Of a stretch of DNA of 64,000 nucleotides, positions 1 to 64,000 are shown in pieces. The notes beneath the pieces are model-generated. The model had not been told where the DNA came from, ran no database searches, and worked only from the letters and a program-made list of their open reading frames with translations. Numbering within the stretch: position 1 is the stretch's first letter; every line of letters begins with the position of its first letter. The DNA comes from Herbiconiux moechotypicola (GTDB lineage: Bacteria > Actinomycetota > Actinomycetes > Actinomycetales > Microbacteriaceae), in NCBI RefSeq assembly GCF_024979255.1, contig NZ_JANLCN010000008.1, forward strand, positions 124,001 through 188,000, read 5' to 3'. A program made the position numbers and the translations under genes.

Positions 1-1
1 G

Positions 2-286
2 CTCGAGGGCGAGCTCACCCTGCACATCGACTTCGACACCCACGTGCTCGGCCCGGGAGACTCCCTGCAGTTCGACTCCGTGCGCCCGCACCTCTACTCC
101 AACCGCGGCTCGGTGCCCGCCAAGGGGGTGTGGTTCGTGTTCGGCCGCCGGCAGCAGAACCTGGCGATGCCGGATGCGCCCACGGGCTCTGCGGGCCTGA
201 CGGGCGCGGGCGCCGCGCCGGGGCCGGCGACCCCGCCCGGCTCCGCGGTCGACGTGCTGCGGGCGATGGACGACCTCACGGCCTGA
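2..286 (+). CDS. C-terminal part of a cupin-domain protein, probably the end of an XRE-type HTH-cupin regulator (5' end outside window)
   Basis: Only the last 94 codons are present. The frame is open from base 2 and reads LEGELTLHIDF...VLGPGDSLQFDS.RPH, which is the final beta-strand pattern of a small cupin: a GPGDS turn, then a histidine in RPH. After the barrel comes an Ala/Pro/Gly-rich tail without recognisable fold. In actinobacteria such C-terminal cupins usually follow an N-terminal XRE helix-turn-helix, but that half is not in the window, so the regulator assignment is inference. It is convergent with the dehydrogenase that ends at 384. Confidence 0.55.
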   Translation, partial: LEGELTLHIDFDTHVLGPGDSLQFDSVRPHLYSNRGSVPAKGVWFVFGRRQQNLAMPDAPTGSAGLTGAGAAPGPATPPGSAVDVLRAMDDLTA

Positions 287-383
287 GCGGTGCCGGGCGG
301 GCGGGCCGGCCGCCGGGCGGCGGGACCGTCCGGTCGCCGGATGACCGGAGGGCCGGACCGCCTCGCGGCCCAGCCCTCCGCGG

Positions 384-1493
384 TCAGCCCCGCGCGTGCA
401 CCGCCGCGCGCGCTTCGGTCGCCCACGGGTCGACCAGCGTTTTGATCTGGGTCGAGCGGCCCTCCAGCAGCGGCTGCAGCGCATCCGTCGCCACCGCGTC
501 GAGGGGGATGACCTCGCCGGCGATGTCCGACCAGTCGTCGCGCGTGCCGAGGAGGCGTACGGCCTCGGGGAAATCGTCGCGGAAGACGTGGGCGACCGTG
601 CCGAGGATGGTGTACTCGCTGAGTGTCCAGCGGCCGAGGGGCAGGGCGGGTTCGCCGCGCTGGATGCCGACGGGCACGATCGTGGCCCCGGGCTTCGCCG
701 CGTCGAGCACCGACGCCAGCCCGGGGGCGGAGCCGCTGACCTCGAAGAACACGTCCACGTCCATGCCCAGCTCGTCGAGCCTCTCGGCCAGCGGGGTGGT
801 GCCCGCCTTGAGGGTCTCGGCCGCGCCCAGGCGGGAGGCGAGCTCGAGCCGGTCGTCGTTGAGGTCGACCACGAGCACGCGAGCCCCCGTGGCGGCGGCC
901 GCGACGGTGATGAACGCGCCGATGCCGCCCACCCCCACGATGACCGCGTCGTCGCCCGCCGAGAGTCCGCTGCGGCGCACCGCGTGCACCGCGATGGCCA
1001 TCGGCTGGGTGAGCCCGAGCGTGTCGAGGGGGAGGCCCGTCTCGGTGACGTCGAGGGTGATGGCGGCCGGCGACACCACGTAGCCTGCCAGCCCGCCGTC
1101 GTGCGCGAAACCGAGGGTGGAGTAGCTGCGGCAGAGGTTGGTGCGGCCCTGGCGGCAGGGCTTGCACTCGCCGCACGAGATGCCCGCGCCGCTCACCACG
1201 ACGGCGCCGACCGGGGGAGCGGTCACGCCCTCGCCCACCGCCTCGACGATCCCGGCGAACTCGTGGCCGAGTGCCACCGGAGGACGGGCGAGCACGAGCT
1301 CACGGCCGAACTCGGTGGCGTCGCTGCCGCACACGCCGCACACGGCCACGCGGATGAGCACCTCGCCCGGGCCCGGCTGCGGCACCGGCTGCTCGCCGAT
1401 GCGCAGGTCGCCCACCTCGTGCAGCACGGCGGAGGGCATCACGGCCGTGGCGGTCGTGCCGCCCGGTGCGGTGGTGGTGCCGGCCGTGCTCAT
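384..1493 (-). CDS. Zinc-binding medium-chain alcohol dehydrogenase (butanediol/sorbitol dehydrogenase-like)
   Basis: The 369-residue protein has the MDR layout. The catalytic-zinc region is CGVCGSD followed by GHEFAGIV (about residues 53-80), the structural-zinc cysteines lie in CGECKPCRQGRTNLC (about 110-124), and the nucleotide fold has a GVGGIGAF motif followed by an acidic VVDLND, which suggests NAD(H). It should oxidise or reduce a secondary alcohol or diol; the substrate cannot be read from sequence. Its start overlaps the stop of the upstream Dabb gene by 4 bp (ATGA), so the two are translationally coupled. It is one of three zinc MDR enzymes in this island (with those ending at 5158 and 14567), and a fourth lies at 19940. 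Confidence 0.85.
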   Translation of the reverse strand: MSTAGTTTAPGGTTATAVMPSAVLHEVGDLRIGEQPVPQPGPGEVLIRVAVCGVCGSDATEFGRELVLARPPVALGHEFAGIVEAVGEGVTAPPVGAVVVSGAGISCGECKPCRQGRTNLCRSYSTLGFAHDGGLAGYVVSPAAITLDVTETGLPLDTLGLTQPMAIAVHAVRRSGLSAGDDAVIVGVGGIGAFITVAAAATGARVLVVDLNDDRLELASRLGAAETLKAGTTPLAERLDELGMDVDVFFEVSGSAPGLASVLDAAKPGATIVPVGIQRGEPALPLGRWTLSEYTILGTVAHVFRDDFPEAVRLLGTRDDWSDIAGEVIPLDAVATDALQPLLEGRSTQIKTLVDPWATEARAAVHARG

Positions 1494-1801
1494 CGGAACG
1501 AGCCCTCCTCGATCGGCAGCTGCACGGCCGAGCGTTCGGCGATCATGCGGCCGAGGTGCTTCTCGTAGACCGCGAGGTGCGCGGGGTGGTCGAGGTAGGC
1601 GTCGAGCCCTGCGGCGTCGTCGAGCACGGCCGCCACGCCGTAGTCGGCGCCCGCGGGGCGCAGGTGGAGATTGGCGCCCGCGGTGTAGGAGCGGATCTCG
1701 GGGATCCCCACCGCCATCTCGCTCAGGGCGGCGGTCAGGGCCGCCACGTCATCGTCGGTGACGTCGTCTTTCCATCGGAAAGCGGCGAGGTGGAGGATCA
1801 T
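1490..1801 (-). CDS. Dabb (stress-responsive alpha/beta barrel) domain protein
   Basis: A 103-residue protein beginning MILHLAAFRWKDD, with a central barrel repeat and the conserved DYGVAAVLDD and DHPAHLAVYEKHL stretches of the Dabb family (dimeric ferredoxin-like barrels). Some members act as small cyclases or decarboxylases on polyketide or aromatic substrates; others are stress proteins. A frame extending to 1987 exists, but the start at 1801 is preceded by GAGAG and matches the family length. It is the first gene of a two-gene minus-strand unit and is divergent from the ketopantoate-reductase-like gene at 1939. Confidence 0.75.
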   Translation of the reverse strand: MILHLAAFRWKDDVTDDDVAALTAALSEMAVGIPEIRSYTAGANLHLRPAGADYGVAAVLDDAAGLDAYLDHPAHLAVYEKHLGRMIAERSAVQLPIEEGSFR

Positions 1802-1848
1802 CGTCTTCAGCTCTCTTCGTCGAGGTGGTGTGCAGCAATGACTTACAC

Positions 1849-1920
1849 ATCCGGGGTGTTGAGGCCAGAATATCCCCGGATGCACCCTCTTGTGTACATC
1901 TCTGCTGTATTGTCGGACAA
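1849..1920. promoter_or_regulatory. Divergent control region with two dyads (candidate operators)
   Basis: Between the divergent genes starting at 1801 and 1939 are a perfect 8-bp inverted repeat, ATCCGGGG (1849-1856) and CCCCGGAT (1874-1881), and a perfect palindrome TTGTCGGACAA (1910-1920), with a related TTGTGTACAT at 1890-1899. TTGT-N3-ACAA is the type of site bound by FadR-subfamily GntR repressors; a GntR gene of that subfamily lies at 5464-6183. The link is inferred. A strong ribosome site AAGGGAGG (1925-1932) then leads into the gene at 1939. Confidence 0.5.
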
Positions 1921-1938
1921 AACCAAGGGAGGTTGCGG

Positions 1939-2955
1939 ATGAGCGGACCGCGCATCGCCGTGCTGGGTGCCGGTGCCAACGGAGCATCGATCGGTGCCGA
2001 TCTCACCGTGGCCGGTCACGACGTGGTGCTGGTGGAGCAGTGGCCCTCGCACGTGGAGCGGATGCGGGCCGAGGGGCTCCGCATCATCACCCCCGAGAGC
2101 GAGCTGCGGGTGCGGCCGGAGGTCATCCACCTCTGCCAGGTCGCCGAGCTCACGCGTCCTTTCGACGTGGTGCTCATGCTCATGAAGGCCTACGACTCCC
2201 GCTGGGCCGCCGAGCTCATCCGACCCCACCTCGCCGCCGACGGCGTGATGGCGGGGGTGCAGAACGGCATGACCGCCGAGGTGGTGGCGAGCGTGGTGGG
2301 GGCCGAGCGCGCCGTCGGCACTGTCATCGAGTGCTCGGCGACCATGGACGAGCCCGGGATCGTGCACCGGCACACCGGCGTCGACCGCTCCTGGTACGCC
2401 GTCGACGCCGCCCCCGGCAAGGCCGACCGGGTGGCGGCGCTGCTCGCGCACTCGGGCACGGTGGCGAGGTTCGACGACATCGCCTCGGCGAAGTGGATGA
2501 AGCTCGTGAGCAACAGCACCCTGCTCGTGACCTCGGCGGTGCTCGGGCTGCCCATGCTCGACGCGCTGCACACGCCCGGGTACCGCGAGCTGATGGTGGC
2601 GGCCGGCAACGAGGCGCTCGCCGTCGGGCGCGCGGAGGGTCACGCGGTGCTGCCGATCTTCGGTCTCACCGCCGAGGAGATCGCCGACCCCGAGCGGGTG
2701 GTCGAGATCATGACCGACAAGCTCTTCGCCGGGTTCGTGGTGCCGGGCGCCACCACAACCGTGCTGCAGGACTGGCGCAAGGGACGGCACAGCGAGGTCG
2801 ACGACCTGAACGGGCACGTGGTCGAGCGGAGTCGTGTGCACGGGATCCCGACCCCGGTGAACGCCGCGGTCACCGAGCTCGCGCACCGCATCGAGCGCGG
2901 CGAGCTCGTGCCGGAGCCTGCGCACCTGGCGGAGATGGCCCGGGCCCTGGCGTGA
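1939..2955 (+). CDS. Ketopantoate reductase (PanE/ApbA) family oxidoreductase
   Basis: The 338-residue protein starts with the Rossmann motif GAGANGASIGADL and has the two-domain ApbA/PanE layout: an N-terminal NADP fold with VLMLMKAYDS and GVQNGMTAE, and a helical C-terminal domain with KWMKLVSNS and the DLNGH motif near residue 295. True PanE makes pantoate, but many homologues in catabolic clusters reduce other 2-oxoacids or act as dehydrogenases. The setting here, next to a transporter and alcohol dehydrogenases, argues for a catabolic paralogue. The ATG at 1939 was chosen for its AAGGGAGG ribosome site. It overlaps the next gene by 4 bp (GTGA). Confidence 0.8.
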   Translation: MSGPRIAVLGAGANGASIGADLTVAGHDVVLVEQWPSHVERMRAEGLRIITPESELRVRPEVIHLCQVAELTRPFDVVLMLMKAYDSRWAAELIRPHLAADGVMAGVQNGMTAEVVASVVGAERAVGTVIECSATMDEPGIVHRHTGVDRSWYAVDAAPGKADRVAALLAHSGTVARFDDIASAKWMKLVSNSTLLVTSAVLGLPMLDALHTPGYRELMVAAGNEALAVGRAEGHAVLPIFGLTAEEIADPERVVEIMTDKLFAGFVVPGATTTVLQDWRKGRHSEVDDLNGHVVERSRVHGIPTPVNAAVTELAHRIERGELVPEPAHLAEMARALA

Positions 2956-4037
2956 CCTCGGAGCAGCCCGCGGCCCTGCCCGAGGGGGTCGCCCCGGGGC
3001 GCGGCGCGGGGCGCGGCTCGGCTGCGGACGAGGGTCCGGATGCGCGGTCTGGCCGCCCGGGTAGGGGAGCACCCGCGGTGGTGGCGACCGTCGCGACGCT
3101 CGCGGCGGGCGCGGCGGTCGCCGTGCAGACCTCGGTGAACGGGCACGTGAGCGTGGCCACGGGCTCGCCGGTGCTCGCCACCGCGGTCAATCACGGTTCG
3201 GCGTTGCTCATCGCCCTCGTCGTGGCGCTCGCGATGGGCGCGCTGCCGCGGGCGGCGCGCAATCTGAGAGCGCGGCGGGCGCAGCTTCGACGCTGGTGGT
3301 TCCTCGGCGGGGTGATGGGGTTCGTCGCCGTGCTGGCGATCATCACGGTCACCCCCGAGGTCGGGGTCGTCGCGGTGGCCGTCGCGGTGACGCTCGGACA
3401 GCTCGCCGGCTCGGTGCTCGCCGACGGGGCGGGGCTCGGCCCTGGTGGGCGTCGCCCGCTCTCAGTGCTGCGCGCGGTCGGGCTCGCCGTCGCGGTCGCC
3501 GCCGTGGTGGTGGGGGCGCTCGGCCGCTTCGACCTCGGCAACGCCTTCGTCATCCCGGTGGTCGTGCTCGCCGGCGCCGTGATCGCGGTGCAGCAGGCGG
3601 CGAACGGCTGGCTGATCGTGGTGACGGGGGAGTTCGCGGCGATGTCGGTCATCAACTTCGTCACCTCGGGGGTGTTCGTGGGGATCGCGCTGCTCGTGTC
3701 GCTCGCGGTCGCGCCCATCGACTTCGGGGCGCTGCCGCCGTGGGCGCCGGTGGGCGGCACGCTCGGCGTCGCGATCGGGGTGGTGACCGCGCTCACGGTG
3801 CGTACCATCGGTGTGCTGAGCGCCATCCTGTGCATCGCCGCGGGTCAGGCCATCGCGGCGGTCGTGCTCGACCTCCTGGTGCCGGTCGACGCGGTCGGCC
3901 TCACCCCGGCCGCGATCGTGGCGGCGGCGCTCGCGGTGGCCGCGGTCGGCATCGCGGGACTCGGCTCCGCTCCGCGCCGGTCTTCGCGCCGTGCCCGCCG
4001 TCGAAGCCCGCTGGCGGAGACAGGGATCCTCCCGTGA
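2952..4037 (+). CDS. DMT-superfamily transporter with two fused DUF606 (YdcZ-like) halves
   Basis: A 361-residue membrane protein. After a polar Gly/Arg-rich N-terminus of about 40 residues come roughly ten hydrophobic helices in two similar halves: the first half contains VQTSVNGHVSVATGSPVLAT and the second VQQAANGWLIVVTGEFAAMS at the matching place. Single DUF606 proteins have five helices, so this is an internal duplication or fusion forming a complete carrier. It is probably an inner-membrane exporter or importer for the small metabolite handled by the flanking enzymes; the substrate is unknown. GTG start at 2952, overlapping both neighbours by 4 bp. Confidence 0.8.
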   Translation: MTSEQPAALPEGVAPGRGAGRGSAADEGPDARSGRPGRGAPAVVATVATLAAGAAVAVQTSVNGHVSVATGSPVLATAVNHGSALLIALVVALAMGALPRAARNLRARRAQLRRWWFLGGVMGFVAVLAIITVTPEVGVVAVAVAVTLGQLAGSVLADGAGLGPGGRRPLSVLRAVGLAVAVAAVVVGALGRFDLGNAFVIPVVVLAGAVIAVQQAANGWLIVVTGEFAAMSVINFVTSGVFVGIALLVSLAVAPIDFGALPPWAPVGGTLGVAIGVVTALTVRTIGVLSAILCIAAGQAIAAVVLDLLVPVDAVGLTPAAIVAAALAVAAVGIAGLGSAPRRSSRRARRRSPLAETGILP

Positions 4038-5158
4038 GCGCGGTCGACCGCTCCGAGGTGCGGGCCGCGGTCGCTCATCGTGGCGCGCGCGAGTTCACGC
4101 TGGAGACCGTCGCGCTGCGCGACCCCGGGCCGCGCGACGTCGTGGTGAGCATCGACGCCACCGCCTTCTGCTACAGCGACTGGATCGCACTCCGCGGCGA
4201 TTCTGGGCTGCCCGAGCTCGACCCCGATCCGTACCCCGTCGTGCTCGGCCATTCCGCGGTCGGCACGGTCGTCGAGGCCGGCCGCGACGCGCGGCATCGT
4301 GCGGGAGACCGCGTGCTCATCACCGCCACGCCCGAGTGCGGCGAGTGCTTCTGGTGCCGCGCGGGCCGCATCGACCAGTGCGAGCAGCTCTTCGTGCCCC
4401 CGCCGGTGATCGGCCGCCTCGCCGACGGTCGCGAGGTGCGTGCCCCCGGCGCCGCCGCCACCTACGCCGAGCTCACGGTGCTGCGCGACATCCAGGTGTT
4501 CCCGCTGCTGCCCGAGGGCGAGGGGCTCGCGGATGCGCACCTCGCGATGTTCGGCTGCGGCATCGTCTCGGGCATGGGCGCTGTGGTCAACGTGGGCGAG
4601 GTGATTCCCGGCAGCAGTGTGGTCGTGGTGGGGTGCGGGCAGGAGGGTCTCTGGATGGTGCAGGCGGCCCGGATGCTCGGAGCCGCCACGATCGTCGCCG
4701 TCGACCCCATCGCGTCACGGCGTGCGCTCGCGCTGCGGATCGGCGCCACCCACGCCGTCGACCCGGGCGAGGTCGCGCCCCGCGACGCTGTGCTCGACGC
4801 CACGCACGGTCGCGGCGCCGACACCGGGTTCGATGCGGGAGGCACGCTCGAGTCGGTGGGTCAGGCGTTCGCCTGCACCCGGCTGGGCGGCACGGTCGTC
4901 GTCACCTCGTACGTGCGCCGTGACTCCGAGGTGGCGCTGCCGCTGTTCGACCTCGCCCTGCGCGGGCGCGACGTGCGCAGCTCGCAGAGCGGCCGCCTCG
5001 ACATGCGCCGCGACCAGCAGCGGTTCCTTCCCTGGCTCGCCTCGGGCGCCGTCGACGCCGACGCGATGCTCGGAACCGTCCGTCCCCTCGAACGCATCGA
5101 CGACGCCCTCACCGCCTCCCGCACCCGCACCGAGCTCACCCCCGTCCTCGTCCCCTGA
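4034..5158 (+). CDS. Zinc-dependent medium-chain alcohol dehydrogenase (class III-like)
   Basis: 374 residues. The zinc MDR landmarks are FCYSDWIALRG and LGHSAVGTV in the catalytic domain, the structural-zinc cluster CGECFWCRAGRIDQC, and the coenzyme motif VVGCGQEGLWMVQ. The glutamate usual in GHE is replaced by serine (GHSA), as in the related enzyme at 13314, so both belong to one subfamily. The gene overlaps the transporter by 4 bp (GTGA) and ends a three-gene unit with 1939 and 2952. Downstream lies a block of long palindromic repeats. Substrate unknown. Confidence 0.82.
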   Translation: MSAVDRSEVRAAVAHRGAREFTLETVALRDPGPRDVVVSIDATAFCYSDWIALRGDSGLPELDPDPYPVVLGHSAVGTVVEAGRDARHRAGDRVLITATPECGECFWCRAGRIDQCEQLFVPPPVIGRLADGREVRAPGAAATYAELTVLRDIQVFPLLPEGEGLADAHLAMFGCGIVSGMGAVVNVGEVIPGSSVVVVGCGQEGLWMVQAARMLGAATIVAVDPIASRRALALRIGATHAVDPGEVAPRDAVLDATHGRGADTGFDAGGTLESVGQAFACTRLGGTVVVTSYVRRDSEVALPLFDLALRGRDVRSSQSGRLDMRRDQQRFLPWLASGAVDADAMLGTVRPLERIDDALTASRTRTELTPVLVP

Positions 5159-5199
5159 CCCGCCGCCCCGCGCATCCCGCCCCACACTGACCTCCCCTC

Positions 5200-5450
5200 G
5201 AGTGGGCTCAATCAGTCGCTTCCTCGCGTGGGATACGACTGATTGCGCCTACTCGAGGGTCGTTGCCACCCCCGCACCTCGCACCCCGGTGTTGGCGAGT
5301 GGGCTGGATCGGTCGTCTTGACTCGCGGGATGCGACTGATTGTGCCTACTCGAGGTTGGTTGCCACCCCCGCACTTCGCACTCCGGTGCTGGCGAGTGGG
5401 CTGGATCGGTCGCTTCCTCGCGCGGGATGCGACTGATTGCGCCTACTCGA
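5200..5450. repeat. Tandem array of a 97-bp palindromic repeat (2.6 copies) between convergent genes
   Basis: Copies start at 5200, 5297 and 5394 (period exactly 97 bp); the last stops near 5450 after about 57 bp. Each copy contains an imperfect palindrome: GAGTGGGCTCAATCAGTCG at its start pairs with CGACTGATTGCGCCTACTC about 30 bp later, and most differences between copies keep pairing as G-U wobble. The 40-bp linker between palindromes (TGCCACCCCCGCAC...) is also conserved. This looks like a REP/BIME-type intergenic element, and could serve as a bidirectional terminator for the genes ending at 5158 and 5464. Confidence 0.85.
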
Positions 5451-5463
5451 TGCCAGGGCGGGG

Positions 5464-6183
5464 TCAGGGGGTGTCGAAGATCTCGGGGTGGCGGGCGAGT
5501 TCGAGGCGGGTGCGGCGGATGTGGGAGGCGAGCACGCGTTCGGCCTCCTCGGCGTCGCGGCGGCGGAGCGCGGCCACGAGCAGGTGGTGCTCGTGGTGCA
5601 CGCTGCGGTCGCCCTCCGAGCGGAACACCGAGGTGTAGGCGCGCCGGTACGGCTGCGTGCGGTTCCAGAGCCGCAGCACGGTGTCGCCGAGCATGGTGGT
5701 GGGTGCCGCCTCGTAGCAGGAGAGGTGGAACTCCCGGTCGAGCCGCAGGAACACCTCGATGTCGGCCGCGCCCTCCATGCGGGTGGCGAGCAGCTCGAGG
5801 GCGTCGATGCCGTCCTCGCCGAGCAGCGGCACGTTGTAGCGCAGCAGCAGCGGCTCGAGCCGCTCGCGCACCTGGTAGATCTCCTCGCACTCGGCGAGGT
5901 TGAGCCGGGTGACCCAGGCGCCCGTGTTCGCGACGACGGTCACGAGCCCCTCGGCCTCGAGCATCCGGAGCGCCTCCCGCGCGGGCACCCGGCTCGCGCC
6001 GTGCCGGCCGGCCACGTCTTCTTGGCGGATGCGCGCCCCGGGCGGGTAGACGCCGGCGAGGATGGCGTCGCGCAGCTCGGCGGCGACCCGGGCGCCCGCG
6101 GCCCCGTGCGCGCCGCGATCGGCGGCACCCGTGGAGGCCGCCCCGCCCCTCGAGTCGGCGGTCGTGCTGGTATCGAGGCTCAT
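5464..6183 (-). CDS. GntR-family transcriptional regulator, FadR/FCD subfamily
   Basis: 239 residues. An Ala/Gly-rich N-terminus precedes a winged helix (about 33-95) with LRDAILAGVYPPGARI and SRVPAREALRMLEAEGLV, followed by an all-helical FCD ligand domain with the metal-site pattern D-x3-H (DREFHLSCYE) and HHEHHLLVAALRRRD. FCD regulators respond to small carboxylic acids and usually repress adjacent catabolic genes. It is the second gene after the VOC protein, with a 4-bp gap, so both are transcribed from the divergent region at 6719-6849. Likely targets are that pair and the dehydrogenase complex genes across the gap. Confidence 0.9.
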   Translation of the reverse strand: MSLDTSTTADSRGGAASTGAADRGAHGAAGARVAAELRDAILAGVYPPGARIRQEDVAGRHGASRVPAREALRMLEAEGLVTVVANTGAWVTRLNLAECEEIYQVRERLEPLLLRYNVPLLGEDGIDALELLATRMEGAADIEVFLRLDREFHLSCYEAAPTTMLGDTVLRLWNRTQPYRRAYTSVFRSEGDRSVHHEHHLLVAALRRRDAEEAERVLASHIRRTRLELARHPEIFDTP

Positions 6184-6187
6184 GCTG

Positions 6188-6718
6188 TCATTCTGCCGGG
6201 TGCGCGGGATGCCAGAGCCTCACCGGCGCCCCCACCTCGTAGGCCTTGCCCCCGGGAAAGCTCACGAGCTCGAACTGCATGCCCCAAGGACTCCTGAAAT
6301 ACACCCACCGCTGCCCCTCCGCCGCCTGCCTGCTGGCGGTGGGGTCGCCCATCACCTCCACGCCGCGCTCGCGCAGGGCGGCGACCGCCGCATCCATGTC
6401 GTCGACGTAGAGCGCCAGGTGGTGCCCGCCGATGTCGCTGTTCCGCGGCTGCGGTGCCTGCGGCCCGGCCGCGTCGTACTGGAACACCTCGAGGTTGGTG
6501 CCGGTGCCGAGGCGGTAGAAGCGGATCTCGCGGATCTCGGTGCGCGGGTCGACCCCGATGTGCACCTGCATCCAGTCGTCGTCGGCGCGCTTGGCCCCGA
6601 GCGTGTAGACGTGCACGGCACCGAGCACCCCCACCAGGAACTCTTCGGCCTGATCGAGGTCGGGCACGGTGAACCCCACGTGGTCGAGCCCTCTGACTCC
6701 GGGAATTGCGCTGCTCAT
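6188..6718 (-). CDS. VOC-superfamily (glyoxalase/dioxygenase fold) protein
   Basis: 176 residues with paired beta-alpha-beta-beta-beta units: GLDHVGFTVPDLDQAEEF at the start, GGHHLALYVDDMDAAVAALR in the middle and FRSPWGMQFELVSFP at the end. Candidate metal ligands are the histidines of DHVGF and HHLAL and the glutamate of QFELV. VOC enzymes include lyases, epimerases and extradiol dioxygenases; the sequence does not decide which. ATG at 6718 was chosen over an upstream extension to 6832 because GAGGAGG lies just before it and the fold starts there. Confidence 0.8.
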   Translation of the reverse strand: MSSAIPGVRGLDHVGFTVPDLDQAEEFLVGVLGAVHVYTLGAKRADDDWMQVHIGVDPRTEIREIRFYRLGTGTNLEVFQYDAAGPQAPQPRNSDIGGHHLALYVDDMDAAVAALRERGVEVMGDPTASRQAAEGQRWVYFRSPWGMQFELVSFPGGKAYEVGAPVRLWHPAHPAE

Positions 6719-6762
6719 GCGACCTCCTCGACGCTTGATTGCGTCCATTATGCGCCGGATGA

Positions 6763-6812
6763 TCGCAATTTGCGACCATTGATCGTGGTGGAGCTTGCGA
6801 TTGGATCCAATC
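6763..6812. promoter_or_regulatory. Two perfect palindromes in the divergent VOC / dehydrogenase promoter region
   Basis: TCGCAATTTGCGA (6763-6775; arms TCGCAA/TTGCGA) and GATTGGATCCAATC (6799-6812; perfect 14-bp palindrome) lie 23 bp apart. Partial copies (TTGATTGCGTCC, TTGCGACCATTGATCG, TTGCGATTGG) fill the same gap. They are the only AT-rich dyads nearby and sit where a regulator would control both the VOC-GntR unit and the E1-E2 unit. Binding by the adjacent GntR protein is inference. Confidence 0.6.
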
Positions 6813-6849
6813 ATCCGTATCGTTCTCGGCAAGCGAAGGGATGGCGAAG

Positions 6850-9054
6850 ATGCCGAGAACGCGTCGACTGGAGACCGGGGTCGAGTGGCAGGAGCTCACG
6901 ACGACCGCGGCCGATTGGAAGGCAGCCGACCCCGCGCTGCTCGGGACCATGCTCGCGGAGCTGCACCTCATCCGTGCCTTCGAGGAGACCGTGCTCGAGC
7001 TCGCCGGCGAGAGCCTCGTGCACGGGCCCGCCCACTCGAGCATCGGCCAGGAGGGCGGCGCCGTCGGCTCGATCGTGGGGCTGCGCTCGACGGATGCGGT
7101 GAACGGCTCGCACCGCGGCCACCACCAGTTCCTCGCCAAGGCGCTCACGCACGTCTCGGGCGGCGTCATCGACCCGGCCGAGCCGGTCACCCCCGCCATC
7201 CAGGCCGTGCTGCAGCGCACGCTCGCCGAGATCCTCGGGCTCGCGCAGGGCTACTGCTCGGGCCGCGGCGGATCGATGCACCTGCAGTGGTTCGAGGCCG
7301 GAGCGCTCGGCACCAACGCCATCGTGGGCGGCGGCGCCCCCATGGCCACCGGCAACGCCTGGGCCCAGAAGCACTCGGGCACCACCGACCTCACCATCAA
7401 CTACTTCGGCGACGGCGCCGCCCAGATCGGCTCGGTGCTCGAGTCGATGAACCTCGCGGCGGCGTGGAAGCTGCCGGTGATGTTCTTCATCGAGAACAAC
7501 CTCTACGCGGTCTCCACCCGCTCCGACGAGATCACCGCCGACACGCGGTTCTCGGTGCGCGGGCAGGGTTTCGGCATCCGCGCCTGGCGGGTCGACGGCA
7601 TGGACCCGCTCGCCGTCCACCTCGCCATGACCCGCGCCGAGGAGCACATGCGCGCCGGAGAGGGCCCCGCCATCATCGAGGCCGAGGTGTACCGCTTCTT
7701 CCACCAGAACGGGCCCTACCCGGGCAGCGCCTTCGGCTACCGCGACAAGGCCGAGGAGGCCGCCTGGCGCGCCCGCGACCCGCTCGACCGGATGGCGCGC
7801 GAGATGACCAAGCTCGGGCTCGTCGACGACGCGGCGATCGCGACCCTCCGTGAGCGCGCGAAGTCGGCGATGGCGGATGCGGTGGCCGAGCTGGTCGAGG
7901 CCGACCCCGAGTCCGAGGGCAAGCGGCGCATCATCCCCTCGCTCTGGCCCGACACCGGCTACGTCGACGTGGGGGTGCGCGGCGACGCGAGCGAGCTCGC
8001 CGGCCTCGACGACTCCGACCCCGCCCGGCACACCGGCGGCTGGCGCGACCTCAAGTTCGTCGACGCCGTCTCGGGCGTGATGGACCGCCGTATGGCGACC
8101 GACCCGCGCATCGTGGTGCTCGGCGAAGACGTGCACCGCCTGAACGGCGGCACTAACGGCGCCACCAAGGGGCTGGCGAAGAAGTACGGCTCCAACGACG
8201 ACCCGCACGGCCGGGTGCTCGGCACCCCGATCAGCGAGAACGCGTTCACCGGACTAGGCGGCGGGCTCGCGCTCGACGGCCGGTTCCGCCCCGTCGTGGA
8301 GTTCATGTACCCCGACTTCATGTGGGTGGCCGCCGACCAGGTGTTCAACCAGATCGGCAAGGCGCGCCACATGTTCGGCGCGAACACCCCGGTGCCCTTC
8401 GTGCTGCGCACCAAGGTGGCCATGGGTTCGGGCTACGGCTCGCAGCACCTCATGGACCCGGCGGGCCTGTTCGCCACGAGCCCCGGCTGGCGCATCGTGG
8501 CACCCTCGACCGCTGCCGACTACGTGGGCCTCATGAACGCGGCCCTCGCCCTCGAAGACCCGGTGCTCGTCATCGAGCACGTCGACCTCTACGGCACCGC
8601 CGACCGCGTGCCCGAGGGTGAGCTCGACTACGTGCTCCCGCCGGGCCGGGCGGCCGTGCGGCGCGAGGGTTCCGAGGTGACGGTCATCAGCTACCTCTCG
8701 ATGGTGCGTCACGCGCTCGAGGCCGTGGAGCAGACCGGGGTCGACGCCGAGGTGATCGACCTGCGCTGGCTCGACCGCGCGTCGATCGACTGGGAGACCA
8801 TCGGCGAGAGCATCCGCAAGACGAACTCGGTGCTCATCGTGGAGCAGGGCGCCCAAGGCACCTCCTACGGCGGCTGGCTCGCCGACGAGATCCAGCGCCG
8901 GTTCTTCGACTGGCTCGATCAGCCGGTCGAGCGGGTCACCGGGGCCGAGGCCTCGCCGAGCATCTCGAAGGTGCTGGAGCGCGCGGCGATCGCGCGCACC
9001 GAGGAGGTCGTGGCGGGGCTCGAACGCATCCGTCTGGGTTGGGGGGAACGCTGA
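6850..9054 (+). CDS. 2-oxoacid dehydrogenase E1 component, alpha and beta subunits fused (thiamine-diphosphate dependent)
   Basis: About 734 residues. The N-terminal half is E1-alpha: HRGHHQFLAKAL, a thiamine-diphosphate motif beginning GDGAAQIGSVLESMN and ending about 30 residues later at IENN, and GRGGSMH. The C-terminal half, from about residue 400, is E1-beta: GEDVHRLNGGTNGATKGL, SENAFTGLGGGLALDG, HLMDPAGLF and a transketolase C-terminal fold. It decarboxylates a 2-oxoacid (acetoin, pyruvate or branched-chain type) and loads the acyl group onto the E2 encoded next. ATG at 6850 has GAAGGG 9 bp upstream; an in-frame ATG at 6841 directly abuts that site and is less likely. The stop overlaps the E2 start (TGATG). 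No E3 gene is present. Confidence 0.88.
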   Translation: MPRTRRLETGVEWQELTTTAADWKAADPALLGTMLAELHLIRAFEETVLELAGESLVHGPAHSSIGQEGGAVGSIVGLRSTDAVNGSHRGHHQFLAKALTHVSGGVIDPAEPVTPAIQAVLQRTLAEILGLAQGYCSGRGGSMHLQWFEAGALGTNAIVGGGAPMATGNAWAQKHSGTTDLTINYFGDGAAQIGSVLESMNLAAAWKLPVMFFIENNLYAVSTRSDEITADTRFSVRGQGFGIRAWRVDGMDPLAVHLAMTRAEEHMRAGEGPAIIEAEVYRFFHQNGPYPGSAFGYRDKAEEAAWRARDPLDRMAREMTKLGLVDDAAIATLRERAKSAMADAVAELVEADPESEGKRRIIPSLWPDTGYVDVGVRGDASELAGLDDSDPARHTGGWRDLKFVDAVSGVMDRRMATDPRIVVLGEDVHRLNGGTNGATKGLAKKYGSNDDPHGRVLGTPISENAFTGLGGGLALDGRFRPVVEFMYPDFMWVAADQVFNQIGKARHMFGANTPVPFVLRTKVAMGSGYGSQHLMDPAGLFATSPGWRIVAPSTAADYVGLMNAALALEDPVLVIEHVDLYGTADRVPEGELDYVLPPGRAAVRREGSEVTVISYLSMVRHALEAVEQTGVDAEVIDLRWLDRASIDWETIGESIRKTNSVLIVEQGAQGTSYGGWLADEIQRRFFDWLDQPVERVTGAEASPSISKVLERAAIARTEEVVAGLERIRLGWGER

Positions 9055-10538
9055 TGGCCACGCTCATCCGCATGCCGGAGGTGCTCGCGGGCGCCGCCGA
9101 GGGAGCCATCCAGTCGTGGCTCGTGCAGGTCGGCCAGCCCGTCGTGGTGGGGGAGCCCCTCGCCGAAGTGGAGACCGAGAAGGCCACCGTGGAGTACGCG
9201 GCCGAGATCGAGGGAACCCTGCTCAAGGTGCTCGTGGCCGAGGGCGTCTCGGTGAGCGTGGGCGACCCGATCGCGGTGGTGGGTGCCCCGGGCGAGAGCG
9301 CCGAGGGCGTGGCTCCGGATGCAGAGGGTGCGGCGGATGCGGGGGGCGGGGCTCCGGATGCGGAGGCCTCCGCGGCGCAGACCGCCGCAGAGCCCGTGGC
9401 CCCGGCGCCCGAGCCCGAGACGGCGCCCGAGCCGGTGGGTTCGCCCGTGGCTGGAGCGCCAGTGGTGCCGCAGGGCGCTGAGGCACCGGGGGCGGGGGCT
9501 CCGGACGCGGGGGCGCCGGCGGCTTCCGCCGGTGCCGTTCCCGGCACGACCGCGACCGGATCGGCCGTGCCGGGGGCGAACGGTCGGCTGTTCGCGAGCC
9601 CGCTCGTGCGCCGCCTGGCGAAGGAGCGGGGCATCGACCTCGCGATGCTCCGGCCCACCGGTCCGGGCGGTCGTCTCGTGCGCGCCGACCTCGAGCGCGG
9701 ACCGGTCGCGGTGCCGGTCGCGGCTGCCGCCGGCTCGGACGCGGGCACCGCCACGCCCGCCGCCGCGCCTTCTGCACCCGCGCCGTCCGCATCCGCCCCG
9801 GCCCCTGCATCCGGAGCACCGGCCGCCGCGAGCCCGTCGGGCGCATCCGCGCACGGGGCCGGCTTCACCGAGGTGCCGCACACCGGCATGCGCCGCGCCA
9901 TCGCGCGACGGCTCACCGAGAGCAAGTCGACCGTGCCGCACTTCTACCTCGTAGCGGACTGCCGGGTCGACGAGCTTCTGGCGCTGCGCAAGACGGTCAA
10001 CGAGTCGTCACCCGTGAAGATCTCGGTGAACGACTTCGTGCTGAAGGCCGCCGCGGCGGCGTTCACCGACGTGCCCGAGGCGAACGCGACCTGGGGCGAC
10101 ACCGCGGTGCGCCGCTACGACACCGTCGACATGTCGGTCGCCGTGGCCATCGAGGGCGGGCTGGTGACGCCGGTGCTGCGCTCGGTGGAGAAGATCTCGC
10201 TGAGCGAGGTGTCGCGCACGGTCGCCGACCTGGCGGGTCGGGCCCGGGAGGGGCGGCTCAAGCAGAACGAGCTCGAGGGCGGCAGCTTCGCGGTGTCGAA
10301 CCTCGGCATGTACGGCATCACCGAGTTCTCGGCCATCATCAACCCGCCCCAGTCGGCCATCCTCGCCGTGGGCGCGGCCACCCCGCGCGCCGTGGTGACC
10401 GACGGCGAGCTGGCGGTCGCCACCGTGATGACCGTCACGCTCTCGGCCGACCACCGTGTGCTTGACGGGGCGCTCGCCGCGCAGTGGCTGGCGGCCTTCG
10501 TGAAGCGTGTGGAGCATCCGCTCTCGATCCTCATCTGA
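9054..10538 (+). CDS. Dihydrolipoamide acyltransferase (E2 component of 2-oxoacid dehydrogenase complex)
   Basis: 494 residues in the usual E2 order: a lipoyl domain (1-75) with the lipoylated lysine in VETEKATVEY; an Ala/Pro-rich linker; a peripheral-subunit-binding domain (about 180-215, FASPLVRRLAKERGIDL); a second Ala/Pro linker; and the catalytic acyltransferase core (from about 280) ending with the active-site motif SADHRVLDGA. It transfers the acyl group from lipoamide to CoA and forms the core of the complex with the preceding E1. Only one lipoyl domain is present. E3 must be supplied from elsewhere in the genome. Confidence 0.93.
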   Translation: MATLIRMPEVLAGAAEGAIQSWLVQVGQPVVVGEPLAEVETEKATVEYAAEIEGTLLKVLVAEGVSVSVGDPIAVVGAPGESAEGVAPDAEGAADAGGGAPDAEASAAQTAAEPVAPAPEPETAPEPVGSPVAGAPVVPQGAEAPGAGAPDAGAPAASAGAVPGTTATGSAVPGANGRLFASPLVRRLAKERGIDLAMLRPTGPGGRLVRADLERGPVAVPVAAAAGSDAGTATPAAAPSAPAPSASAPAPASGAPAAASPSGASAHGAGFTEVPHTGMRRAIARRLTESKSTVPHFYLVADCRVDELLALRKTVNESSPVKISVNDFVLKAAAAAFTDVPEANATWGDTAVRRYDTVDMSVAVAIEGGLVTPVLRSVEKISLSEVSRTVADLAGRAREGRLKQNELEGGSFAVSNLGMYGITEFSAIINPPQSAILAVGAATPRAVVTDGELAVATVMTVTLSADHRVLDGALAAQWLAAFVKRVEHPLSILI

Positions 10539-10560
10539 GGGTCGGAGCCGCTCGCCCTAT

Positions 10561-10627
10561 CCACGGTCTTCTGGAGGTAGATCACCGCAAAGCACTCTTT
10601 GACCGTGGTTCGGCGGCTCCGTAGCGT
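10561..10627 (+). promoter_or_regulatory. Promoter with operator-like dyad for the SnoaL/oxidase operon
   Basis: TTGACC (10599-10604), a 17-bp spacer and TAGCGT (10622-10627) form one of the best sigma-70-type promoters in the window. An exact 8-bp inverted repeat, CCACGGTC (10561-10568) and GACCGTGG (10601-10608), overlaps the -35 box, so a repressor or looped dimer could block it. The promoter fires toward the six-gene unit starting at 10681. Its ribosome site is AAAGGAG at 10670-10676. Confidence 0.65.
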
Positions 10628-10680
10628 GAAGGACGGGTGGTCGTCGCGCGGCCGCCCGTCGTCACGCAAAGGAGCACACG

Positions 10681-11160
10681 ATGACCTCACCCCGCCCTGC
10701 CGCGCCCGGGCTCGCCGACCGGGTCGCCATCGACGACCTGTACAGCGAGTACCTCTGGGCCCTCGACACCGGAGACACGGAGGGGTGGCTCGACTGCTTC
10801 GCCCCCGACGCCGAGGTGTGGGAGGACCAGCGCGACGGCACCACCTGGAAGGGCCGCGGCCGGGAGCAGCTGAGGGAGCTCATCCTGAAGTTCCACGGCG
10901 ATCCGCACTTTCCCGGCCACCAGCACCGTGAGACGGCGAGGCTGTTCAGCGCCGACCCCGAGGGCCGGCCCGACCACTGGGCCGTGCGCTCGTACACCTC
11001 GGCCACGGCCTTCGACGTGGAGACGCAGACCGCGACGCTCTACTGGGCCGGGTACTACCGCGACGTCGTCGGGCTCGTCGACGGGGAGTGGAAGCTCGTG
11101 AAGCGGTGGATCGCGCCGTGGAAGGGCGAGGTGCTCTCGCGGTTCGGAGGCGCGCGATGA
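10681..11160 (+). CDS. SnoaL-like / NTF2-fold protein, copy 1
   Basis: 159 residues with the cone-shaped NTF2 fold signature AIDDLYSEYLWALDTGDTEGW, FAPDAEVWED, and a closing strand VGLVDGEWKLVKRW. SnoaL-like enzymes act as cyclases, dehydratases or isomerases, or as small subunits of ring-hydroxylating systems; no catalytic assignment can be made. It is first of a block (10681-16359) in which each gene overlaps the next by 4-8 bp, and two more paralogues (11157, 15847) belong to the same block. The start has a strong AAAGGAG site. Confidence 0.8.
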   Translation: MTSPRPAAPGLADRVAIDDLYSEYLWALDTGDTEGWLDCFAPDAEVWEDQRDGTTWKGRGREQLRELILKFHGDPHFPGHQHRETARLFSADPEGRPDHWAVRSYTSATAFDVETQTATLYWAGYYRDVVGLVDGEWKLVKRWIAPWKGEVLSRFGGAR

Positions 11161-11681
11161 GCGGCGCGGACGGGGAGACGCTCGCCCCCTCGGCGGTGGA
11201 GCGCTGCGCGATCGACGACCTCTACAACGGCTACCTCTGGGCTCTCGACACGCAGGACATCGACCTCTACGTGGACGCGTTCTGGCCCGACGCGCTCTTT
11301 CGCGAGACCCAGCTCGACGGCACGGTCGAGAGCTGGCGGGGTGCGGAGAGCATCCGGGAGTTCTCGGCGTCGCACTTCGGCGGCTACGGGGGCCATCAGC
11401 ACCGCGAGTCGAACCGGATGTACCAGGCGGCCGGTGCGGGGCGGTGGGCCGTGCGGGCCTACTGGTTCACGACCCATCGCGATGCGGAGACGGGGTCGGT
11501 GGCGTTCACCTCCACGGGGCACTCGCGCGACGTCGTCGAGCTGCGCGACGGGCGGTGGCGCTTCGCCGAGCGCTGGGTGGAACGGTGGCCGGGGGTGCTG
11601 GCGCACCCGCTGCGCGAGGGGGTCGCGCCGGATGCGGATGCGGAGGGCCGGGCGGATGCGGAGGGCCGGGCGGATGCGTGA
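11157..11681 (+). CDS. SnoaL-like / NTF2-fold protein, copy 2
   Basis: 174 residues, clearly paralogous to the preceding protein: AIDDLYNGYLWALDTQDIDLY, FWPDALFRET, GHQHRESNRMY and a closing VELRDGRWRFAERW. The ATGA start at 11157 overlaps the previous stop. The C-terminus ends in a short degenerate repeat (ADAEGRADAEGRADA) encoded by the GC-rich repeat that runs into the next gene. A heterodimer with copy 1 is possible but only an inference from adjacency. Confidence 0.78.
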   Translation: MSGADGETLAPSAVERCAIDDLYNGYLWALDTQDIDLYVDAFWPDALFRETQLDGTVESWRGAESIREFSASHFGGYGGHQHRESNRMYQAAGAGRWAVRAYWFTTHRDAETGSVAFTSTGHSRDVVELRDGRWRFAERWVERWPGVLAHPLREGVAPDADAEGRADAEGRADA

Positions 11682-13317
11682 GGCTGAGCCGGGTGCGGGT
11701 GCGGGTGCGGGTGCGGGTGCCGGTACGGGTACGGGCGCGGGTGCGGGTGCCGGTACGAGTGCGGGCCGGGCGGCGGGTGCCGGTTCGGCGGAGGCGGCGC
11801 GCGGGATGCTGGAGCGGCTCGCCGTGGAGCTGGGTGCGGAGCACGTGACCTTCGGCGACGACGTCGACGCCTATCTCGACGACTACGCGCTCGGCGACCG
11901 TGACGCCTTCCGCCCCGCGGGTGCCGTGCGCCCCGCCGACGTGGCCGAGGTGCAGGCCGTGGTGCGCGCGGCGGGTGCGGCCGGGGTGGCCCTGTGGCCG
12001 ATCGGCCGCGGCAAGAACCTCGGCTACGGCGGGCCCGCGCCCCGGCAGCCCGGCAGCGTGGTGGTCGATCTCGGCCGGCTGAACCGGGTGCTCGAGGTCG
12101 ACGAGGAGTCGGCCTACGCGCTCGTCGAGCCGGGCGTGAGCTTCTTCGACCTCTACGACGAGCTGCGCCGGCGCGACTCCCGGCTCTGGGCCTCGGTGCC
12201 CGACCTCGGGTGGGGCAGCGTCGTGGGCAACGCGCTCGAGCGCGGCTACGGCTACACCGCCCACGGCGACCACCAGCAGTTCGTGTGCGGACTCGAGGTG
12301 GTGCTGGCCGACGGCGAGGTGATCAGAACCGGGATGGGGGCCCTGCCCGGCGCGGAGACCTGGCCGCTCTACCGCGGCGGTTTCGGGCCCGGCCTCGAAG
12401 GGCTCTTCCTGCAGTCGAACCTCGGCATCGTCACGAAGATGGGGGTGTGGCTCCTTCCGCGCCCCGAGCGCTTCGCGGCCTGCCGCATCGCGATCGATGA
12501 CGAGGCGCGGCTGCCCGAGCTCGTCGACGCGATGCGCGAGCTCACCCTCGAGGGTGTGATCGACGGGGTGGTCAACGCGGCCAACGCGGTCGGCGTCGCG
12601 GCGGGTCAGTCGTCACGCGAGCGGTGGTTCGACGGCGACGGCGTGGTGCCCGACGAGGTGGTCGACGTGATCGCCGCCGACCTCGGCCTCGGTCGCTGGA
12701 ACGTGAAGTGCGCCTTCTACGGCGGCGACGAGCTGCTCGACCTCAAGGAGCGGCGGGTGCGCGAGGTGATCGGGGCGATCGCCGGCAGCGCGGTGTCGGT
12801 CAACCGGTACGACGGCACCGCGACCGCCGAGGAGGTGCTGCCGATGGACCACTTCGCGGCGGGCATCCCCGGCATGCTGCTGGCCGGAGGGGTGCGCTGG
12901 CGGGCGAACGGCCCCACCGGCGCCCACATCGGCCTGTGCCCGGTGTCGCCGTTCACCGGGCTGCACGTGGCGGCCGCCTCCCGCATCATGCGCGACCACA
13001 TCGAGGCGGCGGGCTTCGACTACATCGGCGGCTGGCTCGGCACCGGGCGGCACGCGGTCAACGTGCTCATGATCTTCTTCGACGCCGCTGACCCCGCGGA
13101 GTCCGACCGGGTGCGCCGGGCCTTCGCCGAGCTCGTGCCGCTTCTCGCGGCGGCCGGCTACGGCGAGTACCGGGCGCACCTGGAGTTCATGGACCTCGTG
13201 GCCGAGCAGTTCTCGTGGAACGACCACGCCCTGCTCGAGTTCACCCGTACCCTCAAGGCCGCGGTCGACCCCGCGGGCATCCTCGCCCCGGGCAAGCAGG
13301 GGGTCTGGCCGCGATGA
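11674..13317 (+). CDS. FAD-binding oxidoreductase of the vanillyl-alcohol oxidase / 4-cresol dehydrogenase family
   Basis: About 547 residues. The PCMH-type FAD fold has GVALWPIGRGKNLGYGG (pyrophosphate binding) and WASVPDLGWGSVVGNALERG; the C-terminal cap ends with the family's typical DPAGILAPGKQGVWP. VAO/4-cresol enzymes oxidise para-substituted phenols or similar alcohols, often with covalent FAD; the linking residue cannot be fixed here. The N-terminus from ATG 11674 contains about 30 residues of Ala-Gly/Thr-Gly dipeptides from a hexanucleotide repeat. An alternative ATG near 11806 (MLERLAVELG) would drop this tail. It overlaps the previous gene by 8 bp. Confidence 0.85.
   Translation: MREAEPGAGAGAGAGAGTGTGAGAGAGTSAGRAAGAGSAEAARGMLERLAVELGAEHVTFGDDVDAYLDDYALGDRDAFRPAGAVRPADVAEVQAVVRAAGAAGVALWPIGRGKNLGYGGPAPRQPGSVVVDLGRLNRVLEVDEESAYALVEPGVSFFDLYDELRRRDSRLWASVPDLGWGSVVGNALERGYGYTAHGDHQQFVCGLEVVLADGEVIRTGMGALPGAETWPLYRGGFGPGLEGLFLQSNLGIVTKMGVWLLPRPERFAACRIAIDDEARLPELVDAMRELTLEGVIDGVVNAANAVGVAAGQSSRERWFDGDGVVPDEVVDVIAADLGLGRWNVKCAFYGGDELLDLKERRVREVIGAIAGSAVSVNRYDGTATAEEVLPMDHFAAGIPGMLLAGGVRWRANGPTGAHIGLCPVSPFTGLHVAAASRIMRDHIEAAGFDYIGGWLGTGRHAVNVLMIFFDAADPAESDRVRRAFAELVPLLAAAGYGEYRAHLEFMDLVAEQFSWNDHALLEFTRTLKAAVDPAGILAPGKQGVWPR
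11692..11770 (+). repeat. GGTGCG/GGTACG hexanucleotide microsatellite in a coding N-terminus
   Basis: About thirteen imperfect tandem hexamers (GTGCGG, with GTGCCG, GTACGG and GCGCGG variants) encode an Ala-Gly/Thr-Gly tail at the start of the FAD oxidoreductase. Because the unit is 6 bp, copy changes stay in frame. The tract follows directly on the repetitive end of the SnoaL copy-2 gene. Confidence 0.85.
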
Positions 13318-14567
13318 GCGCGCACGCGGGCACAGGTGCGGATGCGCGGGGACCGCGGGCGGGTACACACGTGCCGGGCGGTGACGCGGGTGCGGATGCG
13401 CGGGGACCGGCACGAGTGGTCGCGCGCGCGGTCGTGGCGCGGGGTGACGGGTCGGTGCCCGAGCTCGTGGAGGTGCTGCTCGATCCGCTCGGGCCGCGCG
13501 ATGTGCTGGTCGAGATCGGCGCCTCCGCGGTGTGCCGCACCGAGCTCATGACGATCGACCGGCGTCGCGCCGACCCGGTCGCGGGAGCGCCGGACGGACG
13601 GCGCCGGGTGCTCGGCCACGCCGCCGCCGGCCGGGTGACAGCGGTGGGCGGCGAGGTGACCCGGGTGCGGGCCGGCGACGCCGTCGTCGTGACCGGAACC
13701 CGCCAGTGCGGCGAATGCTTCTTCTGCCGCCGCGGCGCGCCGGGCGCGTGCGACCGCATCTTCGCGCTCATGGAGCGCCGCGTGGGCGAGACCGCCGACG
13801 GCGAGGAGATCGGCAGCGACGGCGGGATCGGCGCCCACGTCGACCGGCTGGTCTACGACGAGAGCAACCTCGTGCGCGTGCGGGGATCGCTGCCCGACGA
13901 GGAGCTCGCCCTGCTCGGCTGCGGCGGACCCTCGGGCGCGGGCGCCGTGTTCGACGTGGCGGGGGTCGGCCCCGGACAGTCGGTGGGCATCTCCGGATGC
14001 GGTCACCTCGGTCTCTGGATGGTGCAGGCCGCGGTGCTCGCCGGCGCCGAGACCGTCGTCGCGATCGATCCCGACCCCTGGCGGCGCTCCCGCGCGCTGG
14101 CCCTCGGCGCGCACCACGCGCTCGACGCCGGCGACGACGTCGTCGACCGGGTGCACGCCCTCACGGGAGGGCGGGGCGTCGACGTGGGGATGGAGGCGGC
14201 CGGCAGCACCCTCGCGATGCGCCAGTCCTTCGACTACACGCGCTACGGCGGACGGGTCGTGCCCACCGGTCTCGAGAGCGAGCGCGCCGTCGTGAGCCTC
14301 GACAACCTGCAGTACTCGCTCGGCTCGCGCACGATCGTGGGCGCCCAGTGCGGCGGGGGAGACGTGCGCAGCTCCGTCCCCCGCCTCGAGCGCCTCGTGG
14401 CACGCGGCCGCCTGAGCGCGCGAGCCCTCATCACCGGGCGCTACGGCCTCGCCGACGCCGCCCGCGCCTACGCCGCCCTCGACGACCCCCACCAGCTCAC
14501 GGGAGTGCTGTCGCCCACCGCCCCAGCGCATCCTCACCCCACCCAGCACGAAGGAGTGCCACGATGA
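13314..14567 (+). CDS. Zinc-binding medium-chain alcohol dehydrogenase
   Basis: 417 residues, overlapping the oxidase by 4 bp (ATGA). After a low-complexity Gly/Ala/Arg N-terminus (about 40 residues) come MDR landmarks: SAVCRTELMTID, LGHAAAGRV, the structural-zinc group CGECFFCRRGAPGAC, and the coenzyme motif ISGCGHLGLWMVQ followed by AIDPDPWRR. It is close in pattern to the enzyme at 4034 (both share CGECFxCRxG and GLWMVQA), and in both the usual GHE glutamate is changed (GHA here, GHS there). It probably oxidises an alcohol formed by the preceding flavoenzyme; this is inference from order. Confidence 0.82.
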   Translation: MSAHAGTGADARGPRAGTHVPGGDAGADARGPARVVARAVVARGDGSVPELVEVLLDPLGPRDVLVEIGASAVCRTELMTIDRRRADPVAGAPDGRRRVLGHAAAGRVTAVGGEVTRVRAGDAVVVTGTRQCGECFFCRRGAPGACDRIFALMERRVGETADGEEIGSDGGIGAHVDRLVYDESNLVRVRGSLPDEELALLGCGGPSGAGAVFDVAGVGPGQSVGISGCGHLGLWMVQAAVLAGAETVVAIDPDPWRRSRALALGAHHALDAGDDVVDRVHALTGGRGVDVGMEAAGSTLAMRQSFDYTRYGGRVVPTGLESERAVVSLDNLQYSLGSRTIVGAQCGGGDVRSSVPRLERLVARGRLSARALITGRYGLADAARAYAALDDPHQLTGVLSPTAPAHPHPTQHEGVPR

Positions 14568-15850
14568 CCTCACCCGAAACCCGACCGGACCCCGGTTCCC
14601 ACCCCGACCCCCGCACCGCCCTCGACCCGGTGGCGAGGGCGCGCCTGCTCAAAGACCTGCTGCGCGAGCACCAAGACGAGTCGGAGCGCCTCGGCCACTA
14701 CCCGCCCGAGGTGCACGAGCGGATGCTCGAGCTGGGCCTCGGCCACCTGCTCACGCCGCGCCGGTTCGGCGGCGAAGCGGTGTCGCTGCGCACGTGGCTC
14801 CGCACCGTGATCGAGATCGCCTCGGCCGACCCCGGATCGGGCTGGTGCTACTGCCTCGGCTTCTCGCACGCGCTGCAGCTCGCCTCCTCGTGGCCCGAGC
14901 GGGTGCAGGTGGAGGCGTTCGGCGACGCGGCCGGCTACTTCCGTGCCTCGCACAGCCTCGCCCCCGCCGGCACCGCGCGGCGTGACGGCGACGGCTACCG
15001 GCTCACGGGGGTCTCGCGCTATCAGTCCGGGTCGCCCTACTCCACCCACGCCATCGTCTCGATCGCCGTCGAGGGCGAGACGGATGCGTCGGGGGCGCCC
15101 CGCACCGCGCAGGCCCTGCTGCCCAGGGTCTCGTACACGCTGCTCGACGACTGGGGCGGCGACAAAGTGCTCGGCATGCGTGCCAGCGGCTCGAACTCCG
15201 TCGCCTTCGACGACGTCTGGGTGCCCGCCGACCACCTCGTCGACAACCGCTGGGCGGGCGAGGTCGACGCCCGGCTCACGGGCGCGGCGCTGCACGGCGA
15301 CCCGAAGTACATCGGCAGCGTGCAGTCGTTCCTCGGGGCGGAGCTCGCGGCAGTGGTCGTGGGCGCCGCCCGCGCCGCGCTCGACGAGTGGGAGGAGCTC
15401 TCCCGGGTGCGCAAAGCACCGCTCCCGCCGTTCGCCACCCGCGACCACGACCCGGCCAGCCAGCGGGTGTTCGGCGAGGCGGTGGTGAAGGCGGACGCGG
15501 CCGAGGCGATCCTGCTGCAGGTGGCCGACACGATCGCGGAGTGGTCGGAGGCGTTCGTGAGCCGGGGCGAGCCCCTCACCCGCGGCATGGACACCCGGCT
15601 CAACGGGCTCACGCTCGAGGCGGGCCGGCTCGCGGCCGAGGCGGTGGAGCTGCTCTTCGCCTCGGCAGGCAGCTCGGAGGCGAGGCCGGGGCGCCGGTTC
15701 GAGCGGTACATCCGCGACGTGATGATGTACCGCACGCACGCGGCCGCGCAGTACGGGGCGTGGATGCAGGGGATCGGGGCGACGGTGCTCGGGGTGCAGC
15801 GTTCCGCGTTCGACCGGCCGGAGGCCGCGGCGAAGGAGATGGCGAGATGA
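14564..15850 (+). CDS. Acyl-CoA-dehydrogenase-fold flavin monooxygenase (HsaA / group D type)
   Basis: 428 residues with the three-domain acyl-CoA dehydrogenase fold: helical N-terminus (LRTWLRTVIEIASADPGSGW), beta middle domain (DGDGYRLTGVSRYQSGSPYS), and a helical C-terminus (YRTHAAAQYGAWMQGIGATV). It lacks the EGT-type glutamate region of true dehydrogenases. The ASADPGSGW and VLGMRASGSNSV patterns resemble HsaA and related two-component monooxygenases that hydroxylate phenols using reduced flavin. The partner flavin reductase is not in the window. The start at 14564 has GAAGGAG upstream and overlaps the previous stop. Confidence 0.75.
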   Translation: MTSPETRPDPGSHPDPRTALDPVARARLLKDLLREHQDESERLGHYPPEVHERMLELGLGHLLTPRRFGGEAVSLRTWLRTVIEIASADPGSGWCYCLGFSHALQLASSWPERVQVEAFGDAAGYFRASHSLAPAGTARRDGDGYRLTGVSRYQSGSPYSTHAIVSIAVEGETDASGAPRTAQALLPRVSYTLLDDWGGDKVLGMRASGSNSVAFDDVWVPADHLVDNRWAGEVDARLTGAALHGDPKYIGSVQSFLGAELAAVVVGAARAALDEWEELSRVRKAPLPPFATRDHDPASQRVFGEAVVKADAAEAILLQVADTIAEWSEAFVSRGEPLTRGMDTRLNGLTLEAGRLAAEAVELLFASAGSSEARPGRRFERYIRDVMMYRTHAAAQYGAWMQGIGATVLGVQRSAFDRPEAAAKEMAR

Positions 15851-16359
15851 GCGGGGAGACGCTGTCGCCGTCGCCGGAGGCCAGGCAGGCGATCGCCGAC
15901 GTGATCGCGGTGGGCCTCTGGGCGCTCGACACGCGCGACCTCGAGCTCTACCTCGGCACCTACTGGGCCGACGCCGTGTTCAGCGAGGTCGCTCCCGACG
16001 GCGTGCACCACGAGTGGCGCGGCATCGACGACATCCGTGCGGTGTCGGCCGCGCGCACCGGAGGCCCAACGGGGCGGCAGCACCGCCTCTCGAACCAGCT
16101 CTACACCCCGCTGCCGCCCGCATCCACCGCGCCCGGCCCGGCCGCGCGGGAGGGATGGACGGTGTGGGCCTACTGGATGACCACCGTGCGGCACCCCGCC
16201 ACCGGCGAGGCCGTGTTCGAGATGAGCGGCTACCTGCGCGACGAGGTGGAGTGCCGCAGCGGTGAATGGCGGCTCATCGGTCGGCACCTTGACGCGTGGC
16301 CGCCGGGGCTCGCGCACCCGCTGCGCGAGGCCGCCGCACGCGCCGAGGATGTCGTCTAG
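15847..16359 (+). CDS. SnoaL-like / NTF2-fold protein, copy 3
   Basis: 170 residues, third paralogue in the operon: IADVIAVGLWALDTRDLELY, YWADAVFSEV, GRQHRLSNQLY and RSGEWRLIGRHLDAWPPGLAHPL. It shares the AHPLRE ending with copy 2, showing they are the closer pair. ATGA overlap with the monooxygenase. It ends convergently with the LysR gene, the two stops overlapping by 4 bp. Function unknown; an accessory isomerase or dehydratase of the same pathway is plausible. Confidence 0.78.
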   Translation: MSGETLSPSPEARQAIADVIAVGLWALDTRDLELYLGTYWADAVFSEVAPDGVHHEWRGIDDIRAVSAARTGGPTGRQHRLSNQLYTPLPPASTAPGPAAREGWTVWAYWMTTVRHPATGEAVFEMSGYLRDEVECRSGEWRLIGRHLDAWPPGLAHPLREAAARAEDVV

Positions 16360-17360
16360 TGCGCGCCGTAGGGTGCCCGCCGCGCTGGTTCACTGAGCGC
16401 GGTCGGCTCCTCGGGCGTGGCCGACTGCTTCGGGGTGCCATCGGTTCGGGCGAGACCGTCGGCCCACACTGCGCGGGCGGCCGCGATGACCGCGCGGGCC
16501 GGGGGCGAGGGCCGAATGCGCGCCGACCAGGCGAGCGTCGCCGACTCGACCGGTGCATCCGTCACCAGCGGCCGCACCACAAGCTGCCGGCCCTCGTGCG
16601 AGAGGTCGCCGGCCGGGCGATGGATGTGCAGGGTGTAGCCGAGGCCGCGCCCCACCAGCGAGCGGGCGAGCTCGTAGCTCGGGGAGCGGAAGGCGACCGT
16701 GGGCACGACACCGGCGGCGTGGAAGACCGAGCGCGAGTGGGTGGCGCCCGGTTCGGTGTCGAGCATGACCCAGGGCTCGTCGCGCAGCTGCGCCGGTGTG
16801 ATGCGCTCCTCGGCGGCGAGCGGGTGATCGGCCGGCAGCACCACGATGAGCGGCAGCGGGGTGAGTCGCACCGACTCCAGCTCGGTCGGCTGCCGGTGGT
16901 CGAGGGTGATCGCGAGATCGATCTCGCCCGTGAGCAGCCGCGGCCAGAACGACTCCTCGAGCCCGATCCTCACTTCGAGGGCCACGCCCGGATGGTCGAG
17001 GGCGAGTCGTTCGACGATCGGCGGGAGGATGCCGGGGGCCATCTCCTCCGCGCATCCGATGGTCACCTCGCCGCGCAGCCCGGTGCGGCCGCCGCCGATG
17101 GCGCGTTCGAGCTCGGCCGCCTCGGCGAGCAGGTCGCGGGCGGAGCGCTGCAGTTCGCGGCCGCGGGCGGTCAGCGTCACGCCGTGGGCGCGGCGGCGCA
17201 CGCACAGCTGCACGCCGAGAGTGCGCTCCAGGGCGTCGAGGCCGGCGGCGACGCCCGAGGGCGATCCGTGCAGCGCCTCGGCGGCGGCCGTGATCGAGCC
17301 CGTGTCGGCCACGGCGAGGAAGGTCTCGAGCTGGCGGAGGCTGAAGCCGGGTGCGGTCAT
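16356..17360 (-). CDS. LysR-family transcriptional regulator
   Basis: 334 residues. The N-terminal winged helix reads FSLRQLETFLAVADTGSITAAAEALHGS, and the C-terminal part is a LysR substrate-binding fold with GEVTIGCAEEMAPGILPPIV, a second lobe, and a Pro/Thr-rich tail. LysR proteins usually activate divergent or adjacent catabolic genes on binding a pathway intermediate. Here the divergent neighbour is the SDR at 17573 and the convergent neighbour is the SnoaL/oxidase operon. The ATG at 17360 is preceded by GGAGAG. Confidence 0.9.
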   Translation of the reverse strand: MTAPGFSLRQLETFLAVADTGSITAAAEALHGSPSGVAAGLDALERTLGVQLCVRRRAHGVTLTARGRELQRSARDLLAEAAELERAIGGGRTGLRGEVTIGCAEEMAPGILPPIVERLALDHPGVALEVRIGLEESFWPRLLTGEIDLAITLDHRQPTELESVRLTPLPLIVVLPADHPLAAEERITPAQLRDEPWVMLDTEPGATHSRSVFHAAGVVPTVAFRSPSYELARSLVGRGLGYTLHIHRPAGDLSHEGRQLVVRPLVTDAPVESATLAWSARIRPSPPARAVIAAARAVWADGLARTDGTPKQSATPEEPTALSEPARRAPYGAH

Positions 17361-17472
17361 GGGCTCTCCGTCGTCATCGTCGTCGCGGGGTCGCGTGGTG
17401 TGGCGTCGCGGTGGAGAGGGTGTTTCTCAGCCGGCGTCTTCCGCGTTCAGGTCGTGGATGTGGCCATGGTAT

Positions 17473-17487
17473 CCGCACTTCGTGCGG
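17473..17487. promoter_or_regulatory. Palindrome in the LysR / SDR divergent gap
   Basis: CCGCACTTCGTGCGG is a perfect 6-bp-arm dyad with a 3-base centre, located 112 bp upstream of the LysR start and 86 bp upstream of the SDR start. It may be an operator, possibly for the LysR protein, although it lacks the T-N11-A layout typical of LysR sites. The rest of the 212-bp gap shows nothing else clear. Confidence 0.4.
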
Positions 17488-17572
17488 GGTGGGGCTGGCG
17501 GAGACGGGCGGATGCGGTGAGCCGAGTCGTCGAGGCGTGTCGCCACTGCGAGTCGAGTCGAAGGGATGCGCG

Positions 17573-18409
17573 ATGAGAGCCGGGCCGGCGGGTGGCGGGC
17601 GGATGAGTGCCGGGCCGGCGGGCGCCAGGCCGGAGGCCGTGGTGGTGACCGGGGCTGGTTCCGGTATCGGGCGCGCGATCGCCGAGCGGTTCGCCGCGGA
17701 CGGTGCGCGGGTGCTCGCCGCCGACATCGACCTGGCTGCGGCGGAGCGGGTCGCCGAGGCGATCGGCGGTCACGCGGCCCGGGTCGACGTGAGCTCGCAG
17801 GACGGCGTGCGTGCGCTGGCGGGCGAGGCCGAGCGGTTGTTCGGCGGGGTCGACGTGCTCGTGAGCAACGCGGGCGTCGCCTCCACCGGGCGGCTCGACG
17901 CGATGACCGACGCCGACTGGGCGTGGCTGCTCGGCGTCAACCTCTACGGCACGGCGCACACGGTGCAGGAGTTCCTCCCGCTGGTGCGGCGCGCCGGAGG
18001 GCGCATCCTCGTGACCGGGTCGGTGGCCGGATTCGCGCCCGACGTGGGCATGGGCGGGTACGGCGTGACGAAGGCGGCCATCACGGCCTACGCCGAGGTG
18101 CTCGCGGACGAGCTGGCCGGCGAGGGGATCTCGGTCACCTTGCTCGCGCCCGGTCCGGTGCGCACCGCGCTCGGGTCGAGCTCGCGCAACCGTCCCGCGA
18201 GCGGTGGTGCGGCCGGACTCGTCGACGTCGATCTGTCGGCGGGTGACGGGGGAGGGCTGCCGTGGCTCGCGCCCGAGGAGGTGGCGAACATCGCCGTGCA
18301 GGCCGTGCGCGCCGGGCGGCGCTACGCCGTCACGCACCCCGGCTGGCTCGAGCCCGTGATCGCCCGGCACCGCCGCATCGAGGCGGCCTTCGGGCCTGAC
18401 TCGGGATGA
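17573..18409 (+). CDS. Short-chain dehydrogenase/reductase (classical SDR)
   Basis: 278 residues with TGAGSGIGRAIAERF (cofactor motif), LVSNAGVAS, catalytic serine in LVTGSVAGF, and catalytic YGVTKAA, all classical SDR. Aspartate in AADIDLAAA after beta-2 suggests NAD(H) preference. Likely an oxidoreductase for an alcohol or ketone. It is divergent from the LysR gene and so may be its target. The start at 17573 follows GAAGGG by 7 bp; the overlapping ATG at 17566 is out of frame. The first 18 residues are a Gly/Ala/Arg-rich extension. Confidence 0.85.
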   Translation: MRAGPAGGGRMSAGPAGARPEAVVVTGAGSGIGRAIAERFAADGARVLAADIDLAAAERVAEAIGGHAARVDVSSQDGVRALAGEAERLFGGVDVLVSNAGVASTGRLDAMTDADWAWLLGVNLYGTAHTVQEFLPLVRRAGGRILVTGSVAGFAPDVGMGGYGVTKAAITAYAEVLADELAGEGISVTLLAPGPVRTALGSSSRNRPASGGAAGLVDVDLSAGDGGGLPWLAPEEVANIAVQAVRAGRRYAVTHPGWLEPVIARHRRIEAAFGPDSG

Positions 18410-18415
18410 CGGCGC

Positions 18416-19135
18416 TCAACCTCGGCGCGGAGCGGAGGTGCCCGTTGTTCCCGTCGGCGATGCCGCCGAGAGGCGGAGACCGCGGAATGTGAGCCACAGG
18501 CCGATGGCGAGCTCCCACAGGGCGATCGGCAGGGCTGCGAGCCCGGCGAGGGGTGAGACCTGGGGCAGTACCCCGAACAGCGAGGCGACGGCCGACGCGG
18601 CCAGCACGGGGGCGCCGATGAGACCGACGAGCGGGATGATGCGCGGCACCAGCCGCCCACGCCAGAGCACACCGCCGAGCAGCACGGCGTTGACCGCCGG
18701 GAGGAGTCCCGGGCCGAGCAGGAACGCCTGATCGTGCAGGGCCACGAGCGCGCCGGCCAGGGGATCGGCCGCCGCCGCGGCTGCCGTGCCAGTGTCCGCA
18801 TCCGCGGCCCCGCTCGCCGTGGCGGCTGCCGCCAGCGCGAGGAGCGCCATCACGCCCACCAGCACGAGTGCGCCCTCGAGTACGCGCGACGCCACGAAGC
18901 CCAGCGCCGCCGCCGGGGCGACGCGGCTGGTGAGTGGGTACAGCGCCACGGCGGTGCCGACGCAGGCGAGCGCGAGCACGATCTCGAGCAGCCCCGCCCA
19001 GCGTGCCGGGCCCGCCGCCGCGGCCGATGCCGGATCGGTGAGCAGGGGCGTCTTGAGCGCGAGCGCCGGGATGGAGGTCACGAAGGTGAGCAGGTACAGC
19101 ACGCCCGCGAGGCGGGCGAGTCGTGGGCTGGGCAT
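18416..19135 (-). CDS. DUF4386-like integral membrane protein
   Basis: 239 residues with about six hydrophobic helices. It starts RLARLAGVLYLLTFVTSIPAL, characteristic of the DUF4386 family, and contains ALVALHDQAFLLGPGLLPAV and WRGRLVPRIIPLVGLIG, also typical. The function of the family is not established. It is divergent from the TetR gene and flanked by two matching operators, so it is very probably repressed by that regulator. ATG at 19135 preceded by GGGAG. Confidence 0.75.
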   Translation of the reverse strand: MPSPRLARLAGVLYLLTFVTSIPALALKTPLLTDPASAAAAGPARWAGLLEIVLALACVGTAVALYPLTSRVAPAAALGFVASRVLEGALVLVGVMALLALAAAATASGAADADTGTAAAAAADPLAGALVALHDQAFLLGPGLLPAVNAVLLGGVLWRGRLVPRIIPLVGLIGAPVLAASAVASLFGVLPQVSPLAGLAALPIALWELAIGLWLTFRGLRLSAASPTGTTGTSAPRRG

Positions 19136-19163
19136 GGTGTGGGCTCCCGGATGCGGCGAAGCG

Positions 19164-19216
19164 AGGTGTACGGCGTACACCTCTCGACGCCGAGCCTAGG
19201 TGTACGATGTACACCG
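19164..19216. promoter_or_regulatory. Twin TetR operators between the DUF4386 and TetR genes
   Basis: AGGTGTACGGCGTACACCT (19164-19182, perfect dyad with a 1-base centre) and AGGTGTACGATGTACACCG (19198-19216, arms GGTGTAC/GTACACC) share the half-site GGTGTAC and are spaced 34 bp centre to centre. The second covers a TACGAT -10 box (19203-19208) of the tetR gene. Two near-identical dyads in a 100-bp divergent gap are strong evidence for autoregulation by the adjacent TetR protein. Confidence 0.85.
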
Positions 19217-19935
19217 TGTCAATGACCCGGCAGCCGCTCGATCGATCGCGGGTGATCGAGGCCGCCGTGGAGCGGGCCGACCGCGAGGGACTCGAGTCGA
19301 TCAGCATGCGATCGCTCGCAGCCGGACTGGGCGTCGTACCGATGGCCCTCTACAAGCACGTGGCCGGGCGCGACGACCTCGTGGCCGCCATGATCGACTC
19401 CGTCGTCGAGGCCTACGCGCCGCCCCGACCCGGCCTCGGCTGGCAAGACGCCGTGCGGGCACGCATCCACTCGGCGCGCGCCGGGCTGCTCGCGCATCCG
19501 TGGCTCCGCACCGCGATCGAGTCGGCCACGGTGCGCACCCCGGCCGTGCTGGGCCACATGGACGCGGTGGCCGGCGAGCTGCTGCACGGCGGTCTCAGCC
19601 CCGACCTCGCCCATCACGCGATGCACGCGCTCGGCCACCGCATCTGGGGGTTCAGCCCCGAAGCGTTCAGCGCCCCGCCCGCGGGCGACGCGGCGTCGCC
19701 ATCGGCCGCATCCGCCGGCCTCGCGCATCCCGACCCCGCGGCTCAGGCCGAGCTCGCCCGGCAGCTGGCTGAGCGGTTCCCGAACGTCGTCGCCATCGCC
19801 CTGAGCGCCGCCGAGCGCACCCCCACCGGTGCCTGCGACGACGACGCCGAGTTCGACTTCACCCTCGACCTGCTGCTCGACGCCTTCGAACGGCTGCACC
19901 GTGCACGCTGGGAGTCCCGCCCGGTCGTAGGCTGA
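19216..19935 (+). CDS. TetR-family transcriptional regulator
   Basis: About 239 residues. The N-terminal HTH reads [40 protein letters not shown], followed by a TetR_C-type all-helical ligand domain. Candidate starts are ATG 19207, GTG 19216 and ATG 19222; GTG 19216 lies 7 bp after a TACGAT -10 box, matching the leaderless spacing used by other genes here, but ATG 19222 would also fit the family. It should repress itself and the divergent membrane protein through the twin operators. It is followed 4 bp later by the alcohol dehydrogenase at 19940, which has its own promoter-like box. Confidence 0.88.
19928..19933 (+). promoter_or_regulatory. -10 box (TAGGCT), probable leaderless start for the dehydrogenase at 19940
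   Basis: TAGGCT ends 6 bp before the ATG, so the transcript should begin at the start codon. No other ribosome site lies before this gene. Confidence 0.55.
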
Positions 19936-19939
19936 AGAC

Positions 19940-20980
19940 ATGCTGGTCAAAGCCTATGCCGCCCCCTCCGCCACCGAGCCCCTCGTCCCCGTCACCATCG
20001 AGCGCCGGGCCGTGGGCCCGAAAGACGTGCTCATTGAGATCGCCTACGCGGGCGTCTGCCACTCCGACATCCACACCGTGCGCGGCGAATGGGGAGGCAT
20101 CACCTACCCGCAGGTCGTCGGCCACGAGATCGTGGGGGTCGTCACCGAGGTCGGCTCAGAGGTCACGCTGCACGCCGTCGGCGACCGCGTGGGCGTCGGC
20201 TGCATGGTGAACTCGTGCCGCGAGTGCAAGAACTGCCTCGCCGGCATGGAGAACTACTGCCTCAACGGCAACACCCAGACCTACACGAGCGTCGACCGCG
20301 ACGGCACCATCACCCAGGGCGGCTACTCCAGCCACATCGTGGTGGTGGAGGACTTCGTGCTCAAGGTGCCCGAGTCCATCCCCTATGAGGCTGCGGCGCC
20401 GCTGCTGTGTGCCGGCATCACCACCTACTCGCCGCTCGCGCACTGGAACGCCGGCCCCGGCAAGAACGTCGCCGTCATCGGCCTCGGCGGGCTGGGCCAC
20501 ATGGCCGTCAAGATCGCCCACGCCATGGGCGCCGAGGTGACCGTGCTCTCGCAGTCGCTCCGCAAGAAGGACGACGGTCTCGCCATGGGCGCCGACCACT
20601 ACTACGCCACCAGCGACCCGGCCACCTTCGCCGAGCTGGCCAACAGCTTCGACCTCATCGTCAACACGGTCAGCGCCGACCTCGACCTGGCCTCCTACCT
20701 GCGCCTGCTCACCCTCGACGGCACGCTCGTGAACGTGGGGGCGCCGCCGGAGCCGCTTCCCATCCAGGTGTTCACCCTGTTCAACAACCGGCGCTCGTTC
20801 GCCGGCTCGAGCATCGGCAGCATCGCCGAGACGCAGCAGATGCTCGACTTCTGCGCCGAGAAGGGCATCGCGCCCGAGGTGGAGGTCATCTCGGCCGAGG
20901 CCATCAACGAGGCCTACGAGCGCGTGCTGGCCTCCGACGTGCGCTACCGCTTCGTGATCGACATCGCTACGCTCGCCTGA
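19940..20980 (+). CDS. NADP-dependent zinc alcohol dehydrogenase, cinnamyl/YahK type
   Basis: 346 residues. Catalytic-zinc motif [15 protein letters not shown] and GHEIVGVV, structural cluster [15 protein letters not shown], and coenzyme motif [20 protein letters not shown], all typical of the cinnamyl-alcohol-dehydrogenase/YahK group, which reduces a broad range of aldehydes with NADPH. The serine/lysine after the second strand (LSQSLRKK) agrees with NADP. It follows tetR by 4 bp but may be transcribed separately. A 15-bp-stem hairpin lies 16 bp downstream. Confidence 0.9.
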
Positions 20981-20996
20981 CCCTCGGCCGGCGCTG

Positions 20997-21045
20997 CGCG
21001 GTCGGCGGCGTCGCGCGCTCGCGCTCTGTCACGCCGCCGACCGCG
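20997..21045 (+). terminator. Strong GC-rich hairpin after the alcohol dehydrogenase
   Basis: A 15-bp perfect stem, CGCGGTCGGCGGCGT (20997-21011) with ACGCCGCCGACCGCG (21031-21045) and a 19-base loop. There is no U tract, as is common for actinobacterial terminators. In the rest of the 318-bp gap to 21299, a second imperfect repeat (21070-21084 with 21120-21134, 13 of 15 matching) is the only other structure seen. Confidence 0.7.
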
Positions 21046-21298
21046 GCTCCGCTCGCGCGCCGTTCGTCCGGTGGCGCAGGAATCCGCGCGTCCGTCGCCC
21101 AGAGTGCCCCGGTGAGCGTGATTCTCGCGCCACCGAACGCGCTGTCCGCCGGTGCGGTGTGACTGACGGATGCGCGCCAGGAGGCGCGTCGGCGGCGGGA
21201 TGGCGCGTGGGCCGTAGCTGGCGCGCGGCCGAACGGGCGTGGCGCTGGTGGGCTCCGGCGGGGCGTCGACTAACGGGGCGGGCTGCGGGCGGGAGCGG

Positions 21299-21586
21299 TC
21301 AGATGAGCACGCGGTTCGAGCCGCGGAGGTCGGCGAGGGCGCGGAGGGGAGCCGACCAGGTGTCGCCGCCGTCGACCCACGCGGCGGGATGCGCGCCGAG
21401 GTCGACGGTGGCCAGCGTGCGGTCGACGAGCCTCAGCACCGAGCTGCGGAAGTCGCCCTCGACGTGCAGCACCGTGGTGCTCAGCACCTCGCCCGTGAAG
21501 CGGTGCACCGCGAGCCGCCAGCGCTTCGGGCCTTCACGGCGCACGACGACGACGTCGGCGAGTGCCGTGTCGTAGGTGCGCCTCAT
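21299..21586 (-). CDS. Hypothetical 95-residue protein
   Basis: A small protein starting MRRTYDTALADVVVVRREGP, with alternating beta-type stretches (KRWRLAVHRFTGEV, STTVLHVEGDF) and a Trp-containing C-terminal half (AAWVDGGDTWSAPLRAL). No signal peptide, membrane helix or known motif is seen. The ATG is preceded by GGGGGAA, and codon use matches neighbours, so it looks real. It is transcribed in the same direction as, and downstream of, the secreted protein at 21659 with a 72-bp gap. Confidence 0.6.
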   Translation of the reverse strand: MRRTYDTALADVVVVRREGPKRWRLAVHRFTGEVLSTTVLHVEGDFRSSVLRLVDRTLATVDLGAHPAAWVDGGDTWSAPLRALADLRGSNRVLI

Positions 21587-21658
21587 GATTCCCCCGAAGG
21601 ATACGCGGCCGGTTAGTTAGACACTCTAGCCACTTTCTCCTCGACACGCTCGGGGGTG

Positions 21659-23074
21659 TCAGAAATCATCGATGTGCAGATGGTTGCAGGTGTCGGCGAA
21701 GTCGACGAAGTTGATGAAGCTCGGCTCGTTGCCCGCGGCATAGCGGCAGTTGGACTGCCCCACCCGCGAGCCGTTCGGCATCATCGGATCGAGCACGGCG
21801 ATCAGCTGGAGCGACGCCGCGTTGGCGCCCGTGACCCGCACGCCGCCCACCGAGGTGAAGTCGACGGCGTGCCCTCCGCCCTGGCGGTAGTGCGCCGACG
21901 CGGTGCCCGCGCCCTCGATCTGCCCGGTGCACCGGCGGTTGATGTCGGAGACGCCCGCGCTGCCGAAGGCCCGCACCGCCGCCACCATCGCCTGCAGGAT
22001 GGTGACGTCGATGCCGCAGCCCGACACATCCTGACCCTGGGCGATCCAGGCGATCTCGAACACATGGTCGGGGGTCGAGCCGTGGAAGGCGCCGGACGCC
22101 ACGTAGCCCATCAGCTCCTCTGCCAGCGCCTGCGCGTCGGAGGAGACGGGCCCCACCACCACGCCCCCCTGCTGCGCGGCCGCCGCCGCCGCGGCAGCCG
22201 CCGCCGCTGCAGCCGCAGCCGCCGCCGCGGCGCGCGCCTCGACCCCCGCCTGGTACTGCTGCTCGGTCGTGGCGAGGTTCTGCTGCAGGCTGGTCAGCTG
22301 GGCGTCGAGCTCTTCTCGGTGCGCGTTCTGCTCCTGCAGCGCGGCCACCATCGCCGCCTGGGCCTCGGCGGCGGCCTGCAGCGCCTGCTGGGCGGCCGCC
22401 GCCAGTCCGGTGAGCGCGCTCTCGGCCACCTCGGCCTGCTCGCTGAGCGTGTGGGCGGTGTTGCTGTCGAGCTCGGCCGAGGCGTAGACGGCGCTCACCA
22501 CCTCGGTGAGCTGGCCCGCCGAGCTCAACTGGGCGAGCAGGTCGTCGGCCTGCTGCGAGGTGCTCGTGAGGAGCATCGAGGTGAGATCGGTGCCGCCGAT
22601 GCGCACGAACTGGGCGGCGATCACCGCGGCGCGGCGCTCCGATTCCTCCGCCTTCGAGGTGGCCGCTGCGCTGGCGGCCGCGAGGGAATCTGCCTTCGCC
22701 TGACCTGCGGCGAGGGCGGCCTCGGCCTCCTCGTTCTCGGCGGTGCGCTGCTCGACGAGGGCCCTGGCCTCCTCGGCGCGCTGCTCGAGATCGGCGATGA
22801 TGCCCTGGATGCGTGCGATCTCGTCCTGTTTCGCGCTCTCGCTCGACCGGGCCGCCAGCACGTCGTCCCAGCTCGGGTAGTCGTCGGCGAAGGCCGCGGG
22901 TGCTCCGAGCACGGTGCCGGCGGCGGTGAGGGCGACCACGAGCAGGCCCGCGGCGAGCGAGCGGATGCGCGTGCGGCGACCGGCGCGCCCGGAACGTGAC
23001 ACGGCGCGGCTCGACACGCGGCGGGAGTGGTTCGGGGTTCGGCCGGAACGGGACGGCGGGGAGGGGTGGTTCAT
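21659..23074 (-). CDS. Secreted coiled-coil protein with poly-Ala linker and M15-like (D-Ala peptidase-type) C-terminal domain
   Basis: 471 residues. An Arg-rich N-terminus and hydrophobic stretch (SLAAGLLVVALTAAGTVLGA) ending APAAFA form a Sec signal. Residues about 60-270 are a long Ala/Glu/Gln coiled coil of the RipA/PcsB type, then an alanine run of about 19 residues. The C-terminal region has SAHYRQGGGHAVDF and CNHLHIDDF, resembling the His-x-Asp and HxH zinc motifs of M15 peptidases, plus paired cysteines. Likely a cell-envelope protein involved in peptidoglycan handling; peptidase activity is inferred only. Start at 23074 preceded by AGGAT. Confidence 0.75.
   Translation of the reverse strand: MNHPSPPSRSGRTPNHSRRVSSRAVSRSGRAGRRTRIRSLAAGLLVVALTAAGTVLGAPAAFADDYPSWDDVLAARSSESAKQDEIARIQGIIADLEQRAEEARALVEQRTAENEEAEAALAAGQAKADSLAAASAAATSKAEESERRAAVIAAQFVRIGGTDLTSMLLTSTSQQADDLLAQLSSAGQLTEVVSAVYASAELDSNTAHTLSEQAEVAESALTGLAAAAQQALQAAAEAQAAMVAALQEQNAHREELDAQLTSLQQNLATTEQQYQAGVEARAAAAAAAAAAAAAAAAAAAQQGGVVVGPVSSDAQALAEELMGYVASGAFHGSTPDHVFEIAWIAQGQDVSGCGIDVTILQAMVAAVRAFGSAGVSDINRRCTGQIEGAGTASAHYRQGGGHAVDFTSVGGVRVTGANAASLQLIAVLDPMMPNGSRVGQSNCRYAAGNEPSFINFVDFADTCNHLHIDDF
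22177..22235. repeat. GCN (alanine-codon) run in the secreted coiled-coil gene
   Basis: About 59 bp of mixed GCC/GCG/GCT/GCA codons (seen as GGC/CGC on the plus strand) encode the alanine linker between the coiled coil and the C-terminal domain. The mixed codons suggest selection for alanine rather than simple slippage. Confidence 0.7.
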
Positions 23075-23202
23075 CGATCCTCGGACTCGGCGGGCGGGGC
23101 GCCCGCGCCCCCTCATCCAACCTCACGGTCCCGCGTGATCCGCGCATCCGGTCGCGGCAATTCGCGAATCGTTAAGCTCGGGCAACGATCGACCGGTGCC
23201 GA

Positions 23203-23208
23203 TAGGGT
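23203..23208 (+). promoter_or_regulatory. -10 box (TAGGGT), probable leaderless start for the PemK-like gene
   Basis: TAGGGT ends 6 bp before the ATG at 23215; no ribosome site is present. Confidence 0.5.
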
Positions 23209-23214
23209 CGGCTC

Positions 23215-23760
23215 ATGCGCAGAGCGACCGGAGGGCCCGCAGGGCGGGGTGCGGAGGACAGCCCTGGCCGGCGAGGAGCCTCGGCGACGATCGAGATCGA
23301 CCCGCGCCGGGTGCGCCGGGTCGACATCTCCTACCGCCCGCGCACAGACTCGAGGGCCGACCCGGGCGAGATCGTGTGGACCTGGGTGCCGTTCGAAGAG
23401 GCCGACGGGCGGGGCAAGGACCGCCCGGTGCTCGTGGTGGCCGCGGCCTCCGACGGGTCGCTGCTCGGATTGCAGCTCACCTCGAAGCCCCACGACGACC
23501 AGTGGGACGTCGCGATCGGCGCGGGGCCGTGGGATGCGGCGGGCCGGCCGAGCTGGGTGCGGCTGGAGCGGGTGTTCCGCCTGAGGCAAGGGGGGCTGCG
23601 GCGATCGGGCGTGGCGCTCCCGCCGGAGAAGTACGCCGTGGTCGCCCGCGAGCTCACGCGCCGTTTCGGGTGGACGGGCACGGTGCCCGTTCCGGCTGCG
23701 GCGGCCCCGCGCCGGGGGCTGCTCCGGCGTCTGGTCGGGAGGCTGTTCGGCCGACGCTGA
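23215..23760 (+). CDS. PemK/MazF-like protein (orphan)
   Basis: 181 residues. After a basic N-terminus (about 45 residues) the sequence PGEIVWTWVPFEEADGRGKD and RPVLVVAAAS matches the first strands of the PemK/MazF barrel, followed by LLGLQLTSKPHDD and SWVRLERVFRL. The C-terminus is Arg-rich. MazF toxins are mRNA interferases, but no antitoxin-like small gene is adjacent on either side, so this is probably one of the solitary actinobacterial PemK-like proteins and not an active toxin module. Confidence 0.7.
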   Translation: MRRATGGPAGRGAEDSPGRRGASATIEIDPRRVRRVDISYRPRTDSRADPGEIVWTWVPFEEADGRGKDRPVLVVAAASDGSLLGLQLTSKPHDDQWDVAIGAGPWDAAGRPSWVRLERVFRLRQGGLRRSGVALPPEKYAVVARELTRRFGWTGTVPVPAAAAPRRGLLRRLVGRLFGRR

Positions 23761-23935
23761 GGCGAGCGGTGCAGGCCGGCGGATGCGCGCGGTGGCGTCG
23801 GCGGTCGCGGGCAGAGGCGCGGGCGGTCGCCGGCGGTCGGCGCCGGGGCGACACGTCGAGCGGCTGCGCGAGCACACGTTCGTCGGCGGGTGCGGACGGA
23901 GGCGCGGGCGGTCGCGGCCGGCCCGTCGCCGAGGC

Positions 23936-24544
23936 TCAGGCGTCGAGCGGATTCGCGGCGAGGCGGCCGGCGATGCCGCTCGCGAGAGCCGCGGCGGCCG
24001 ACGACTCCGGTTTGCGGTCGGCCTGAGCGCGGAGGCACCCGAGGAACTCGCCGGGCAGCCCCAGCCGCGGATGCGCGCCCAGCACCTCGGCGCGGAACGC
24101 CGCAGGCCACGCCTCGGGCGACCTCCCCGAGATGTCGAGCGAGGTGGCCACTTCGAGCAGGTACGACTCGGCGTCGTCGGCCGGGTCGACCGGATCGCCC
24201 ATGTGCCGCACGATCACCTCGCGCGCGTGCTCGCGGCGCTCCGGCGCCCATCCGGCGGCCGCACCGAACGCCCATGCGAGCTCGCCGCCCGCGTACTCGA
24301 ACGGCACGGTGTGACTGTCGAACGCCGGCTCGAGCGCCACGTCGTGCAGGAGGGCCGCCACGAACAGCAGCTCGTCGTCGACGGCGAGCCCCTCCCGGCG
24401 ACCGCGCTCCGCCGCCCACAGCCACGACCGCACGGCGTGCCCCAGCATGGCCGGCGAGTGGTGCCGTGCCGCCACCTCGTACGCCCCGCGTGCGGCGGCG
24501 GTGTCGGGGAACGGGAGGTCGGCGAGGGTGAGCGGCGCGGTCAT
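23936..24544 (-). CDS. HD-domain protein (cyanamide-hydratase-like)
   Basis: 202 residues. The HD metal motif appears as ARHHSPAMLGHAVRSWLWA, then LLFVAALLHDVAL (the HD pair), HTVPFEYAGG, and EVIVRHM, in the order expected for the small HD family that includes cyanamide hydratase and uncharacterised phosphohydrolases. No other domain is present. The upstream ORF extension to 24598 is rejected because the fold starts just after ATG 24544. The 175 bp between it and 23760 shows nothing clear. Confidence 0.78.
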   Translation of the reverse strand: MTAPLTLADLPFPDTAAARGAYEVAARHHSPAMLGHAVRSWLWAAERGRREGLAVDDELLFVAALLHDVALEPAFDSHTVPFEYAGGELAWAFGAAAGWAPERREHAREVIVRHMGDPVDPADDAESYLLEVATSLDISGRSPEAWPAAFRAEVLGAHPRLGLPGEFLGCLRAQADRKPESSAAAALASGIAGRLAANPLDA

Positions 24545-24644
24545 GGTTCCAGTGTGGCGAGCGGATGCGCGGTGCGGCGCGGTCTGCGGGCCCCGCACCG
24601 CGCATCCGGCGGTCTGCCGTCGCGGAATGGCAGGATGTCGCCGC

Positions 24645-25058
24645 TCAGCGGCCCGGGAACGACGGCGGCGTGGGGTTGTTCGCGCGGATGACCTCGAGCC
24701 GGGCGCGGTACTCCACCTCGTCGATGTCGCCCTGCGCGAACCGCTCGGCGAGGGTCGCCTCGGCGCGGCGGCCGGGCTGCTCGGCGGCGAAGGCGCCTGA
24801 GCGCCAGGCCCAGGCGTTGCGGCGCCAGCGGCGGCCGACGGTGGCGAAGAGGATCGCGAACACGGCGATCCAGAACAGCGGGATGAGCACGAGCAGGAAC
24901 CAGGGCCCGCCGCCGAACCCCCACGGGTGGGCGACGGCGGCGGTGGTGGCGAGGGCGGTGATCACGGTGATCCAATCGGTCGGAGTCGGGCTCCGGCGGA
25001 ACCCGTGCGACGAGCCTCGCGGGTGCGCCGGGACGGGGCGTCCGCCGGCAGGAGTCAT
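24645..25058 (-). CDS. Small membrane protein with SHOCT domain
   Basis: 137 residues. Two hydrophobic segments (about 28-48 and 52-74, WFLLVLIPLFWIAVFAILF) are followed by a polar linker and a C-terminal SHOCT motif, LAERFAQGDIDEVEYRARL. SHOCT domains are short oligomerisation modules. It lies 31 bp downstream of the response regulator and may be co-transcribed with the two-component system, possibly as a membrane output or accessory. Confidence 0.78.
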   Translation of the reverse strand: MTPAGGRPVPAHPRGSSHGFRRSPTPTDWITVITALATTAAVAHPWGFGGGPWFLLVLIPLFWIAVFAILFATVGRRWRRNAWAWRSGAFAAEQPGRRAEATLAERFAQGDIDEVEYRARLEVIRANNPTPPSFPGR

Positions 25059-25089
25059 CTGCCCGACGGGGGTACTCCCGCGGGAGCAC

Positions 25090-25749
25090 TCACGGGCCGG
25101 GCTTCACCAGACCGGTGTCGTAGGCCGTGATCACGAGCTGCACGCGGTCGCGCGCCCCCAGCTTCGACATGACGCGCGACACGTGGGTCTTCGCGGTGAG
25201 CGGGCTGAGGTGGAGGCGGGCGCCGATCTCCTCGTTCGTCAGGCCCGAGCCCACCAGCGCGAGCACCTCGCGTTCGCGGGCCGTGAGCACGGCCAGGGGT
25301 GCCGCATCCGGAGCCGTCGCGAGGCCGTGCGAGAGCTGTTCGAGAAGGCGGCGGGTCACCCCGGGGCTCAGCAGGGCGTCGCCCTCGGCCACGACCCGCA
25401 CGGCGCGCAGCAGCTCGACGGGCTCGGTGTCCTTCACGAGAAATCCGCTCGCGCCCGCGCGGATCGCCCGCGCCACGTACTCGTCGAGCTCGAAGGTGGT
25501 GACGATCACGATGCGCGTGGCCGCGAGCGCCGGGTCGGCCGTGATGCGTTCGGTGGCCCACAGCCCGTCGCCGTCGGGCATCCGGATGTCCATGAGCAGC
25601 ACGTCGGGGCGGTGGCGCCGCACGAGCTCGACCGCGGCGGCGCCAGTGCCGGCCTCGCCGACCACGTCGAACCCGGGTTCGGACTCGAGCAGGGCGCGGA
25701 AGCCGCCGCGCACGAGCTGCTGGTCGTCGGCGAGGCCCACGCGGATCAC
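25090..25749 (-). CDS. NarL/LuxR-type response regulator
   Basis: 219 residues. Receiver domain with phosphorylatable Asp in VLLMDIRMPDGDG, conserved Thr in IVIVTTFELD and Lys in GFLVKDTEP; a C-terminal LuxR HTH, LTAREREVLALVGSGLTNEE and KTHVSRVMSKLGARDR. The GTG start at 25749 overlaps the stop of the kinase gene (GTGA), so the partners are translationally coupled. DNA targets are unknown. Confidence 0.93.
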   Translation of the reverse strand: MIRVGLADDQQLVRGGFRALLESEPGFDVVGEAGTGAAAVELVRRHRPDVLLMDIRMPDGDGLWATERITADPALAATRIVIVTTFELDEYVARAIRAGASGFLVKDTEPVELLRAVRVVAEGDALLSPGVTRRLLEQLSHGLATAPDAAPLAVLTAREREVLALVGSGLTNEEIGARLHLSPLTAKTHVSRVMSKLGARDRVQLVITAYDTGLVKPGP

Positions 25750-27224
25750 GGGGTGGCCCCGGGGGAGGAGGGCGGCGCGGTGGCGGCGGCGGGCGGTACG
25801 GTGGCGGTGGGCGGTGCGGATGCGCGGGGTGCGTCGGCGGCGGGCGGCGCGGATGCGCGGGGGAAAGTCGCGGAGACGCGGAAGCCGCCCGTGACGGGCG
25901 CGGCGGAGAAGGTGCCGCCGAGCAGGAGGGTGCGTTCGCGCATGCCGAGGAGCCCGCGGCCGGATCCGGCGGACGCTGCGGATGCGCGGTCCGCCGGGTC
26001 GTCCTGGTGATGCTGACGATCGATGCCTGCATCCGGATCGTGGTCGGCACCTCGATCCGGCCCGTCGACGACGTCGACACGGTACGAGTCGGCGGTGGCG
26101 GAGAGCGCCACCCGGGCGTGCGGCGTGCGGGCGTGGCGCAGCACGTTGGTGAGCGACTCCTGCACGATGCGGAAGACCGCGAGCTGCACGGACTGCGGGA
26201 CGGCCTGGGCCTCCGCTGCGGTGAGACGATCGTCGAGTTCCACCGACACCCCCTGCGCTCGCACGGATTCGATCAGCGACGGCAGCCGGGAGAGGTCGGG
26301 TTCGGGCACGAGAGGGGCGTGGGTGTCGCCGTCGCGGGCCGCCGGCGCATCCGGAGACCCGTCACGGAGAACGCCGAGCACCGCGCGAACCTCATCGAGC
26401 GCGGAGCGGCTGGTGGCCTTGATGACGGCGAGGGCCTTGGCCGCCTCCTCAGGTTTGGAGTCGATGAGGTGCAGGCCCACGCCCGCCTGCACGCTGATGG
26501 CCGAGAGCGAGTGGGCGAGCACGTCGTGCAGTTCGCGGGCGATGCGCACCCGTTCGGCCTGGGCCTCGGTGGCGCGGCGCTCGGCGGCGAGCCGGCGTGC
26601 CTCGGCGAAGCGCCGGCGGCGCGTGCGCACGCTCTCGCCCACCGCCACGCACAGCACCAGCGCGAGGCTGACCGCCACGACGAGCGCCGGCTGCCAGGGC
26701 ACCCGGAGCGCGATCCCGAGCACGAGTGTGACGAGCCACGCCGCGCCGAGCGAGCACCACGCCCAGAGCCGGGCGCCGCGCACGACGGCCCCCACGATCG
26801 CGAACGCGAGCGCGATGAACGGCGGGGCGGACTCGCCCGCCGTGACGAGCACGTAGGCGCCGGCCGAGGCGGAGACCACCGCGAAGGTGGGGCCGGGGAA
26901 GCGGCGGGCGAAGAGCAGCGCGAGGGCTCCGACGACGGCGAGGGCGAGGCGCGCGGCGAACTGCACAGGGTCGTCGACCGCCCCGGTGAACCATTCGCGC
27001 GGCCGCCAGCGGAACAGTGCCGCGGGCACCTGCACCACGAACGACACCACCACCGGCACCCACAGCGTGAGCCGCCGCGCCACGCGAGCCCTGTGCTGCT
27101 CGGCCTCCGCGGCCGGGCTGCCGGGCTCGGGTGCCGGGAGCGGCGCTCCGTCGGCGTCGTACCACCGCCCGAATCCGCCGCTCCACCCTCCCCGCCCTGA
27201 CCACGGCGACTCCGGATGCGGCAT
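25746..27224 (-). CDS. Sensor histidine kinase (NarL-partner, HisKA_3 type)
   Basis: 492 residues. An N-terminal region of about 85 polar residues precedes five or six membrane helices (about 45-190), then a dimerisation/phosphoacceptor segment with RVRIARELHDVLAHSLSAIS (His in ELHD) and a HATPase domain. The ATP-binding region is interrupted by a low-complexity Asp/Ala/Ser stretch before GRGLLGMRERTLLLGG. No large extracellular sensor is present, so it probably senses a membrane or intramembrane signal. The ATG at 27224 has a TACGAT box 6 bp upstream; longer starts to 27380 lack support. Confidence 0.9.
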   Translation of the reverse strand: MPHPESPWSGRGGWSGGFGRWYDADGAPLPAPEPGSPAAEAEQHRARVARRLTLWVPVVVSFVVQVPAALFRWRPREWFTGAVDDPVQFAARLALAVVGALALLFARRFPGPTFAVVSASAGAYVLVTAGESAPPFIALAFAIVGAVVRGARLWAWCSLGAAWLVTLVLGIALRVPWQPALVVAVSLALVLCVAVGESVRTRRRRFAEARRLAAERRATEAQAERVRIARELHDVLAHSLSAISVQAGVGLHLIDSKPEEAAKALAVIKATSRSALDEVRAVLGVLRDGSPDAPAARDGDTHAPLVPEPDLSRLPSLIESVRAQGVSVELDDRLTAAEAQAVPQSVQLAVFRIVQESLTNVLRHARTPHARVALSATADSYRVDVVDGPDRGADHDPDAGIDRQHHQDDPADRASAASAGSGRGLLGMRERTLLLGGTFSAAPVTGGFRVSATFPRASAPPAADAPRASAPPTATVPPAAATAPPSSPGATP

Positions 27225-27230
27225 GCCACG

Positions 27231-27236
27231 ATCGTA
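27231..27236 (-). promoter_or_regulatory. -10 box (TACGAT), probable leaderless start for the histidine kinase
   Basis: On the minus strand TACGAT is followed by 6 bp and the ATG at 27224. No ribosome site precedes the gene. Confidence 0.5.
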
Positions 27237-27450
27237 ACCCCGCCCCACCTGCCCCGACACCTCTCCCCGTCGCACCTCGCGCCCCCGCCCTACTCCCACA
27301 GGAGTACCCCGCCCACTCCACTCGCCCCCTCTTCCTCCCGCCTTGCCTCTCCCCTCCCGCGGCCTGCCTGACTCACTCACCCGCGCGAGCCTCTCGCCTC
27401 ACCCCATGCACGTGGCTCGAACCGATCGCGGGCCCTTCCCGATCGAGAGG

Positions 27451-27474
27451 GCGCAAAATGCCGCCATTTTGCGC
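27451..27474. promoter_or_regulatory. Perfect 10-bp inverted repeat in the gap upstream of the kinase
   Basis: GCGCAAAATG and CATTTTGCGC, separated by 4 bp, lie in the 435-bp gap 27225-27659 between two minus-strand genes, 227 bp upstream of the kinase start. It is AT-rich against its surroundings and could be an operator for the two-component system or a terminator for the operon ending at 27660. The rest of the gap is GC-rich and otherwise featureless apart from the 44-bp repeat at its far end. Confidence 0.55.
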
Positions 27475-27590
27475 GCGAAGCGACACTTCGTGACGGGTCG
27501 ATCGCGCGGCGCGGCGCGGCGGGGGAATGGGGCGGGTGAGGAGCAGGTGCGGGAGGCAATGCAGCGTAGCTAGGCGGGACGGGCGGGGGC

Positions 27591-27667
27591 CCGCGGCGGG
27601 GCTGCCCCGGGCGGGTCAGGCGGTGCGGCGGCCCCCGCGGCGGGGCTGCCCCGGGCGGGTCAGGCGG
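27591..27667. repeat. 44-bp tandem duplication across a stop codon
   Basis: CCGCGGCGGGGCTGCCCCGG-containing units start at 27591 and 27635 (33 bp identical, offset 44 bp). The second copy contains the stop codon of the dienoyl-CoA-reductase-like gene (27660-27662), so the gene end and its immediate downstream hairpin (CGGGGC-T-GCCCCG) are duplicated. The doubled hairpin may act as terminator of the five-gene operon. Confidence 0.75.
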
Positions 27668-29798
27668 GGCGGCGGGCGGCGTCGAGGGCCTGGCGGGTGG
27701 CGCGGACGGCGTCGACGCGGGTGGCGTCGAGGGCGCCGCCGACGCGTTCGTGGGAGACGCCGAGCTCGGCGAGACGGGCGCTCAGCGGGTCGTGCGACAC
27801 CTGCCCGGCGCAGACGATGACGGTGTCGGCGGCGATGAGCTCCCGCCGCCCGTCGGCGTGCAGAACCTCGACACCTGACGGTGTGATGCGCTCGTACGCG
27901 AGGTCCGACGCGAAGCGCACCCCCGCATCCCGCAGCTCGCCGAGGGCGACCCAGCGCGAGGTGATGCCCATCCCCGCCCCGAACTTGCCCGTGCGCCGCA
28001 GCAGCGTCACCTGCTCACCCGGCCGTGGAACGGATGCGCGGACCCGCGCCCGCTGCGGCAGTCCGGCCCCCTCGAGCGACACCCCCGCCTCCGGCAGCCC
28101 GTGGTGGCGCGCGAACGCCCGCGCCCGCACCGCCGGATCGCCCGGCAGCACGAGCAGCTTCGTCACATCGACCCCGATGCCGCCCCCGCCGATGATCGCC
28201 ACCCGCCCCTCGGGCACGCCCTCGTCGATCGCCCGCTCGTAGCTCAGCACGTGGGGGAGCGTGGCCCCCTCGATGTCGAGCGTGCGTGGCCTCACCCCGG
28301 TGGCCACCACGACCGAGTCGTATCCCGCCGCGGCGAGTTCGTCGGCGTCGGCCGCGTGCCCGAGGCGCACCTCGGCGCCGAGCCGGGCGAGGCGGTCGCG
28401 GTAGTGGTCGACGGTGAGGGCGTAGTCCTCCTTGGTCGGGATGCGCGCGGCCAGGCGGAACTGCCCGCCCAGCTCGGGCGCGGCCTCGAACAGCGTGACC
28501 GCGACGCCCCGCTCGGCGAGATCGGCCGCGGCGACCAATCCCGCGGGTCCGCCCCCGACGACGGCCACACGCCGACGCCCGGAGCCGCTGCCACCCTCCC
28601 GCACCACCGACGCCGGCAACGGGTACCGCCACTCGTTCGCGGCCCGTGGGTTCACCAGGCACGACACCGGCTGCATCGTGAACGACCGGTCGAGGCACGC
28701 CTGGTTGCACCCGATGCACGAGTTCACCTCGTGAAAGCGTCCCTCCCGCGAGAGCCCCACGATCGCCGCGTCGGCCAGGAACGGCCGCGCGAGCGCCACC
28801 GCCGAGATCCGTCCCCCGGCGAGCACGGCCTCCACGTCGCGCAGATCGGTGAGCCTGTTGCTCGCGATCACCGGCACCGCGGTCGGCGCCGACGGGTCGC
28901 CGGGCAGCGACACCGCCTCGGCCACCGCCTCCGCGTATCCCAGCCACGCCCCGTGCGGCACCGCGGCCTGCACCGTCGGCACCCGTGACTCGTGCCAGCC
29001 GATGCCCACGTTCAGCGCATCCGCCCCCGCCCGCACCAGCGCCCGTGCCAGCGCCGCCGTCTCTTCGGGCGTGGTGGACCCCGGCACGAGGTCGGCACCC
29101 GAGAGGCGCACGATCACGGGCACGTCGAACCCCACCGCCTGCCGCACCTCGCGCAGCACCTCCACCGCGAACCGCTGCCGGCGCACGGCGTCGCCGCCCC
29201 AGCCGTCGTCGCGCCGGTTCGTCACCGGCGAGCAGAACTGGTTGATGAGATACCCCTCCGACGCCATGATCTCCACGGCGTCGAACCCCAGCTCGACCGC
29301 CCGCGCGGCGGCCCGCCCGAAGTCGGCGATGGTGCGCGCGATGCCCTCCTCGTCGAGTTCGACGGGCACCGATGCTCCCGCGGCCCGCCACGGCAGCGGC
29401 GACGGGGCGACCGGATGCACGGGCCGGCCCTCCGCATCCGTCACCCCCTCCAGCAGGGCGTAGCGCCCCGCGTGGAAGAGCTGCGCCGCCAGGAACCCGC
29501 CCGCCTCGTGCACCGCCGCGGCAGCGTGGGCGAAGCGGGCGTCGCCGGCCGGGTCGCCGAGCACGCTGAAGTCGTGGGCGCCGCACCCCTCCGGGTTGAC
29601 GGCGAGTCCGCCCGTGATGAGCAGCGACGCTCCGCCGCGCACCCGCTCGGCGTAGTAGGCGGCGAGCGCGACCCCGCCGTCGTCGAGGGTCTCGAGGCCG
29701 GTGTGCATGCTGCCGGCCACCACCCGATGCGGCAGCTCGAGCGCCCTGAGCCGCCATGGCGTGAAGGTGCGCTCCAGCGCCGGCGTCGGCTTCGGCAT
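27660..29798 (-). CDS. Old-yellow-enzyme / 2,4-dienoyl-CoA reductase-like flavoprotein (candidate AnsM-type step of cyclohexanecarboxyl-CoA synthesis)
   Basis: 712 residues. The N-terminal FMN TIM barrel has active-site residues as in FadH: tyrosine in SEGYLINQF and histidine in GIGWHESRVPT; substrate loop DGWGGDAVRRQRF. A [4Fe-4S] cluster motif follows, CIGCNQACLDR...C, then a FAD/NAD(P) domain with VVGGGPAGLVAAADLAERGV. An extra segment of about 30 residues sits before TLLRRTGKFG. FadH-type enzymes reduce 2,4-dienoyl-CoA. Here it is last in an operon of EPSP-synthase-like, ligase, acyl-CoA dehydrogenase and SDR genes, the set used to reduce shikimate-derived dienoyl-CoA rings in ansatrienin producers. 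Starts 10 bp after the SDR stop. Confidence 0.88.
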   Translation of the reverse strand: MPKPTPALERTFTPWRLRALELPHRVVAGSMHTGLETLDDGGVALAAYYAERVRGGASLLITGGLAVNPEGCGAHDFSVLGDPAGDARFAHAAAAVHEAGGFLAAQLFHAGRYALLEGVTDAEGRPVHPVAPSPLPWRAAGASVPVELDEEGIARTIADFGRAAARAVELGFDAVEIMASEGYLINQFCSPVTNRRDDGWGGDAVRRQRFAVEVLREVRQAVGFDVPVIVRLSGADLVPGSTTPEETAALARALVRAGADALNVGIGWHESRVPTVQAAVPHGAWLGYAEAVAEAVSLPGDPSAPTAVPVIASNRLTDLRDVEAVLAGGRISAVALARPFLADAAIVGLSREGRFHEVNSCIGCNQACLDRSFTMQPVSCLVNPRAANEWRYPLPASVVREGGSGSGRRRVAVVGGGPAGLVAAADLAERGVAVTLFEAAPELGGQFRLAARIPTKEDYALTVDHYRDRLARLGAEVRLGHAADADELAAAGYDSVVVATGVRPRTLDIEGATLPHVLSYERAIDEGVPEGRVAIIGGGGIGVDVTKLLVLPGDPAVRARAFARHHGLPEAGVSLEGAGLPQRARVRASVPRPGEQVTLLRRTGKFGAGMGITSRWVALGELRDAGVRFASDLAYERITPSGVEVLHADGRRELIAADTVIVCAGQVSHDPLSARLAELGVSHERVGGALDATRVDAVRATRQALDAARRPA

Positions 29799-29808
29799 GA
29801 CGCTCAGG

Positions 29809-30645
29809 TTACGCCTCGCCGGAGCCGAACACGGCGGCGCGCAGCTCGCCGGTGGTGTCGGCCCAGTACGGGGGCGCGACGACCGTGAGCCCGCCGTCGA
29901 CGCTCAGCACCTGCCCGGTGATGTAGCCGGCCTTGGCCGAGAGCAGGAAGTCGGCCGCGTCGGCCATGTCGTCGGCCGTGCCCGGGCGCCCCAGCGGGAT
30001 CTTCTCGAACACCGTCTCGATCGGAGCCATGCCCGGCACGCGGTTGTAGAAGTAGTCGAGCGAGTCGGTGTCGATGAGGCCGCCGTTCACCGCGTTGACC
30101 GTGATGCCGCGGGGCCCGTACTCGGCCGCCATGAACTTCACGTAGGCCTCGTTCGCTGCCTTGGCCGCGCCGAGCGCCGCGTAGGTGGGGAAGGCGCGCA
30201 GCGACCCGTAGCTGGTGATGGTGACGATGCGCCCGCCCCGGTCCATCAGCTCGGCGGCGCGCACGGCGCCCAGCACGAAGGAGCGGGTGTTGGTGGCGTA
30301 GCTGCGGTCGAGGTGGTGCGTCTTCAGTTGCGACACGGGCTTGAAGGCGCTCGCCGCGGCGTTGGCCACGAAGGCGTCGAGGCGGCCGTACTCCTCGGCC
30401 ACCCGGTCGAAGAGCGCGGCGATGTCGTCGGGCTGCTCGATGTCGGCCTGCACCGTGATGCCCGAACCGCCGGCGGCCACCACGTCGGCGAGCGACTCCT
30501 CGGCGAGGTCGGCGTTCACCTTGTAGTTCACCACCACGGCGGCACCCTGCGCGCCGAGCTTCTGGGCGAGCAGGCGACCGATGCCGCGCGAGGCTCCGGT
30601 GATGACCACCACGCGGGGTGCGGATGCGGGGGTGCCGTCGGTCAT
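29809..30645 (-). CDS. SDR enoyl reductase of ChcA/FabL type (candidate 1-cyclohexenylcarbonyl-CoA reductase)
   Basis: 278 residues, the length reported for ChcA (about 280). Cofactor motif TGASRGIGRLLAQ; ANAAASAFKP in place of NNAG. The active site reads SYGSLRAFPTYAALGAAK: the tyrosine (Y155) is six residues from the lysine (K162), the Y-x6-K spacing of enoyl reductases such as FabI/FabL rather than the usual Y-x3-K. The following NAVNGGLIDTDSL is also FabL-like. It should reduce a conjugated ring or enoyl thioester with NADPH. ATG overlaps the acyl-CoA dehydrogenase stop by 4 bp. A fatty-acid elongation role is the alternative. Confidence 0.85.
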   Translation of the reverse strand: MTDGTPASAPRVVVITGASRGIGRLLAQKLGAQGAAVVVNYKVNADLAEESLADVVAAGGSGITVQADIEQPDDIAALFDRVAEEYGRLDAFVANAAASAFKPVSQLKTHHLDRSYATNTRSFVLGAVRAAELMDRGGRIVTITSYGSLRAFPTYAALGAAKAANEAYVKFMAAEYGPRGITVNAVNGGLIDTDSLDYFYNRVPGMAPIETVFEKIPLGRPGTADDMADAADFLLSAKAGYITGQVLSVDGGLTVVAPPYWADTTGELRAAVFGSGEA

Positions 30646-31838
30646 GAGGTCGCCTTTCGGGTTGTAGCAGTGTCAGCTGCGGCGGCGGCCTCGGCGAGCA
30701 CCGCTCGCGCCACCACCGTCTTCTGGATCTCGTTCGTGCCCTCTTCGAAGCGCTGCGCCCGCGCATCCCGGTACACCCGCTCGATCGCGTTGCGGTGCCA
30801 GTAACCCTGGCCGCCGTGCACCTGCAGCGCCTTGTCGGTCACCCGCGCGAGCATGTCGACGGCCACGATCTTCGACGCGCTCGACAGCGCGGCCGCGTCG
30901 GCACGCCCCTCCTCATAGGCGCGTGCGGCCTCGAGCACGAGCGCCCGCGCCGCGGCGATGTCGGCGTAGTTCTCGGCGAGATAGGCCTGGATGACCGGCC
31001 TCGTGGCGAGCTTCTTGCCGAAGGTCTCTCGCGCGAGCGCGTACTCGACCGCGAGCTCCTGGGCCCGCTCGGCGAGCCCCACGGCGCTCATCGCCACCGA
31101 CACCCGGCTCGGCAGCAGGAAGCCGCCGAGCGCGACGTCGAGCCCTTGCCCCTCCTCGCCGATGCGCGCCGACACGGGCACTGGGGTGTCGGTGAAGCGC
31201 AGGATGGCGTGGTCGGTGCCGCGCACCCCCATGGTCTCGGAGTCGTCGATCACCTCGGCGCCCGGCAGCCCCGTGTTCGGCACGAGCAGCGCGACCGTGC
31301 CGGCGGCGCCGTCGGCCGTGCTCGTCCCCTCCAGCCGCGCGAACAGCAGCCAGTAGTCGCATTTCACGCCGAAGGTGATGAGGTGCTTCTCGCCGTTCAG
31401 CAGGTACACGTCGCCCTCGCGGCGCACGGTCGAGCGGATGTCGGCCCCGGTGCCGGCCGTGGCCTCGGTGAGCGTGAACGCCACGAGCTTCTCGCCCGAC
31501 ACCGACTGGGCGAGCACGGCCCGCTGCGACTCGTCGACGAAGGGCTCGAGGGCGCGCCACAGCCCGTTGTTCACATGCACGAGCATCCGGATCGACCCGT
31601 GCGAGCGCGACACGATCTCGAGCAGCTCGAGGTAGCGCGAGAACGGGATGCCGCGGCCGCCGAGCTCCGCGGGCGCGGCGAGGCTCAGCCAGCCGTTGTC
31701 GCGCAACTCCTCATAGAGCTCGCGCGGCACGTCACCCTCGGCCTCGATGCGCTCGGCCCACGCCTCACCGGGCCCGGTCACCCACGCCTCGATCTCGCTC
31801 TTGAGGGCCGCGAAGGCCTCCTCGTCGATGGTGCTCAC
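30642..31838 (-). CDS. Acyl-CoA dehydrogenase (candidate AnsL-type)
   Basis: 398 residues with the standard three-domain fold: FAD-binding LTEATAGTGADIRSTVRREG (about 118-137), VMGVRGTDHAIL-like middle domain, and C-terminal LQVHGGQGYWHRNAIERVYR. The EGTNEIQ motif near residue 365 supplies the catalytic glutamate of medium/short-chain enzymes. In the cyclohexanecarboxyl-CoA pathway an acyl-CoA dehydrogenase homologue is part of the five-gene set; whether it oxidises or reduces there is debated, so only the family is certain. GTG start overlaps the upstream ligase stop. Confidence 0.9.
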   Translation of the reverse strand: MSTIDEEAFAALKSEIEAWVTGPGEAWAERIEAEGDVPRELYEELRDNGWLSLAAPAELGGRGIPFSRYLELLEIVSRSHGSIRMLVHVNNGLWRALEPFVDESQRAVLAQSVSGEKLVAFTLTEATAGTGADIRSTVRREGDVYLLNGEKHLITFGVKCDYWLLFARLEGTSTADGAAGTVALLVPNTGLPGAEVIDDSETMGVRGTDHAILRFTDTPVPVSARIGEEGQGLDVALGGFLLPSRVSVAMSAVGLAERAQELAVEYALARETFGKKLATRPVIQAYLAENYADIAAARALVLEAARAYEEGRADAAALSSASKIVAVDMLARVTDKALQVHGGQGYWHRNAIERVYRDARAQRFEEGTNEIQKTVVARAVLAEAAAAADTATTRKATS

Positions 31839-33670
31839 AGTGCCATGCTCTCCTGTTCCGTGTCATCGCGCGCGCCGGCCGCGGCGCGCGCCTCTCCGGC
31901 GAGCTGCGCGGCGATCCGCTCGCGCAGCAGGTTCTTCTGGATCTTGCCGACCGGGTTGCGCGGCAGCCCGTCGATGGTCTCGAGCCGCTCGGGCCAGTAG
32001 TACTTCGACACCGCGGCCTCGGCCAGGTAGGCCTGCATCACCTCGAAGGCGAGCGGATGCGCGGGGTCGGCGGGCACCACGAACGCGCAGGCGCGCTCGC
32101 CGAGCCGAGCGTCGGGCATGGCCACGATGGCCACGTCGCGCACGAGCGGGTGGGCGAACAGCAGGTTCTCGATCTCGACCACGGGCACCTTCTCACCGCC
32201 CCGGTTGATGACGTCTTTCACGCGCCCGGTGATGTGCAGGTAGCCGGCCTCGTCGACGATCGCGAGGTCGCCGGTGCGGTACCAGCCGTCGGCGGTGAAC
32301 ACCTCGGCGGTGAGATCGGGCCGGTCGAGGTAGCCGAGGAACATCGTGGGTGAGTGCAGCTCGTAGTGTCCCTCGCGGCCGGCGGTGAGCTCCACGCCCT
32401 CGTCGTCGACGATACGGATGCGGATGCCGGCGAGCGGACGCCCGTCGCTGCCCCAGGCGGAGCCCGGCGGGTCGGTGGGCGCCGAGAGCGTGCCGAGGCA
32501 AGTCTCGGTGGTCCCGAATGCGCCGCAGACCGCGGTGCCGAGCACCCGGGTGGCGCGCTCGGCGAGCTCGCGGGGCACCGCGGCACCGGTCGCCACGAAG
32601 ATGCGGAGCGTCGCGGGAGCGGCGGCACCCTGCTCGACCCGGTCGACGAGGTCCATGAGAAACGGTGTGGCCGCCTGCACGAACGCGGCCCCGGCTCCGG
32701 GCGTGCCGACGGTGGTGGTGTCGTCGCGTGGCCGGAACACCTGGTCGAGCGCGACATCGGGGTTCCAGATCGGCTGCACCACGCTCGCCACCCCGAGCCG
32801 CCAGCTGAGCAGGAGGCCGTAGAGGAAGCCCGTCTGGTGGGCCAGCGGCGAGGGGATGTAGACGCGGTCGCCGCCCGTGAGCCCGAGGTGCGCCACCTCC
32901 ATCGCGGTGGCGGTGCCGAGGGTGCGGTGCAGGTGCTGCACGCCCTTCGGCTCGCCGGTGGTGCCCGAGGTGAACAGCAGCTGGGCCACGTCGTCGCCGC
33001 CGGGACGACGTGCGAGAAGGGCGGATGCGTCCACCCGCGTCGCGGCATCGGCCAGGGCGGCGTCGAAGTCGCGCGCCTCCCATCCGGTGGCCGCGGTCAC
33101 CGCGGCGGTCGTGGAGGTCACGGCCTCGAGAGGCTCGGCCACGCCCTCGGCGCCCGCTCGCGCGCGGCCGTCGGGCCCGTGGTCGGAGAGCACCAGCACG
33201 TGCTCCACCAGGAGCGGGAGCCCGCGCTCGGCCGCCTCGCCCACCACCGCTCCGAGTTCGCCGGCGTGCAGGCGCTTGCGGAACGACCGCGGCACCACGA
33301 GCACCCGCGCCTTCGAGCGCGAGAGCACCATGGCCACCTCGCGCGCCCCGAACACCGGCATGATCGGGGCGACGACCGCGCCGATCTGCAGCACCCCGAG
33401 CGTCAGCGACACGCACTCGGCCCAGTTCGGCAGCTGGAAGGCCACCGACTCGCCGCGCTGCACCCCGAGCTCGAGCAGCAGTGTCGAGATGCGGTCGGCC
33501 TCGGCGCGGAGCTCCGCCCAGCTCAGCGTGAGAGGGCGATCGCCCACCTCGATGACCGCGGCCTCCGCATCCGTGGTGCCGCCCGCCAGGAGGTCGACCG
33601 GTTCGGTGAGACCGCCCAGGGCGCTGAAGTCGCCCGCACCCGTGCCCTCGCCGGGCGCCGCCGTGCTCAC
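31835..33670 (-). CDS. Acyl-CoA ligase, AMP-binding (candidate AnsJ-type)
   Basis: 611 residues. Adenylation motifs: LLFTSGTTGEPKGVQHLH (P-loop), FGTTETCLGTL, GWYRTGDLAIVDEAG, VKDVINRGGEKVPVVEIE, and the C-terminal catalytic lysine in NPVGKIQKN. The pattern is closest to cyclohexanecarboxylate/benzoate-type ligases of degradation and CHC clusters. It would activate a shikimate-derived cyclic acid to its CoA thioester. GTG start at 33670, overlapping the EPSP-synthase-like stop (GTGA); the very long upstream reading frame in the same phase is a shadow of the neighbour. Confidence 0.9.
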   Translation of the reverse strand: MSTAAPGEGTGAGDFSALGGLTEPVDLLAGGTTDAEAAVIEVGDRPLTLSWAELRAEADRISTLLLELGVQRGESVAFQLPNWAECVSLTLGVLQIGAVVAPIMPVFGAREVAMVLSRSKARVLVVPRSFRKRLHAGELGAVVGEAAERGLPLLVEHVLVLSDHGPDGRARAGAEGVAEPLEAVTSTTAAVTAATGWEARDFDAALADAATRVDASALLARRPGGDDVAQLLFTSGTTGEPKGVQHLHRTLGTATAMEVAHLGLTGGDRVYIPSPLAHQTGFLYGLLLSWRLGVASVVQPIWNPDVALDQVFRPRDDTTTVGTPGAGAAFVQAATPFLMDLVDRVEQGAAAPATLRIFVATGAAVPRELAERATRVLGTAVCGAFGTTETCLGTLSAPTDPPGSAWGSDGRPLAGIRIRIVDDEGVELTAGREGHYELHSPTMFLGYLDRPDLTAEVFTADGWYRTGDLAIVDEAGYLHITGRVKDVINRGGEKVPVVEIENLLFAHPLVRDVAIVAMPDARLGERACAFVVPADPAHPLAFEVMQAYLAEAAVSKYYWPERLETIDGLPRNPVGKIQKNLLRERIAAQLAGEARAAAGARDDTEQESMAL

Positions 33671-35043
33671 GAGGCGAGGGCCTCGCTGCGCGCCGCCACC
33701 GAGGCGGTCTCGCGCGGCGGAACGCTCATGTCGAGCCCCACGCTCGTCATGGCCTGCAGGAACGTGGGGTACGAGATGCGGTACGCCCGGGGGTAGGTGA
33801 GGCGCGACTCGCCGGTGGCCCGGGTGGCGGCCACCGCCAGCGACATGAGCACCCGGTGGTCGTTGAACGACGACATCGATGCGCCTTCGAGCGAGTCGAC
33901 CCCGGTGACCGTGAGGTCGACGCCGGAGTCGACGAGCCGGCCGCCGAGTTTGTTGAGCTGCAGCATGGCGTTCACGCGATCGGACTCCTTGAGCCGGATG
34001 TGCGCGACGTTGTGCAGCCGGGAGGTGCCGTCGGCGAAGGCCGCCATGGCCGAGACCACCGGCAGCAGGTCGGGGATCGGCTGGCAGTCCAGCTCGATCG
34101 GGGCGAGCCGGATTCCGTCGTGGCGCACGCGCACGAATCCGGTCTCCTCGTCGAGGTGCATCGGCAGGCCCATCGCGGCCGCGATGTCGAGGAACTCGGC
34201 CTCGGGGTGGTCGGTGTCGGCCGCCCGGGTGGCCGAGAGCCCCCTGAACAGCACGTCGGAGGGGCGGAGGGCGGCGGCCGCGAGACCGAACGCCGCCGAC
34301 CCGATGTCGGGCGGCACGGTGTAGTCGGCGGCGCGGGCCGTCTGCCCCGGGCGCACGGTGTAGTGCAGCCAGTCGTCGGAGACTTCGACCTCGAGCCCGA
34401 AGTGGCGCATCATGCGCACCGTGAGCTCCACGTAGGGCTGCTCGTTGAGCTCGCCCAGCACCTCGATCGTCGTCTCGCGAGTGGCGAACGGGGCGAGCAG
34501 CAGCAGCCCCGAGATCCACTGCGAGAGCGTTCCGGCGATGGTGACGTGACCACCGGTGGGTCGGCCCGGCTGCACGGTGATGGGCGGGCAGTCGTTCGTC
34601 GACTCGTAGCGCACGCCCATCTGGCCGAGCGCGTCGAGCAGCGCCTTGATGGGCCGGCGGCGGAAGTACTTCATGCCGGTGAGCGTGATCGGCTTGTCGG
34701 CCAGGGCGGCGAGTCCGGTCATGAAGTAGAGCGTGGTTCCCGAGGAGCCCACGTTGAGCAGGCCCTCCGCCGAGCTCGACCCGTGGTCGACCACGCCGCC
34801 GTCGGTGCGGTAAGGGCCGCCGTGCACCACGTAGGAGTCGCCCTCCACCTCGATGCGGGTGCCGAGCGCGCGCAGCACGCCGATCGTCCACACCACCTGA
34901 CGTGTCTCGGAGAGGCCGTGGATGACGCTCCGGCCGGGAGCGAGCGAGGCGAGCACGAGCGCGCGATGCACGTGGTACTTCGACACCGGGATGTTCAGTT
35001 CCCCCGAGATCGCCCCCGACGACCCGTTCACGAACAAGTGCAC
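33667..35043 (-). CDS. EPSP-synthase homologue with altered active site (candidate AnsQ-type shikimate-modifying enzyme)
   Basis: 458 residues of the EPSP synthase fold. By manual alignment with E. coli AroA, residues kept are K22, R27, S170 (S174), Q171 (Q175), Y200 (Y204), D313 (D325), K340/E341/R344 (KESDR) and H385/R386 (H396, R397). Residues changed are R100 to Y106, R124 to Y126, K411 to I423 (all PEP contacts), and S23 to Y23, S169 to L173, S197 to E201 (shikimate-3-phosphate contacts). So it probably does not add PEP to shikimate phosphate. Start is GTG 35043 with GGAGG 7 bp upstream; the ATG at 35076 is unsupported. It heads the five-gene operon. Confidence 0.9.
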   Translation of the reverse strand: MHLFVNGSSGAISGELNIPVSKYHVHRALVLASLAPGRSVIHGLSETRQVVWTIGVLRALGTRIEVEGDSYVVHGGPYRTDGGVVDHGSSSAEGLLNVGSSGTTLYFMTGLAALADKPITLTGMKYFRRRPIKALLDALGQMGVRYESTNDCPPITVQPGRPTGGHVTIAGTLSQWISGLLLLAPFATRETTIEVLGELNEQPYVELTVRMMRHFGLEVEVSDDWLHYTVRPGQTARAADYTVPPDIGSAAFGLAAAALRPSDVLFRGLSATRAADTDHPEAEFLDIAAAMGLPMHLDEETGFVRVRHDGIRLAPIELDCQPIPDLLPVVSAMAAFADGTSRLHNVAHIRLKESDRVNAMLQLNKLGGRLVDSGVDLTVTGVDSLEGASMSSFNDHRVLMSLAVAATRATGESRLTYPRAYRISYPTFLQAMTSVGLDMSVPPRETASVAARSEALAS

Positions 35044-35216
35044 TGCGTGACCTCCAAAACGCGGCCCGGGGAACACTCGGGCGCGTTCACAGGGGCATCA
35101 AAAAGGTTGTGTGTCTCCATGATGCCACCTGTGCAGACGCCCACATGCCGTCTCGGCGATATGAAGGGGGCACTGCCTGTTCTCCTCGTGGACACCGTGC
35201 CGTGGCAGGCCCGCGA

Positions 35217-35936
35217 TCAGAGCTCGGTGCGCACCAGGGGCCGTTCGCTGCCCGCCACGCGGATGTCGACGGAGCGGATCTCGGCGGTCGGGATGCTCGT
35301 GGAGGCCGACAGGTTGCCCGCCTCGGCACCCGAGGCGGTCCAGCTCGCCACCCGGGTCTCCACGCCGGCCCGGTCGGTCACCACGAGGTCGTAGGTGGTG
35401 CCGACCTCGGGCTGCCCGGCCGGTTCGCCGCCGTAGGCCGGGCGCTCGCGGTAGCTGCAGTTCCAGTCGAAGCGGGTGCCCCAGCCCTTCTCCGACACGG
35501 TGATGTCGGCGTCGAGCCAGCCCGGCTCGACCTGCGCCATCGCCAGCTCCATGCCCCGCGGGGGCGGTGCGCTCGCGATCGATCCCACCGCCACCCCGGC
35601 GACGGCGACCACCACCGCGGCGGCCACCGCGAGGGCGGCCGTGCGCCATCGCACCCGGGTGCGACGCTGGCGCGCAGCTCGGGCCAGGTGCTGCACGGAG
35701 ACGGTGTCGCCGCCCGGCTGCGACCGCGCATCCGGAGTCTCGTCGGCGTCGAGGGCCACCGCCTGCTCGTTCGTCAGCAGCGACAGCATCGAGGGCATGC
35801 CCGCGAGCTCCGCCACCGCGGCCTGACAGCTCGGGCAGTCGTCGAGGTGCTCTTCGAAGCGCCGGCGCTCCTCGGGCGTCAGCATGCCGAGCACGTACGC
35901 GGCGTCCCACTCCCTGAACCCACCGTGATCGCTCAT
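35217..35936 (-). CDS. Anti-sigma factor (zinc-finger zf-HC2 / RskA type)
   Basis: 239 residues. The N-terminus carries EEHLDDCPSC, the H-x3-C-x2-C zinc motif of ZAS anti-sigma factors (H30, C34, C37). One membrane helix follows (TAALAVAAAVVVAVAGVAVG, about 97-116), and a C-terminal domain with DADITVSEKGWGTRFDWN resembles the RskA extracytoplasmic fold. It should hold the co-encoded sigma factor at the membrane and release it on a signal. ATG overlaps the sigma stop by 4 bp. The 173 bp downstream, before the EPSP-synthase-like gene, shows no clear promoter. Confidence 0.9.
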   Translation of the reverse strand: MSDHGGFREWDAAYVLGMLTPEERRRFEEHLDDCPSCQAAVAELAGMPSMLSLLTNEQAVALDADETPDARSQPGGDTVSVQHLARAARQRRTRVRWRTAALAVAAAVVVAVAGVAVGSIASAPPPRGMELAMAQVEPGWLDADITVSEKGWGTRFDWNCSYRERPAYGGEPAGQPEVGTTYDLVVTDRAGVETRVASWTASGAEAGNLSASTSIPTAEIRSVDIRVAGSERPLVRTEL

Positions 35937-36439
35937 CGGCTCACCCCCCTCTCCTGCAGTGCGAGCTTCAGCGCCCGCAGTGCGTAGTGCGCCCGCGAGC
36001 GCACGGTGCCCACGGGCACCCCCTCGGCCTCGGCGATCTCGCCCGCCGACCGGCCGAGGTAGTACGAGCTCACGATGGTGCGCCGGTGCTCCGCCGAGAG
36101 CGAGAGCAGGGCGTCGGCGAGCAACCAGCGGTCGAGCAGCTCGTCGGTCTGGTCGGAGGTGGGGCGCTCGGGCACCTCGCCGGTGGCGAACTCGCGGCCG
36201 TGGCGCGCGCTGCGGCGGTCGTCGATCACGAGGTTGCGGCACACCGTGTAGAGCCAGGCGCGCGCCTCCTCGTCGCCCCGCTCCAGGATGCGTGGGGAGC
36301 GCCAGGCGCGCAGCAGCGCCTCCTGCACCACGTCTTCGGCCAGCTCGGGGTCGTGCGTGAGCCGCAGCACGTAGCGCTGCAACGACGGCGCGTGGGCGTC
36401 GTGGATCGCGCGCAGCAGCGCGGCCTGCTCGTCGCTCAT
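35933..36439 (-). CDS. ECF-family RNA polymerase sigma factor (SigK-like)
   Basis: 168 residues. Region 2 reads RYVLRLTHDPELAEDVVQEA, LLRAWRSP; region 4 reads SAEHRRTIVSSYYLGRSAGE and EGVPVGTVRSRAHYALRALK. The size and adjacent zinc anti-sigma place it with SigK/RskA-type ECFs. ATG at 36439 has GGAGGTG upstream, and was preferred over 36484. It is probably autoregulated from the promoter at 36458-36484. Confidence 0.93.
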   Translation of the reverse strand: MSDEQAALLRAIHDAHAPSLQRYVLRLTHDPELAEDVVQEALLRAWRSPRILERGDEEARAWLYTVCRNLVIDDRRSARHGREFATGEVPERPTSDQTDELLDRWLLADALLSLSAEHRRTIVSSYYLGRSAGEIAEAEGVPVGTVRSRAHYALRALKLALQERGVSR

Positions 36440-36457
36440 GGCACCTCCACCCGGTAC

Positions 36458-36484
36458 AACGCGGCGGGGGCATGAAACGTTCAC
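36458..36484 (-). promoter_or_regulatory. Candidate ECF promoter for the sigma/anti-sigma operon
   Basis: On the minus strand GTGAAC (ending the GAAC core at 36479-36482) is followed by a 17-bp spacer and CGTT (36458-36461), the layout of many ECF promoters. It overlaps the last codons of the upstream acyl-CoA synthetase gene. The site reads TGAACGTTTCA, itself nearly palindromic. Confidence 0.5.
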
Positions 36485-38202
36485 GGCGTGACGAACAGAC
36501 CCTCCTCCGCGTCACGCGGGGCCCGCTGCTTCATCACGAAGTGCTGCTTCTTGCCCGTGGCCGTGTAGGGCAGCTCGTCGACGAAGGCGTAGCGCCGTGG
36601 GCGCTTGAAGCGGGCGAGGGAGTCGCTCGCGAGGCAGAACCGGTCGAGCTCGCGCGCGGTCTCGACGAGGTCGGCCGCGCCGGGGTCGCCCGCACCGGGC
36701 CGCAGCAGTATGTACGCCACCACGAGCTCGCCCCACTCGGGGTCGGTGAGCCCGGTCACGATGCTGTCGGCCACCTCCGGGTGCCCCGCCAGCGCCTCCT
36801 CCACCTGCACGGGATGCACGTTCTCGCCGCCCGAGATGATCATGTCGTCCTTGCGGCCGACGATGGTGATCATCTCGTCCTCGGTCCAGGTGGCGAGGTC
36901 TCCCGGGTACATCCAGCCGTCGCGGAACTTCTTCGCCTGCTCCTCCGGGTTGGCGAGGTAGCTGTAACCGCTCTTCACGGATCGCATGATCACCTCGCCC
37001 ACCTCGGTGCCGTCCTTCGCGGCGAGGTCGTCGGGGGCCGCGAAGCGGTCGTCGTAGACCTTCACCACCGCCACGTCGTCGTCGATGCAGGCCCGCCCGG
37101 CCGCGCCCGCCGCATCCGGGAGGTCTTCGGGGCGGAGGTAGGTGTTCCAGAACGCCTCGGTGGTGCCGTAGCCGTTCGCGATGCGCTTCGTGAGCGTCGA
37201 CTGGTAGCGGAGGGCCGCCGCGCGGTCGAGGGGTGCACCCATCGTCACGATGCCCGAGAGCGAGGAGAGGTCTCTCGGAGAGGCCTCCTGTGCATCCGCG
37301 AGCCGCTCGAGGTTGGTGGGGGCGCCGATCACGTAGGTGAGCCCGTGCCGCTCCACGAGGTCGAGCACGAGTCCGGGCTCGAACTGGGGGAGCGTGACCA
37401 CCTCGCTGCCCACGTAGAACGCCGTGTTGGGGCCGGCGCAGTAGTTGCCTCCGCGGTGGAACCAGGGCGACATGTTCATGGTCTTGTCGGTGGGGCCGAG
37501 CGGGAAGTGCATGATGGCGTCGTGGGCGCTGAGGGTCTCGTTGAGGCTCGTGAGCGGCACGGCCTTCGGCATGCCGGTGGTGCCCGAGGTGTAGAGCCGC
37601 GAGGTCTCGTCCCACACCGAGCCGTCGGCGGGGGCGGTGAAGCTCGGGGCGCCGTCGAGGAGGAGCTCCTCGAAGCGGATCGCGCCGGGGAGGAGTGGCT
37701 GGTCGCTGTCGCTGGCGCCCTCGCCGGCACCGACCGCCACGAGCGTCGCCGGGCGGTGATCGGCCAGCTCGAGGGCGGTGCGCACCTGCTCGGTGAGCGC
37801 TGTCTCGTACACGAACACCGTCGGGCGCGACTGGTTCAGGATGTGCGCCGTCTCGGCGGGCGCGAGCCTGAAGTTCATCGGCGACGACACCGCGCGGAGC
37901 CCCTGCGCCGCCACGTAGAGGAAGGCGAACTCGGGCCGGTTGGTGAGCTGGTACCCCACCACGTCACGGTGTCCGACGCCGTGGGCGGCGAGGCCCGCCA
38001 CGAGGGCGCCGGTCACCGCGCCGAGCTCGCGGTACGTCCACGTGCGGCCGGTGGTGGAGTCGGTGAGGGCGGTGCGCGCGGCGAAGCGGTGCACGTTGCG
38101 CTCCACGGCGGAGGCCCAGGTGAAGTGGTGCTCGAACACCTCCCGGAAGGCTGAGGTGTCGAAGAGGGGTGACTCACCCGTGGGGTCGGCTGCGCTGCTC
38201 AC
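36481..38202 (-). CDS. Acyl-CoA synthetase, AMP-binding (fatty-acid type)
   Basis: 573 residues. Motifs: LYTSGTTGMPKAVPLTSLNE (P-loop), NGYGTTEAFWNTYL, DGWMYPGDLATWTEDEM, GRKDDMIISGGENVHPVQVE and the catalytic lysine in TATGKKQHF. It belongs to the broad fatty-acyl/aryl CoA ligase family and is distinct from the ligase at 31835. Activation of a medium-chain or aromatic acid is likely; the substrate is not determined. GTG start overlaps the MBL hydrolase stop by 4 bp. Confidence 0.88.
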   Translation of the reverse strand: MSSAADPTGESPLFDTSAFREVFEHHFTWASAVERNVHRFAARTALTDSTTGRTWTYRELGAVTGALVAGLAAHGVGHRDVVGYQLTNRPEFAFLYVAAQGLRAVSSPMNFRLAPAETAHILNQSRPTVFVYETALTEQVRTALELADHRPATLVAVGAGEGASDSDQPLLPGAIRFEELLLDGAPSFTAPADGSVWDETSRLYTSGTTGMPKAVPLTSLNETLSAHDAIMHFPLGPTDKTMNMSPWFHRGGNYCAGPNTAFYVGSEVVTLPQFEPGLVLDLVERHGLTYVIGAPTNLERLADAQEASPRDLSSLSGIVTMGAPLDRAAALRYQSTLTKRIANGYGTTEAFWNTYLRPEDLPDAAGAAGRACIDDDVAVVKVYDDRFAAPDDLAAKDGTEVGEVIMRSVKSGYSYLANPEEQAKKFRDGWMYPGDLATWTEDEMITIVGRKDDMIISGGENVHPVQVEEALAGHPEVADSIVTGLTDPEWGELVVAYILLRPGAGDPGAADLVETARELDRFCLASDSLARFKRPRRYAFVDELPYTATGKKQHFVMKQRAPRDAEEGLFVTP

Positions 38203-38837
38203 AGGTCGAGCGTATCGCCCGGCTCGAGAGGGAAGTACTCTCCTCCGCCCTGCGTCGTCGCCCAGCCGAGCCGCTCGTTGGAGAGGTTCTTGCCCGCCAC
38301 CGACAGCACCATCTCGTGGGTCGGGAAGGCGCGGCGGGGCTTCACCTCGAGCACGTAGTCCATGGACTCGGCCAGGCGCATCCAGGGGGCCCCTGCGGGA
38401 GCGGCGAGGGTGTCGACCTGCACGCCCTCCGGCACCGCGAAGGAGTCGCCGGCGTAGTAGAGAAGGTCGTTCACGAGCACGCCCACGTTGTCGATCACGG
38501 GGATGGAGGAGTGGATGACCGCGTGCCGGCCACCGAAGAAGCGCAGCGTGAACTGGCCGATCTCCTCGCTGTCGCCCGGGTCGACGCGCGTCACGTCGAA
38601 GTCGCTCGCGGCGTTCACCACGCCCTCCGGCCCGAAGATCACGGCGTCGGGGGAGGCGTCGAGGATGCGGCGGAGCTGCTCGGGCGTCCAGTGGTCGGGA
38701 TGCTCGTGGGTGACGACCACGGCCACGGTGTTCGCCGCGTCGGTGATGGGAGTGGTGAACGCACCCGGGTCGATGAAGAGCTTCTTGCCCGACTGCTCGA
38801 GGAGCAGGGCGGCGTGCTCGAACTTCGTGAGTCTCAT
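38199..38837 (-). CDS. Metallo-beta-lactamase-fold hydrolase (UlaG/RomA-like)
   Basis: 212 residues. Starts TKFEHAALLLEQSGKKLFID, the first strands of UlaG-type proteins. Zinc motif VVTHEHPDHWTPEQ, later ligands in HAVIHSS, YYAGDSF and FPTHE. The family includes lactonases and other metal-dependent hydrolases acting on small molecules. Paired with the acyl-CoA synthetase by overlap, so both probably act on the same compound. The extension upstream to 39026 is rejected. Confidence 0.85.
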   Translation of the reverse strand: MRLTKFEHAALLLEQSGKKLFIDPGAFTTPITDAANTVAVVVTHEHPDHWTPEQLRRILDASPDAVIFGPEGVVNAASDFDVTRVDPGDSEEIGQFTLRFFGGRHAVIHSSIPVIDNVGVLVNDLLYYAGDSFAVPEGVQVDTLAAPAGAPWMRLAESMDYVLEVKPRRAFPTHEMVLSVAGKNLSNERLGWATTQGGGEYFPLEPGDTLDL

Positions 38838-38908
38838 GGATCCCGACTCAACACCGAACCGGCGTCGCTCGCAACACGGCCGGGCCGCCCCTGCGCATCC
38901 TGATGCAC

Positions 38909-38914
38909 CATAAT
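38909..38914 (+). promoter_or_regulatory. -10 box (CATAAT) for the lipid kinase, probable leaderless
   Basis: CATAAT ends 7 bp before ATG 38922 with no ribosome site between. Confidence 0.5.
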
Positions 38915-38921
38915 CGGCTGC

Positions 38922-39830
38922 ATGCCCGACACCCCACGGCGCGTCGTCGTCGCGATCAACCCGAACGCCTCGTTCGGGGCCACCCGCCACGTCGGCCCCC
39001 AGGTCGTGGCGGCGCTCCGCGGGCACGGGCTGGAGGTGGTGCCGCTGAGCGCCCCCGACTTCGACGGCCTCGTGCGCGTCGTGCGCGCCGAGCTGGCCAC
39101 GGCACCCGACGCGCTCGTGGTGGTGGGCGGTGACGGCATGGTCAACCTGGGTGTCAATCTCGTCGCCGGCACGCGCATCCCGCTCGGTATCGTGCCGGCC
39201 GGCACGGGCAACGACTTCGCCGGGGGCCTGGGGCTGCCCGAGGGCGACCCGGATGCCGCGTGCGCCCGCATCGCCGCGGCCCTCGACGGCGGGCCGCGGG
39301 TGGTCGACGCGGCGCGGGTGACGGGGCTCTCGCTTGCGGAGCCGCGGTGGTTCGCCGGGGTGCTCTCGGCCGGGTTCGACGCGCGGGTGAACGAGCGGGC
39401 CAACGGTCTGCGCTTTCCTCGTGGTGCCTCGCGGTACGTGATCGCGCTCGTGGCCGAGCTCGTGGGGTTGAAGGCGCGGCGGTACCGGCTCGAGATCGAC
39501 GGCGAGCCGGTCGAGGTCGACTCGTGCCTGCTCTCCGTGGCGAACAACACCACCATCGGCGGCGGCATGCGCGTGGCGCCCGACGCCCTGCTCGACGACG
39601 GGCTGCTCGACGTGTTCATCGTGAAGCCGGTGTCGCGGCTGCGGTTCATCCGGCTGTTCCCGAAGGTGTTCTCAGGCACGCACGCGGGGCTGCCGATCGT
39701 GGAGTTCCGCCGCGGGCGGACGGTCTCGGTAGCGGCAGACGGCATCGTGGGCTACGCCGACGGAGAGCGGTTCGGCGAGCTGCCGCTCACGGTGGAACTC
39801 GTACCGGGGGCGCTCGCGGTGCTCGCCTGA
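38922..39830 (+). CDS. Diacylglycerol kinase-family lipid kinase
   Basis: 302 residues. Nucleotide motif VVVGGDGMVNLGVN (the usual GGDGT with Met), then GIVPAGTGNDFAGGLGL, and the C-terminal beta-sandwich with VANNTTIGGGMRVAPDALLD and DGLLDVFIVK. It phosphorylates a lipid such as diacylglycerol, or may make phosphorylated intermediates of glycolipids. Divergent from the MBL gene. It is followed by the tRNA-Glu gene on the same strand. Confidence 0.9.
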   Translation: MPDTPRRVVVAINPNASFGATRHVGPQVVAALRGHGLEVVPLSAPDFDGLVRVVRAELATAPDALVVVGGDGMVNLGVNLVAGTRIPLGIVPAGTGNDFAGGLGLPEGDPDAACARIAAALDGGPRVVDAARVTGLSLAEPRWFAGVLSAGFDARVNERANGLRFPRGASRYVIALVAELVGLKARRYRLEIDGEPVEVDSCLLSVANNTTIGGGMRVAPDALLDDGLLDVFIVKPVSRLRFIRLFPKVFSGTHAGLPIVEFRRGRTVSVAADGIVGYADGERFGELPLTVELVPGALAVLA

Positions 39831-39848
39831 GCCGGTTCCGGGCTCGAT

Positions 39849-39878
39849 TTGAGATGCGGCGAGTGCGTGTGGCATACT
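39849..39878 (+). promoter_or_regulatory. tRNA-Glu promoter
   Basis: TTGAGA (39849-39854), an 18-bp spacer and CATACT (39873-39878) lie 17 bp before the mature tRNA end, the expected distance for a tRNA promoter. Confidence 0.6.
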
Positions 39879-39895
39879 CGTTGAGTTGTTCAAAC

Positions 39896-39968
39896 GGCCC
39901 CATCGTTTAGCGGCCTAGGACGTCGCCCTCTCACGGCGGTAACGCGGGTTCAAATCCCGCTGGGGTCA
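39896..39968 (+). tRNA. tRNA-Glu (anticodon CTC)
   Basis: A 73-base cloverleaf. The acceptor stem pairs GGCCCCA (39896-39902) with TGGGGTC (39961-39967), followed by discriminator A. The anticodon loop is CCTCTCACGG with CTC, reading GAG codons. The T arm is GCGGGTTCAAATCCCGC. CCA is not encoded. A hairpin terminator follows. Confidence 0.97.
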
Positions 39969-39975
39969 CAACATG

Positions 39976-40007
39976 CGAAAGCCCTCGGTGCAAGCCGGGG
40001 GCTTTCG
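39976..40007 (+). terminator. Intrinsic terminator after tRNA-Glu
   Basis: CGAAAGCCCTCGG (39976-39988), a 6-base loop, and CCGGGGGCTTTCG (39995-40007) form a 13-bp stem with one mismatch, followed by TGTTCT. Confidence 0.85.
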
Positions 40008-40080
40008 TGTTCTCCACGGGAGTGCGTGGATGGGGTGCGTGGCGGTGCCGCGGTCATGGTGGCACCGGGCTCGTGGCGAG

Positions 40081-40086
40081 TAGGGT
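40081..40086 (+). promoter_or_regulatory. -10 box (TAGGGT) before the small acidic gene
   Basis: TAGGGT ends 7 bp before ATG 40094; no ribosome site, so a leaderless transcript is likely. Confidence 0.5.
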
Positions 40087-40093
40087 GCACCGC

Positions 40094-40297
40094 ATGAGCG
40101 CATCCGACCACCCCGATCTGCACGACATCGAGTACCCCGACAATGCCGGCTACCCCGACGGCGAGGGTGTCGTGGGCAACGGCCCCACGACCGAGGCGGT
40201 GCCCTCGGGGGTCGACCCCACGGTCGCCGACGAGCCGGAAGACCCGGCCGACGAGGTGTCGACCGACGCCGACGTCATCGTCGAGAACGACGGCTGA
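40094..40297 (+). CDS. Small acidic hypothetical protein (67 residues)
   Basis: Rich in Asp, Glu, Pro and Gly (HDIEYPDNAGYPDGEGVV; EPEDPADEVSTDADVIVEND), with no basic residues apart from its histidines, no hydrophobic core, signal peptide or motif. It is probably disordered. Codon choice and the -10 box support a real gene; function unknown. Confidence 0.55.
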   Translation: MSASDHPDLHDIEYPDNAGYPDGEGVVGNGPTTEAVPSGVDPTVADEPEDPADEVSTDADVIVENDG

Positions 40298-40420
40298 GCC
40301 ACCTGCTCATCTGCCGTCCACCCGTTCTTCACCGGGCGAGGGGCGGCCGGTCACCCACGGCCTCGATGGTGTCCCAGGATCTAAGAGGATTCACAGGAAA
40401 GTCAGAGGTGGTGGAGCGGG

Positions 40421-41062
40421 ATGCCCGAGACCGCGCGCGTCGTCTTCTCGTCGTTCCGGCCCGGCGGCGACCCGATGCTCGACGCCTGGGGGCGGTTCCG
40501 CGAGTCGGTGGCGCCCTCGTCTGCGGTGCCTTCAACGGTGGCGGCTCCGTCGGTGGCGGCCGCCGCTCCCGTGCTGACGGCCTCTGGGTCCTCCGCCGCG
40601 GCCTCGGTCCCGGGCCCCACGTCGGCGGGCGCGACGCACGTGCGGGTGACGGGGGCATCGACCCGCACACCCACCGCGGCGGCGCCCGGTGCGGCGCCCG
40701 CGCGCACCGGAATCTGGCGGCTCCTCGCCACGAACAACCGTGAGCTCTGCCGTTCGGCGCACCTCTATCCCACCTTCGAGGGAGCTCGAGCCCACGTGCT
40801 CCGGCTGCGCGACAGGGTCGGCGAACTCGAGATCGTGCCGGTGCAGGGCTCCCGCCCAGGCACCCGCGGGTGGTACCTCACCCACCGCGGCGTGATCGTC
40901 GCCACGTGCGGCCGCTGGTACGGCGCCGCCGCCTCCAGTGCCGAGGCCGCGGCGGCCGCCCTCGACGCCTTGGCCACCGCCGAGGTGCTCACTGCCTCCC
41001 GCGACGTCACCGCGCCGGGCCGCCGGGCCGCCCCGGATCCCCGCCCGGCTCTCGCCTGGTGA
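40421..41062 (+). CDS. Hypothetical protein with two YegP/DUF1508-like repeats
   Basis: 213 residues. A disordered Ala/Ser/Pro N-terminal half (about 25-95) precedes two short units of similar layout: GIWRLLATNNRELCRSAHLY plus FEGARAHVLRLRD, and GWYLTHRGVIVATCGRWYG plus AEAAAAALDAL. Each reads strand-strand-helix, as in the YegP (DUF1508) fold. The match is by eye, so the family call is tentative. Preceded by GGTGGAG, 9 bp from the ATG. Confidence 0.5.
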   Translation: MPETARVVFSSFRPGGDPMLDAWGRFRESVAPSSAVPSTVAAPSVAAAAPVLTASGSSAAASVPGPTSAGATHVRVTGASTRTPTAAAPGAAPARTGIWRLLATNNRELCRSAHLYPTFEGARAHVLRLRDRVGELEIVPVQGSRPGTRGWYLTHRGVIVATCGRWYGAAASSAEAAAAALDALATAEVLTASRDVTAPGRRAAPDPRPALAW

Positions 41063-41200
41063 CCCGCGCCTCGCCGTCCGCGCCTGCGCCGCAGTCCCGG
41101 GCGCGCAGCCTACAGCGGCCGGACACCCGTCGGCAGCAGGCCCGCAGCGAGGTGCGGCAGCACGTGGGTGAGCCGGCCCGCTGTGGTGGGCGGGCGCGGG

Positions 41201-41695
41201 TCAGCTCGCGCGCAGCACCGAGCGGGTGAAGGAGTCCAAGCGTGAGGAGAGGCCCTCGGCGCGGAGCGCGATCACGGAGTCGGGGTCGGGCTGCAGCTCG
41301 GACTTGGGCGGCACGATGCGGATGAGTGCCGAGCACCCGAGGTCGCTGCAGATGTAGGTGCCCACCGTCGACCCCTCGAACCCGGCCTGCCCCGCGCGCG
41401 GCGCCGAGAAGAGGGTGACCTGCCCACCCGGCAGGGGAGTGCGGCAGAAGGTGCACATCGCCGAGATTCCCGGCCGTGACCGCGCGCCGGCGGCCTTCAG
41501 CATGATGCCCACGGGAACACCGTCGCGCCAGTACACGATGTACCCGCGGTGGATCGCGTGTGCGTCGCGCCAGCCGAGGAACTCCCGGTCTTCCCACACG
41601 ATCTCGTGCAGTCCGGGCAGCGTCATGCGCTCGAGGTCGTGCTCGCTGATGTTCGTGAAGGAGCCGCGGATCTCCGCCTCGGTGAGTGGCTGCAT
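41201..41695 (-). CDS. FBP-type treble-clef zinc-finger protein (EF-G-binding FusB-like C-terminal domain)
   Basis: 164 residues. Four cysteines in the expected order, MCTFCRT (C81, C84) and YICSDLGCSALIR (C116, C121), define the zinc finger of the FBP family, preceded by a helical N-terminal part starting QPLTEAEIRGSF. In firmicutes, FusB proteins bind elongation factor G and free it from fusidic-acid-stalled ribosomes; the actinobacterial homologues are less studied. A TAGGCT -10 box lies 7 bp before the ATG. The 138-bp convergent gap downstream shows nothing decisive. Confidence 0.8.
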   Translation of the reverse strand: MQPLTEAEIRGSFTNISEHDLERMTLPGLHEIVWEDREFLGWRDAHAIHRGYIVYWRDGVPVGIMLKAAGARSRPGISAMCTFCRTPLPGGQVTLFSAPRAGQAGFEGSTVGTYICSDLGCSALIRIVPPKSELQPDPDSVIALRAEGLSSRLDSFTRSVLRAS

Positions 41696-41702
41696 CCCTT
41701 CG

Positions 41703-41708
41703 AGCCTA
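41703..41708 (-). promoter_or_regulatory. -10 box (TAGGCT) before the FBP gene
   Basis: On the minus strand, TAGGCT then 7 bp then ATG 41695; leaderless layout. Confidence 0.5.
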
Positions 41709-41749
41709 AGCCATCCCGCGCCGACCGGGTCGGCCCGCGGCCCGGTGCC

Positions 41750-43531
41750 TCACACCGAGGCCCGTGCGATCGCGTCGGCGGCCCTGATGAGCGCGAGGTG
41801 CGAGAACGCTTGAGGGGTATTGCCCACCTGCCGTGCCCCCTCCACGTCGTACTCCTCCGACAGGAGGCCCACGTCGTTCGAGAGGCCCACGAGCCGGTCC
41901 ATCAGTGCGCGCGCATCCTCGAGCCGGCCCGAGCGGGCGTATTGCTGCACCAACCAGAACGAGCAGGCGAGAAAAGGATGCTCGGTGCCGGCGAGGCCGT
42001 CGACCCCCGAACTCGTGCGGTAGCGCAGGAGCAGCCCGTCTTTCAGGAGGTCGCGCTCGATGGCGGCGACCGTGCCGAGCATCCGCGGGTCGTCGGGGGC
42101 GACGAAGCCGATCTGCGCGAGCAGCAGCAGCGAGGCGTCGACCTCGGTCGACCCGTAGTACTGCACGAAGGTGCCGAGCGAGGCGTCGTAGCCCTTCTCC
42201 TCGATCTCGGCCCGGATGCGATCGCGCAGCGTCTCCCAGCGCTCGACCGGGCCGTCGAGCCCGTACTGGCGGACGGCCTCCACCCCGCAGGCGAACGCCG
42301 CCCAGATCATGGCGCGCGAGTGCGTGAACGCCTGCTGGGGGCCTCTGATCTCCCAGATGCCGTTGTCGAGCCTGTCCCAGGTGTCTTCGAGAAAGCCGAG
42401 CAGGGCCCGCTGCAGCGGCCAGGAGTACTCGTCTTCGTCGACGCCGATGCGGCGGGCCTCGCGGAGGGCGATCATGAGCTCGCCGAAGATGTCACCCTGG
42501 TACTGGGTCGAAGCACCGTTGCCGACGCGCACCGGCTTCGCGCCGAGATACCCCGGCAGGCTGTCGAGTTCGTACTCGGGCAGATGCCGCTCGCCCGCGA
42601 GACCGTACATGATCTGGATGTCGGCCGGGTCGCCCGCGATCGCCCGCAGCAGCCAGTGCCGCCAGTGGCTGGCTTCGGACTCGTAGCCATACACCATGAG
42701 GGCGTTGAGGGTGAGGGAGGCGTCGCGGATCCAGCAGTAGCGGTAGTCCCAGTTGCGCGACCCGCCGAACTGCTCGGGAAGGCTCGTGGTGGCCGCGGCC
42801 ACGATGCCGCCGGTGTCTTCGTGGGTGAGCGCGCGCAGCACGAGGAGCGAGCGCTCGACGGCGTCTCTCCAGGGACCAGTGACGTCCGCCGCGGAGGCCC
42901 ACTCGCGCCACCAGGCCTCGGTGTCGTCGAGCTGCTCCGACACGTCGAGCGCGCCGGGAGGAGTGCGGTGCGAGGGGAACCAGGTGAGCACGATGTCGAC
43001 CACCTCGTCGGCCGCCACGTCGAACTCGGCCACGTGCGCGTTCGCCGCGTCGTCGGCGTGCAGGGCGGGCCCCCGCACCACGACGGCATCGGGGCCGGCG
43101 ACACCGACCACCGCGTTGTCGCCGAGGCCGGGGGCCTGGCGCATCCAGGGCAGGGCGTCGGCGTAGCCGAAGCGCACTGTGAGCTCCTCGCGCATCCGCA
43201 CTGTGCCCGACACACCTCGGATGCGCCGCACCACGTCGGCGCGTCCGTCGCCCTTGGGCATGGCGTCGGTCACGACGACCACGCCGTCCGGCGTCTCCCA
43301 CCGGGTCTCGAGAACGAAGGTGCCCTCGCGGTAGGCGCGGCTCGACGTGGCCTGCGCGTGGGTGGGGGCGAGCAGCCAACGGCCGTGGTCGGGGTCGCCG
43401 AGGAGCGCGCCGAAGGTGGAGGGCGAGTCGAAGCGGGGGAGGCAGAGCCAGTCGATCGAGCCGTCCCGGCCGACCAGGGCGGCGGTGTGGCAGTCGCCGA
43501 TGACGGCGTAGTCCTCGATGGGAAGGGGCAT
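41750..43531 (-). CDS. Glycoside hydrolase family 15 enzyme (trehalase/glucoamylase-like)
   Basis: 593 residues. The N-terminal beta-sandwich starts IEDYAVIGDCHTAALVGRDG and SIDWLCLPRFDSPSTFGALL, the hallmark of bacterial GH15 proteins; the (alpha/alpha)6 barrel has WDYRYCWIRDASLTLNALM, the proposed catalytic acid in GIWEIRGPQQAFTHSRAMIW, and EHPFLACSFWLVQQYARSGR. Mycobacterial members are trehalases. Cytoplasmic (no signal). ATG at 43531 chosen because the longer frame to 43708 has no ribosome site and the family starts here. Confidence 0.9.
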   Translation of the reverse strand: MPLPIEDYAVIGDCHTAALVGRDGSIDWLCLPRFDSPSTFGALLGDPDHGRWLLAPTHAQATSSRAYREGTFVLETRWETPDGVVVVTDAMPKGDGRADVVRRIRGVSGTVRMREELTVRFGYADALPWMRQAPGLGDNAVVGVAGPDAVVVRGPALHADDAANAHVAEFDVAADEVVDIVLTWFPSHRTPPGALDVSEQLDDTEAWWREWASAADVTGPWRDAVERSLLVLRALTHEDTGGIVAAATTSLPEQFGGSRNWDYRYCWIRDASLTLNALMVYGYESEASHWRHWLLRAIAGDPADIQIMYGLAGERHLPEYELDSLPGYLGAKPVRVGNGASTQYQGDIFGELMIALREARRIGVDEDEYSWPLQRALLGFLEDTWDRLDNGIWEIRGPQQAFTHSRAMIWAAFACGVEAVRQYGLDGPVERWETLRDRIRAEIEEKGYDASLGTFVQYYGSTEVDASLLLLAQIGFVAPDDPRMLGTVAAIERDLLKDGLLLRYRTSSGVDGLAGTEHPFLACSFWLVQQYARSGRLEDARALMDRLVGLSNDVGLLSEEYDVEGARQVGNTPQAFSHLALIRAADAIARASV

Positions 43532-43598
43532 GGTTCGATTCTGGCCTGATCGCCGAGACGGTGGGGCGAGGGGCCGGGTTGTGCTGGTGGGGAGCCTG

Positions 43599-44324
43599 TT
43601 GAAGAATGTTCGGGTGAGAGCCCGCGACAGTGTGATCGGCGTCGTCGCCATGACGTTCGTGTTCGGGGTCGCCGTCGCCACCTCCGTGCCGGCCGCGTCG
43701 CTGGCCACGGTCGGCGATTTCGGGTCGGTGCAGTTCGACGCCGAGGGGGCGTCGGCCCAGGTCTTCGCGGGGTCGGGCGATGGTGATCTGCCCGCGGTGG
43801 CGCGTGACGGCTACGTCATCCACACCCCCACTCCGACTCCCACGCCGAAGGCGGTCTCGTCTCAGGGCGGATACGGGGGAGCGCAGTGCCAGGCCGGCGC
43901 CGACGCGTCGCCCGAGGCCACGGAGTTCTCGTGGGTGTACCCCGACGGCTTCCGCATGTCCGACGGGTTCGGGCCTCGGGCCGAGGGGTTCCACAAGGGT
44001 GTCGACATGCTCAACGGCCCGGGGGTGCCCGTGCACGCGATCGCGGCGGGCACGGTGATCGCCGCGTCGGGCAACGGGGGCACTGGCGGGGTGTATCTCG
44101 CGATCGCGCACAAGGTGGGTGGCCAGGCTCTCTGCAGCATGTACATGCACTTCCAGGACGGTTCGCTGATGGTCGGCGTCGGCGACGCGGTGACGGCGGG
44201 CCAGGTGATCGGCCTCACGGGCCGCACCGGCAACGCCACCACCGAGCACACCCACTTCGAGCTCTACGGCGCCGACGGCGCCCGCTTCGACCCCATGCCC
44301 TTCATGACCGAACACGCCGGCTGA
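43599..44324 (+). CDS. Secreted M23-family metallopeptidase (peptidoglycan endopeptidase-like)
   Basis: About 241 residues. A hydrophobic signal (SVIGVVAMTFVFGVAVATSV) and a Thr-Pro linker (HTPTPTPTPKAV) precede the LytM domain: FGPRAEGFHKGVDMLNGPG (His and Asp zinc ligands), MYMHFQDGS, and TEHTHFELY (the HxH motif), so the zinc site is complete. It should cleave peptidoglycan cross-bridges. The start is uncertain: TTG 43599 has GGGGAG upstream, GTG 43581 and GTG 43614 are alternatives. Divergent from the GH15 gene. Confidence 0.85.
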   Translation: MKNVRVRARDSVIGVVAMTFVFGVAVATSVPAASLATVGDFGSVQFDAEGASAQVFAGSGDGDLPAVARDGYVIHTPTPTPTPKAVSSQGGYGGAQCQAGADASPEATEFSWVYPDGFRMSDGFGPRAEGFHKGVDMLNGPGVPVHAIAAGTVIAASGNGGTGGVYLAIAHKVGGQALCSMYMHFQDGSLMVGVGDAVTAGQVIGLTGRTGNATTEHTHFELYGADGARFDPMPFMTEHAG

Positions 44325-44443
44325 GCGCTCCTCACCGCCGCCCACGCCACTGGTCGCCCCCCGTGGGCTGTCACCCACGCGGCCGACCGCCGCGGACACC
44401 GGCCCCCCTCCTGCCGGTCGGATGGTCGGCCCGGTCGGACCGT

Positions 44444-44478
44444 GCACTCGGGTTGCCCACGGCACTCGGGTTGCCCAC
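44444..44478 (+). repeat. 18-bp tandem repeat
   Basis: GCACTCGGGTTGCCCAC occurs at 44444-44460 and 44462-44478, in the 364-bp convergent gap 44325-44688. Confidence 0.8.
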
Positions 44479-44500
44479 TCGCCCGCCCGGCCCGAAGGCC

Positions 44501-44521
44501 AGCATGGGGCTGCCCCATGCT
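44501..44521. terminator. Perfect hairpin in the convergent gap
   Basis: AGCATGGGGC-T-GCCCCATGCT, 10-bp arms around one base. Probably a terminator for the M23 gene, though 177 bp downstream of its stop and without a U tract. Confidence 0.55.
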
Positions 44522-44544
44522 CGCCGGCGGCGCCACCACTCCTG

Positions 44545-44617
44545 GTTCACAACGCCACGAATCACGACTATCCAGCCGCTATAGACGTCTGATGCCCTGA
44601 TTCGTGGCGTTGTGAAC
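44545..44617. repeat. 20-bp perfect inverted repeat with 33-bp spacer
   Basis: GTTCACAACGCCACGAATCA (44545-44564) and its exact reverse complement TGATTCGTGGCGTTGTGAAC (44598-44617) enclose an AT-richer 33-bp segment. The two arms are identical to the last base, which suggests recent origin or strong selection. It lies between convergent genes ending at 44324 and 44689. A bidirectional terminator, a small mobile-element remnant or a recombination site are all possible. Confidence 0.9.
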
Positions 44618-44688
44618 GGTCGTGGGCGGTGGGCGGTGGGTCGTGCGCGGAGCGGGGCGCGCCAGCGCGGGCGCGCCCCGCGGCGCTC

Positions 44689-46017
44689 CTACCCGAGGTG
44701 CGTGGCGAGCTGGTCGTAGGTGGTGGCGGAGATGGTGTTCAGGCCGCCGAGCACGACGATGCGGGTGGGGTTGAGGCGGTCGAGCTCGCCGGCGGTCGCG
44801 GTGGGGATGCCGTCACGGGTGACGAGGAGCACCGGGGCGTGCGCATTGATGGCGGCGGCGGAACCGGAGAGCGCGTCGGGGAAGACCTCGCCCGAGGCCA
44901 CGTACACCGTGCGGTCGACCAGGGGCAGGAACGTCTTCTGCGACACCGTCGCCGAGGTCGCGTAGCGATCGGCACCCGCGATCCGCGTGCTCACGAGCCC
45001 TGCGATCCCGTCGAGCTGCGTGCGCGTCGCGTCGCTGATCGTGTTGGTGCCGCCGAGCACCACGAGCGCCAGCGGCTTCAGCCGCGCTAGCTCCGTGGCC
45101 ACCGCACCCGGCACGCCGTCTTTCTGCACCAGCAGCACCGGCCCGCCGAGCCGGCCGGCCGCCGCCGAGCCCGACAGCGCGTCAGGGAACACCTCGCCCG
45201 ACGCGATGTAGACGACCGGACGCAGAGGGCCGAACACCCTGGCCGACACCGCGGCCGACACCGCGAACCGGTCTGCCCCGTCGACCCGCTCGACATCGAG
45301 CGCACCATAGGCGCCCAGCGCCGTCTCCACGGCGGCGGAGACCGTGTTCACCCCGCCGAGCAGCACGATGTGATCGGGCTCGAGCCGCCGCAGCTCCGTG
45401 TCGACGGAGAGGGGGATCGCGTTCTTCTGCACCAGCAGCACCGGAGCACCCTCGGCTCCGGCCGCGGCCGAGGCCGACAGTGCGTCGGGGAAGACCTCGC
45501 CCGACGCCACGTAGACGGTGGAGACCCCGGTCGTGAACTTCTGGGCCGACACCGAGGCCGACGTGGCATACCGGTCGACCCCGCTGATGCGTTCGATGAC
45601 CGGCGTGGTCGTGATGGTGACCGTGGCACTCGACCCCGCGCACAGCGCCAGCGGCACGGGCAGCTTGAGGCAGTAGCTGAAGGTGTCGGCCCCGGCCCAG
45701 CCGTCGAGAGGCGTGTAGGTGAACGACCCGTCGAGACCGATGTCGGAGAGCGTGCCGTGCGCCGGCGGCGTCTCGAGCGAGATGAGGAGGCCGAGGCCCA
45801 CGTCGATGCCGAGATCGTTGGCGAGCAGGCCGCCGCCCGCATCCACCCCCAGAACGGCCCCGGTGGCCACCGTGTACGTGTCGTCGACCGCGTCGGCATC
45901 GGCCGCGTGGGCCGCGGTCGGCGCCGCGAGGACGGCCGCACCCACGACGGTGGCGCTGAGCATCGCGCTGAGGATCGCACCGTGGATCGAACTGTGGCGC
46001 GGAATGAGTCGGGACAT
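44689..46017 (-). CDS. Secreted cell-wall-binding repeat (CWB2) protein with one cadherin-like domain
   Basis: 442 residues. Signal peptide (ILSAMLSATVVGAAVLAAPT, cleavage near AHAADA). Residues about 40-135 form an Ig/cadherin-like domain (DDTYTVATGAVLGVDAGGGL; GSFTYTPLDGWAGADTFSY). Then three CWB2 repeats, each with RISGVDRYATSA-type start, VYVASGEVFPDALS core and ALVVLGGTNTIS end. CWB2 repeats anchor proteins to the cell wall; with only one extra domain this is probably a surface adhesin or envelope structural protein. ATG has AGGAGGG upstream. Confidence 0.92.
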   Translation of the reverse strand: MSRLIPRHSSIHGAILSAMLSATVVGAAVLAAPTAAHAADADAVDDTYTVATGAVLGVDAGGGLLANDLGIDVGLGLLISLETPPAHGTLSDIGLDGSFTYTPLDGWAGADTFSYCLKLPVPLALCAGSSATVTITTTPVIERISGVDRYATSASVSAQKFTTGVSTVYVASGEVFPDALSASAAAGAEGAPVLLVQKNAIPLSVDTELRRLEPDHIVLLGGVNTVSAAVETALGAYGALDVERVDGADRFAVSAAVSARVFGPLRPVVYIASGEVFPDALSGSAAAGRLGGPVLLVQKDGVPGAVATELARLKPLALVVLGGTNTISDATRTQLDGIAGLVSTRIAGADRYATSATVSQKTFLPLVDRTVYVASGEVFPDALSGSAAAINAHAPVLLVTRDGIPTATAGELDRLNPTRIVVLGGLNTISATTYDQLATHLG

Positions 46018-46100
46018 GGGTCACCCTCCTGGAACAGGGCGGTCAGATGCGCCGCCGTGCCCCCATCTTCGGCGCGACCCTGCGTGGGGTGAGGTGAGTA

Positions 46101-46125
46101 GTTACTGCTCTGTGTTTACTGCTCT
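46101..46125. repeat. Short tandem repeat at the terC stop codon
   Basis: TTACTGCTCT occurs at 46102-46111 and 46116-46125, so the terC stop region (EQ-stop) is partly duplicated downstream of itself. Confidence 0.6.
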
Positions 46126-47111
46126 ATGGAATCGCGCTCGCGGGAGCCGCGCCCGCGCATCCGGATCAGCGACGCCACCGTCGCCACCGCCATCGACAGG
46201 ATGATGACCCCGAGCGAGGTCCACGTGTCGATGTCGGGGATCCACTCCAGCGGGTGGCCGCCGTTGATGAACGGCACCTCGTTCTCGTGCAGCGCGTGGA
46301 ACACCAGCTTCACCCCGATGAACGCCAGGATGAACGCGATGCCGTAGTGCAGGTACACCAGCCGGTCGAGCAGCCCGCCGAGCAGGAAGTACAGCTGCCG
46401 GAGCCCCATCAGCGCGAACACGTTCGCCGTGAACACGAGGAACGGCGACTGCGTGATGCCGAAGATGGCCGGGATGGAGTCGAGCGCGAACAGCAGGTCG
46501 GTGGAGCCGAGCGCGAGGAACACGATGATCATCGGCGTCCACATCTTCTTGCCGCCCACGACGGTGCGCACCTTGGCGCCGTCGAAGTCGTCGGAGATGG
46601 AGATGCGCCGGCGCAGCATGCGCACGAAGGCGTTCTCGCCGTCGCCGTCGTCGCCGTGCCCGAACGCCTGCTTCCACGCGGTGTAGAGCAGGAACGCGCC
46701 GAAGATGTAGAAGATCCAGCTGAGCGACTCGATCAGCTGCGCGCCGATCAGGATGAAGATGCCGCGGAGCACCAGCGCGATGATGATGCCCACCATCAGC
46801 GCCTCCTGCTGGTACTTCCGGGGCACGCTGAACCGGCTCATGATGATGATGAACACGAACAGGTTGTCGATCGAGAGGCTGTACTCGGTGAGCCATCCCG
46901 CGAGGAACTGCCCCGCCGGCTCACCGCCCGCCACGAACAGCATGATGAGCGCGAACACGAGCGCGAGCCCCACGTAGAACACCACCCAGAGGGTGGCCTC
47001 CTTCACCGACGGGACGTGTGGTCGCTTGAACGCGAGGAACAGGTCGGCCGCGAGGATGAGCACGAGCACGACGAGCGATGTGACCTCGAAGGCCAAGGGG
47101 ATTTCGGGCAC
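46116..47111 (-). CDS. TerC-family integral membrane protein
   Basis: 331 residues with about nine helices. Family markers: [80 protein letters not shown] and a cytoplasmic loop. The conserved acidic residues within membrane helices (SIDN, ALDSIPA) are those thought to carry Mn2+; TerC/Alx proteins export manganese, often with secreted metalloenzymes. GTG start has a TACCAT box 6 bp upstream. Divergent from the YqhA-type gene. Confidence 0.92.
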
Positions 47112-47117
47112 CCGGCC

Positions 47118-47123
47118 ATGGTA
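47118..47123 (-). promoter_or_regulatory. -10 box (TACCAT) for terC, probable leaderless
   Basis: On the minus strand TACCAT, 6 bp, then GTG 47111. Confidence 0.55.
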
Positions 47124-47158
47124 CAGGCAGGCCGGGCAGACCCCCAGGCTGGCCCCGT

Positions 47159-47164
47159 TATGAT
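47159..47164 (+). promoter_or_regulatory. -10 box (TATGAT) for the YqhA-type gene, probable leaderless
   Basis: TATGAT, close to consensus, ends 6 bp before GTG 47171. It faces away from the terC box 36 bp away. Confidence 0.6.
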
Positions 47165-47170
47165 TCTCGC

Positions 47171-47956
47171 GTGAGCCGAGACGACCGCCCCGACCGCACC
47201 GACCGAACCCCCCGCTTCGCCCCCACGGCGCGCACGCTGGGCTATTTCATCTTCGCCAGCCGCTGGCTGCAGGCACCCCTGTACCTCGGCCTCATCGTCG
47301 CCCAGGTCATCTACGTGATCGTCTTCATGGTCGACCTGTGGCACATCATCGAAGACCAGGTGCTGCACAACTGGTCCACCATCGACGAGACCGTCGTCAT
47401 GCTGGCCGTCCTCGGCCTCATCGACGTGGTCATGATCGCGAACCTGCTGATCATGGTCATCATCGGCGGGTACGAGACCTTCGTCTCGCGCCTCCACGTG
47501 AGCGGCCATCCGGATGAGCCGGAGTGGCTCTCGCATGTCAACACCAACCTGCTCAAGGTGAAGCTGGCGGTGTCGATCATCTCGATCTCGTCCATCCACC
47601 TTCTGCGCACCTTCATCGAGGTGGGCGACATCGGCGCGCCGAACCAGGAATCCGACACCGGCGAGACCTACACCGAGGCCGGCGTGTTCTGGCAGGTGGT
47701 CATCCACCTCTCGTTCGTCGTGTCGGCCATCGCGCTGGCGGTCATCGACCGCATGTCGCATCACGGGCCACGGGGCAAGAAGGCCGTCGACGCCACCGAG
47801 CCGACTGCGATCGGTCCGGATGCGGCCACCTCGGCACCCACCCCGGCCCGGGCGCCCGAGCCGCCGCCCGTGCCGGCCGGTGCCGTGCCCGTGGGTGCCG
47901 TGCCTGTGAACGCCGTGCGCGGCTACCTCATCGACGGCAAGTTCGTCGAGGCCTGA
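47171..47956 (+). CDS. YqhA-family (UPF0114) membrane protein
   Basis: 261 residues. Core matches the YqhA family: [47 protein letters not shown], and [20 protein letters not shown], with four membrane helices. The C-terminal 70 residues are a Pro/Ala/Val-rich tail not found in short homologues. Function of the family is not settled. No direct link with the neighbouring genes is apparent. Confidence 0.9.
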
Positions 47957-48005
47957 TCCGCCGCCACCCGCCCGGCACGACACCCGCCCGGCCTGGCCGC
48001 CGGGC

Positions 48006-48668
48006 TCAGCGCCCGCCGGTCCGCAGCTGCTCGCGGAACTCGGCCTGCACCTCGCCCAGCCGCGCCCTCAGCCGCGCCACGAGCGCCGGGTCGAGCGCAC
48101 GCGCAGAGGCTTTGCGCAGCTCGCCGCGCAATGCCTGCCGGAACTCGGTGAGCGCGATGTCGGCGTCGCGCAGCGCCGCCGCCGACTCGGCGCGCGTCGG
48201 GAACCCCTCGCCGTCCGCCGACGGAGCTGGCTCCCACGTCGCCGAGGCGCGGGTGGAGGCTCCGCTCGCCTTCGCGGCCGAGCGCGCATCCCGCGCGGCC
48301 GACGCCAGGTCGGCCTTGAGGCTCCGCATCGCCTGGTTCACCCCCGAGCGCACCTCGTCGGCCAGGCGGCGCACCGAGTCGGAGAGCTCCTCCTCGATGT
48401 CGTCGAGCTCGCCGCGGCGTGCCTCGAGCTCGGCGCGACCCGCATCCGTGATGGCGTAGACGGTCTTGCGCCCGTCGGCGGTCTTGGTGACGAGCCCCTC
48501 TTCTTCGAGCTTGGCCAGCCTCGGGTAGATGGTGCCGGCGCTCGGGCTGTAGGTGCCGCCGAAGCGGTCGCTCAGCGACTGGATGAGCTCGTAGCCGTGC
48601 TTGGGCGACTCGTCGAGCAGGCTCAGCAGGTAGAGCCGCAGGTGGCCGTGCCCGAACACGGGGCTCAT
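48006..48668 (-). CDS. PadR-family transcriptional regulator
   Basis: 220 residues. PadR winged helix: HLRLYLLSLLDESPKHGYEL, IQSLSDRFGGTYSPSAGTIY, PRLAKLEEEGLV. A long helical C-terminal part (from about 80) mediates dimerisation. ATG overlaps the upstream DUF4097 gene by 4 bp. It probably represses its own operon through the repeated boxes at 49557-49620. Confidence 0.9.
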   Translation of the reverse strand: MSPVFGHGHLRLYLLSLLDESPKHGYELIQSLSDRFGGTYSPSAGTIYPRLAKLEEEGLVTKTADGRKTVYAITDAGRAELEARRGELDDIEEELSDSVRRLADEVRSGVNQAMRSLKADLASAARDARSAAKASGASTRASATWEPAPSADGEGFPTRAESAAALRDADIALTEFRQALRGELRKASARALDPALVARLRARLGEVQAEFREQLRTGGR

Positions 48669-49528
48669 GCCGAGGCCTCCTCGCCGGTCGGGGCGCCGGT
48701 CGCCGCATCCGCCGTGCCGTCAGCACCCGCACCCTCCCGGAACACCACCGAGATGTTGCCCGACACCGAGTTCGCGCGGAACTCCGTCCACGCCCCGTCG
48801 AGCTCGCCCGTGGTGCCGTTGTAGCCGCCGCCGCGCAGCCCCTTGATGGTGGAGGGACCGAGCTGCAGCGTGCCCGAGACCGAGTTCACGTTGTAGCGCG
48901 CGGCCACCGACTCCTCGAAGCGCACCGTGAGGTCGCCCGAGACGGTGTTGTTCTGGATCTCGTCGGGCGTGCCCGTGGTGTCGACGAACACCTCGCCCGA
49001 CACCCCGTCGGCCGAGAACCGGCGGATGGCACCCTGCACCGTGATGTCGCCCGACACGGTGTGGGCGTTCACGAGCCCGCGGTGCTCGCGCACCGACACC
49101 TCGCCGCTGACGGTGTTCACCTCGAGGTCTCCGGTGACCGAGTCGATCACCAGGTCGCCGTTCACGGTGCTCACCCGCGCATCCGTCTGCAGTCCCGAGA
49201 TGAGGGCGGAGGCCGAGATGACGCCGAACTTCAGAGCGACGTCACGCGGCACGAGGATGCTGATGTCGACCTTCGCATTGCCGCGCCACGACTTGAACAC
49301 CTCGATGAAGTTGTCCCAGCGCAGCTGGGGGTGGTCGATCTCGAGGCGGTCGCCGTCGATCGAGATCTTCAGCTCCTTGCCCGACACGTCGTGCACCTCG
49401 ACCCGGGCGCCGGGCTCGTCGTGCCCGATGACGTCGATCTTGCCGCCGATGAGGCCGACCTTGAGCGAGCGCACGAGCGCCAGGTCGATGACTTTCGGAC
49501 CGGTGACGATCCACTTCTCCAGCACCAC
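48665..49528 (-). CDS. DUF4097-family beta-repeat protein
   Basis: 287 residues of repeating short beta-strands with the recurring SVSG/TVSGD/TVNGD turn (VNTVSGEVSVREHRGLVNAH, TVSGDLTVRFEESV, SVSGTLQLGPSTIKG), a right-handed beta-helix-like solenoid. No signal or membrane helix. DUF4097 proteins are often paired with PadR regulators and membrane-stress genes; function unknown. GTG start at 49528 with AGGAGG 6 bp upstream (a second GTG follows at 49525). Confidence 0.88.
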   Translation of the reverse strand: MVLEKWIVTGPKVIDLALVRSLKVGLIGGKIDVIGHDEPGARVEVHDVSGKELKISIDGDRLEIDHPQLRWDNFIEVFKSWRGNAKVDISILVPRDVALKFGVISASALISGLQTDARVSTVNGDLVIDSVTGDLEVNTVSGEVSVREHRGLVNAHTVSGDITVQGAIRRFSADGVSGEVFVDTTGTPDEIQNNTVSGDLTVRFEESVAARYNVNSVSGTLQLGPSTIKGLRGGGYNGTTGELDGAWTEFRANSVSGNISVVFREGAGADGTADAATGAPTGEEASA

Positions 49529-49556
49529 GGTGTCCTCCTAGGTCACACTCTCGCGT

Positions 49557-49620
49557 TATATCGCGTCTTGATGACCAACACGGTATATCGCGTCGTCACG
49601 CAAGTCAAGCTATATCGCGT
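49557..49620 (-). promoter_or_regulatory. Three TATATCGCGT boxes at exact 27-bp intervals (PadR operator array) with promoter
   Basis: TATATCGCGT (plus-strand reading) occurs at 49557-49566, 49584-49593 and 49611-49620, each start 27 bp apart, upstream of the DUF4097-PadR operon. On the minus strand this reads ACGCGATATA; candidate -35 TTGACT and TATAAC -10 elements lie among the boxes. Regular spacing indicates cooperative binding, most likely autorepression by PadR. Confidence 0.8.
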
Positions 49621-49666
49621 TGTGCGGGGATGGCCGGATGCGCGGAGCGCGCGGGAGCGGCGGTGG

Positions 49667-49672
49667 TAGGAT
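49667..49672 (+). promoter_or_regulatory. -10 box (TAGGAT) of the leucine leader transcript
   Basis: TAGGAT ends 6 bp before the GTG of the leader peptide at 49679, so the leader is predicted to be translated from the first base of the transcript. Confidence 0.6.
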
Positions 49673-49678
49673 GGGCGC

Positions 49679-49723
49679 GTGCTGTTCGGTCGGCTTCTCC
49701 TTCGCTGCCGCGACGAGTCCTAG
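49679..49723 (+). CDS. Leucine leader peptide (attenuator) upstream of leuCD
   Basis: A 14-codon reading frame, MLFGRLLLRCRDES then TAG, with four Leu codons of which three are consecutive (CTT CTC CTT). CTT is rare in this GC-rich sequence, which favours stalling when charged tRNA-Leu is low. It starts right at the predicted transcription start and its end runs into a perfect hairpin. This is the layout of ribosome-mediated attenuation known for leucine genes in Actinobacteria. Confidence 0.75.
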   Translation: MLFGRLLLRCRDES

Positions 49724-49746
49724 TTCTCAGGCCTCCCTCGTCGCGG
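49708..49746 (+). promoter_or_regulatory. Attenuator hairpin of the leucine leader
   Basis: CCGCGACGAG (49708-49717) and CTCGTCGCGG (49737-49746) form a perfect 10-bp stem with a 19-base loop. The left arm lies in the last leader codons, so a ribosome finishing the peptide would open the stem, whereas one stalled at the Leu codons would leave it free. Which state terminates cannot be told by eye. Confidence 0.7.
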
Positions 49747-49790
49747 AGTTCGTCGTTGGCTGACCCTCTACCCTCGAAGGACACACACGC

Positions 49791-51242
49791 ATGACCGAAG
49801 CGAATCCCCGCCCGCGCACCCTGGCCGAGAAGGTCTGGGACGACCACCTCGTGGTGAAGGGCGAAGACGGCAGCCCCGACCTCATCTACATCGACCTGCA
49901 CCTGGTGCACGAGGTGACGAGCCCGCAGGCCTTCGACGGCCTGCGCTCCGAGGGCCGGCCGCTGCGCCGCCTCGACCTCACGATCGCCACCGAAGACCAC
50001 AACACCCCCACGCTGGCCATCGACAAGCCGATCGCCGACCTCACCAGCCGCACCCAGATCGACACCCTGCGCAAGAACGCCGAGGAGTTCGGGGTGCGCT
50101 TGCACTCCCTGGGCGACGTCGAGCAGGGCATCGTGCACGTGGTGGGCCCGCAGCTGGGTCTCACCATGCCGGGCATCACGGTGGTGTGCGGCGACAGCCA
50201 CACCTCCACCCACGGCGCCTTCGGCGCGATGGCCTTCGGCATCGGCACCAGCGAGGTCGAGCACGTGATGGCCACGCAGACCCTGCCGCTGAAGCCCTTC
50301 AAGACGATGGCCATCACCGTCGAGGGCACGCTCCGCCCCGGCGTCACCGCGAAAGACATCATCCTCGCCGTGATCGCGAAGATCGGCACCGGCGGCGGTC
50401 AGGGCTACGTGCTCGAGTACCGGGGCAGCGCCATCCGCAGTCTGTCGATGGACGGCCGCATGACCATCTGCAACATGTCCATCGAGGCGGGCGCCCGCGC
50501 CGGCATGGTCGCTCCCGACCAGACCACCTTCGATTACCTGGAGGGCCGCCCGCACGCCCCGAAGGGGCAGGACTGGGAGGATGCGGTCGCCTACTGGAAG
50601 ACCCTCCCCACCGACGAGGGCGCCGTCTTCGACGCCGAGGTGTTCATCGACGCCGACGCGCTCGAGCCGTTCGTGACCTGGGGCACCAACCCCGGCCAGG
50701 GTGTCTCGCTCAGCGAGCGCGTGCCCGATCCGGCCGAGATCGCCGACGCCAACGAGCGCGCCAGCGCCGAGCGCGCCCTGGAGTACATGGACCTCAAGGC
50801 CGGCACCCCCCTCAAGGAGGTCGCCGTCGACGCCGTGTTCATGGGCTCGTGCACGAACAGCCGCATCGAAGACCTCCGCGCCTTCGCCAGCATCATCAAG
50901 GGCCGCAAGAAGGCCGAGAACGTGCGCGTGATGGTGGTGCCGGGCAGCGCCCGGGTGCGCATCGAGGCCGAGGCCGAGGGCATCGACAAGATCGTCGAGG
51001 AGTTCGGCGCCGAGTGGCGCTTCGCCGGCTGCTCGATGTGCCTGGGTATGAACCCCGACCAGCTGGCACCGGGCGAGCGGTGCGCGAGCACCTCCAACCG
51101 CAACTTCGAGGGCCGCCAGGGCAAGGGCGGCCGTACCCACCTGGTGTCGCCCGTCGTAGCCGCGGCCACGGCCATCCGGGGCACCCTGTCGAGCGTCTCC
51201 GACCTGCAACCCGTGGACGAGCGAGAGATGGTGGACGCCTGA
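49791..51242 (+). CDS. leuC: 3-isopropylmalate dehydratase, large subunit
   Basis: 483 residues. Aconitase-family signatures: [20 protein letters not shown] (near residue 130), the cluster cysteine in FMGSCTNSR, and the pair in [13 protein letters not shown] binding the [4Fe-4S] cluster. With LeuD it converts 2-isopropylmalate to 3-isopropylmalate in leucine synthesis. Start has GAAGGA upstream. The stop overlaps leuD by one base (TGATG), giving equimolar subunits. Expression is probably attenuated by the leader at 49679. Confidence 0.98.
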
Positions 51243-51838
51243 TGGACAAGATCGACGTCATCACCGGAGTCGCCGTGCCGCTGAAGCGGGCCAACGTCGA
51301 CACCGACCAGATCATCCCGGCCGTCTACCTCAAGCGGGTCACCAAGACCGGCTTCGACGACGCGCTGTTCGCCGGCTGGCGGGGCGACCCCGAGTTCGTG
51401 CTCAACCAGCCCGCCTACCGGAACGCCCGCGTGCTGGTGGCCGGACCCGACTTCGGCACCGGCTCGAGCCGTGAGCACGCGGTGTGGGCGCTGCGCGACT
51501 ATGGTTTCCAGGCCGTGCTCGCGCCGCGCTTCGCCGACATCTTCCGCGGCAACTCCGGCAAGCAGGGACTGCTCACCGGGCAGGTGGAGGAGGCCGACGT
51601 CGAGCGGCTCTGGGCGGCCATCGAGGCGCAGCCCGGCATCGACATCACGGTCGACCTGATCGAGCGCACCGCCACGGTGGGCGACCTCACAGTCTCCTTC
51701 GCCATCGACGACTACACTCGCTGGAGGCTGCTGGAGGGTCTCGACGACATCGGACTGACGCTTCGCAACGAGGCGGCCATCACGGAATTCGAGAGCCGCC
51801 GCGAGAGTTGGCGACCTAGAACACTTCCGGTGAAGTAA
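51242..51838 (+). CDS. leuD: 3-isopropylmalate dehydratase, small subunit
   Basis: 198 residues. Swivel-domain motif [40 protein letters not shown] and [15 protein letters not shown] are typical of LeuD. Forms the heterodimer with LeuC. Length is standard. murA follows 45 bp downstream on the same strand and may be read through. Confidence 0.98.
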
Positions 51839-51883
51839 ACGAAATCGGTCGAGCGATCGACAGAAGTCAGTGCAGGTGAAGCA

Positions 51884-53254
51884 GTGAACAGTCTCGTCCA
51901 GGATGCGCGCAAGGCCGCCGAGCGCGTCGGCCTCAAGTCCGACACGATCGTCATCAACGGCGGCCGTCCGCTGCGGGGCACGATCGACGTGCGCGGGGCG
52001 AAGAACCTCGTCACCAAGGCGATGGTGGCGAGCCTGCTCGGCGACACCACGTCCACGCTCCGCGACGTGCCCGACATCTCCGACGTGCACGTGGTGGCGA
52101 GCCTGCTCGAGATCCACGGCGTGAAGATCTCCGGCTCGGCCGCCACGGGCGTGCTCCAGCTCGACCCGGCCAACGTGGCGAGCGCGAAGAGCGCCGAGAT
52201 CGACGCGCTCTCGGGTTCCAGCCGCATCCCGATCCTGTTCTGCGGGCCGCTGCTGCACCGCCTCGGTCACGCGTTCATCCCCGACCTCGGCGGCTGCCGC
52301 ATCGGCGACCGCCCGATCGACTTCCACCTCGACGCGCTGCGCGCGTTCGGCGCGGTTGTCGACAAGCTGCCGAGCGGAATCAACATCACGGCGCCGAACG
52401 GCCTCCGCGGTGCGAACATCGAGCTGCCCTACCCGAGCGTGGGCGCCACCGAGCAGGTGCTGCTCACGGGTGTGCGCGCCCTCGGCACCACCGAGCTGAA
52501 GAACGCGGCCATCGAGCCCGAGATCATGGACCTCATCGCGGTGCTGCAGAAGATGGGCGCCATCATCTCGGTGGAGCCCAACCGCACCATCTTCATCGAG
52601 GGCGTCGAGACCCTCAACGGCTTCAACCACCGCGCGCTGTTCGACCGCAACGAGGCCGCCTCCTGGGCGAGTGCCGCGCTCGCCACCGGCGGCTCCATCT
52701 TCACCACCGGTGCGAAGCAGTCGGAGATGATGACCTTCCTCAACGTGTTCCGCAAGATCGGCGGGGCCTTCGACATCGAGGAGGAGGGCATCCGCTTCTA
52801 CCACCCGGGCGGCGAGCTGAAGCCCGTCGTGATCGAGACGGATGTGCACCCCGGGTTCATGACCGACTGGCAGCAGCCGCTCATCGTGGCCCTCACCCAG
52901 GCCCAGGGCACCTCCATCGTGCACGAGACGGTCTACGAGAACCGCTTCGGGTTCACGGACGCGCTCATCAAGATGGGCGCGAAGATCGAGGTGCACAAGG
53001 AGGGTCTGGCCGACCCGAACCGCCGCGTGCCCCGCCGCCCGCTCGAGCAGGCCGCGGTCATCTCGGGCCCCACGAAGCTGCACGGCACCGATCTCGAGGT
53101 GCCCGACCTGCGCGGCGGCTTCAGCCACCTCATCGCGGCGCTGGTGGCCGACGGCCGCTCCACGGTGTCGAACGTGGGCCTCATCGCCCGCGGTTACGGC
53201 GACTTCGTGGGCAAGCTCGAGAAGCTCGGCGCCGACTTCGCGTTCGCCGCCTGA
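51884..53254 (+). CDS. murA: UDP-N-acetylglucosamine 1-carboxyvinyltransferase
   Basis: 456 residues. Begins with a short extension, then INGGRPLRGTIDVRGAKNLV with the PEP/UDP-sugar Lys-Asn pair, and the active-site cysteine in DLGGCRIGDRPIDFHLDAL, the residue alkylated by fosfomycin. The GAxxLI-type helical repeats complete the inside-out barrel. First committed step of peptidoglycan synthesis. GTG start at 51884 preceded by AGGTGAAG. It shares ancestry with the EPSP-synthase-like protein at 33667 but is clearly MurA. Confidence 0.97.
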   Translation: MNSLVQDARKAAERVGLKSDTIVINGGRPLRGTIDVRGAKNLVTKAMVASLLGDTTSTLRDVPDISDVHVVASLLEIHGVKISGSAATGVLQLDPANVASAKSAEIDALSGSSRIPILFCGPLLHRLGHAFIPDLGGCRIGDRPIDFHLDALRAFGAVVDKLPSGINITAPNGLRGANIELPYPSVGATEQVLLTGVRALGTTELKNAAIEPEIMDLIAVLQKMGAIISVEPNRTIFIEGVETLNGFNHRALFDRNEAASWASAALATGGSIFTTGAKQSEMMTFLNVFRKIGGAFDIEEEGIRFYHPGGELKPVVIETDVHPGFMTDWQQPLIVALTQAQGTSIVHETVYENRFGFTDALIKMGAKIEVHKEGLADPNRRVPRRPLEQAAVISGPTKLHGTDLEVPDLRGGFSHLIAALVADGRSTVSNVGLIARGYGDFVGKLEKLGADFAFAA

Positions 53255-53276
53255 GCGGGGCGAGCATCCGTTCGGC

Positions 53277-53282
53277 TACCGT
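53277..53282 (+). promoter_or_regulatory. -10 box (TACCGT) for plsC, probable leaderless
   Basis: TACCGT ends 6 bp before GTG 53289. Confidence 0.5.
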
Positions 53283-53288
53283 GGGACG

Positions 53289-54083
53289 GTGAGTTCCACG
53301 AGTCCCGCCCCCTTGCCCAAGCGCCGGCGGCACGAGCGCACCGTCGCGTTCACGGTGATCGAGGCGATCGTCGTGCCGTTCCTCAATGCCATCTCGAAGC
53401 TCGACATCCGTCACGGCGAGCGGGTGCCCGCATCCGGCCCGTTCGTGCTGAGCCCCAACCACTACAGCAACATCGACCCGGTGATCATGGCGTGGGCGGT
53501 GTGGAAGCTCGGGCGGGCACCGCGCTTCATGGCCAAGGCCTCGCTGTTCACGGTTCCCGTCGTGGGGTTCGCCCTTCGCCGCAGTGGCCAGATCCCGGTC
53601 GAGCGCGCCGGCGCGAACCGCGGCAACGCGCCGATCGCGGCGGCCAACGACCTGGTGGAGCACGAGCGCGGCGTGATCGTCTACCCCGAGGGCACGCTCA
53701 CGCGCGACCCCGACATGTGGCCGATGCGCGGCAAGTCGGGCGCGGTGCGGCTGGCGCTGGAGCACGGCATCCCGCTCATCCCGGCCGCGCACTGGGGCAC
53801 CCAGGCGGTGCTGCCGCGGTACTCGAAGAAGCTCAGACTCTTCCCGCGCAAGACGATTCTGGTCGACTTCGGCGAGCCGCTCGACCTCGACGACCTGCGG
53901 GGTCAGCCCATCACCCAGAAGGTGCTGCAGGAGGGCACCGACCGGCTGATGGCCGCCATCACGGCGCTGCTGGAGGGCCTGCGCGGCGAGACCGCCCCGG
54001 CCGAGCGGTGGAATCCGGCCGCGCACAACCAGACCGAGTTCGGCCGCATCGCGGACGGTGGCGACAAGCGGGAGGCGTCGTGA
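53289..54083 (+). CDS. 1-acyl-sn-glycerol-3-phosphate acyltransferase (PlsC family)
   Basis: 264 residues. Acyltransferase blocks: SPNHYSNIDPVIMAWA (an N-H-x4-D catalytic block), FMAKASLFTVPVVGFALRRS, VYPEGTLTRDPDMWPMRGKS and GIPLIPAAHWGTQ. It acylates lysophosphatidic acid at sn-2 for phospholipid synthesis. It overlaps gpsA by 4 bp (GTGA), linking acyl transfer to glycerol-3-phosphate supply. Confidence 0.93.
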   Translation: MSSTSPAPLPKRRRHERTVAFTVIEAIVVPFLNAISKLDIRHGERVPASGPFVLSPNHYSNIDPVIMAWAVWKLGRAPRFMAKASLFTVPVVGFALRRSGQIPVERAGANRGNAPIAAANDLVEHERGVIVYPEGTLTRDPDMWPMRGKSGAVRLALEHGIPLIPAAHWGTQAVLPRYSKKLRLFPRKTILVDFGEPLDLDDLRGQPITQKVLQEGTDRLMAAITALLEGLRGETAPAERWNPAAHNQTEFGRIADGGDKREAS

Positions 54084-55228
54084 CCCCGCCGCGGGGCCGC
54101 GTGGTGCAGCCGCCCCGCCCGCGGGTGACCGTGCTGGGTGCCGGCAGTTGGGGCACCACCTTCGCCAAGGTGCTCGCCGACGGCGGGTCGGACGTGACGC
54201 TCTGGGCGCGCCGTCCCGAGCTCGCCAAGGAGATCCGCGAGGCCAAGCGCAACAGCGACTACCTGCCCGGGGTGAACCTCCCCGTCGCCGTGACCGCCAC
54301 CTCCGACGTGGCGGCAGCCCTCGAGCACGCCCAGTTCGTGTTCGTGTCGGTGCCGAGCCAGACGCTGCGCGGCAACCTCGCCGACATCAGGTCCCTCCTG
54401 CCCGCCGACGCACCCGTCACCAGCCTCATGAAGGGCGTGGAGAAAGGCACCGGCGCCCGCATGAGCGAGGTGCTCGAGTCGGTGCTCGAGATCGACCCGG
54501 CCCGCATCGCCGTGGCGTCGGGGCCGAACCTCGCCCTCGAGATCGCGAAGGAGCAGCCGACGGCCGCCGTCGTCTCCTCGACCAGCCTCGAGACGGCCGA
54601 GAGCGTGGCCCGGGTGGCCACGAACCGCTACTTCCGCTCCTTCGTCAACACCGACGTCATCGGCACCGAGTTCGGCGGCGTGCTGAAGAACCTCATCGCG
54701 GTGGCCATCGGCATCGTCGACGGGGTGGGATACGGCGAGAACACGAAGGCCTCCATCATCACCCGCGGTCTCGTGGAGATGACCGATTTCGCGGTGGCCT
54801 ACGGCGGGCATCCGGAGACCCTCTCGGGCCTCGCCGGCCTCGGCGACCTCATCGCCACGAGCGGTTCGTCGCTCTCGCGCAACAACACCGCCGGCCGCCT
54901 GCTCGGCCAGGGCTACAGCTTCGCCGACGTGGTGAAGTCGATGCAGCAGACCGCGGAGGGGCTCGCCTCGGTGGCGCCCGTGCTCGCCCTCGCGCAGGCG
55001 AAGGGGGTCGACATGCCCATCTGCCGTCAGGTGAGCCAGGTGCTGGCGGGTACGCTCGATCCGAAAGACATTGCACCCCACCTGACGACCGACGACGACT
55101 CGGCGCCTCAGGGCGAAAGGACTCCGGATGCCAGGAAAGACCACGGTGGCGGTGCTCTTCGGAGGTCGTTCGAGCGAGCACTCGATCAGCTGCGCCACCG
55201 CGGGCGGGGTTCTCGAGGCGATCGATAG
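54080..55228 (+). CDS. gpsA: Glycerol-3-phosphate dehydrogenase [NAD(P)+] with extra C-terminal tail
   Basis: 382 residues. VTVLGAGSWGTTFAKVLAD (cofactor), MKGVEKGTGARMSEV, VASGPNLALEIAKEQPTAAV, catalytic lysine in TEFGGVLKNLIAVAIGIVDG, and SSLSRNNTAGRLLGQG. Makes sn-glycerol 3-phosphate for lipids. The reading frame continues about 34 codons into ddl (101-bp overlap, 55128-55228); the tail is Arg/Gly-rich (LRRSFERALDQLRHRGRGSR) and looks like loss of an earlier stop. Confidence 0.96.
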   Translation: MTPPRGRVVQPPRPRVTVLGAGSWGTTFAKVLADGGSDVTLWARRPELAKEIREAKRNSDYLPGVNLPVAVTATSDVAAALEHAQFVFVSVPSQTLRGNLADIRSLLPADAPVTSLMKGVEKGTGARMSEVLESVLEIDPARIAVASGPNLALEIAKEQPTAAVVSSTSLETAESVARVATNRYFRSFVNTDVIGTEFGGVLKNLIAVAIGIVDGVGYGENTKASIITRGLVEMTDFAVAYGGHPETLSGLAGLGDLIATSGSSLSRNNTAGRLLGQGYSFADVVKSMQQTAEGLASVAPVLALAQAKGVDMPICRQVSQVLAGTLDPKDIAPHLTTDDDSAPQGERTPDARKDHGGGALRRSFERALDQLRHRGRGSRGDR

Positions 55229-56213
55229 GTCGCGCTTCGACGTCGTTCCGGTGGGCATCACCCGCGAGGGCGCCTTCGTGCTCGAGGCCGACGACCCGGC
55301 CCGCTTCCGGCTCGACCCCGGTGCGCTGCCCGAGGTGACCGACAACGGAACCCGGGTGCTCTGGCCCGAGTCGACCGCCTCGCGCGAGCTCTCGGTGCGC
55401 GAGGCCGACGGCACCGTGCGCTCGCTCGGCGAGGTCGACGTGGTGTTCCCCATCCTGCACGGCCCGTTCGGCGAAGACGGCACGGTGCAGGGGCTCTTCG
55501 AGCTGCTCGGCCTGCCCTACGTGGGCTCGGGCGTGCTCGCCTCGGCACTCGGCATGGACAAGCACTTCACCAAGACCGTGCTCGAGGGCGCCGGCATCGC
55601 GGTGGCCCCGTGGCGCACGGTGAGCGCCCGGCAGTGGGCGAGTGCTCCGGATGCGGTGGCCGCCGCTGCGGAGTCGCTCGGCTTCCCGCTCTTCGTCAAG
55701 CCCGCACGGGCGGGGTCGTCGGTCGGCGTGAGCAAGGTGACCTCGGCCGAGGGCCTCGCGGCGGCCGTCGAGCTCGCGCTGCGCGAGGACTCGCGGGTGC
55801 TGCTGGAGCAGGCGATCGTGGGGCGGGAGGTGGAGTGCGCGGTGCTCGGCGGGCGCGACGGGGGAGCGCCCCGGGTGTCGGTCGCCGGCGAGATCGTGAT
55901 GACCACGCGGGAGTTCTACGACTTCGAGGCGAAGTACCTCGACGCCCCCGGGGTCGACCTGGTGTGCCCCGCCGTGCTCGACGACGCCGAGCTGGCCGAG
56001 ATGCAGGAGCTCGCTGCGCGCGCGTTCACGGCGATCGACGGTGCCGGGCTCGCACGGGTGGACTTCTTCCTCACGCCCTCGGGTTTCGTCATCAACGAGA
56101 TCAACACGATGCCGGGGTTCACGCCCATCTCGATGTTCCCCAAGTGCTGGATCGCGTCTGGGCTGTCCTATCCGGAGCTCATCTCCGAACTGATCGACCT
56201 CGCGCTGGAGTGA
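55128..56213 (+). CDS. ddl: D-alanine-D-alanine ligase
   Basis: 361 residues. N-terminal VAVLFGGRSSEHSISCATAG; PILHGPFGEDGTVQGLFELL; ATP-grasp region with LFVKPARAGSSVGVSKV, and the C-terminal ARVDFFLTPSGFVINEINTM followed by PGFTPISMFPKCW. Joins two D-alanines for the peptidoglycan stem. ATG at 55128 has GAAAGGA upstream, 7 bp away, giving a solid start despite the gpsA overlap. Confidence 0.97.
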   Translation: MPGKTTVAVLFGGRSSEHSISCATAGGVLEAIDRSRFDVVPVGITREGAFVLEADDPARFRLDPGALPEVTDNGTRVLWPESTASRELSVREADGTVRSLGEVDVVFPILHGPFGEDGTVQGLFELLGLPYVGSGVLASALGMDKHFTKTVLEGAGIAVAPWRTVSARQWASAPDAVAAAAESLGFPLFVKPARAGSSVGVSKVTSAEGLAAAVELALREDSRVLLEQAIVGREVECAVLGGRDGGAPRVSVAGEIVMTTREFYDFEAKYLDAPGVDLVCPAVLDDAELAEMQELAARAFTAIDGAGLARVDFFLTPSGFVINEINTMPGFTPISMFPKCWIASGLSYPELISELIDLALE

Positions 56214-56243
56214 GGCCCCGGCCGGGTCGCGCGTGCCCGGTGG

Positions 56244-56834
56244 TCATGGCGCGGGCGTCGACGCGGGTGTCTCTGCCGGCGTCGGTGTCGGTGTCGGTGT
56301 CGGCACGCCTAGCACGTCGTCGGCGTTGAGGCACGCTGAGGTCTGAGGAATCGAGGCGACGGCCGGCTCGAGGTCGACCAGCGCGCTCGTCCCGGATGCG
56401 GCGAGGGAGTCGACCACCACCTGCACCGCGGGCGTGCGCCCGAAGGTCGTGAAGGTGTAGGTGGGCGCGTCGGAGTCGTCGCGGATCCAGTCGATGCCGT
56501 TCACATTGTCGCAGGGGAGCGTGGTGGGCCCGGGCGGCTCGACGCCGCACACGAGCAGCACGGCGGCCGGGTCGCCCCAGGCGCCGGTGGCCTGCGCATC
56601 CGTCTCGCGCCGTTCGGCGTCGGCGACCGTGTCGGGCAACCGCACGATCACGTCGGCGCAGGACGGGTTCGTGGCGTCGGCGGCGGGGTCGAGGGCGACG
56701 GGGCCGGAGCAGCCCGCCAGCAGTGTGGCCGCGGCAGCGAGCGTCAGCCCGGCGGCGGCGAGACCGAGCCGTCGGCGCGACCGGTGCAGGGGGCGGCGGG
56801 AGCGGGCGTGCGGGGGCTGGTGAGACGCGGACAT
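56244..56834 (-). CDS. DUF3515-family lipoprotein
   Basis: 196 residues. Signal peptide with lipobox LLAGCSG (the Cys is lipidated). The mature part has paired cysteines in NPSCADVIV, LVCGVE, TLPCDN and SACLN, characteristic of DUF3515 proteins, which occur between ddl and thiL in many actinobacteria. The C-terminus ends in a Thr-Pro repeat (TPTPTPTPAETPAST). Function unknown, envelope location. Confidence 0.85.
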   Translation of the reverse strand: MSASHQPPHARSRRPLHRSRRRLGLAAAGLTLAAAATLLAGCSGPVALDPAADATNPSCADVIVRLPDTVADAERRETDAQATGAWGDPAAVLLVCGVEPPGPTTLPCDNVNGIDWIRDDSDAPTYTFTTFGRTPAVQVVVDSLAASGTSALVDLEPAVASIPQTSACLNADDVLGVPTPTPTPTPAETPASTPAP

Positions 56835-56846
56835 CGTTGTTCAGGC

Positions 56847-56852
56847 TACCGT
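56847..56852 (+). promoter_or_regulatory. -10 box (TACCGT) for thiL, overlapping a divergent TAGCCT box
   Basis: TACCGT ends 6 bp before GTG 56859. On the minus strand TAGCCT (56843-56848) lies 8 bp before the lipoprotein start at 56834, so the two -10 boxes overlap by two bases and probably compete. Confidence 0.5.
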
Positions 56853-56858
56853 TGAGGC

Positions 56859-57929
56859 GTGACGCTCGACTCCGGCTTTCCTGTGGACGGCGGTGCCCCG
56901 ACCCCTGTCGAGACGGTCGCGGGGCTCGGCGAGGCCGAGGTGCTGCGCCGCATCTTCCCCCGGCTGCCGCACGCCCAGGCCGAGCTGCTCGGCCCGGGCG
57001 ACGACGCGGCGGTCGTGGCCGCGCCCGACGGCCGCTACGTGGTCACCACCGACTTCATGGTGCAGGGCCCCGACTTCCGGTCGGCGTGGTCCACGCCCCA
57101 CGACCTCGGCTGGAAGGCCGCGATGACCAACCTCTCCGACGTCGCCGCGATGGGCGCGCGCCCCACCGCGCTCGTGGTGGCGCTGGCCGCGCCGCAGGAC
57201 ACCCCGGTCGACGTGCTGCTCGGCATCGCCGACGGCCTGCGCGACGCCTGCGCCCTCGCCGCCCCGGGGTGCGGCGTGGTGGGCGGCGACCTGTCGACCT
57301 CGCCGGCCCTCACCATCGCGGTCACGGCCTTCGGCGACCTCGAGGGCCGTGACGCGGTCACTCGCTCGGGTGGCCGCGCCGGCGACACCGTCGCGGTGGC
57401 GGGCGACCTGGGCCGGGCGGGAGCCGGACTGTGGCTGCTCTTCCGCGACGCCGTCACCCCGACCGGCCGGGTGCCCGACGCGCTGCGCGCCGAGACGGTC
57501 AAGGCCGCTCATACCGAGCTCGTCGCCGGCCAGGTCGCGCCGGTGGCCCCCATCTCGTCGGGGGTGCGCGCGGCGCTCGGCGGGGCCACGGCCATGCTCG
57601 ACGTCTCCGACGGGCTCGTGCTGGACGCCCGTCGCCTGGCCGCGGCCAGCGGATGCGCGGTGCGCTTCGATGCGTCGGCCATCGCCCGCGAGGTGGGTGC
57701 GCTCCTCGACGTCGACGCCGTGGTCGGCGATCGCGCCGCCGACTTCGTGCTGAGGGGCGGCGAAGACCACGCCCTGCTCGCCAGCTTTCCCGCGGGAGCC
57801 GAGCTGCCCGAGGGATTCCGGCGTCTCGGAGAACTCGGAGACGGCTCCGGCGTGTACCTCGGCGACTCGCCGGTGGAGGGCGAGGGCGGCTGGGACCCCT
57901 ACTCGGGCTGGGACGGCGCTTCGGGCTGA
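56859..57929 (+). CDS. thiL: Thiamine-monophosphate kinase
   Basis: 356 residues. AIR-synthetase-like fold with LLGPGDDAAVVAAPDGRYVV, TDFMVQGPDF, AAMTNLSDVAAMGARPTAL and GVVGGDLSTSPALTIAVTAF, then AMLDVSDGLVLDARRLAAAS and RGGEDHALLASFP. Phosphorylates thiamine monophosphate to the diphosphate, the cofactor needed by the E1 enzyme at 6850. Its end overlaps rsmD convergently by 31 bp. Confidence 0.95.
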   Translation: MTLDSGFPVDGGAPTPVETVAGLGEAEVLRRIFPRLPHAQAELLGPGDDAAVVAAPDGRYVVTTDFMVQGPDFRSAWSTPHDLGWKAAMTNLSDVAAMGARPTALVVALAAPQDTPVDVLLGIADGLRDACALAAPGCGVVGGDLSTSPALTIAVTAFGDLEGRDAVTRSGGRAGDTVAVAGDLGRAGAGLWLLFRDAVTPTGRVPDALRAETVKAAHTELVAGQVAPVAPISSGVRAALGGATAMLDVSDGLVLDARRLAAASGCAVRFDASAIAREVGALLDVDAVVGDRAADFVLRGGEDHALLASFPAGAELPEGFRRLGELGDGSGVYLGDSPVEGEGGWDPYSGWDGASG

Positions 57930-58549
57930 GGCACCCCGCCCTCGGGCGCGGCCGGTCCGTCGTCTGCCGGCGACGCCCACCACAGGGCGGTCTCGCCGTG
58001 CTTGCGGCTGCGGTCGAGCTCGAGCCCCGCGGGCCAGCCGGGCTCGGGTGACCGGGAGCTGCGCTCGACCAGCAGCACCGCATCCGGAGCCAGCAGGGGC
58101 ACCACGGCCTGCAGCGTCTCGGTGAGCTCGTCGTCGGCGAGGTCGTAGGGGGGATCGAGGAACACGACGTCGAAGCGCGGCGCCGAGGGTGAGGCGGCCG
58201 CGCGCAGCCACGGCAGCACCGCCTGGGCGGCCACCACCGCCCGCGCGGTGCCCGCACCGCCGCCGCCTCCGAGCGCTCGGGCCACCGTCGCCGCGTTGCG
58301 GCGCGCCACCTGCGCGGCGGCGGCGTTGCGCTCCACGAGCACCACCTCTCCCGCCCCGCGGCTGAGCGCCTCGAGCCCGAGTGCGCCCGATCCCGCGTAC
58401 AGGTCGAGCACCCGCGCTCCGGGCAGCACGTCCCTGGCGTCGAGCGCCGAGAACACCGCCTCGCGCACGCGGTCGCTCGTGGGGCGGGTGCCCGAGCGCG
58501 GCACGGCGAGGGCGAGCGAGCCGGCGGCTCCTCCGATGATGCGGGTCAC
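57899..58549 (-). CDS. rsmD: 16S rRNA (guanine966-N2)-methyltransferase
   Basis: 216 residues. MTRIIGGAAGSLALAVPRSG and TRPTSDRVREAVFSAL are the RsmD start; the SAM motif is ARVLDLYAGSGALGLEALSR and the catalytic motif FDVVFLDPPYDLADDEL. GTG start with TAGGGT 6 bp upstream. Its last codons overlap thiL convergently by 31 bp. Confidence 0.95.
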   Translation of the reverse strand: MTRIIGGAAGSLALAVPRSGTRPTSDRVREAVFSALDARDVLPGARVLDLYAGSGALGLEALSRGAGEVVLVERNAAAAQVARRNAATVARALGGGGGAGTARAVVAAQAVLPWLRAAASPSAPRFDVVFLDPPYDLADDELTETLQAVVPLLAPDAVLLVERSSRSPEPGWPAGLELDRSRKHGETALWWASPADDGPAAPEGGVPQPEAPSQPE

Positions 58550-58555
58550 GCTCAG

Positions 58556-58561
58556 ACCCTA
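58556..58561 (-). promoter_or_regulatory. -10 box (TAGGGT) for rsmD, probable leaderless
   Basis: On the minus strand TAGGGT, 6 bp, then GTG 58549. Confidence 0.5.
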
Positions 58562-58600
58562 CCCCGGCCCACCTCTCCCGCTGGCAGGGGCCGCCGCGCC

Positions 58601-58606
58601 TAGACT
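58601..58606 (+). promoter_or_regulatory. -10 box (TAGACT) for recG, probable leaderless
   Basis: TAGACT ends 6 bp before ATG 58613. Confidence 0.5.
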
Positions 58607-58612
58607 CGGAGC

Positions 58613-60880
58613 ATGGCCGGCACCGTCATCCCCTTCCCCGATCGGGGTGCGGGGCCCGGCCGGCTCGATCCCTCCGCGCTCGAAGCCAAGCTGGGCGCCC
58701 TTCTCGGAGCGCGCACGGCGTCGGCCTTCGAGAAGTCGTTCGGCATCGTCACCGCGGGCGACCTGCTCGCCCACTACCCGCGCCGCTACGCCCGGCGGGG
58801 CGAGCTCACCGCCATCGCGCAGCTGCCGATCGACGAGAACGTCACGATCGTGGCCGAGGTGCGCGACGTGAAGGAGCGGTCGATGCGGGCGAGACGGGGC
58901 AGCATCCTCGAGGTCTCGATCTCCGACGGCCAGGGCATCATCACCCTCACCTTCTTCAACCAGCCGTGGCGCTCGAAAGAACTGCGCCCCGGAGTGCGCG
59001 GCATCTTCGCCGGCAAGGTGTCGAACTACCGCGGGGCCTTGCAGCTCGCGCACCCGCACTACGAGCTCTTCGACGAGTTCGGCGCGGGCCCGATCGGGCT
59101 CTCCGGCGAGGGAGCCGCGCTCGACGACGCCGAGGCCCGGCGGTGGGCCGAGATGCCCATCCCCATCTACCCGGCCTCCTCGGCGCTGCAGAGCTGGCAG
59201 ATCGCCGCCTCGGTGGGCGTCGTGCTCGACGGCATGGCAGGGGCGATCCCCGACCCGCTCCCAGTGCCCGCCCGCGAGGAGCGGGGCCTCCTGCCGCTCG
59301 CGCGCGCCTACGAGCTCGTACACCGTCCGCAGCGCGACTCCGATCACTTCAAGGCACGTGACACCCTCCGCTTCCACGAGGCGTTCGTGCTGCAGTCGGC
59401 GCTCGTGAGCCAGCGCTCGGCGGCGCACGCCGTGCGCACCGAGCCGCGGGTGCCCAAGCCCGGCGGCTACCTCGAGCGCTTCGACGCCGCCCTGCCGTTC
59501 GAGCTCACCGCCGATCAGCGCGTGGTGGGCGGCGAGATCGCGCGCGATCTGGCCGGCGAGAGCGCCATGATGCGGCTGCTGCAGGGCGAGGTGGGCTCGG
59601 GCAAGACCCTGGTCGCGGTGCGGGCCATGCTCGCGGTGGCCGACTCGGGCGGCCAGTCGGCCCTGCTCGCCCCCACCGAGGTGCTCGCAGCGCAGCACCT
59701 CCGCTCCATCGTCAAGGTGCTCGGCCCCGACCTCGCGGCCGAACTCATGCCCACGCTCCACACCGGGCAGCTGTCCACCGCCGAGCGCAAGCGCGCACTG
59801 CTGCGCATGGTGTCGGGGCAGGCCAAGCTCGTCGTCGGCACGCACGCGCTGCTCTCCGACGCCGTGCAGTTCTACGACCTCGGCCTCGTGGTGGTCGACG
59901 AGCAGCACCGCTTCGGCGTGGAGCAGCGCGACACCCTGCGGCAGAAGGGCGCCACCCCTCCGCACGTGCTCGTGATGACCGCCACGCCCATCCCGCGCAC
60001 CGTCGCCATGACCGTGTTCGGTGACCTCGACGTCTCCACCATCACCGAGCTGCCGGCCGGGCGGCAGGGCATCGAGAGCTTCGCCGTGCCGCTGGCCGAG
60101 AAGCCGGCCTGGGGCCCGCGCATCTGGCAGCGGGTGGCCGAGGAGCTCGAGAAGGGGCGGCAGGCCTTCGTGGTGTGCCCGGCCATCGACCCGGCAGACC
60201 CCGGTGGCAGCGATGGGCTCGACGAGCAGTCGCCCGAGGCGACGGATGCGCAGCCCGGCGCGGCGGCCCGAGCGAACGTGGTCGACACGCTCGCCCAGCT
60301 GCGCGCGCTGCCCGTGCTCGAGGGCCGCCGCATCGAACCCTTGCACGGGCGGCTGAGCGCCGACGAGAAAGACGCCGTCATGCGGGCCTTCCAGGCGCGC
60401 GAGATCGACGTGCTCGTGGCCACCACCGTCATCGAGGTGGGGGTCGACGTGCCGAATGCCTCCACCATGGTGGTGCTCGACGCCGACCGGTTCGGCGTGA
60501 GCCAACTGCACCAGTTGCGCGGCCGGGTGGGCCGCGGCGGCGTGCCCGGGCTGTGCCTGCTGGTGAGCACGGCGGAGCCCGACTCGACGGCCCGCCGCCG
60601 GGTCGACGCGGTCGCTTCGACGCTCGACGGATTCGAGCTCGCCGAGATCGACCTCGAGCTTCGCCGTGAGGGCGACGTGCTCGGCAGCGTGCAGTCGGGC
60701 GGCCGCTCGTCGCTCAGACTGCTGCGCGTGGTGAAGGACGCCGACCTGATCCAGGATGCGCGGGGGCTCGCCACGGAGATCGTCGAGGCCGACCCGCGCC
60801 TCGACGAGCACCCCGCCCTCCTCGATGCCCTGGAGCGGCGTCTGCGCGAGTCGGAGCGGAGCTTCCTGGCCAAGACGTGA
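58613..60880 (+). CDS. recG: ATP-dependent DNA helicase RecG
   Basis: 755 residues. Wedge/OB N-terminus (GDLLAHYPRRYARRGELTAI; RGSILEVSISDGQGIITLTF), Walker A GEVGSGKTLVAV, Walker B LVVVDEQHRFGVEQRD, VMTATPIPRTVAMTVFGDLD, and the C-terminal helicase motif QLRGRVGRGGVPG. A linker of about 25 residues (PADPGGSDGLDEQSPEATDA) in helicase domain 2 is longer than usual. Remodels stalled replication forks and branched DNA. Confidence 0.97.
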   Translation: MAGTVIPFPDRGAGPGRLDPSALEAKLGALLGARTASAFEKSFGIVTAGDLLAHYPRRYARRGELTAIAQLPIDENVTIVAEVRDVKERSMRARRGSILEVSISDGQGIITLTFFNQPWRSKELRPGVRGIFAGKVSNYRGALQLAHPHYELFDEFGAGPIGLSGEGAALDDAEARRWAEMPIPIYPASSALQSWQIAASVGVVLDGMAGAIPDPLPVPAREERGLLPLARAYELVHRPQRDSDHFKARDTLRFHEAFVLQSALVSQRSAAHAVRTEPRVPKPGGYLERFDAALPFELTADQRVVGGEIARDLAGESAMMRLLQGEVGSGKTLVAVRAMLAVADSGGQSALLAPTEVLAAQHLRSIVKVLGPDLAAELMPTLHTGQLSTAERKRALLRMVSGQAKLVVGTHALLSDAVQFYDLGLVVVDEQHRFGVEQRDTLRQKGATPPHVLVMTATPIPRTVAMTVFGDLDVSTITELPAGRQGIESFAVPLAEKPAWGPRIWQRVAEELEKGRQAFVVCPAIDPADPGGSDGLDEQSPEATDAQPGAAARANVVDTLAQLRALPVLEGRRIEPLHGRLSADEKDAVMRAFQAREIDVLVATTVIEVGVDVPNASTMVVLDADRFGVSQLHQLRGRVGRGGVPGLCLLVSTAEPDSTARRRVDAVASTLDGFELAEIDLELRREGDVLGSVQSGGRSSLRLLRVVKDADLIQDARGLATEIVEADPRLDEHPALLDALERRLRESERSFLAKT

Positions 60881-60908
60881 CGCCGCGCCACCTCGCCCAA
60901 CTCGGCCA

Positions 60909-60937
60909 TTGATTATTCGGCCGCGGGGGCGCATTGT
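60909..60937 (+). promoter_or_regulatory. Candidate promoter for the gene at 60965
   Basis: TTGATT (60909-60914), a 17-bp spacer and CATTGT (60932-60937), with a GAGG ribosome site before ATG 60965. Confidence 0.45.
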
Positions 60938-60964
60938 GGAATCCAGCGGAGATGAGGTTTCGGC

Positions 60965-61735
60965 ATGACACTCTGGAGATCACGACGCAACGGTTCTGCG
61001 GCACGCGGGGCCCAGGGAGCGATGGAGCTCGGACTGGTGCCCGTGCTGGGCGCGGGGCGGCATCGCAGCCCGAAGTCGGGCGCGTGCTTCATGGAGTACG
61101 CCTCCTTTCTGGCCGGTGAGCGCTGGAGCGACCACCCGGCCTGCACCCACGCGGGCCTGGCCCACCTCGCCCGGGCGGTGAACGACCTCACGAGCGATCA
61201 GGGCCGCCCGCGCCTCGCGCCACTGGTGCCCTCGGTCATCGGTCTCACGAGCGACGACGAGCGGCTCGACCTCGTGCTCGCCGTGCACGCCGCCGCGCTC
61301 GCGCTGCCCGACGCGCCCCTCGACCGTCAGCACGCGCTCGCCGTGGGCGCCCTGGTCTGCCGCGACGCCCTCGTGGCCGGCACAGGCGACGACCGCATCG
61401 GGGCGCTCGCCGCCGAGGTGGTCTCCGACGTCGACGCCGCCCTCGACGCCACGCCCGAGGCGCGCGACTGGGCCGTGCGCTTCCTCGACCGCAGCGCCCG
61501 CTGGCAGCGGGTCGAGGTGAGCCTCAGGCAGACGCAGGCGACCCTCGCGATGGCGGTCGACGGCGTGCGCTCCGCGTGCCGCGACTACCCCGACGCCCGC
61601 CTCGCCGAGCTGCTGAGCTCGTCGATCGAGCTCGCGCGACGGTTCGTCGCCGCCGAGCAGCCGGTTGTCGTGCGCGGCCAGATGCCCGCCCGGGTGCCCG
61701 AGCTCGCACCCGACCTCGCGGAGGCCAGGGTCTGA
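60965..61735 (+). CDS. Hypothetical conserved actinobacterial protein, 256 residues
   Basis: Mostly helical, no signal or membrane segment. Contains SPKSGACFMEYASFLAGERW, SDHPACTHAGLAHLARAVND (paired Cys/His: C-x-H), and LVCRDALVAGTGDDRIGA. The two cysteine-bearing stretches (GAC and PACTH) hint at a metal or redox site, but this is only a suggestion. Lies between recG and coaD. No function known. Confidence 0.75.
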   Translation: MTLWRSRRNGSAARGAQGAMELGLVPVLGAGRHRSPKSGACFMEYASFLAGERWSDHPACTHAGLAHLARAVNDLTSDQGRPRLAPLVPSVIGLTSDDERLDLVLAVHAAALALPDAPLDRQHALAVGALVCRDALVAGTGDDRIGALAAEVVSDVDAALDATPEARDWAVRFLDRSARWQRVEVSLRQTQATLAMAVDGVRSACRDYPDARLAELLSSSIELARRFVAAEQPVVVRGQMPARVPELAPDLAEARV

Positions 61736-61749
61736 CACCCGAGGCTTGA

Positions 61750-61755
61750 TACCCT
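61750..61755 (+). promoter_or_regulatory. -10 box (TACCCT) for coaD, probable leaderless
   Basis: TACCCT ends 6 bp before ATG 61762. Confidence 0.5.
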
Positions 61756-61761
61756 GGGGAC

Positions 61762-62253
61762 ATGACCAGTGTGGCCGTCGTCCCCGGCTCGTTCGACCCC
61801 ATCACCCTCGGGCACCTCGACGTCATCGAGCGTGCGGCCGGCATCTTCGACGAGGTGCACGTGGTGGTCGTGCACAACCCCGACAAACAGGCGCTCATCC
61901 CGATCGCCCACCGCGTCGAGCTGATCGAGGAGTCCCTGCGCGAGCGGGGGATCACCGGTTCCGGCGTGACCGTGAACTCCTGGAGCATGGGGCTGCTCGT
62001 CGACTACTGCACCGACGTAGGCGCCACCGCGATCGTGAAGGGCATCCGCTCGCAGATCGACGTGGCCTATGAGACCCCGATGGCGATCGTCAACCGCAAT
62101 CTGGCCGGGGTCGAGACCATCTTCCTGCTGCCCGATCCGGCGCACGCGCACGTGTCGAGCTCGCTCGTGCGGCAGGTGTCGGCGCTCGGCGGCGACGTGG
62201 CGCCGTACGTGTCGGCCGTGGTCGCCGAGTTCCTCACGCACACCGCCGACTGA
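61762..62253 (+). CDS. coaD: Phosphopantetheine adenylyltransferase
   Basis: 163 residues. Nucleotidyltransferase motif [20 protein letters not shown] (GxxxPxTxGH type) and the C-terminal [17 protein letters not shown]. Makes dephospho-CoA from 4'-phosphopantetheine. Length is standard. The stop overlaps the next start (TGATG). Confidence 0.97.
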
Positions 62254-63254
62254 TGGCGCGCATCCAGGTCGGCTACGCCGCCATGCTGGAGCGCTTCGCC
62301 CCTACCGAGGCGATCGAGCTCTCGGCCTACGCCGAGAGCCGCGGCTTCACGGGCGTCATGGCCGCTGACCGCTTCCAGCCCTGGGTGCCCCGGCAGGGGC
62401 AGGCCTCGTTCGTGTGGAACGTGCTGTCGGCGCTCGGCGAGCGCACCCGCGGTGACATCGGTCCCGGCTTCTCCACTCCGGGGTACCGTTGGCACCCGGC
62501 CATGGTGGCGCAGGCCTCCGCCACGCTCGCCGCAATGTACCCGGGCCGGCACTGGCTCGGCATCGGCTCGGGGGAGGCGCTCGATGAGCACGTGGCCGGC
62601 GGGTACTGGCCCGAGGCCCCCGAACGCATCAACCGCATGTTCGACGCCATCGACGTCATCAACAAGCTGTTCTCCGCCTCGCTCTCGGGCAAAGACGTCA
62701 AGCACTCCGGCCCGTTCTTCAAGCTCGAGTCGTCGCGGCTGTGGACCATGCCCGAGACGGCCCCGCCCATCCTGGTGGCCACCGCCGGCCCGGTCACGGC
62801 CAAGCGCGCGGGGCGCACGGTCGACGGCCTCATCACCGCGGGTGCGCCGCTCGACAAGATCGCCGGTCTGTTCTCGCGCTTCGACGACGGCGCCCGCGAG
62901 GTGGGCAAAGACCCGTCGCGCATGCCGAAGGTGCTGCAGCTGCATCTCTCCTGGGCCGAGACCGACGAGGAGGCCATGGCGAACGCGGTGACCGAGTGGC
63001 CCAACGGCGGCATGCGCTTTCCGAAGGCCGACATCCGCAGCCCGTTCGAGTTCGAGCAGATCGCCCGGCAGGTGCGGGCTGACGACTTCCAGGGCCGCCT
63101 CATGGTCTCCAGCGATCCGGATGCGCACCGCGCCTACATCCAGCGCTACGCCGACCTGGGATTCGATCGCATCTACCTGCACAACGTGGGCCGCAACCAG
63201 CGGGAGTGGATCGACGTGTTCGGCCGCGACGTGCTCCCGAAGCTGCAGCGATGA
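62253..63254 (+). CDS. F420-dependent LLM-class oxidoreductase (glucose-6-phosphate dehydrogenase-like)
   Basis: 333 residues of luciferase-like TIM barrel: [90 protein letters not shown]. This pattern fits F420-dependent Fgd-like enzymes. It may supply reduced F420; sugar-phosphate use is not certain because related enzymes take other substrates. Overlaps cofE by 4 bp, linking F420 use and synthesis. Confidence 0.85.
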
Positions 63255-64000
63255 CGGGCGCGGAGCTCTGGGTGAAGGCCTTCGGCGGCCTGCCCGAGAT
63301 CGAGGAGGGCGACGACCTGGTCGCTCTCATCGGCGACGCGCTGGAGGCCGCCTCGATCGTGCCCTCCGACGGTGATGTTCTCGTGGTGACGAGCAAGATC
63401 GTGTCGAAGGCCGAGGGACGTCGCATCGCCGCCGCCGACCGGGAGGAGGCGATCACCGCCGAGACCGTGCGCGTGGTGGCCACGCGGGCGTACCCCGGCG
63501 GCGTGACCCGCATCGTCGAGAACCGGCAGGGGCTCGTGCAGGCGGCCGCGGGCGTCGACTCGTCGAACACGCCCGACGGCACCGTGCTGCTGCTGCCGGT
63601 CGATCCCGACGCCTCGGCGCGGTCGCTGGCCGCGGGTCTGCGCGCGCGCTTCAGGGTACTGCTCGGGGTGGTGGTCTCCGACACCCTCGGCCGGGCCTGG
63701 CGGCAAGGACAGATCGACACCGCCATCGGCGCGGCCGGGCTGCGCGTGCTCGACGACCTCCGCGGCTCGCACGACAGCTTCGGCCACGAGCTCGCGGTCA
63801 CTCAGGCGGCCGTCGCCGATGAGCTCGCCTCGGCGGGCGACCTGGTGAAGGGCAAGGCGAGCGGGATGCCCGTGGCGCTCGTGCGCGGGGCGGGGCACCT
63901 GGTCGTGGAGTCGCTCGACACCCCGGCCCGAATGCTCGCCCGCACCGGGCCGACCGACATGTTCCGGCTCGGCACCGACGAGGCGCTCGCCGAGGGTCAC
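63251..64000 (+). CDS. cofE: Coenzyme F420-0:L-glutamate ligase (3' end outside window)
   Basis: 250 codons are visible and the frame is open to the last base. Motifs: [58 protein letters not shown], and [19 protein letters not shown], all typical of CofE/FbiB N-terminal domain. Adds glutamates to F420-0. Whether it is fused to the FbiB nitroreductase-like C-terminal domain cannot be seen. Confidence 0.93.

Follow-up and report, generated by a model that had tools for sequence, protein, structure and literature searches.

In the ansatrienin cluster of Streptomyces collinus, the genes ansJ-ansK-ansL-chcA-ansM reportedly encode the same enzyme families as the Herbiconiux operon described here, and their transfer is said to have given omega-cyclohexyl fatty acids in other Streptomyces. 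The ligase of that cluster is AnsK; a first-pass annotation of the present DNA had used the label AnsQ. The ansatrienin set belongs to a different genus and serves a different use, and it resembles the Herbiconiux operon in enzyme families. In the phoslactomycin and lactomycin clusters, the block for cyclohexanecarboxyl-CoA (CHC-CoA) is printed as plmJK, plmL, ChcA and plmM, which matches the Herbiconiux operon in both functions and order (PMC5852498). The first-pass annotation had assigned the locus to the shikimate-to-CHC-CoA pathway, and the five functions J, K, L, ChcA and M, standing in plm order, support that assignment (PMC5852498). Omega-alicyclic acids are contained in the species Curtobacterium pusillum and Propionibacterium cyclohexanicum, and omega-cyclohexyl fatty acids are listed for the former in 1981 and for the latter in 1997 (PMC5023266). 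Within the open-licence literature searched, we found no paper naming omega-cyclohexyl fatty acid genes in either species. The pathway itself is already described; the Herbiconiux operon is one more representative of it, perhaps with a sixth enzyme partner.

Operon layout and its counterparts

The window, i.e., the whole stretch of 64,000 nucleotides that was analysed, carries a five-gene operon on the minus strand at 27660-35043. Adjacent genes are linked by three 4-bp overlaps (33667-33670, 31835-31838 and 30642-30645) and one gap, in which 10 bp separate the SDR stop (gene end at 29809) from the flavoenzyme start (29798). ORF calls and Pfam matches place all five families as first annotated, and the spacing claimed then (4-bp overlaps or 10 bp) agrees with the coordinates. 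The EPSPS-like gene has a GTG start codon with GGAGG upstream. The features are as follows.

33667..35043, minus: J-type EPSP-synthase-like protein of 458 aa, a candidate shikimate dehydratase; PF00275 at 267.8 bits, own subfamily, conserved substrate-site changes
31835..33670, minus: AMP-forming acyl-CoA ligase (K-type), 611 aa; PF00501 at 212 bits, PF13193, TIGR03208, A10 lysine, fused to J in relatives
30642..31838, minus: acyl-CoA dehydrogenase (L-type), 398 aa; PF00441 at 132.4 bits, catalytic-type Glu before GT
29809..30645, minus: SDR enoyl reductase of ChcA/FabL type, 278 aa; PF13561 at 203.8 bits, PDB 3oic, FabL NCBIfam, Tyr-x6-Lys
27660..29798, minus: M-type dienoyl-CoA reductase of the FadH kind (flavin and Fe-S), 712 aa; PF00724 at 201.3 bits, PDB 1ps9, four Cys and a Tyr/His pair
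35094..35130, minus: conserved noncoding block preceding the operon, inverted repeat GGCATCA ... TGATGCC; from alignment of upstream regions
35217..35936, minus: zinc-finger anti-sigma factor; zf-HC2, NF052375 at 62.7 bits, under the cut-off of 100
35933..36439, minus: ECF sigma factor, encoded on the upstream side of the operon; Sigma70_r2/r4
36481..38202, minus: LIG2, a second acyl-CoA ligase of 573 aa and candidate sixth partner; co-occurrence with the EPSPS-like orthologue

Relatives of the EPSPS-like protein were analysed as the best 80 of 218, among which Alicyclobacillus does not figure. All five genes occur in the same order and on the same strand in 68 of these 80, indicating that the arrangement exceeds chance. 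The name plmJK presumably implies a J-K fusion, and such a fusion occurs in 71 of the same 80 relatives; in the Herbiconiux clade J and K are split, and in the operon studied here they form two genes with a 4-bp overlap. Herbiconiux differs from the phoslactomycin clusters in further ways: upstream of the operon lie genes for an ECF sigma factor, an anti-sigma factor and a second ligase, and the genome has one full-length PF00109 ketosynthase. Strains ATCC 19096 of C. pusillum (L074) and DSM 16859 of P. cyclohexanicum (L113) carry all five genes in the same order and lie on the same side of the EPSPS-like tree as Herbiconiux, but their J and K are fused and their LIG2 is on another contig. The Herbiconiux EPSPS-like protein is 68-69% identical to those of three C. 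pusillum loci and 61% identical to that of P. cyclohexanicum. The earlier mention of C. pusillum as a known omega-cyclohexyl producer is borne out at the species level (PMC5023266), and the strain carrying the five genes is ATCC 19096.

Enzymes, proposed pathway and alternative readings

EPSPS-like orthologues are 59-83% identical and score at least 531 bits, while the next matches, which are AroA-like, reach at most 138 bits, marking a distinct subfamily. In E. coli EPSPS numbering, the family has lost one Ser of the SSQ motif by deletion, carries Tyr for S23, Glu for S197, His for N336 and Ile for K411, and retains K22, R27, R124, D313, E341, R344, H385 and R386. AroA-type contacts to the S3P phosphate and PEP (SSQ motif, S197, K411) are not conserved in the EPSPS-like protein, and the aligned family singles out five positions at which changes may have turned an EPSP synthase into a shikimate dehydratase. 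Residues H396, R397, R422 and I423 were part of the patterns used to search for relatives, so their conservation is partly selected; 14 EPSPS-like proteins found without patterns show them too.

The remaining four enzymes have family-typical residues. For the K-type ligase, the top NCBIfam model is TIGR03208, cyclohexanecarboxylate-CoA ligase (426.7 bits, below the cut-off of 792.3), and the A10 lysine is present in 71/71 aligned sequences. The L-type dehydrogenase has a catalytic-type Glu before GT in 68/68. The ChcA/FabL-type SDR best matches enoyl-ACP reductase 3oic in the PDB (E = 6.4e-50), with FabL as its top NCBIfam (228.5 bits, below the cut-off of 328); all 71 aligned sequences have Tyr-x6-Lys, the enoyl-reductase motif, and not the Tyr-x3-Lys of ketoreductases. 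The M-type flavoenzyme best matches 2,4-dienoyl-CoA reductase 1ps9 (E = 1.2e-141), and all 63 aligned sequences show the FadH-type set of four Cys, typical of Fe-S binding, and a Tyr/His pair.

We consider it highly probable that the operon makes CHC-CoA from shikimate, the usual precursor of aromatic amino acids, and that the FabH/FabF type II synthase primes omega-cyclohexyl membrane fatty acids with it. The EPSPS-like enzyme would bind unphosphorylated shikimate and remove water by 1,4-elimination, and the K-type ligase would form the CoA thioester. The two reductases (FadH and ChcA types) and the acyl-CoA dehydrogenase would then reduce the ring and strip off the hydroxyls that are left in alternating steps, for a net three waters lost and four reductions. 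ChcA would convert 1-cyclohexenylcarbonyl-CoA to CHC-CoA in the last step, and FabH/FabF would take the product as primer for the omega-cyclohexyl fatty acids of the membrane. Such an operon offers a gene test for the omega-cyclohexyl trait, making a decades-old chemical observation genetically testable.

Counting against this pathway, the EPSPS-like protein exceeds the NCBIfam TIGR01356 aroA equivalog cut-off (313.7 vs 287.25 bits), and it keeps the PEP-site arginines. Together with the retained catalytic K22, D313 and E341, these points would fit a second, perhaps inhibitor-tolerant AroA beside four genes of an unrelated fatty-acid or aromatic-acid operon. We regard this as very unlikely, because the subfamily is altered at phosphate- and PEP-contact positions, the prevalent J-K fusion ties the protein to CoA chemistry, and the genome already has a separate AroA at G000:C1:266919-268163. 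That gene answers the first-pass annotation, which had called for a search for a housekeeping aroA and would have held the pathway refuted had the EPSPS-like gene been the only one. A second AroA is set aside as the main reading on these three grounds, and the NCBI aroA model would probably misname the first enzyme of the operon as aroA. There is similarly little chance that the operon is catabolic, degrading cyclohexanecarboxylate or shikimate-like plant acids via CoA esters. Its ligase does resemble models for cyclohexanecarboxylate ligase, and its acyl-CoA dehydrogenase those for cyclohexane-carbonyl-CoA dehydrogenase, all under cut-off, but the five genes include a FabL-type and a FadH-type reductase and no hydratase, thiolase or ring-cleavage gene. 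Among the loci of the best 80 of 218 relatives, moreover, 13 have FabF-type ketosynthase genes next to the operon, and the matching block is biosynthetic in phoslactomycin-type producers (PMC5852498). The catabolic reading was dropped on the gene content and the neighbouring ketosynthases.

Synthesis of CHC-CoA also leaves a choice of fates. The source genome is 99.89% complete, and a genome-wide profile search found one full-length PF00109 ketosynthase, FabF, with FabH (PF08545, 92.9 bits) about 1 kb away in one cluster. A FabH/FabF type II synthase is therefore present as acceptor and is the likely user, which strengthens the priming of fatty acids that had earlier been put forward as inference. 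Diversion of CHC-CoA to a secondary metabolite instead of membrane lipid seems unlikely to us, if somewhat less so than the two preceding alternatives. It draws on the characterised phoslactomycin block, which feeds a polyketide (PMC5852498), and on a second KAS-III match on contig C41 (PF08545, 52.3 bits), counted against the lipid reading, as is a 38-residue PF00109 match on contig C22 (21.4 vs a cut-off of 20.8 bits). Against it, FabF and this short match are all that PF00109 recovered genome-wide; no modular PKS was seen by that search, which covered ketosynthases of the PF00109 family, and polyketide use in the source genome was judged unlikely from it. A motif scan of called ORFs likewise found no polyketide genes beside the operons of Streptomyces and Streptosporangiaceae (7 loci, about 9 kb each side), so a polyketide-versus-lipid contrast between taxa found no support there.

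Distribution, upstream region and LIG2

In the EPSPS-like tree, from which 20 of 81 rows, of Curtobacterium type, had been removed to reduce redundancy, P. cyclohexanicum, Kocuria and Luteimicrobium nest inside the Microbacteriaceae part. The operon suggests that horizontal transfer and loss explain the scattered occurrence of the trait. A plasmid origin was rejected after tblastn with the EPSPS-like protein gave no match at 1e-60 in 72,556 plasmid records. Clustering of flanking ORFs gave families common to up to 31 of 80 loci, nearly all Microbacteriaceae. C. flaccumfaciens (L055, L082) has all five genes, and omega-cyclohexyl acids in Curtobacterium are reportedly known mainly from C. pusillum; this counts against the lipid reading, since either the five genes may be insufficient for the trait or the acids escaped notice. 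For H. daphne (CPCC 203386), also with all five genes, 25% 'C17:1 9c' and no cyclohexyl acid was reported, again counting against it; 11-cyclohexylundecanoic acid and heptadecenoic acid share the formula C17H32O2. Five genes are likewise present in H. ginsengi. H. oxytropis (CPCC 203407) has only the EPSPS-like/ligase/dehydrogenase trio, making the two an exact-strain contrast.

An ECF sigma homologue (1e-20) lies beside the operon in only seven Herbiconiux-type loci among the best 80 of 218 relatives, and the factor is retained in the operon-free congener G011. The block at 35094..35130 is recognisable in 6 of 8 aligned upstream regions. Within the window, ACCTTTTTGATGCC is the sole exact match to ACCTTTTNGATGCC, one two-mismatch copy lies at 50979, and no site was found near LIG2. 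Across 159 loci, a longer pattern hit nothing but copies of the sequence in the window itself, showing that the block diverges. A regulon was rejected on these results.

Of 24 Microbacteriaceae genomes that have the EPSPS-like orthologue, by which alone they were defined as operon-bearing, 20 contain LIG2, against 7 of 175 without, and the two co-occur even when unlinked (199 genomes taken as one sample; Fisher p = 5.6e-18 without correction for kinship). A table by genus, compiled by hand from genus labels, gives counts of 11/2/6/66 (p = 3.9e-8). The phylum background is 2/396, one being the source genome, and may be too low with 3 candidates scored per genome. Among 24 selected operon genomes, LIG2 is present in 14 and absent from five Streptomyces (57 of 80-99 candidates scored), two Streptosporangiaceae, two Eremiobacterota and one Frondihabitans. 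LIG2 may serve the CHC-CoA route, where it would activate or salvage a cyclohexyl or cyclohexenyl acid so that fatty acid synthesis can use it; shared ancestry of its carriers, or a role as a general acyl-CoA synthetase, would be alternatives. It is conceivable, though we lean slightly against it, that LIG2 is a sixth enzyme by which the cyclohexyl unit enters fatty acids and that the trio alone, as found in H. oxytropis and in others that lack ChcA or FadH homologues, yields another ring-acyl-CoA, one left unreduced. LIG2 adjoins the operon only in Herbiconiux-type loci; in Arthrobacter and Microlunatus it neighbours a FabF-type ketosynthase, and it directly follows a ChcA-like SDR in the operon-free genome G126. 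Its tree (partial row L045 omitted; L141 and L140 substituted for L047 and L097) agrees partially with the EPSPS-like tree: Curtobacterium and Luteimicrobium differ in position, with long branches, and P. cyclohexanicum falls among Microbacteriaceae in both.

The operon and its EPSP-synthase-like enzyme

The pathway of the operon is known and its setting is new. Sequence comparison gives sound grounds for expecting omega-cyclohexyl fatty acids, for which the operon's supposed product, cyclohexanecarboxyl-CoA (CHC-CoA), is the proposed primer. The first-pass annotation had described five minus-strand genes forming a CHC-CoA operon, and this layout is borne out: neighbouring genes overlap by 4 bp at three junctions and are 10 bp apart at the fourth. 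The same strand carries, upstream of the operon, genes for an anti-sigma factor, an ECF sigma factor and another acyl-CoA ligase (LIG2).

27660-35043, minus strand: operon of EPSP-synthase (EPSPS)-like protein, acyl-CoA ligase, acyl-CoA dehydrogenase, ChcA-type SDR and FadH-type flavoenzyme
35094-35130: noncoding block upstream of the operon
35217-35936, minus strand: anti-sigma factor
35933-36439, minus strand: ECF sigma factor
36481-38202, minus strand: LIG2

Pfam assigned the five products to EPSP_synthase, AMP-binding, acyl-CoA dehydrogenase, enoyl-ACP-reductase-type SDR and Oxidored_FMN plus Pyr_redox_2, respectively. The noncoding block, a possible promoter or operator, is conserved in six of eight aligned Herbiconiux-type regions, and its copy in the window contains a GGCATCA/TGATGCC inverted repeat.

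The genome, 4.28 Mb in 51 contigs and 99.89% complete, matches PF00275 in three places: the operon's EPSPS-like gene, a gene at about 51956-53218 of the window that we read as MurA-like, and a separate AroA of 455 aa on contig C1, whose SSQ motif is present in the alignment. The EPSPS-like gene is thus not the only aroA candidate; had it been, the annotation's claim would have been refuted by its own criterion. Across 199 Microbacteriaceae genomes, EPSPS-like bit scores were two-peaked, with orthologues of at least 531 bits in 24 genomes and the next, AroA-like, matches at 138 bits or less. Among 396 genomes sampled across the phylum, 12 passed 1e-50: the window's own, four at 410-430 bits, taken as orthologues, and seven at 172-180 bits, taken as AroA.

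Compared with E. coli EPSPS, in whose numbering the positions are given, the EPSPS-like subfamily keeps K22, R27, R124, D313, E341, R344, H385 and R386, while S23 is replaced by Tyr, S197 by Glu, N336 by His and K411 by Ile; these positions hold in 80 or 81 of the 81 proteins aligned, a set that includes the one from the window. The SSQ motif is also short of one serine, as seen in alignments outside those counts. Conservation of H396, R397, R422 and I423 is partly selected, since they sit inside the search patterns; 14 proteins found without patterns agree at all four. The changes fall at the sites for the 3-phosphate and PEP and may reflect an enzyme that binds free shikimate. The NCBI aroA model nevertheless accepts the protein (313.7 bits against a cut-off of 287.25), and aroA is therefore its probable annotation.

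Hallmark residues of the other four enzymes are invariant in alignments that count the window's row and leave out rows with stops or at most 85% of query length: the ligase A10 lysine (71/71), the dehydrogenase Glu (68/68), the SDR Tyr-x6-Lys (71/71), and four cysteines with a Tyr/His pair in the flavoenzyme (63/63). The best PDB matches were enoyl-ACP reductase 3oic for the SDR, whose best NCBIfam model, FabL, scored under its cut-off, and 2,4-dienoyl-CoA reductase 1ps9 for the flavoenzyme. The ansatrienin genes to which the annotation refers reportedly belong to the same families, and their transfer is reported to have given omega-cyclohexyl fatty acids in other Streptomyces.

Distribution, fusion and a three-gene variant

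The novelty lies in how the operon is distributed, in its history of fusion and splitting, in the three-gene variant, and in LIG2 and the links to ketosynthases. A family-alignment scan of genome contigs gave 218 relatives, of which the best 80 were kept; they come from Herbiconiux, Curtobacterium, Humibacter, Subtercola, Frondihabitans, Gryllotalpicola, Luteimicrobium, Kocuria, Arthrobacter, Microlunatus, Propionibacterium cyclohexanicum, Streptomyces, Streptosporangium, Eremiobacterota MAGs and others. In 68 of these 80 loci the five-gene set is complete, in one order and on one strand. We judged six of the 12 incomplete loci (L064, L070, L081, L091, L105, L111) to be cut by contig ends, and two Arthrobacter loci lack the FadH gene, with a 43% identical homologue elsewhere in the genome.

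The first three genes stand alone at L048 (H. oxytropis), L049, L101 and L104, in whose genomes we found no ChcA homologue at 1e-40 and no FadH homologue at 1e-60, the last three being MAGs that may be incomplete. At L048 (13364-14023) and L049 (13295-13954), the latter in a MAG related to H. oxytropis, the position of ChcA and FadH after the dehydrogenase is taken by a flavodoxin-fold, FMN-reductase-like gene (fold assigned by Pfam on the L048 copy), and this form may make a different product. L101 and L104 belong to Actinomycetes MAGs that hold only an EPSPS-like/ligase fusion and the dehydrogenase; they lie far from Herbiconiux in the tree, and therefore, if these MAGs are complete, the form with three genes either had several origins or is an older one.

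The first two genes form a single open frame in 71 of the best 80 loci. They are split in the window, L045-L049, L061 and L097, which form a supported clade (98/97). L090 and L114 show a split as well, for which a frameshift may be the cause. With midpoint rooting, the tree places P. cyclohexanicum, Kocuria and Luteimicrobium among the Microbacteriaceae, suggesting horizontal transfer, the rows of P. cyclohexanicum and Kocuria being long branches. In the flanks of L051-L106, some ORF families are shared by as many as 31 of the 80 loci, almost all Microbacteriaceae, perhaps marking a shared chromosomal site.

The lactomycin paper lists lmP1/plmJK, lmP2/plmL, lmP3/ChcA and lmP4/plmM, the same gene order as in the window, for a compound whose starter unit is CHC-CoA (PMC5852498). 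Curtobacterium pusillum, which the annotation named, and P. cyclohexanicum both carry the operon, and both contain omega-alicyclic acids according to PMC5023266. For Herbiconiux, PMC10011130 mentions cyclohexyl-C17:0 as possibly present, and reports 25.0% 'C17:1 9c' in H. daphne CPCC 203386, anteiso-C17:0, iso-C16:0 and anteiso-C15:0 in H. oxytropis CPCC 203406/203407, and 28.1% C18:1 in CPCC 205763, whose genome is outside the 80 loci. The CPCC 203386 genome has five genes and that of CPCC 203407 three; we conjecture that the 'C17:1' of H. daphne may be an isomeric cyclohexyl acid.

LIG2, ketosynthases and use of the product

Upstream of the sigma gene comes LIG2, which is missing, along with the operon, from the congener G011; the flanking, sigma and anti-sigma genes are kept there. 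Among the 199 Microbacteriaceae genomes, LIG2 and the EPSPS-like orthologue occur together in 20, the orthologue alone in four, LIG2 alone in seven and neither in 168 (raw counts, kinship ignored). In a hand-chosen sample of 24 operon genomes, 14 carry LIG2; the ten without it are five Streptomyces, two Streptosporangiaceae, two Eremiobacterota and one Frondihabitans. LIG2 adjoins the operon in seven Herbiconiux-type loci and in genomes G155 and G026; in the fetched flanks of the other 73 loci, a search at 1e-20 gave nothing above 27% identity (L094).

LIG2 adjoins a ketosynthase in Arthrobacter and Microlunatus, these ketosynthases being 60-67% identical to each other and to that of L094, and 37-42% to the FabF of the window's genome. 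In operon-free G126, whose genus label is that of the Humibacter genomes, a ChcA-like SDR (53% identical) immediately precedes LIG2 (L159:4868-7451). No ketosynthase or ChcA-like neighbour was recognised in seven other LIG2 regions read, one of which (L157) has acyl-CoA dehydrogenases. LIG2 may have a role in fatty-acid use.

PF00109 has one full-length match in the whole genome, FabF (412-aa ORF), and one of 38 residues barely above the cut-off (21.4 bits); this search therefore gave no sign of a modular PKS or FAS-I. FabH lies about 1 kb from FabF, with ORFs that we read as probable acpP and fabD, and a second PF08545 match is on contig C41 (52.3 bits). In other taxa, a FabF-type ketosynthase accompanies the operon at 13 of the best 80 loci: directly 3' of the FadH gene (L094, L098, L102, L117), upstream on the opposite strand (L116, L121, L124), or directly upstream of the EPSPS-like gene (six Eremiobacterota loci). 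In two Streptosporangiaceae, the gene after the operon and ketosynthase encodes a class IV aminotransferase (L094:17230-18315, L102:17217-18302), perhaps another hint of fatty acid priming. The window also holds a fused 2-oxoacid dehydrogenase E1 gene and, separately, an E2 gene (6841-10538), a possible source of branched-chain primers for this same fatty acid synthase.
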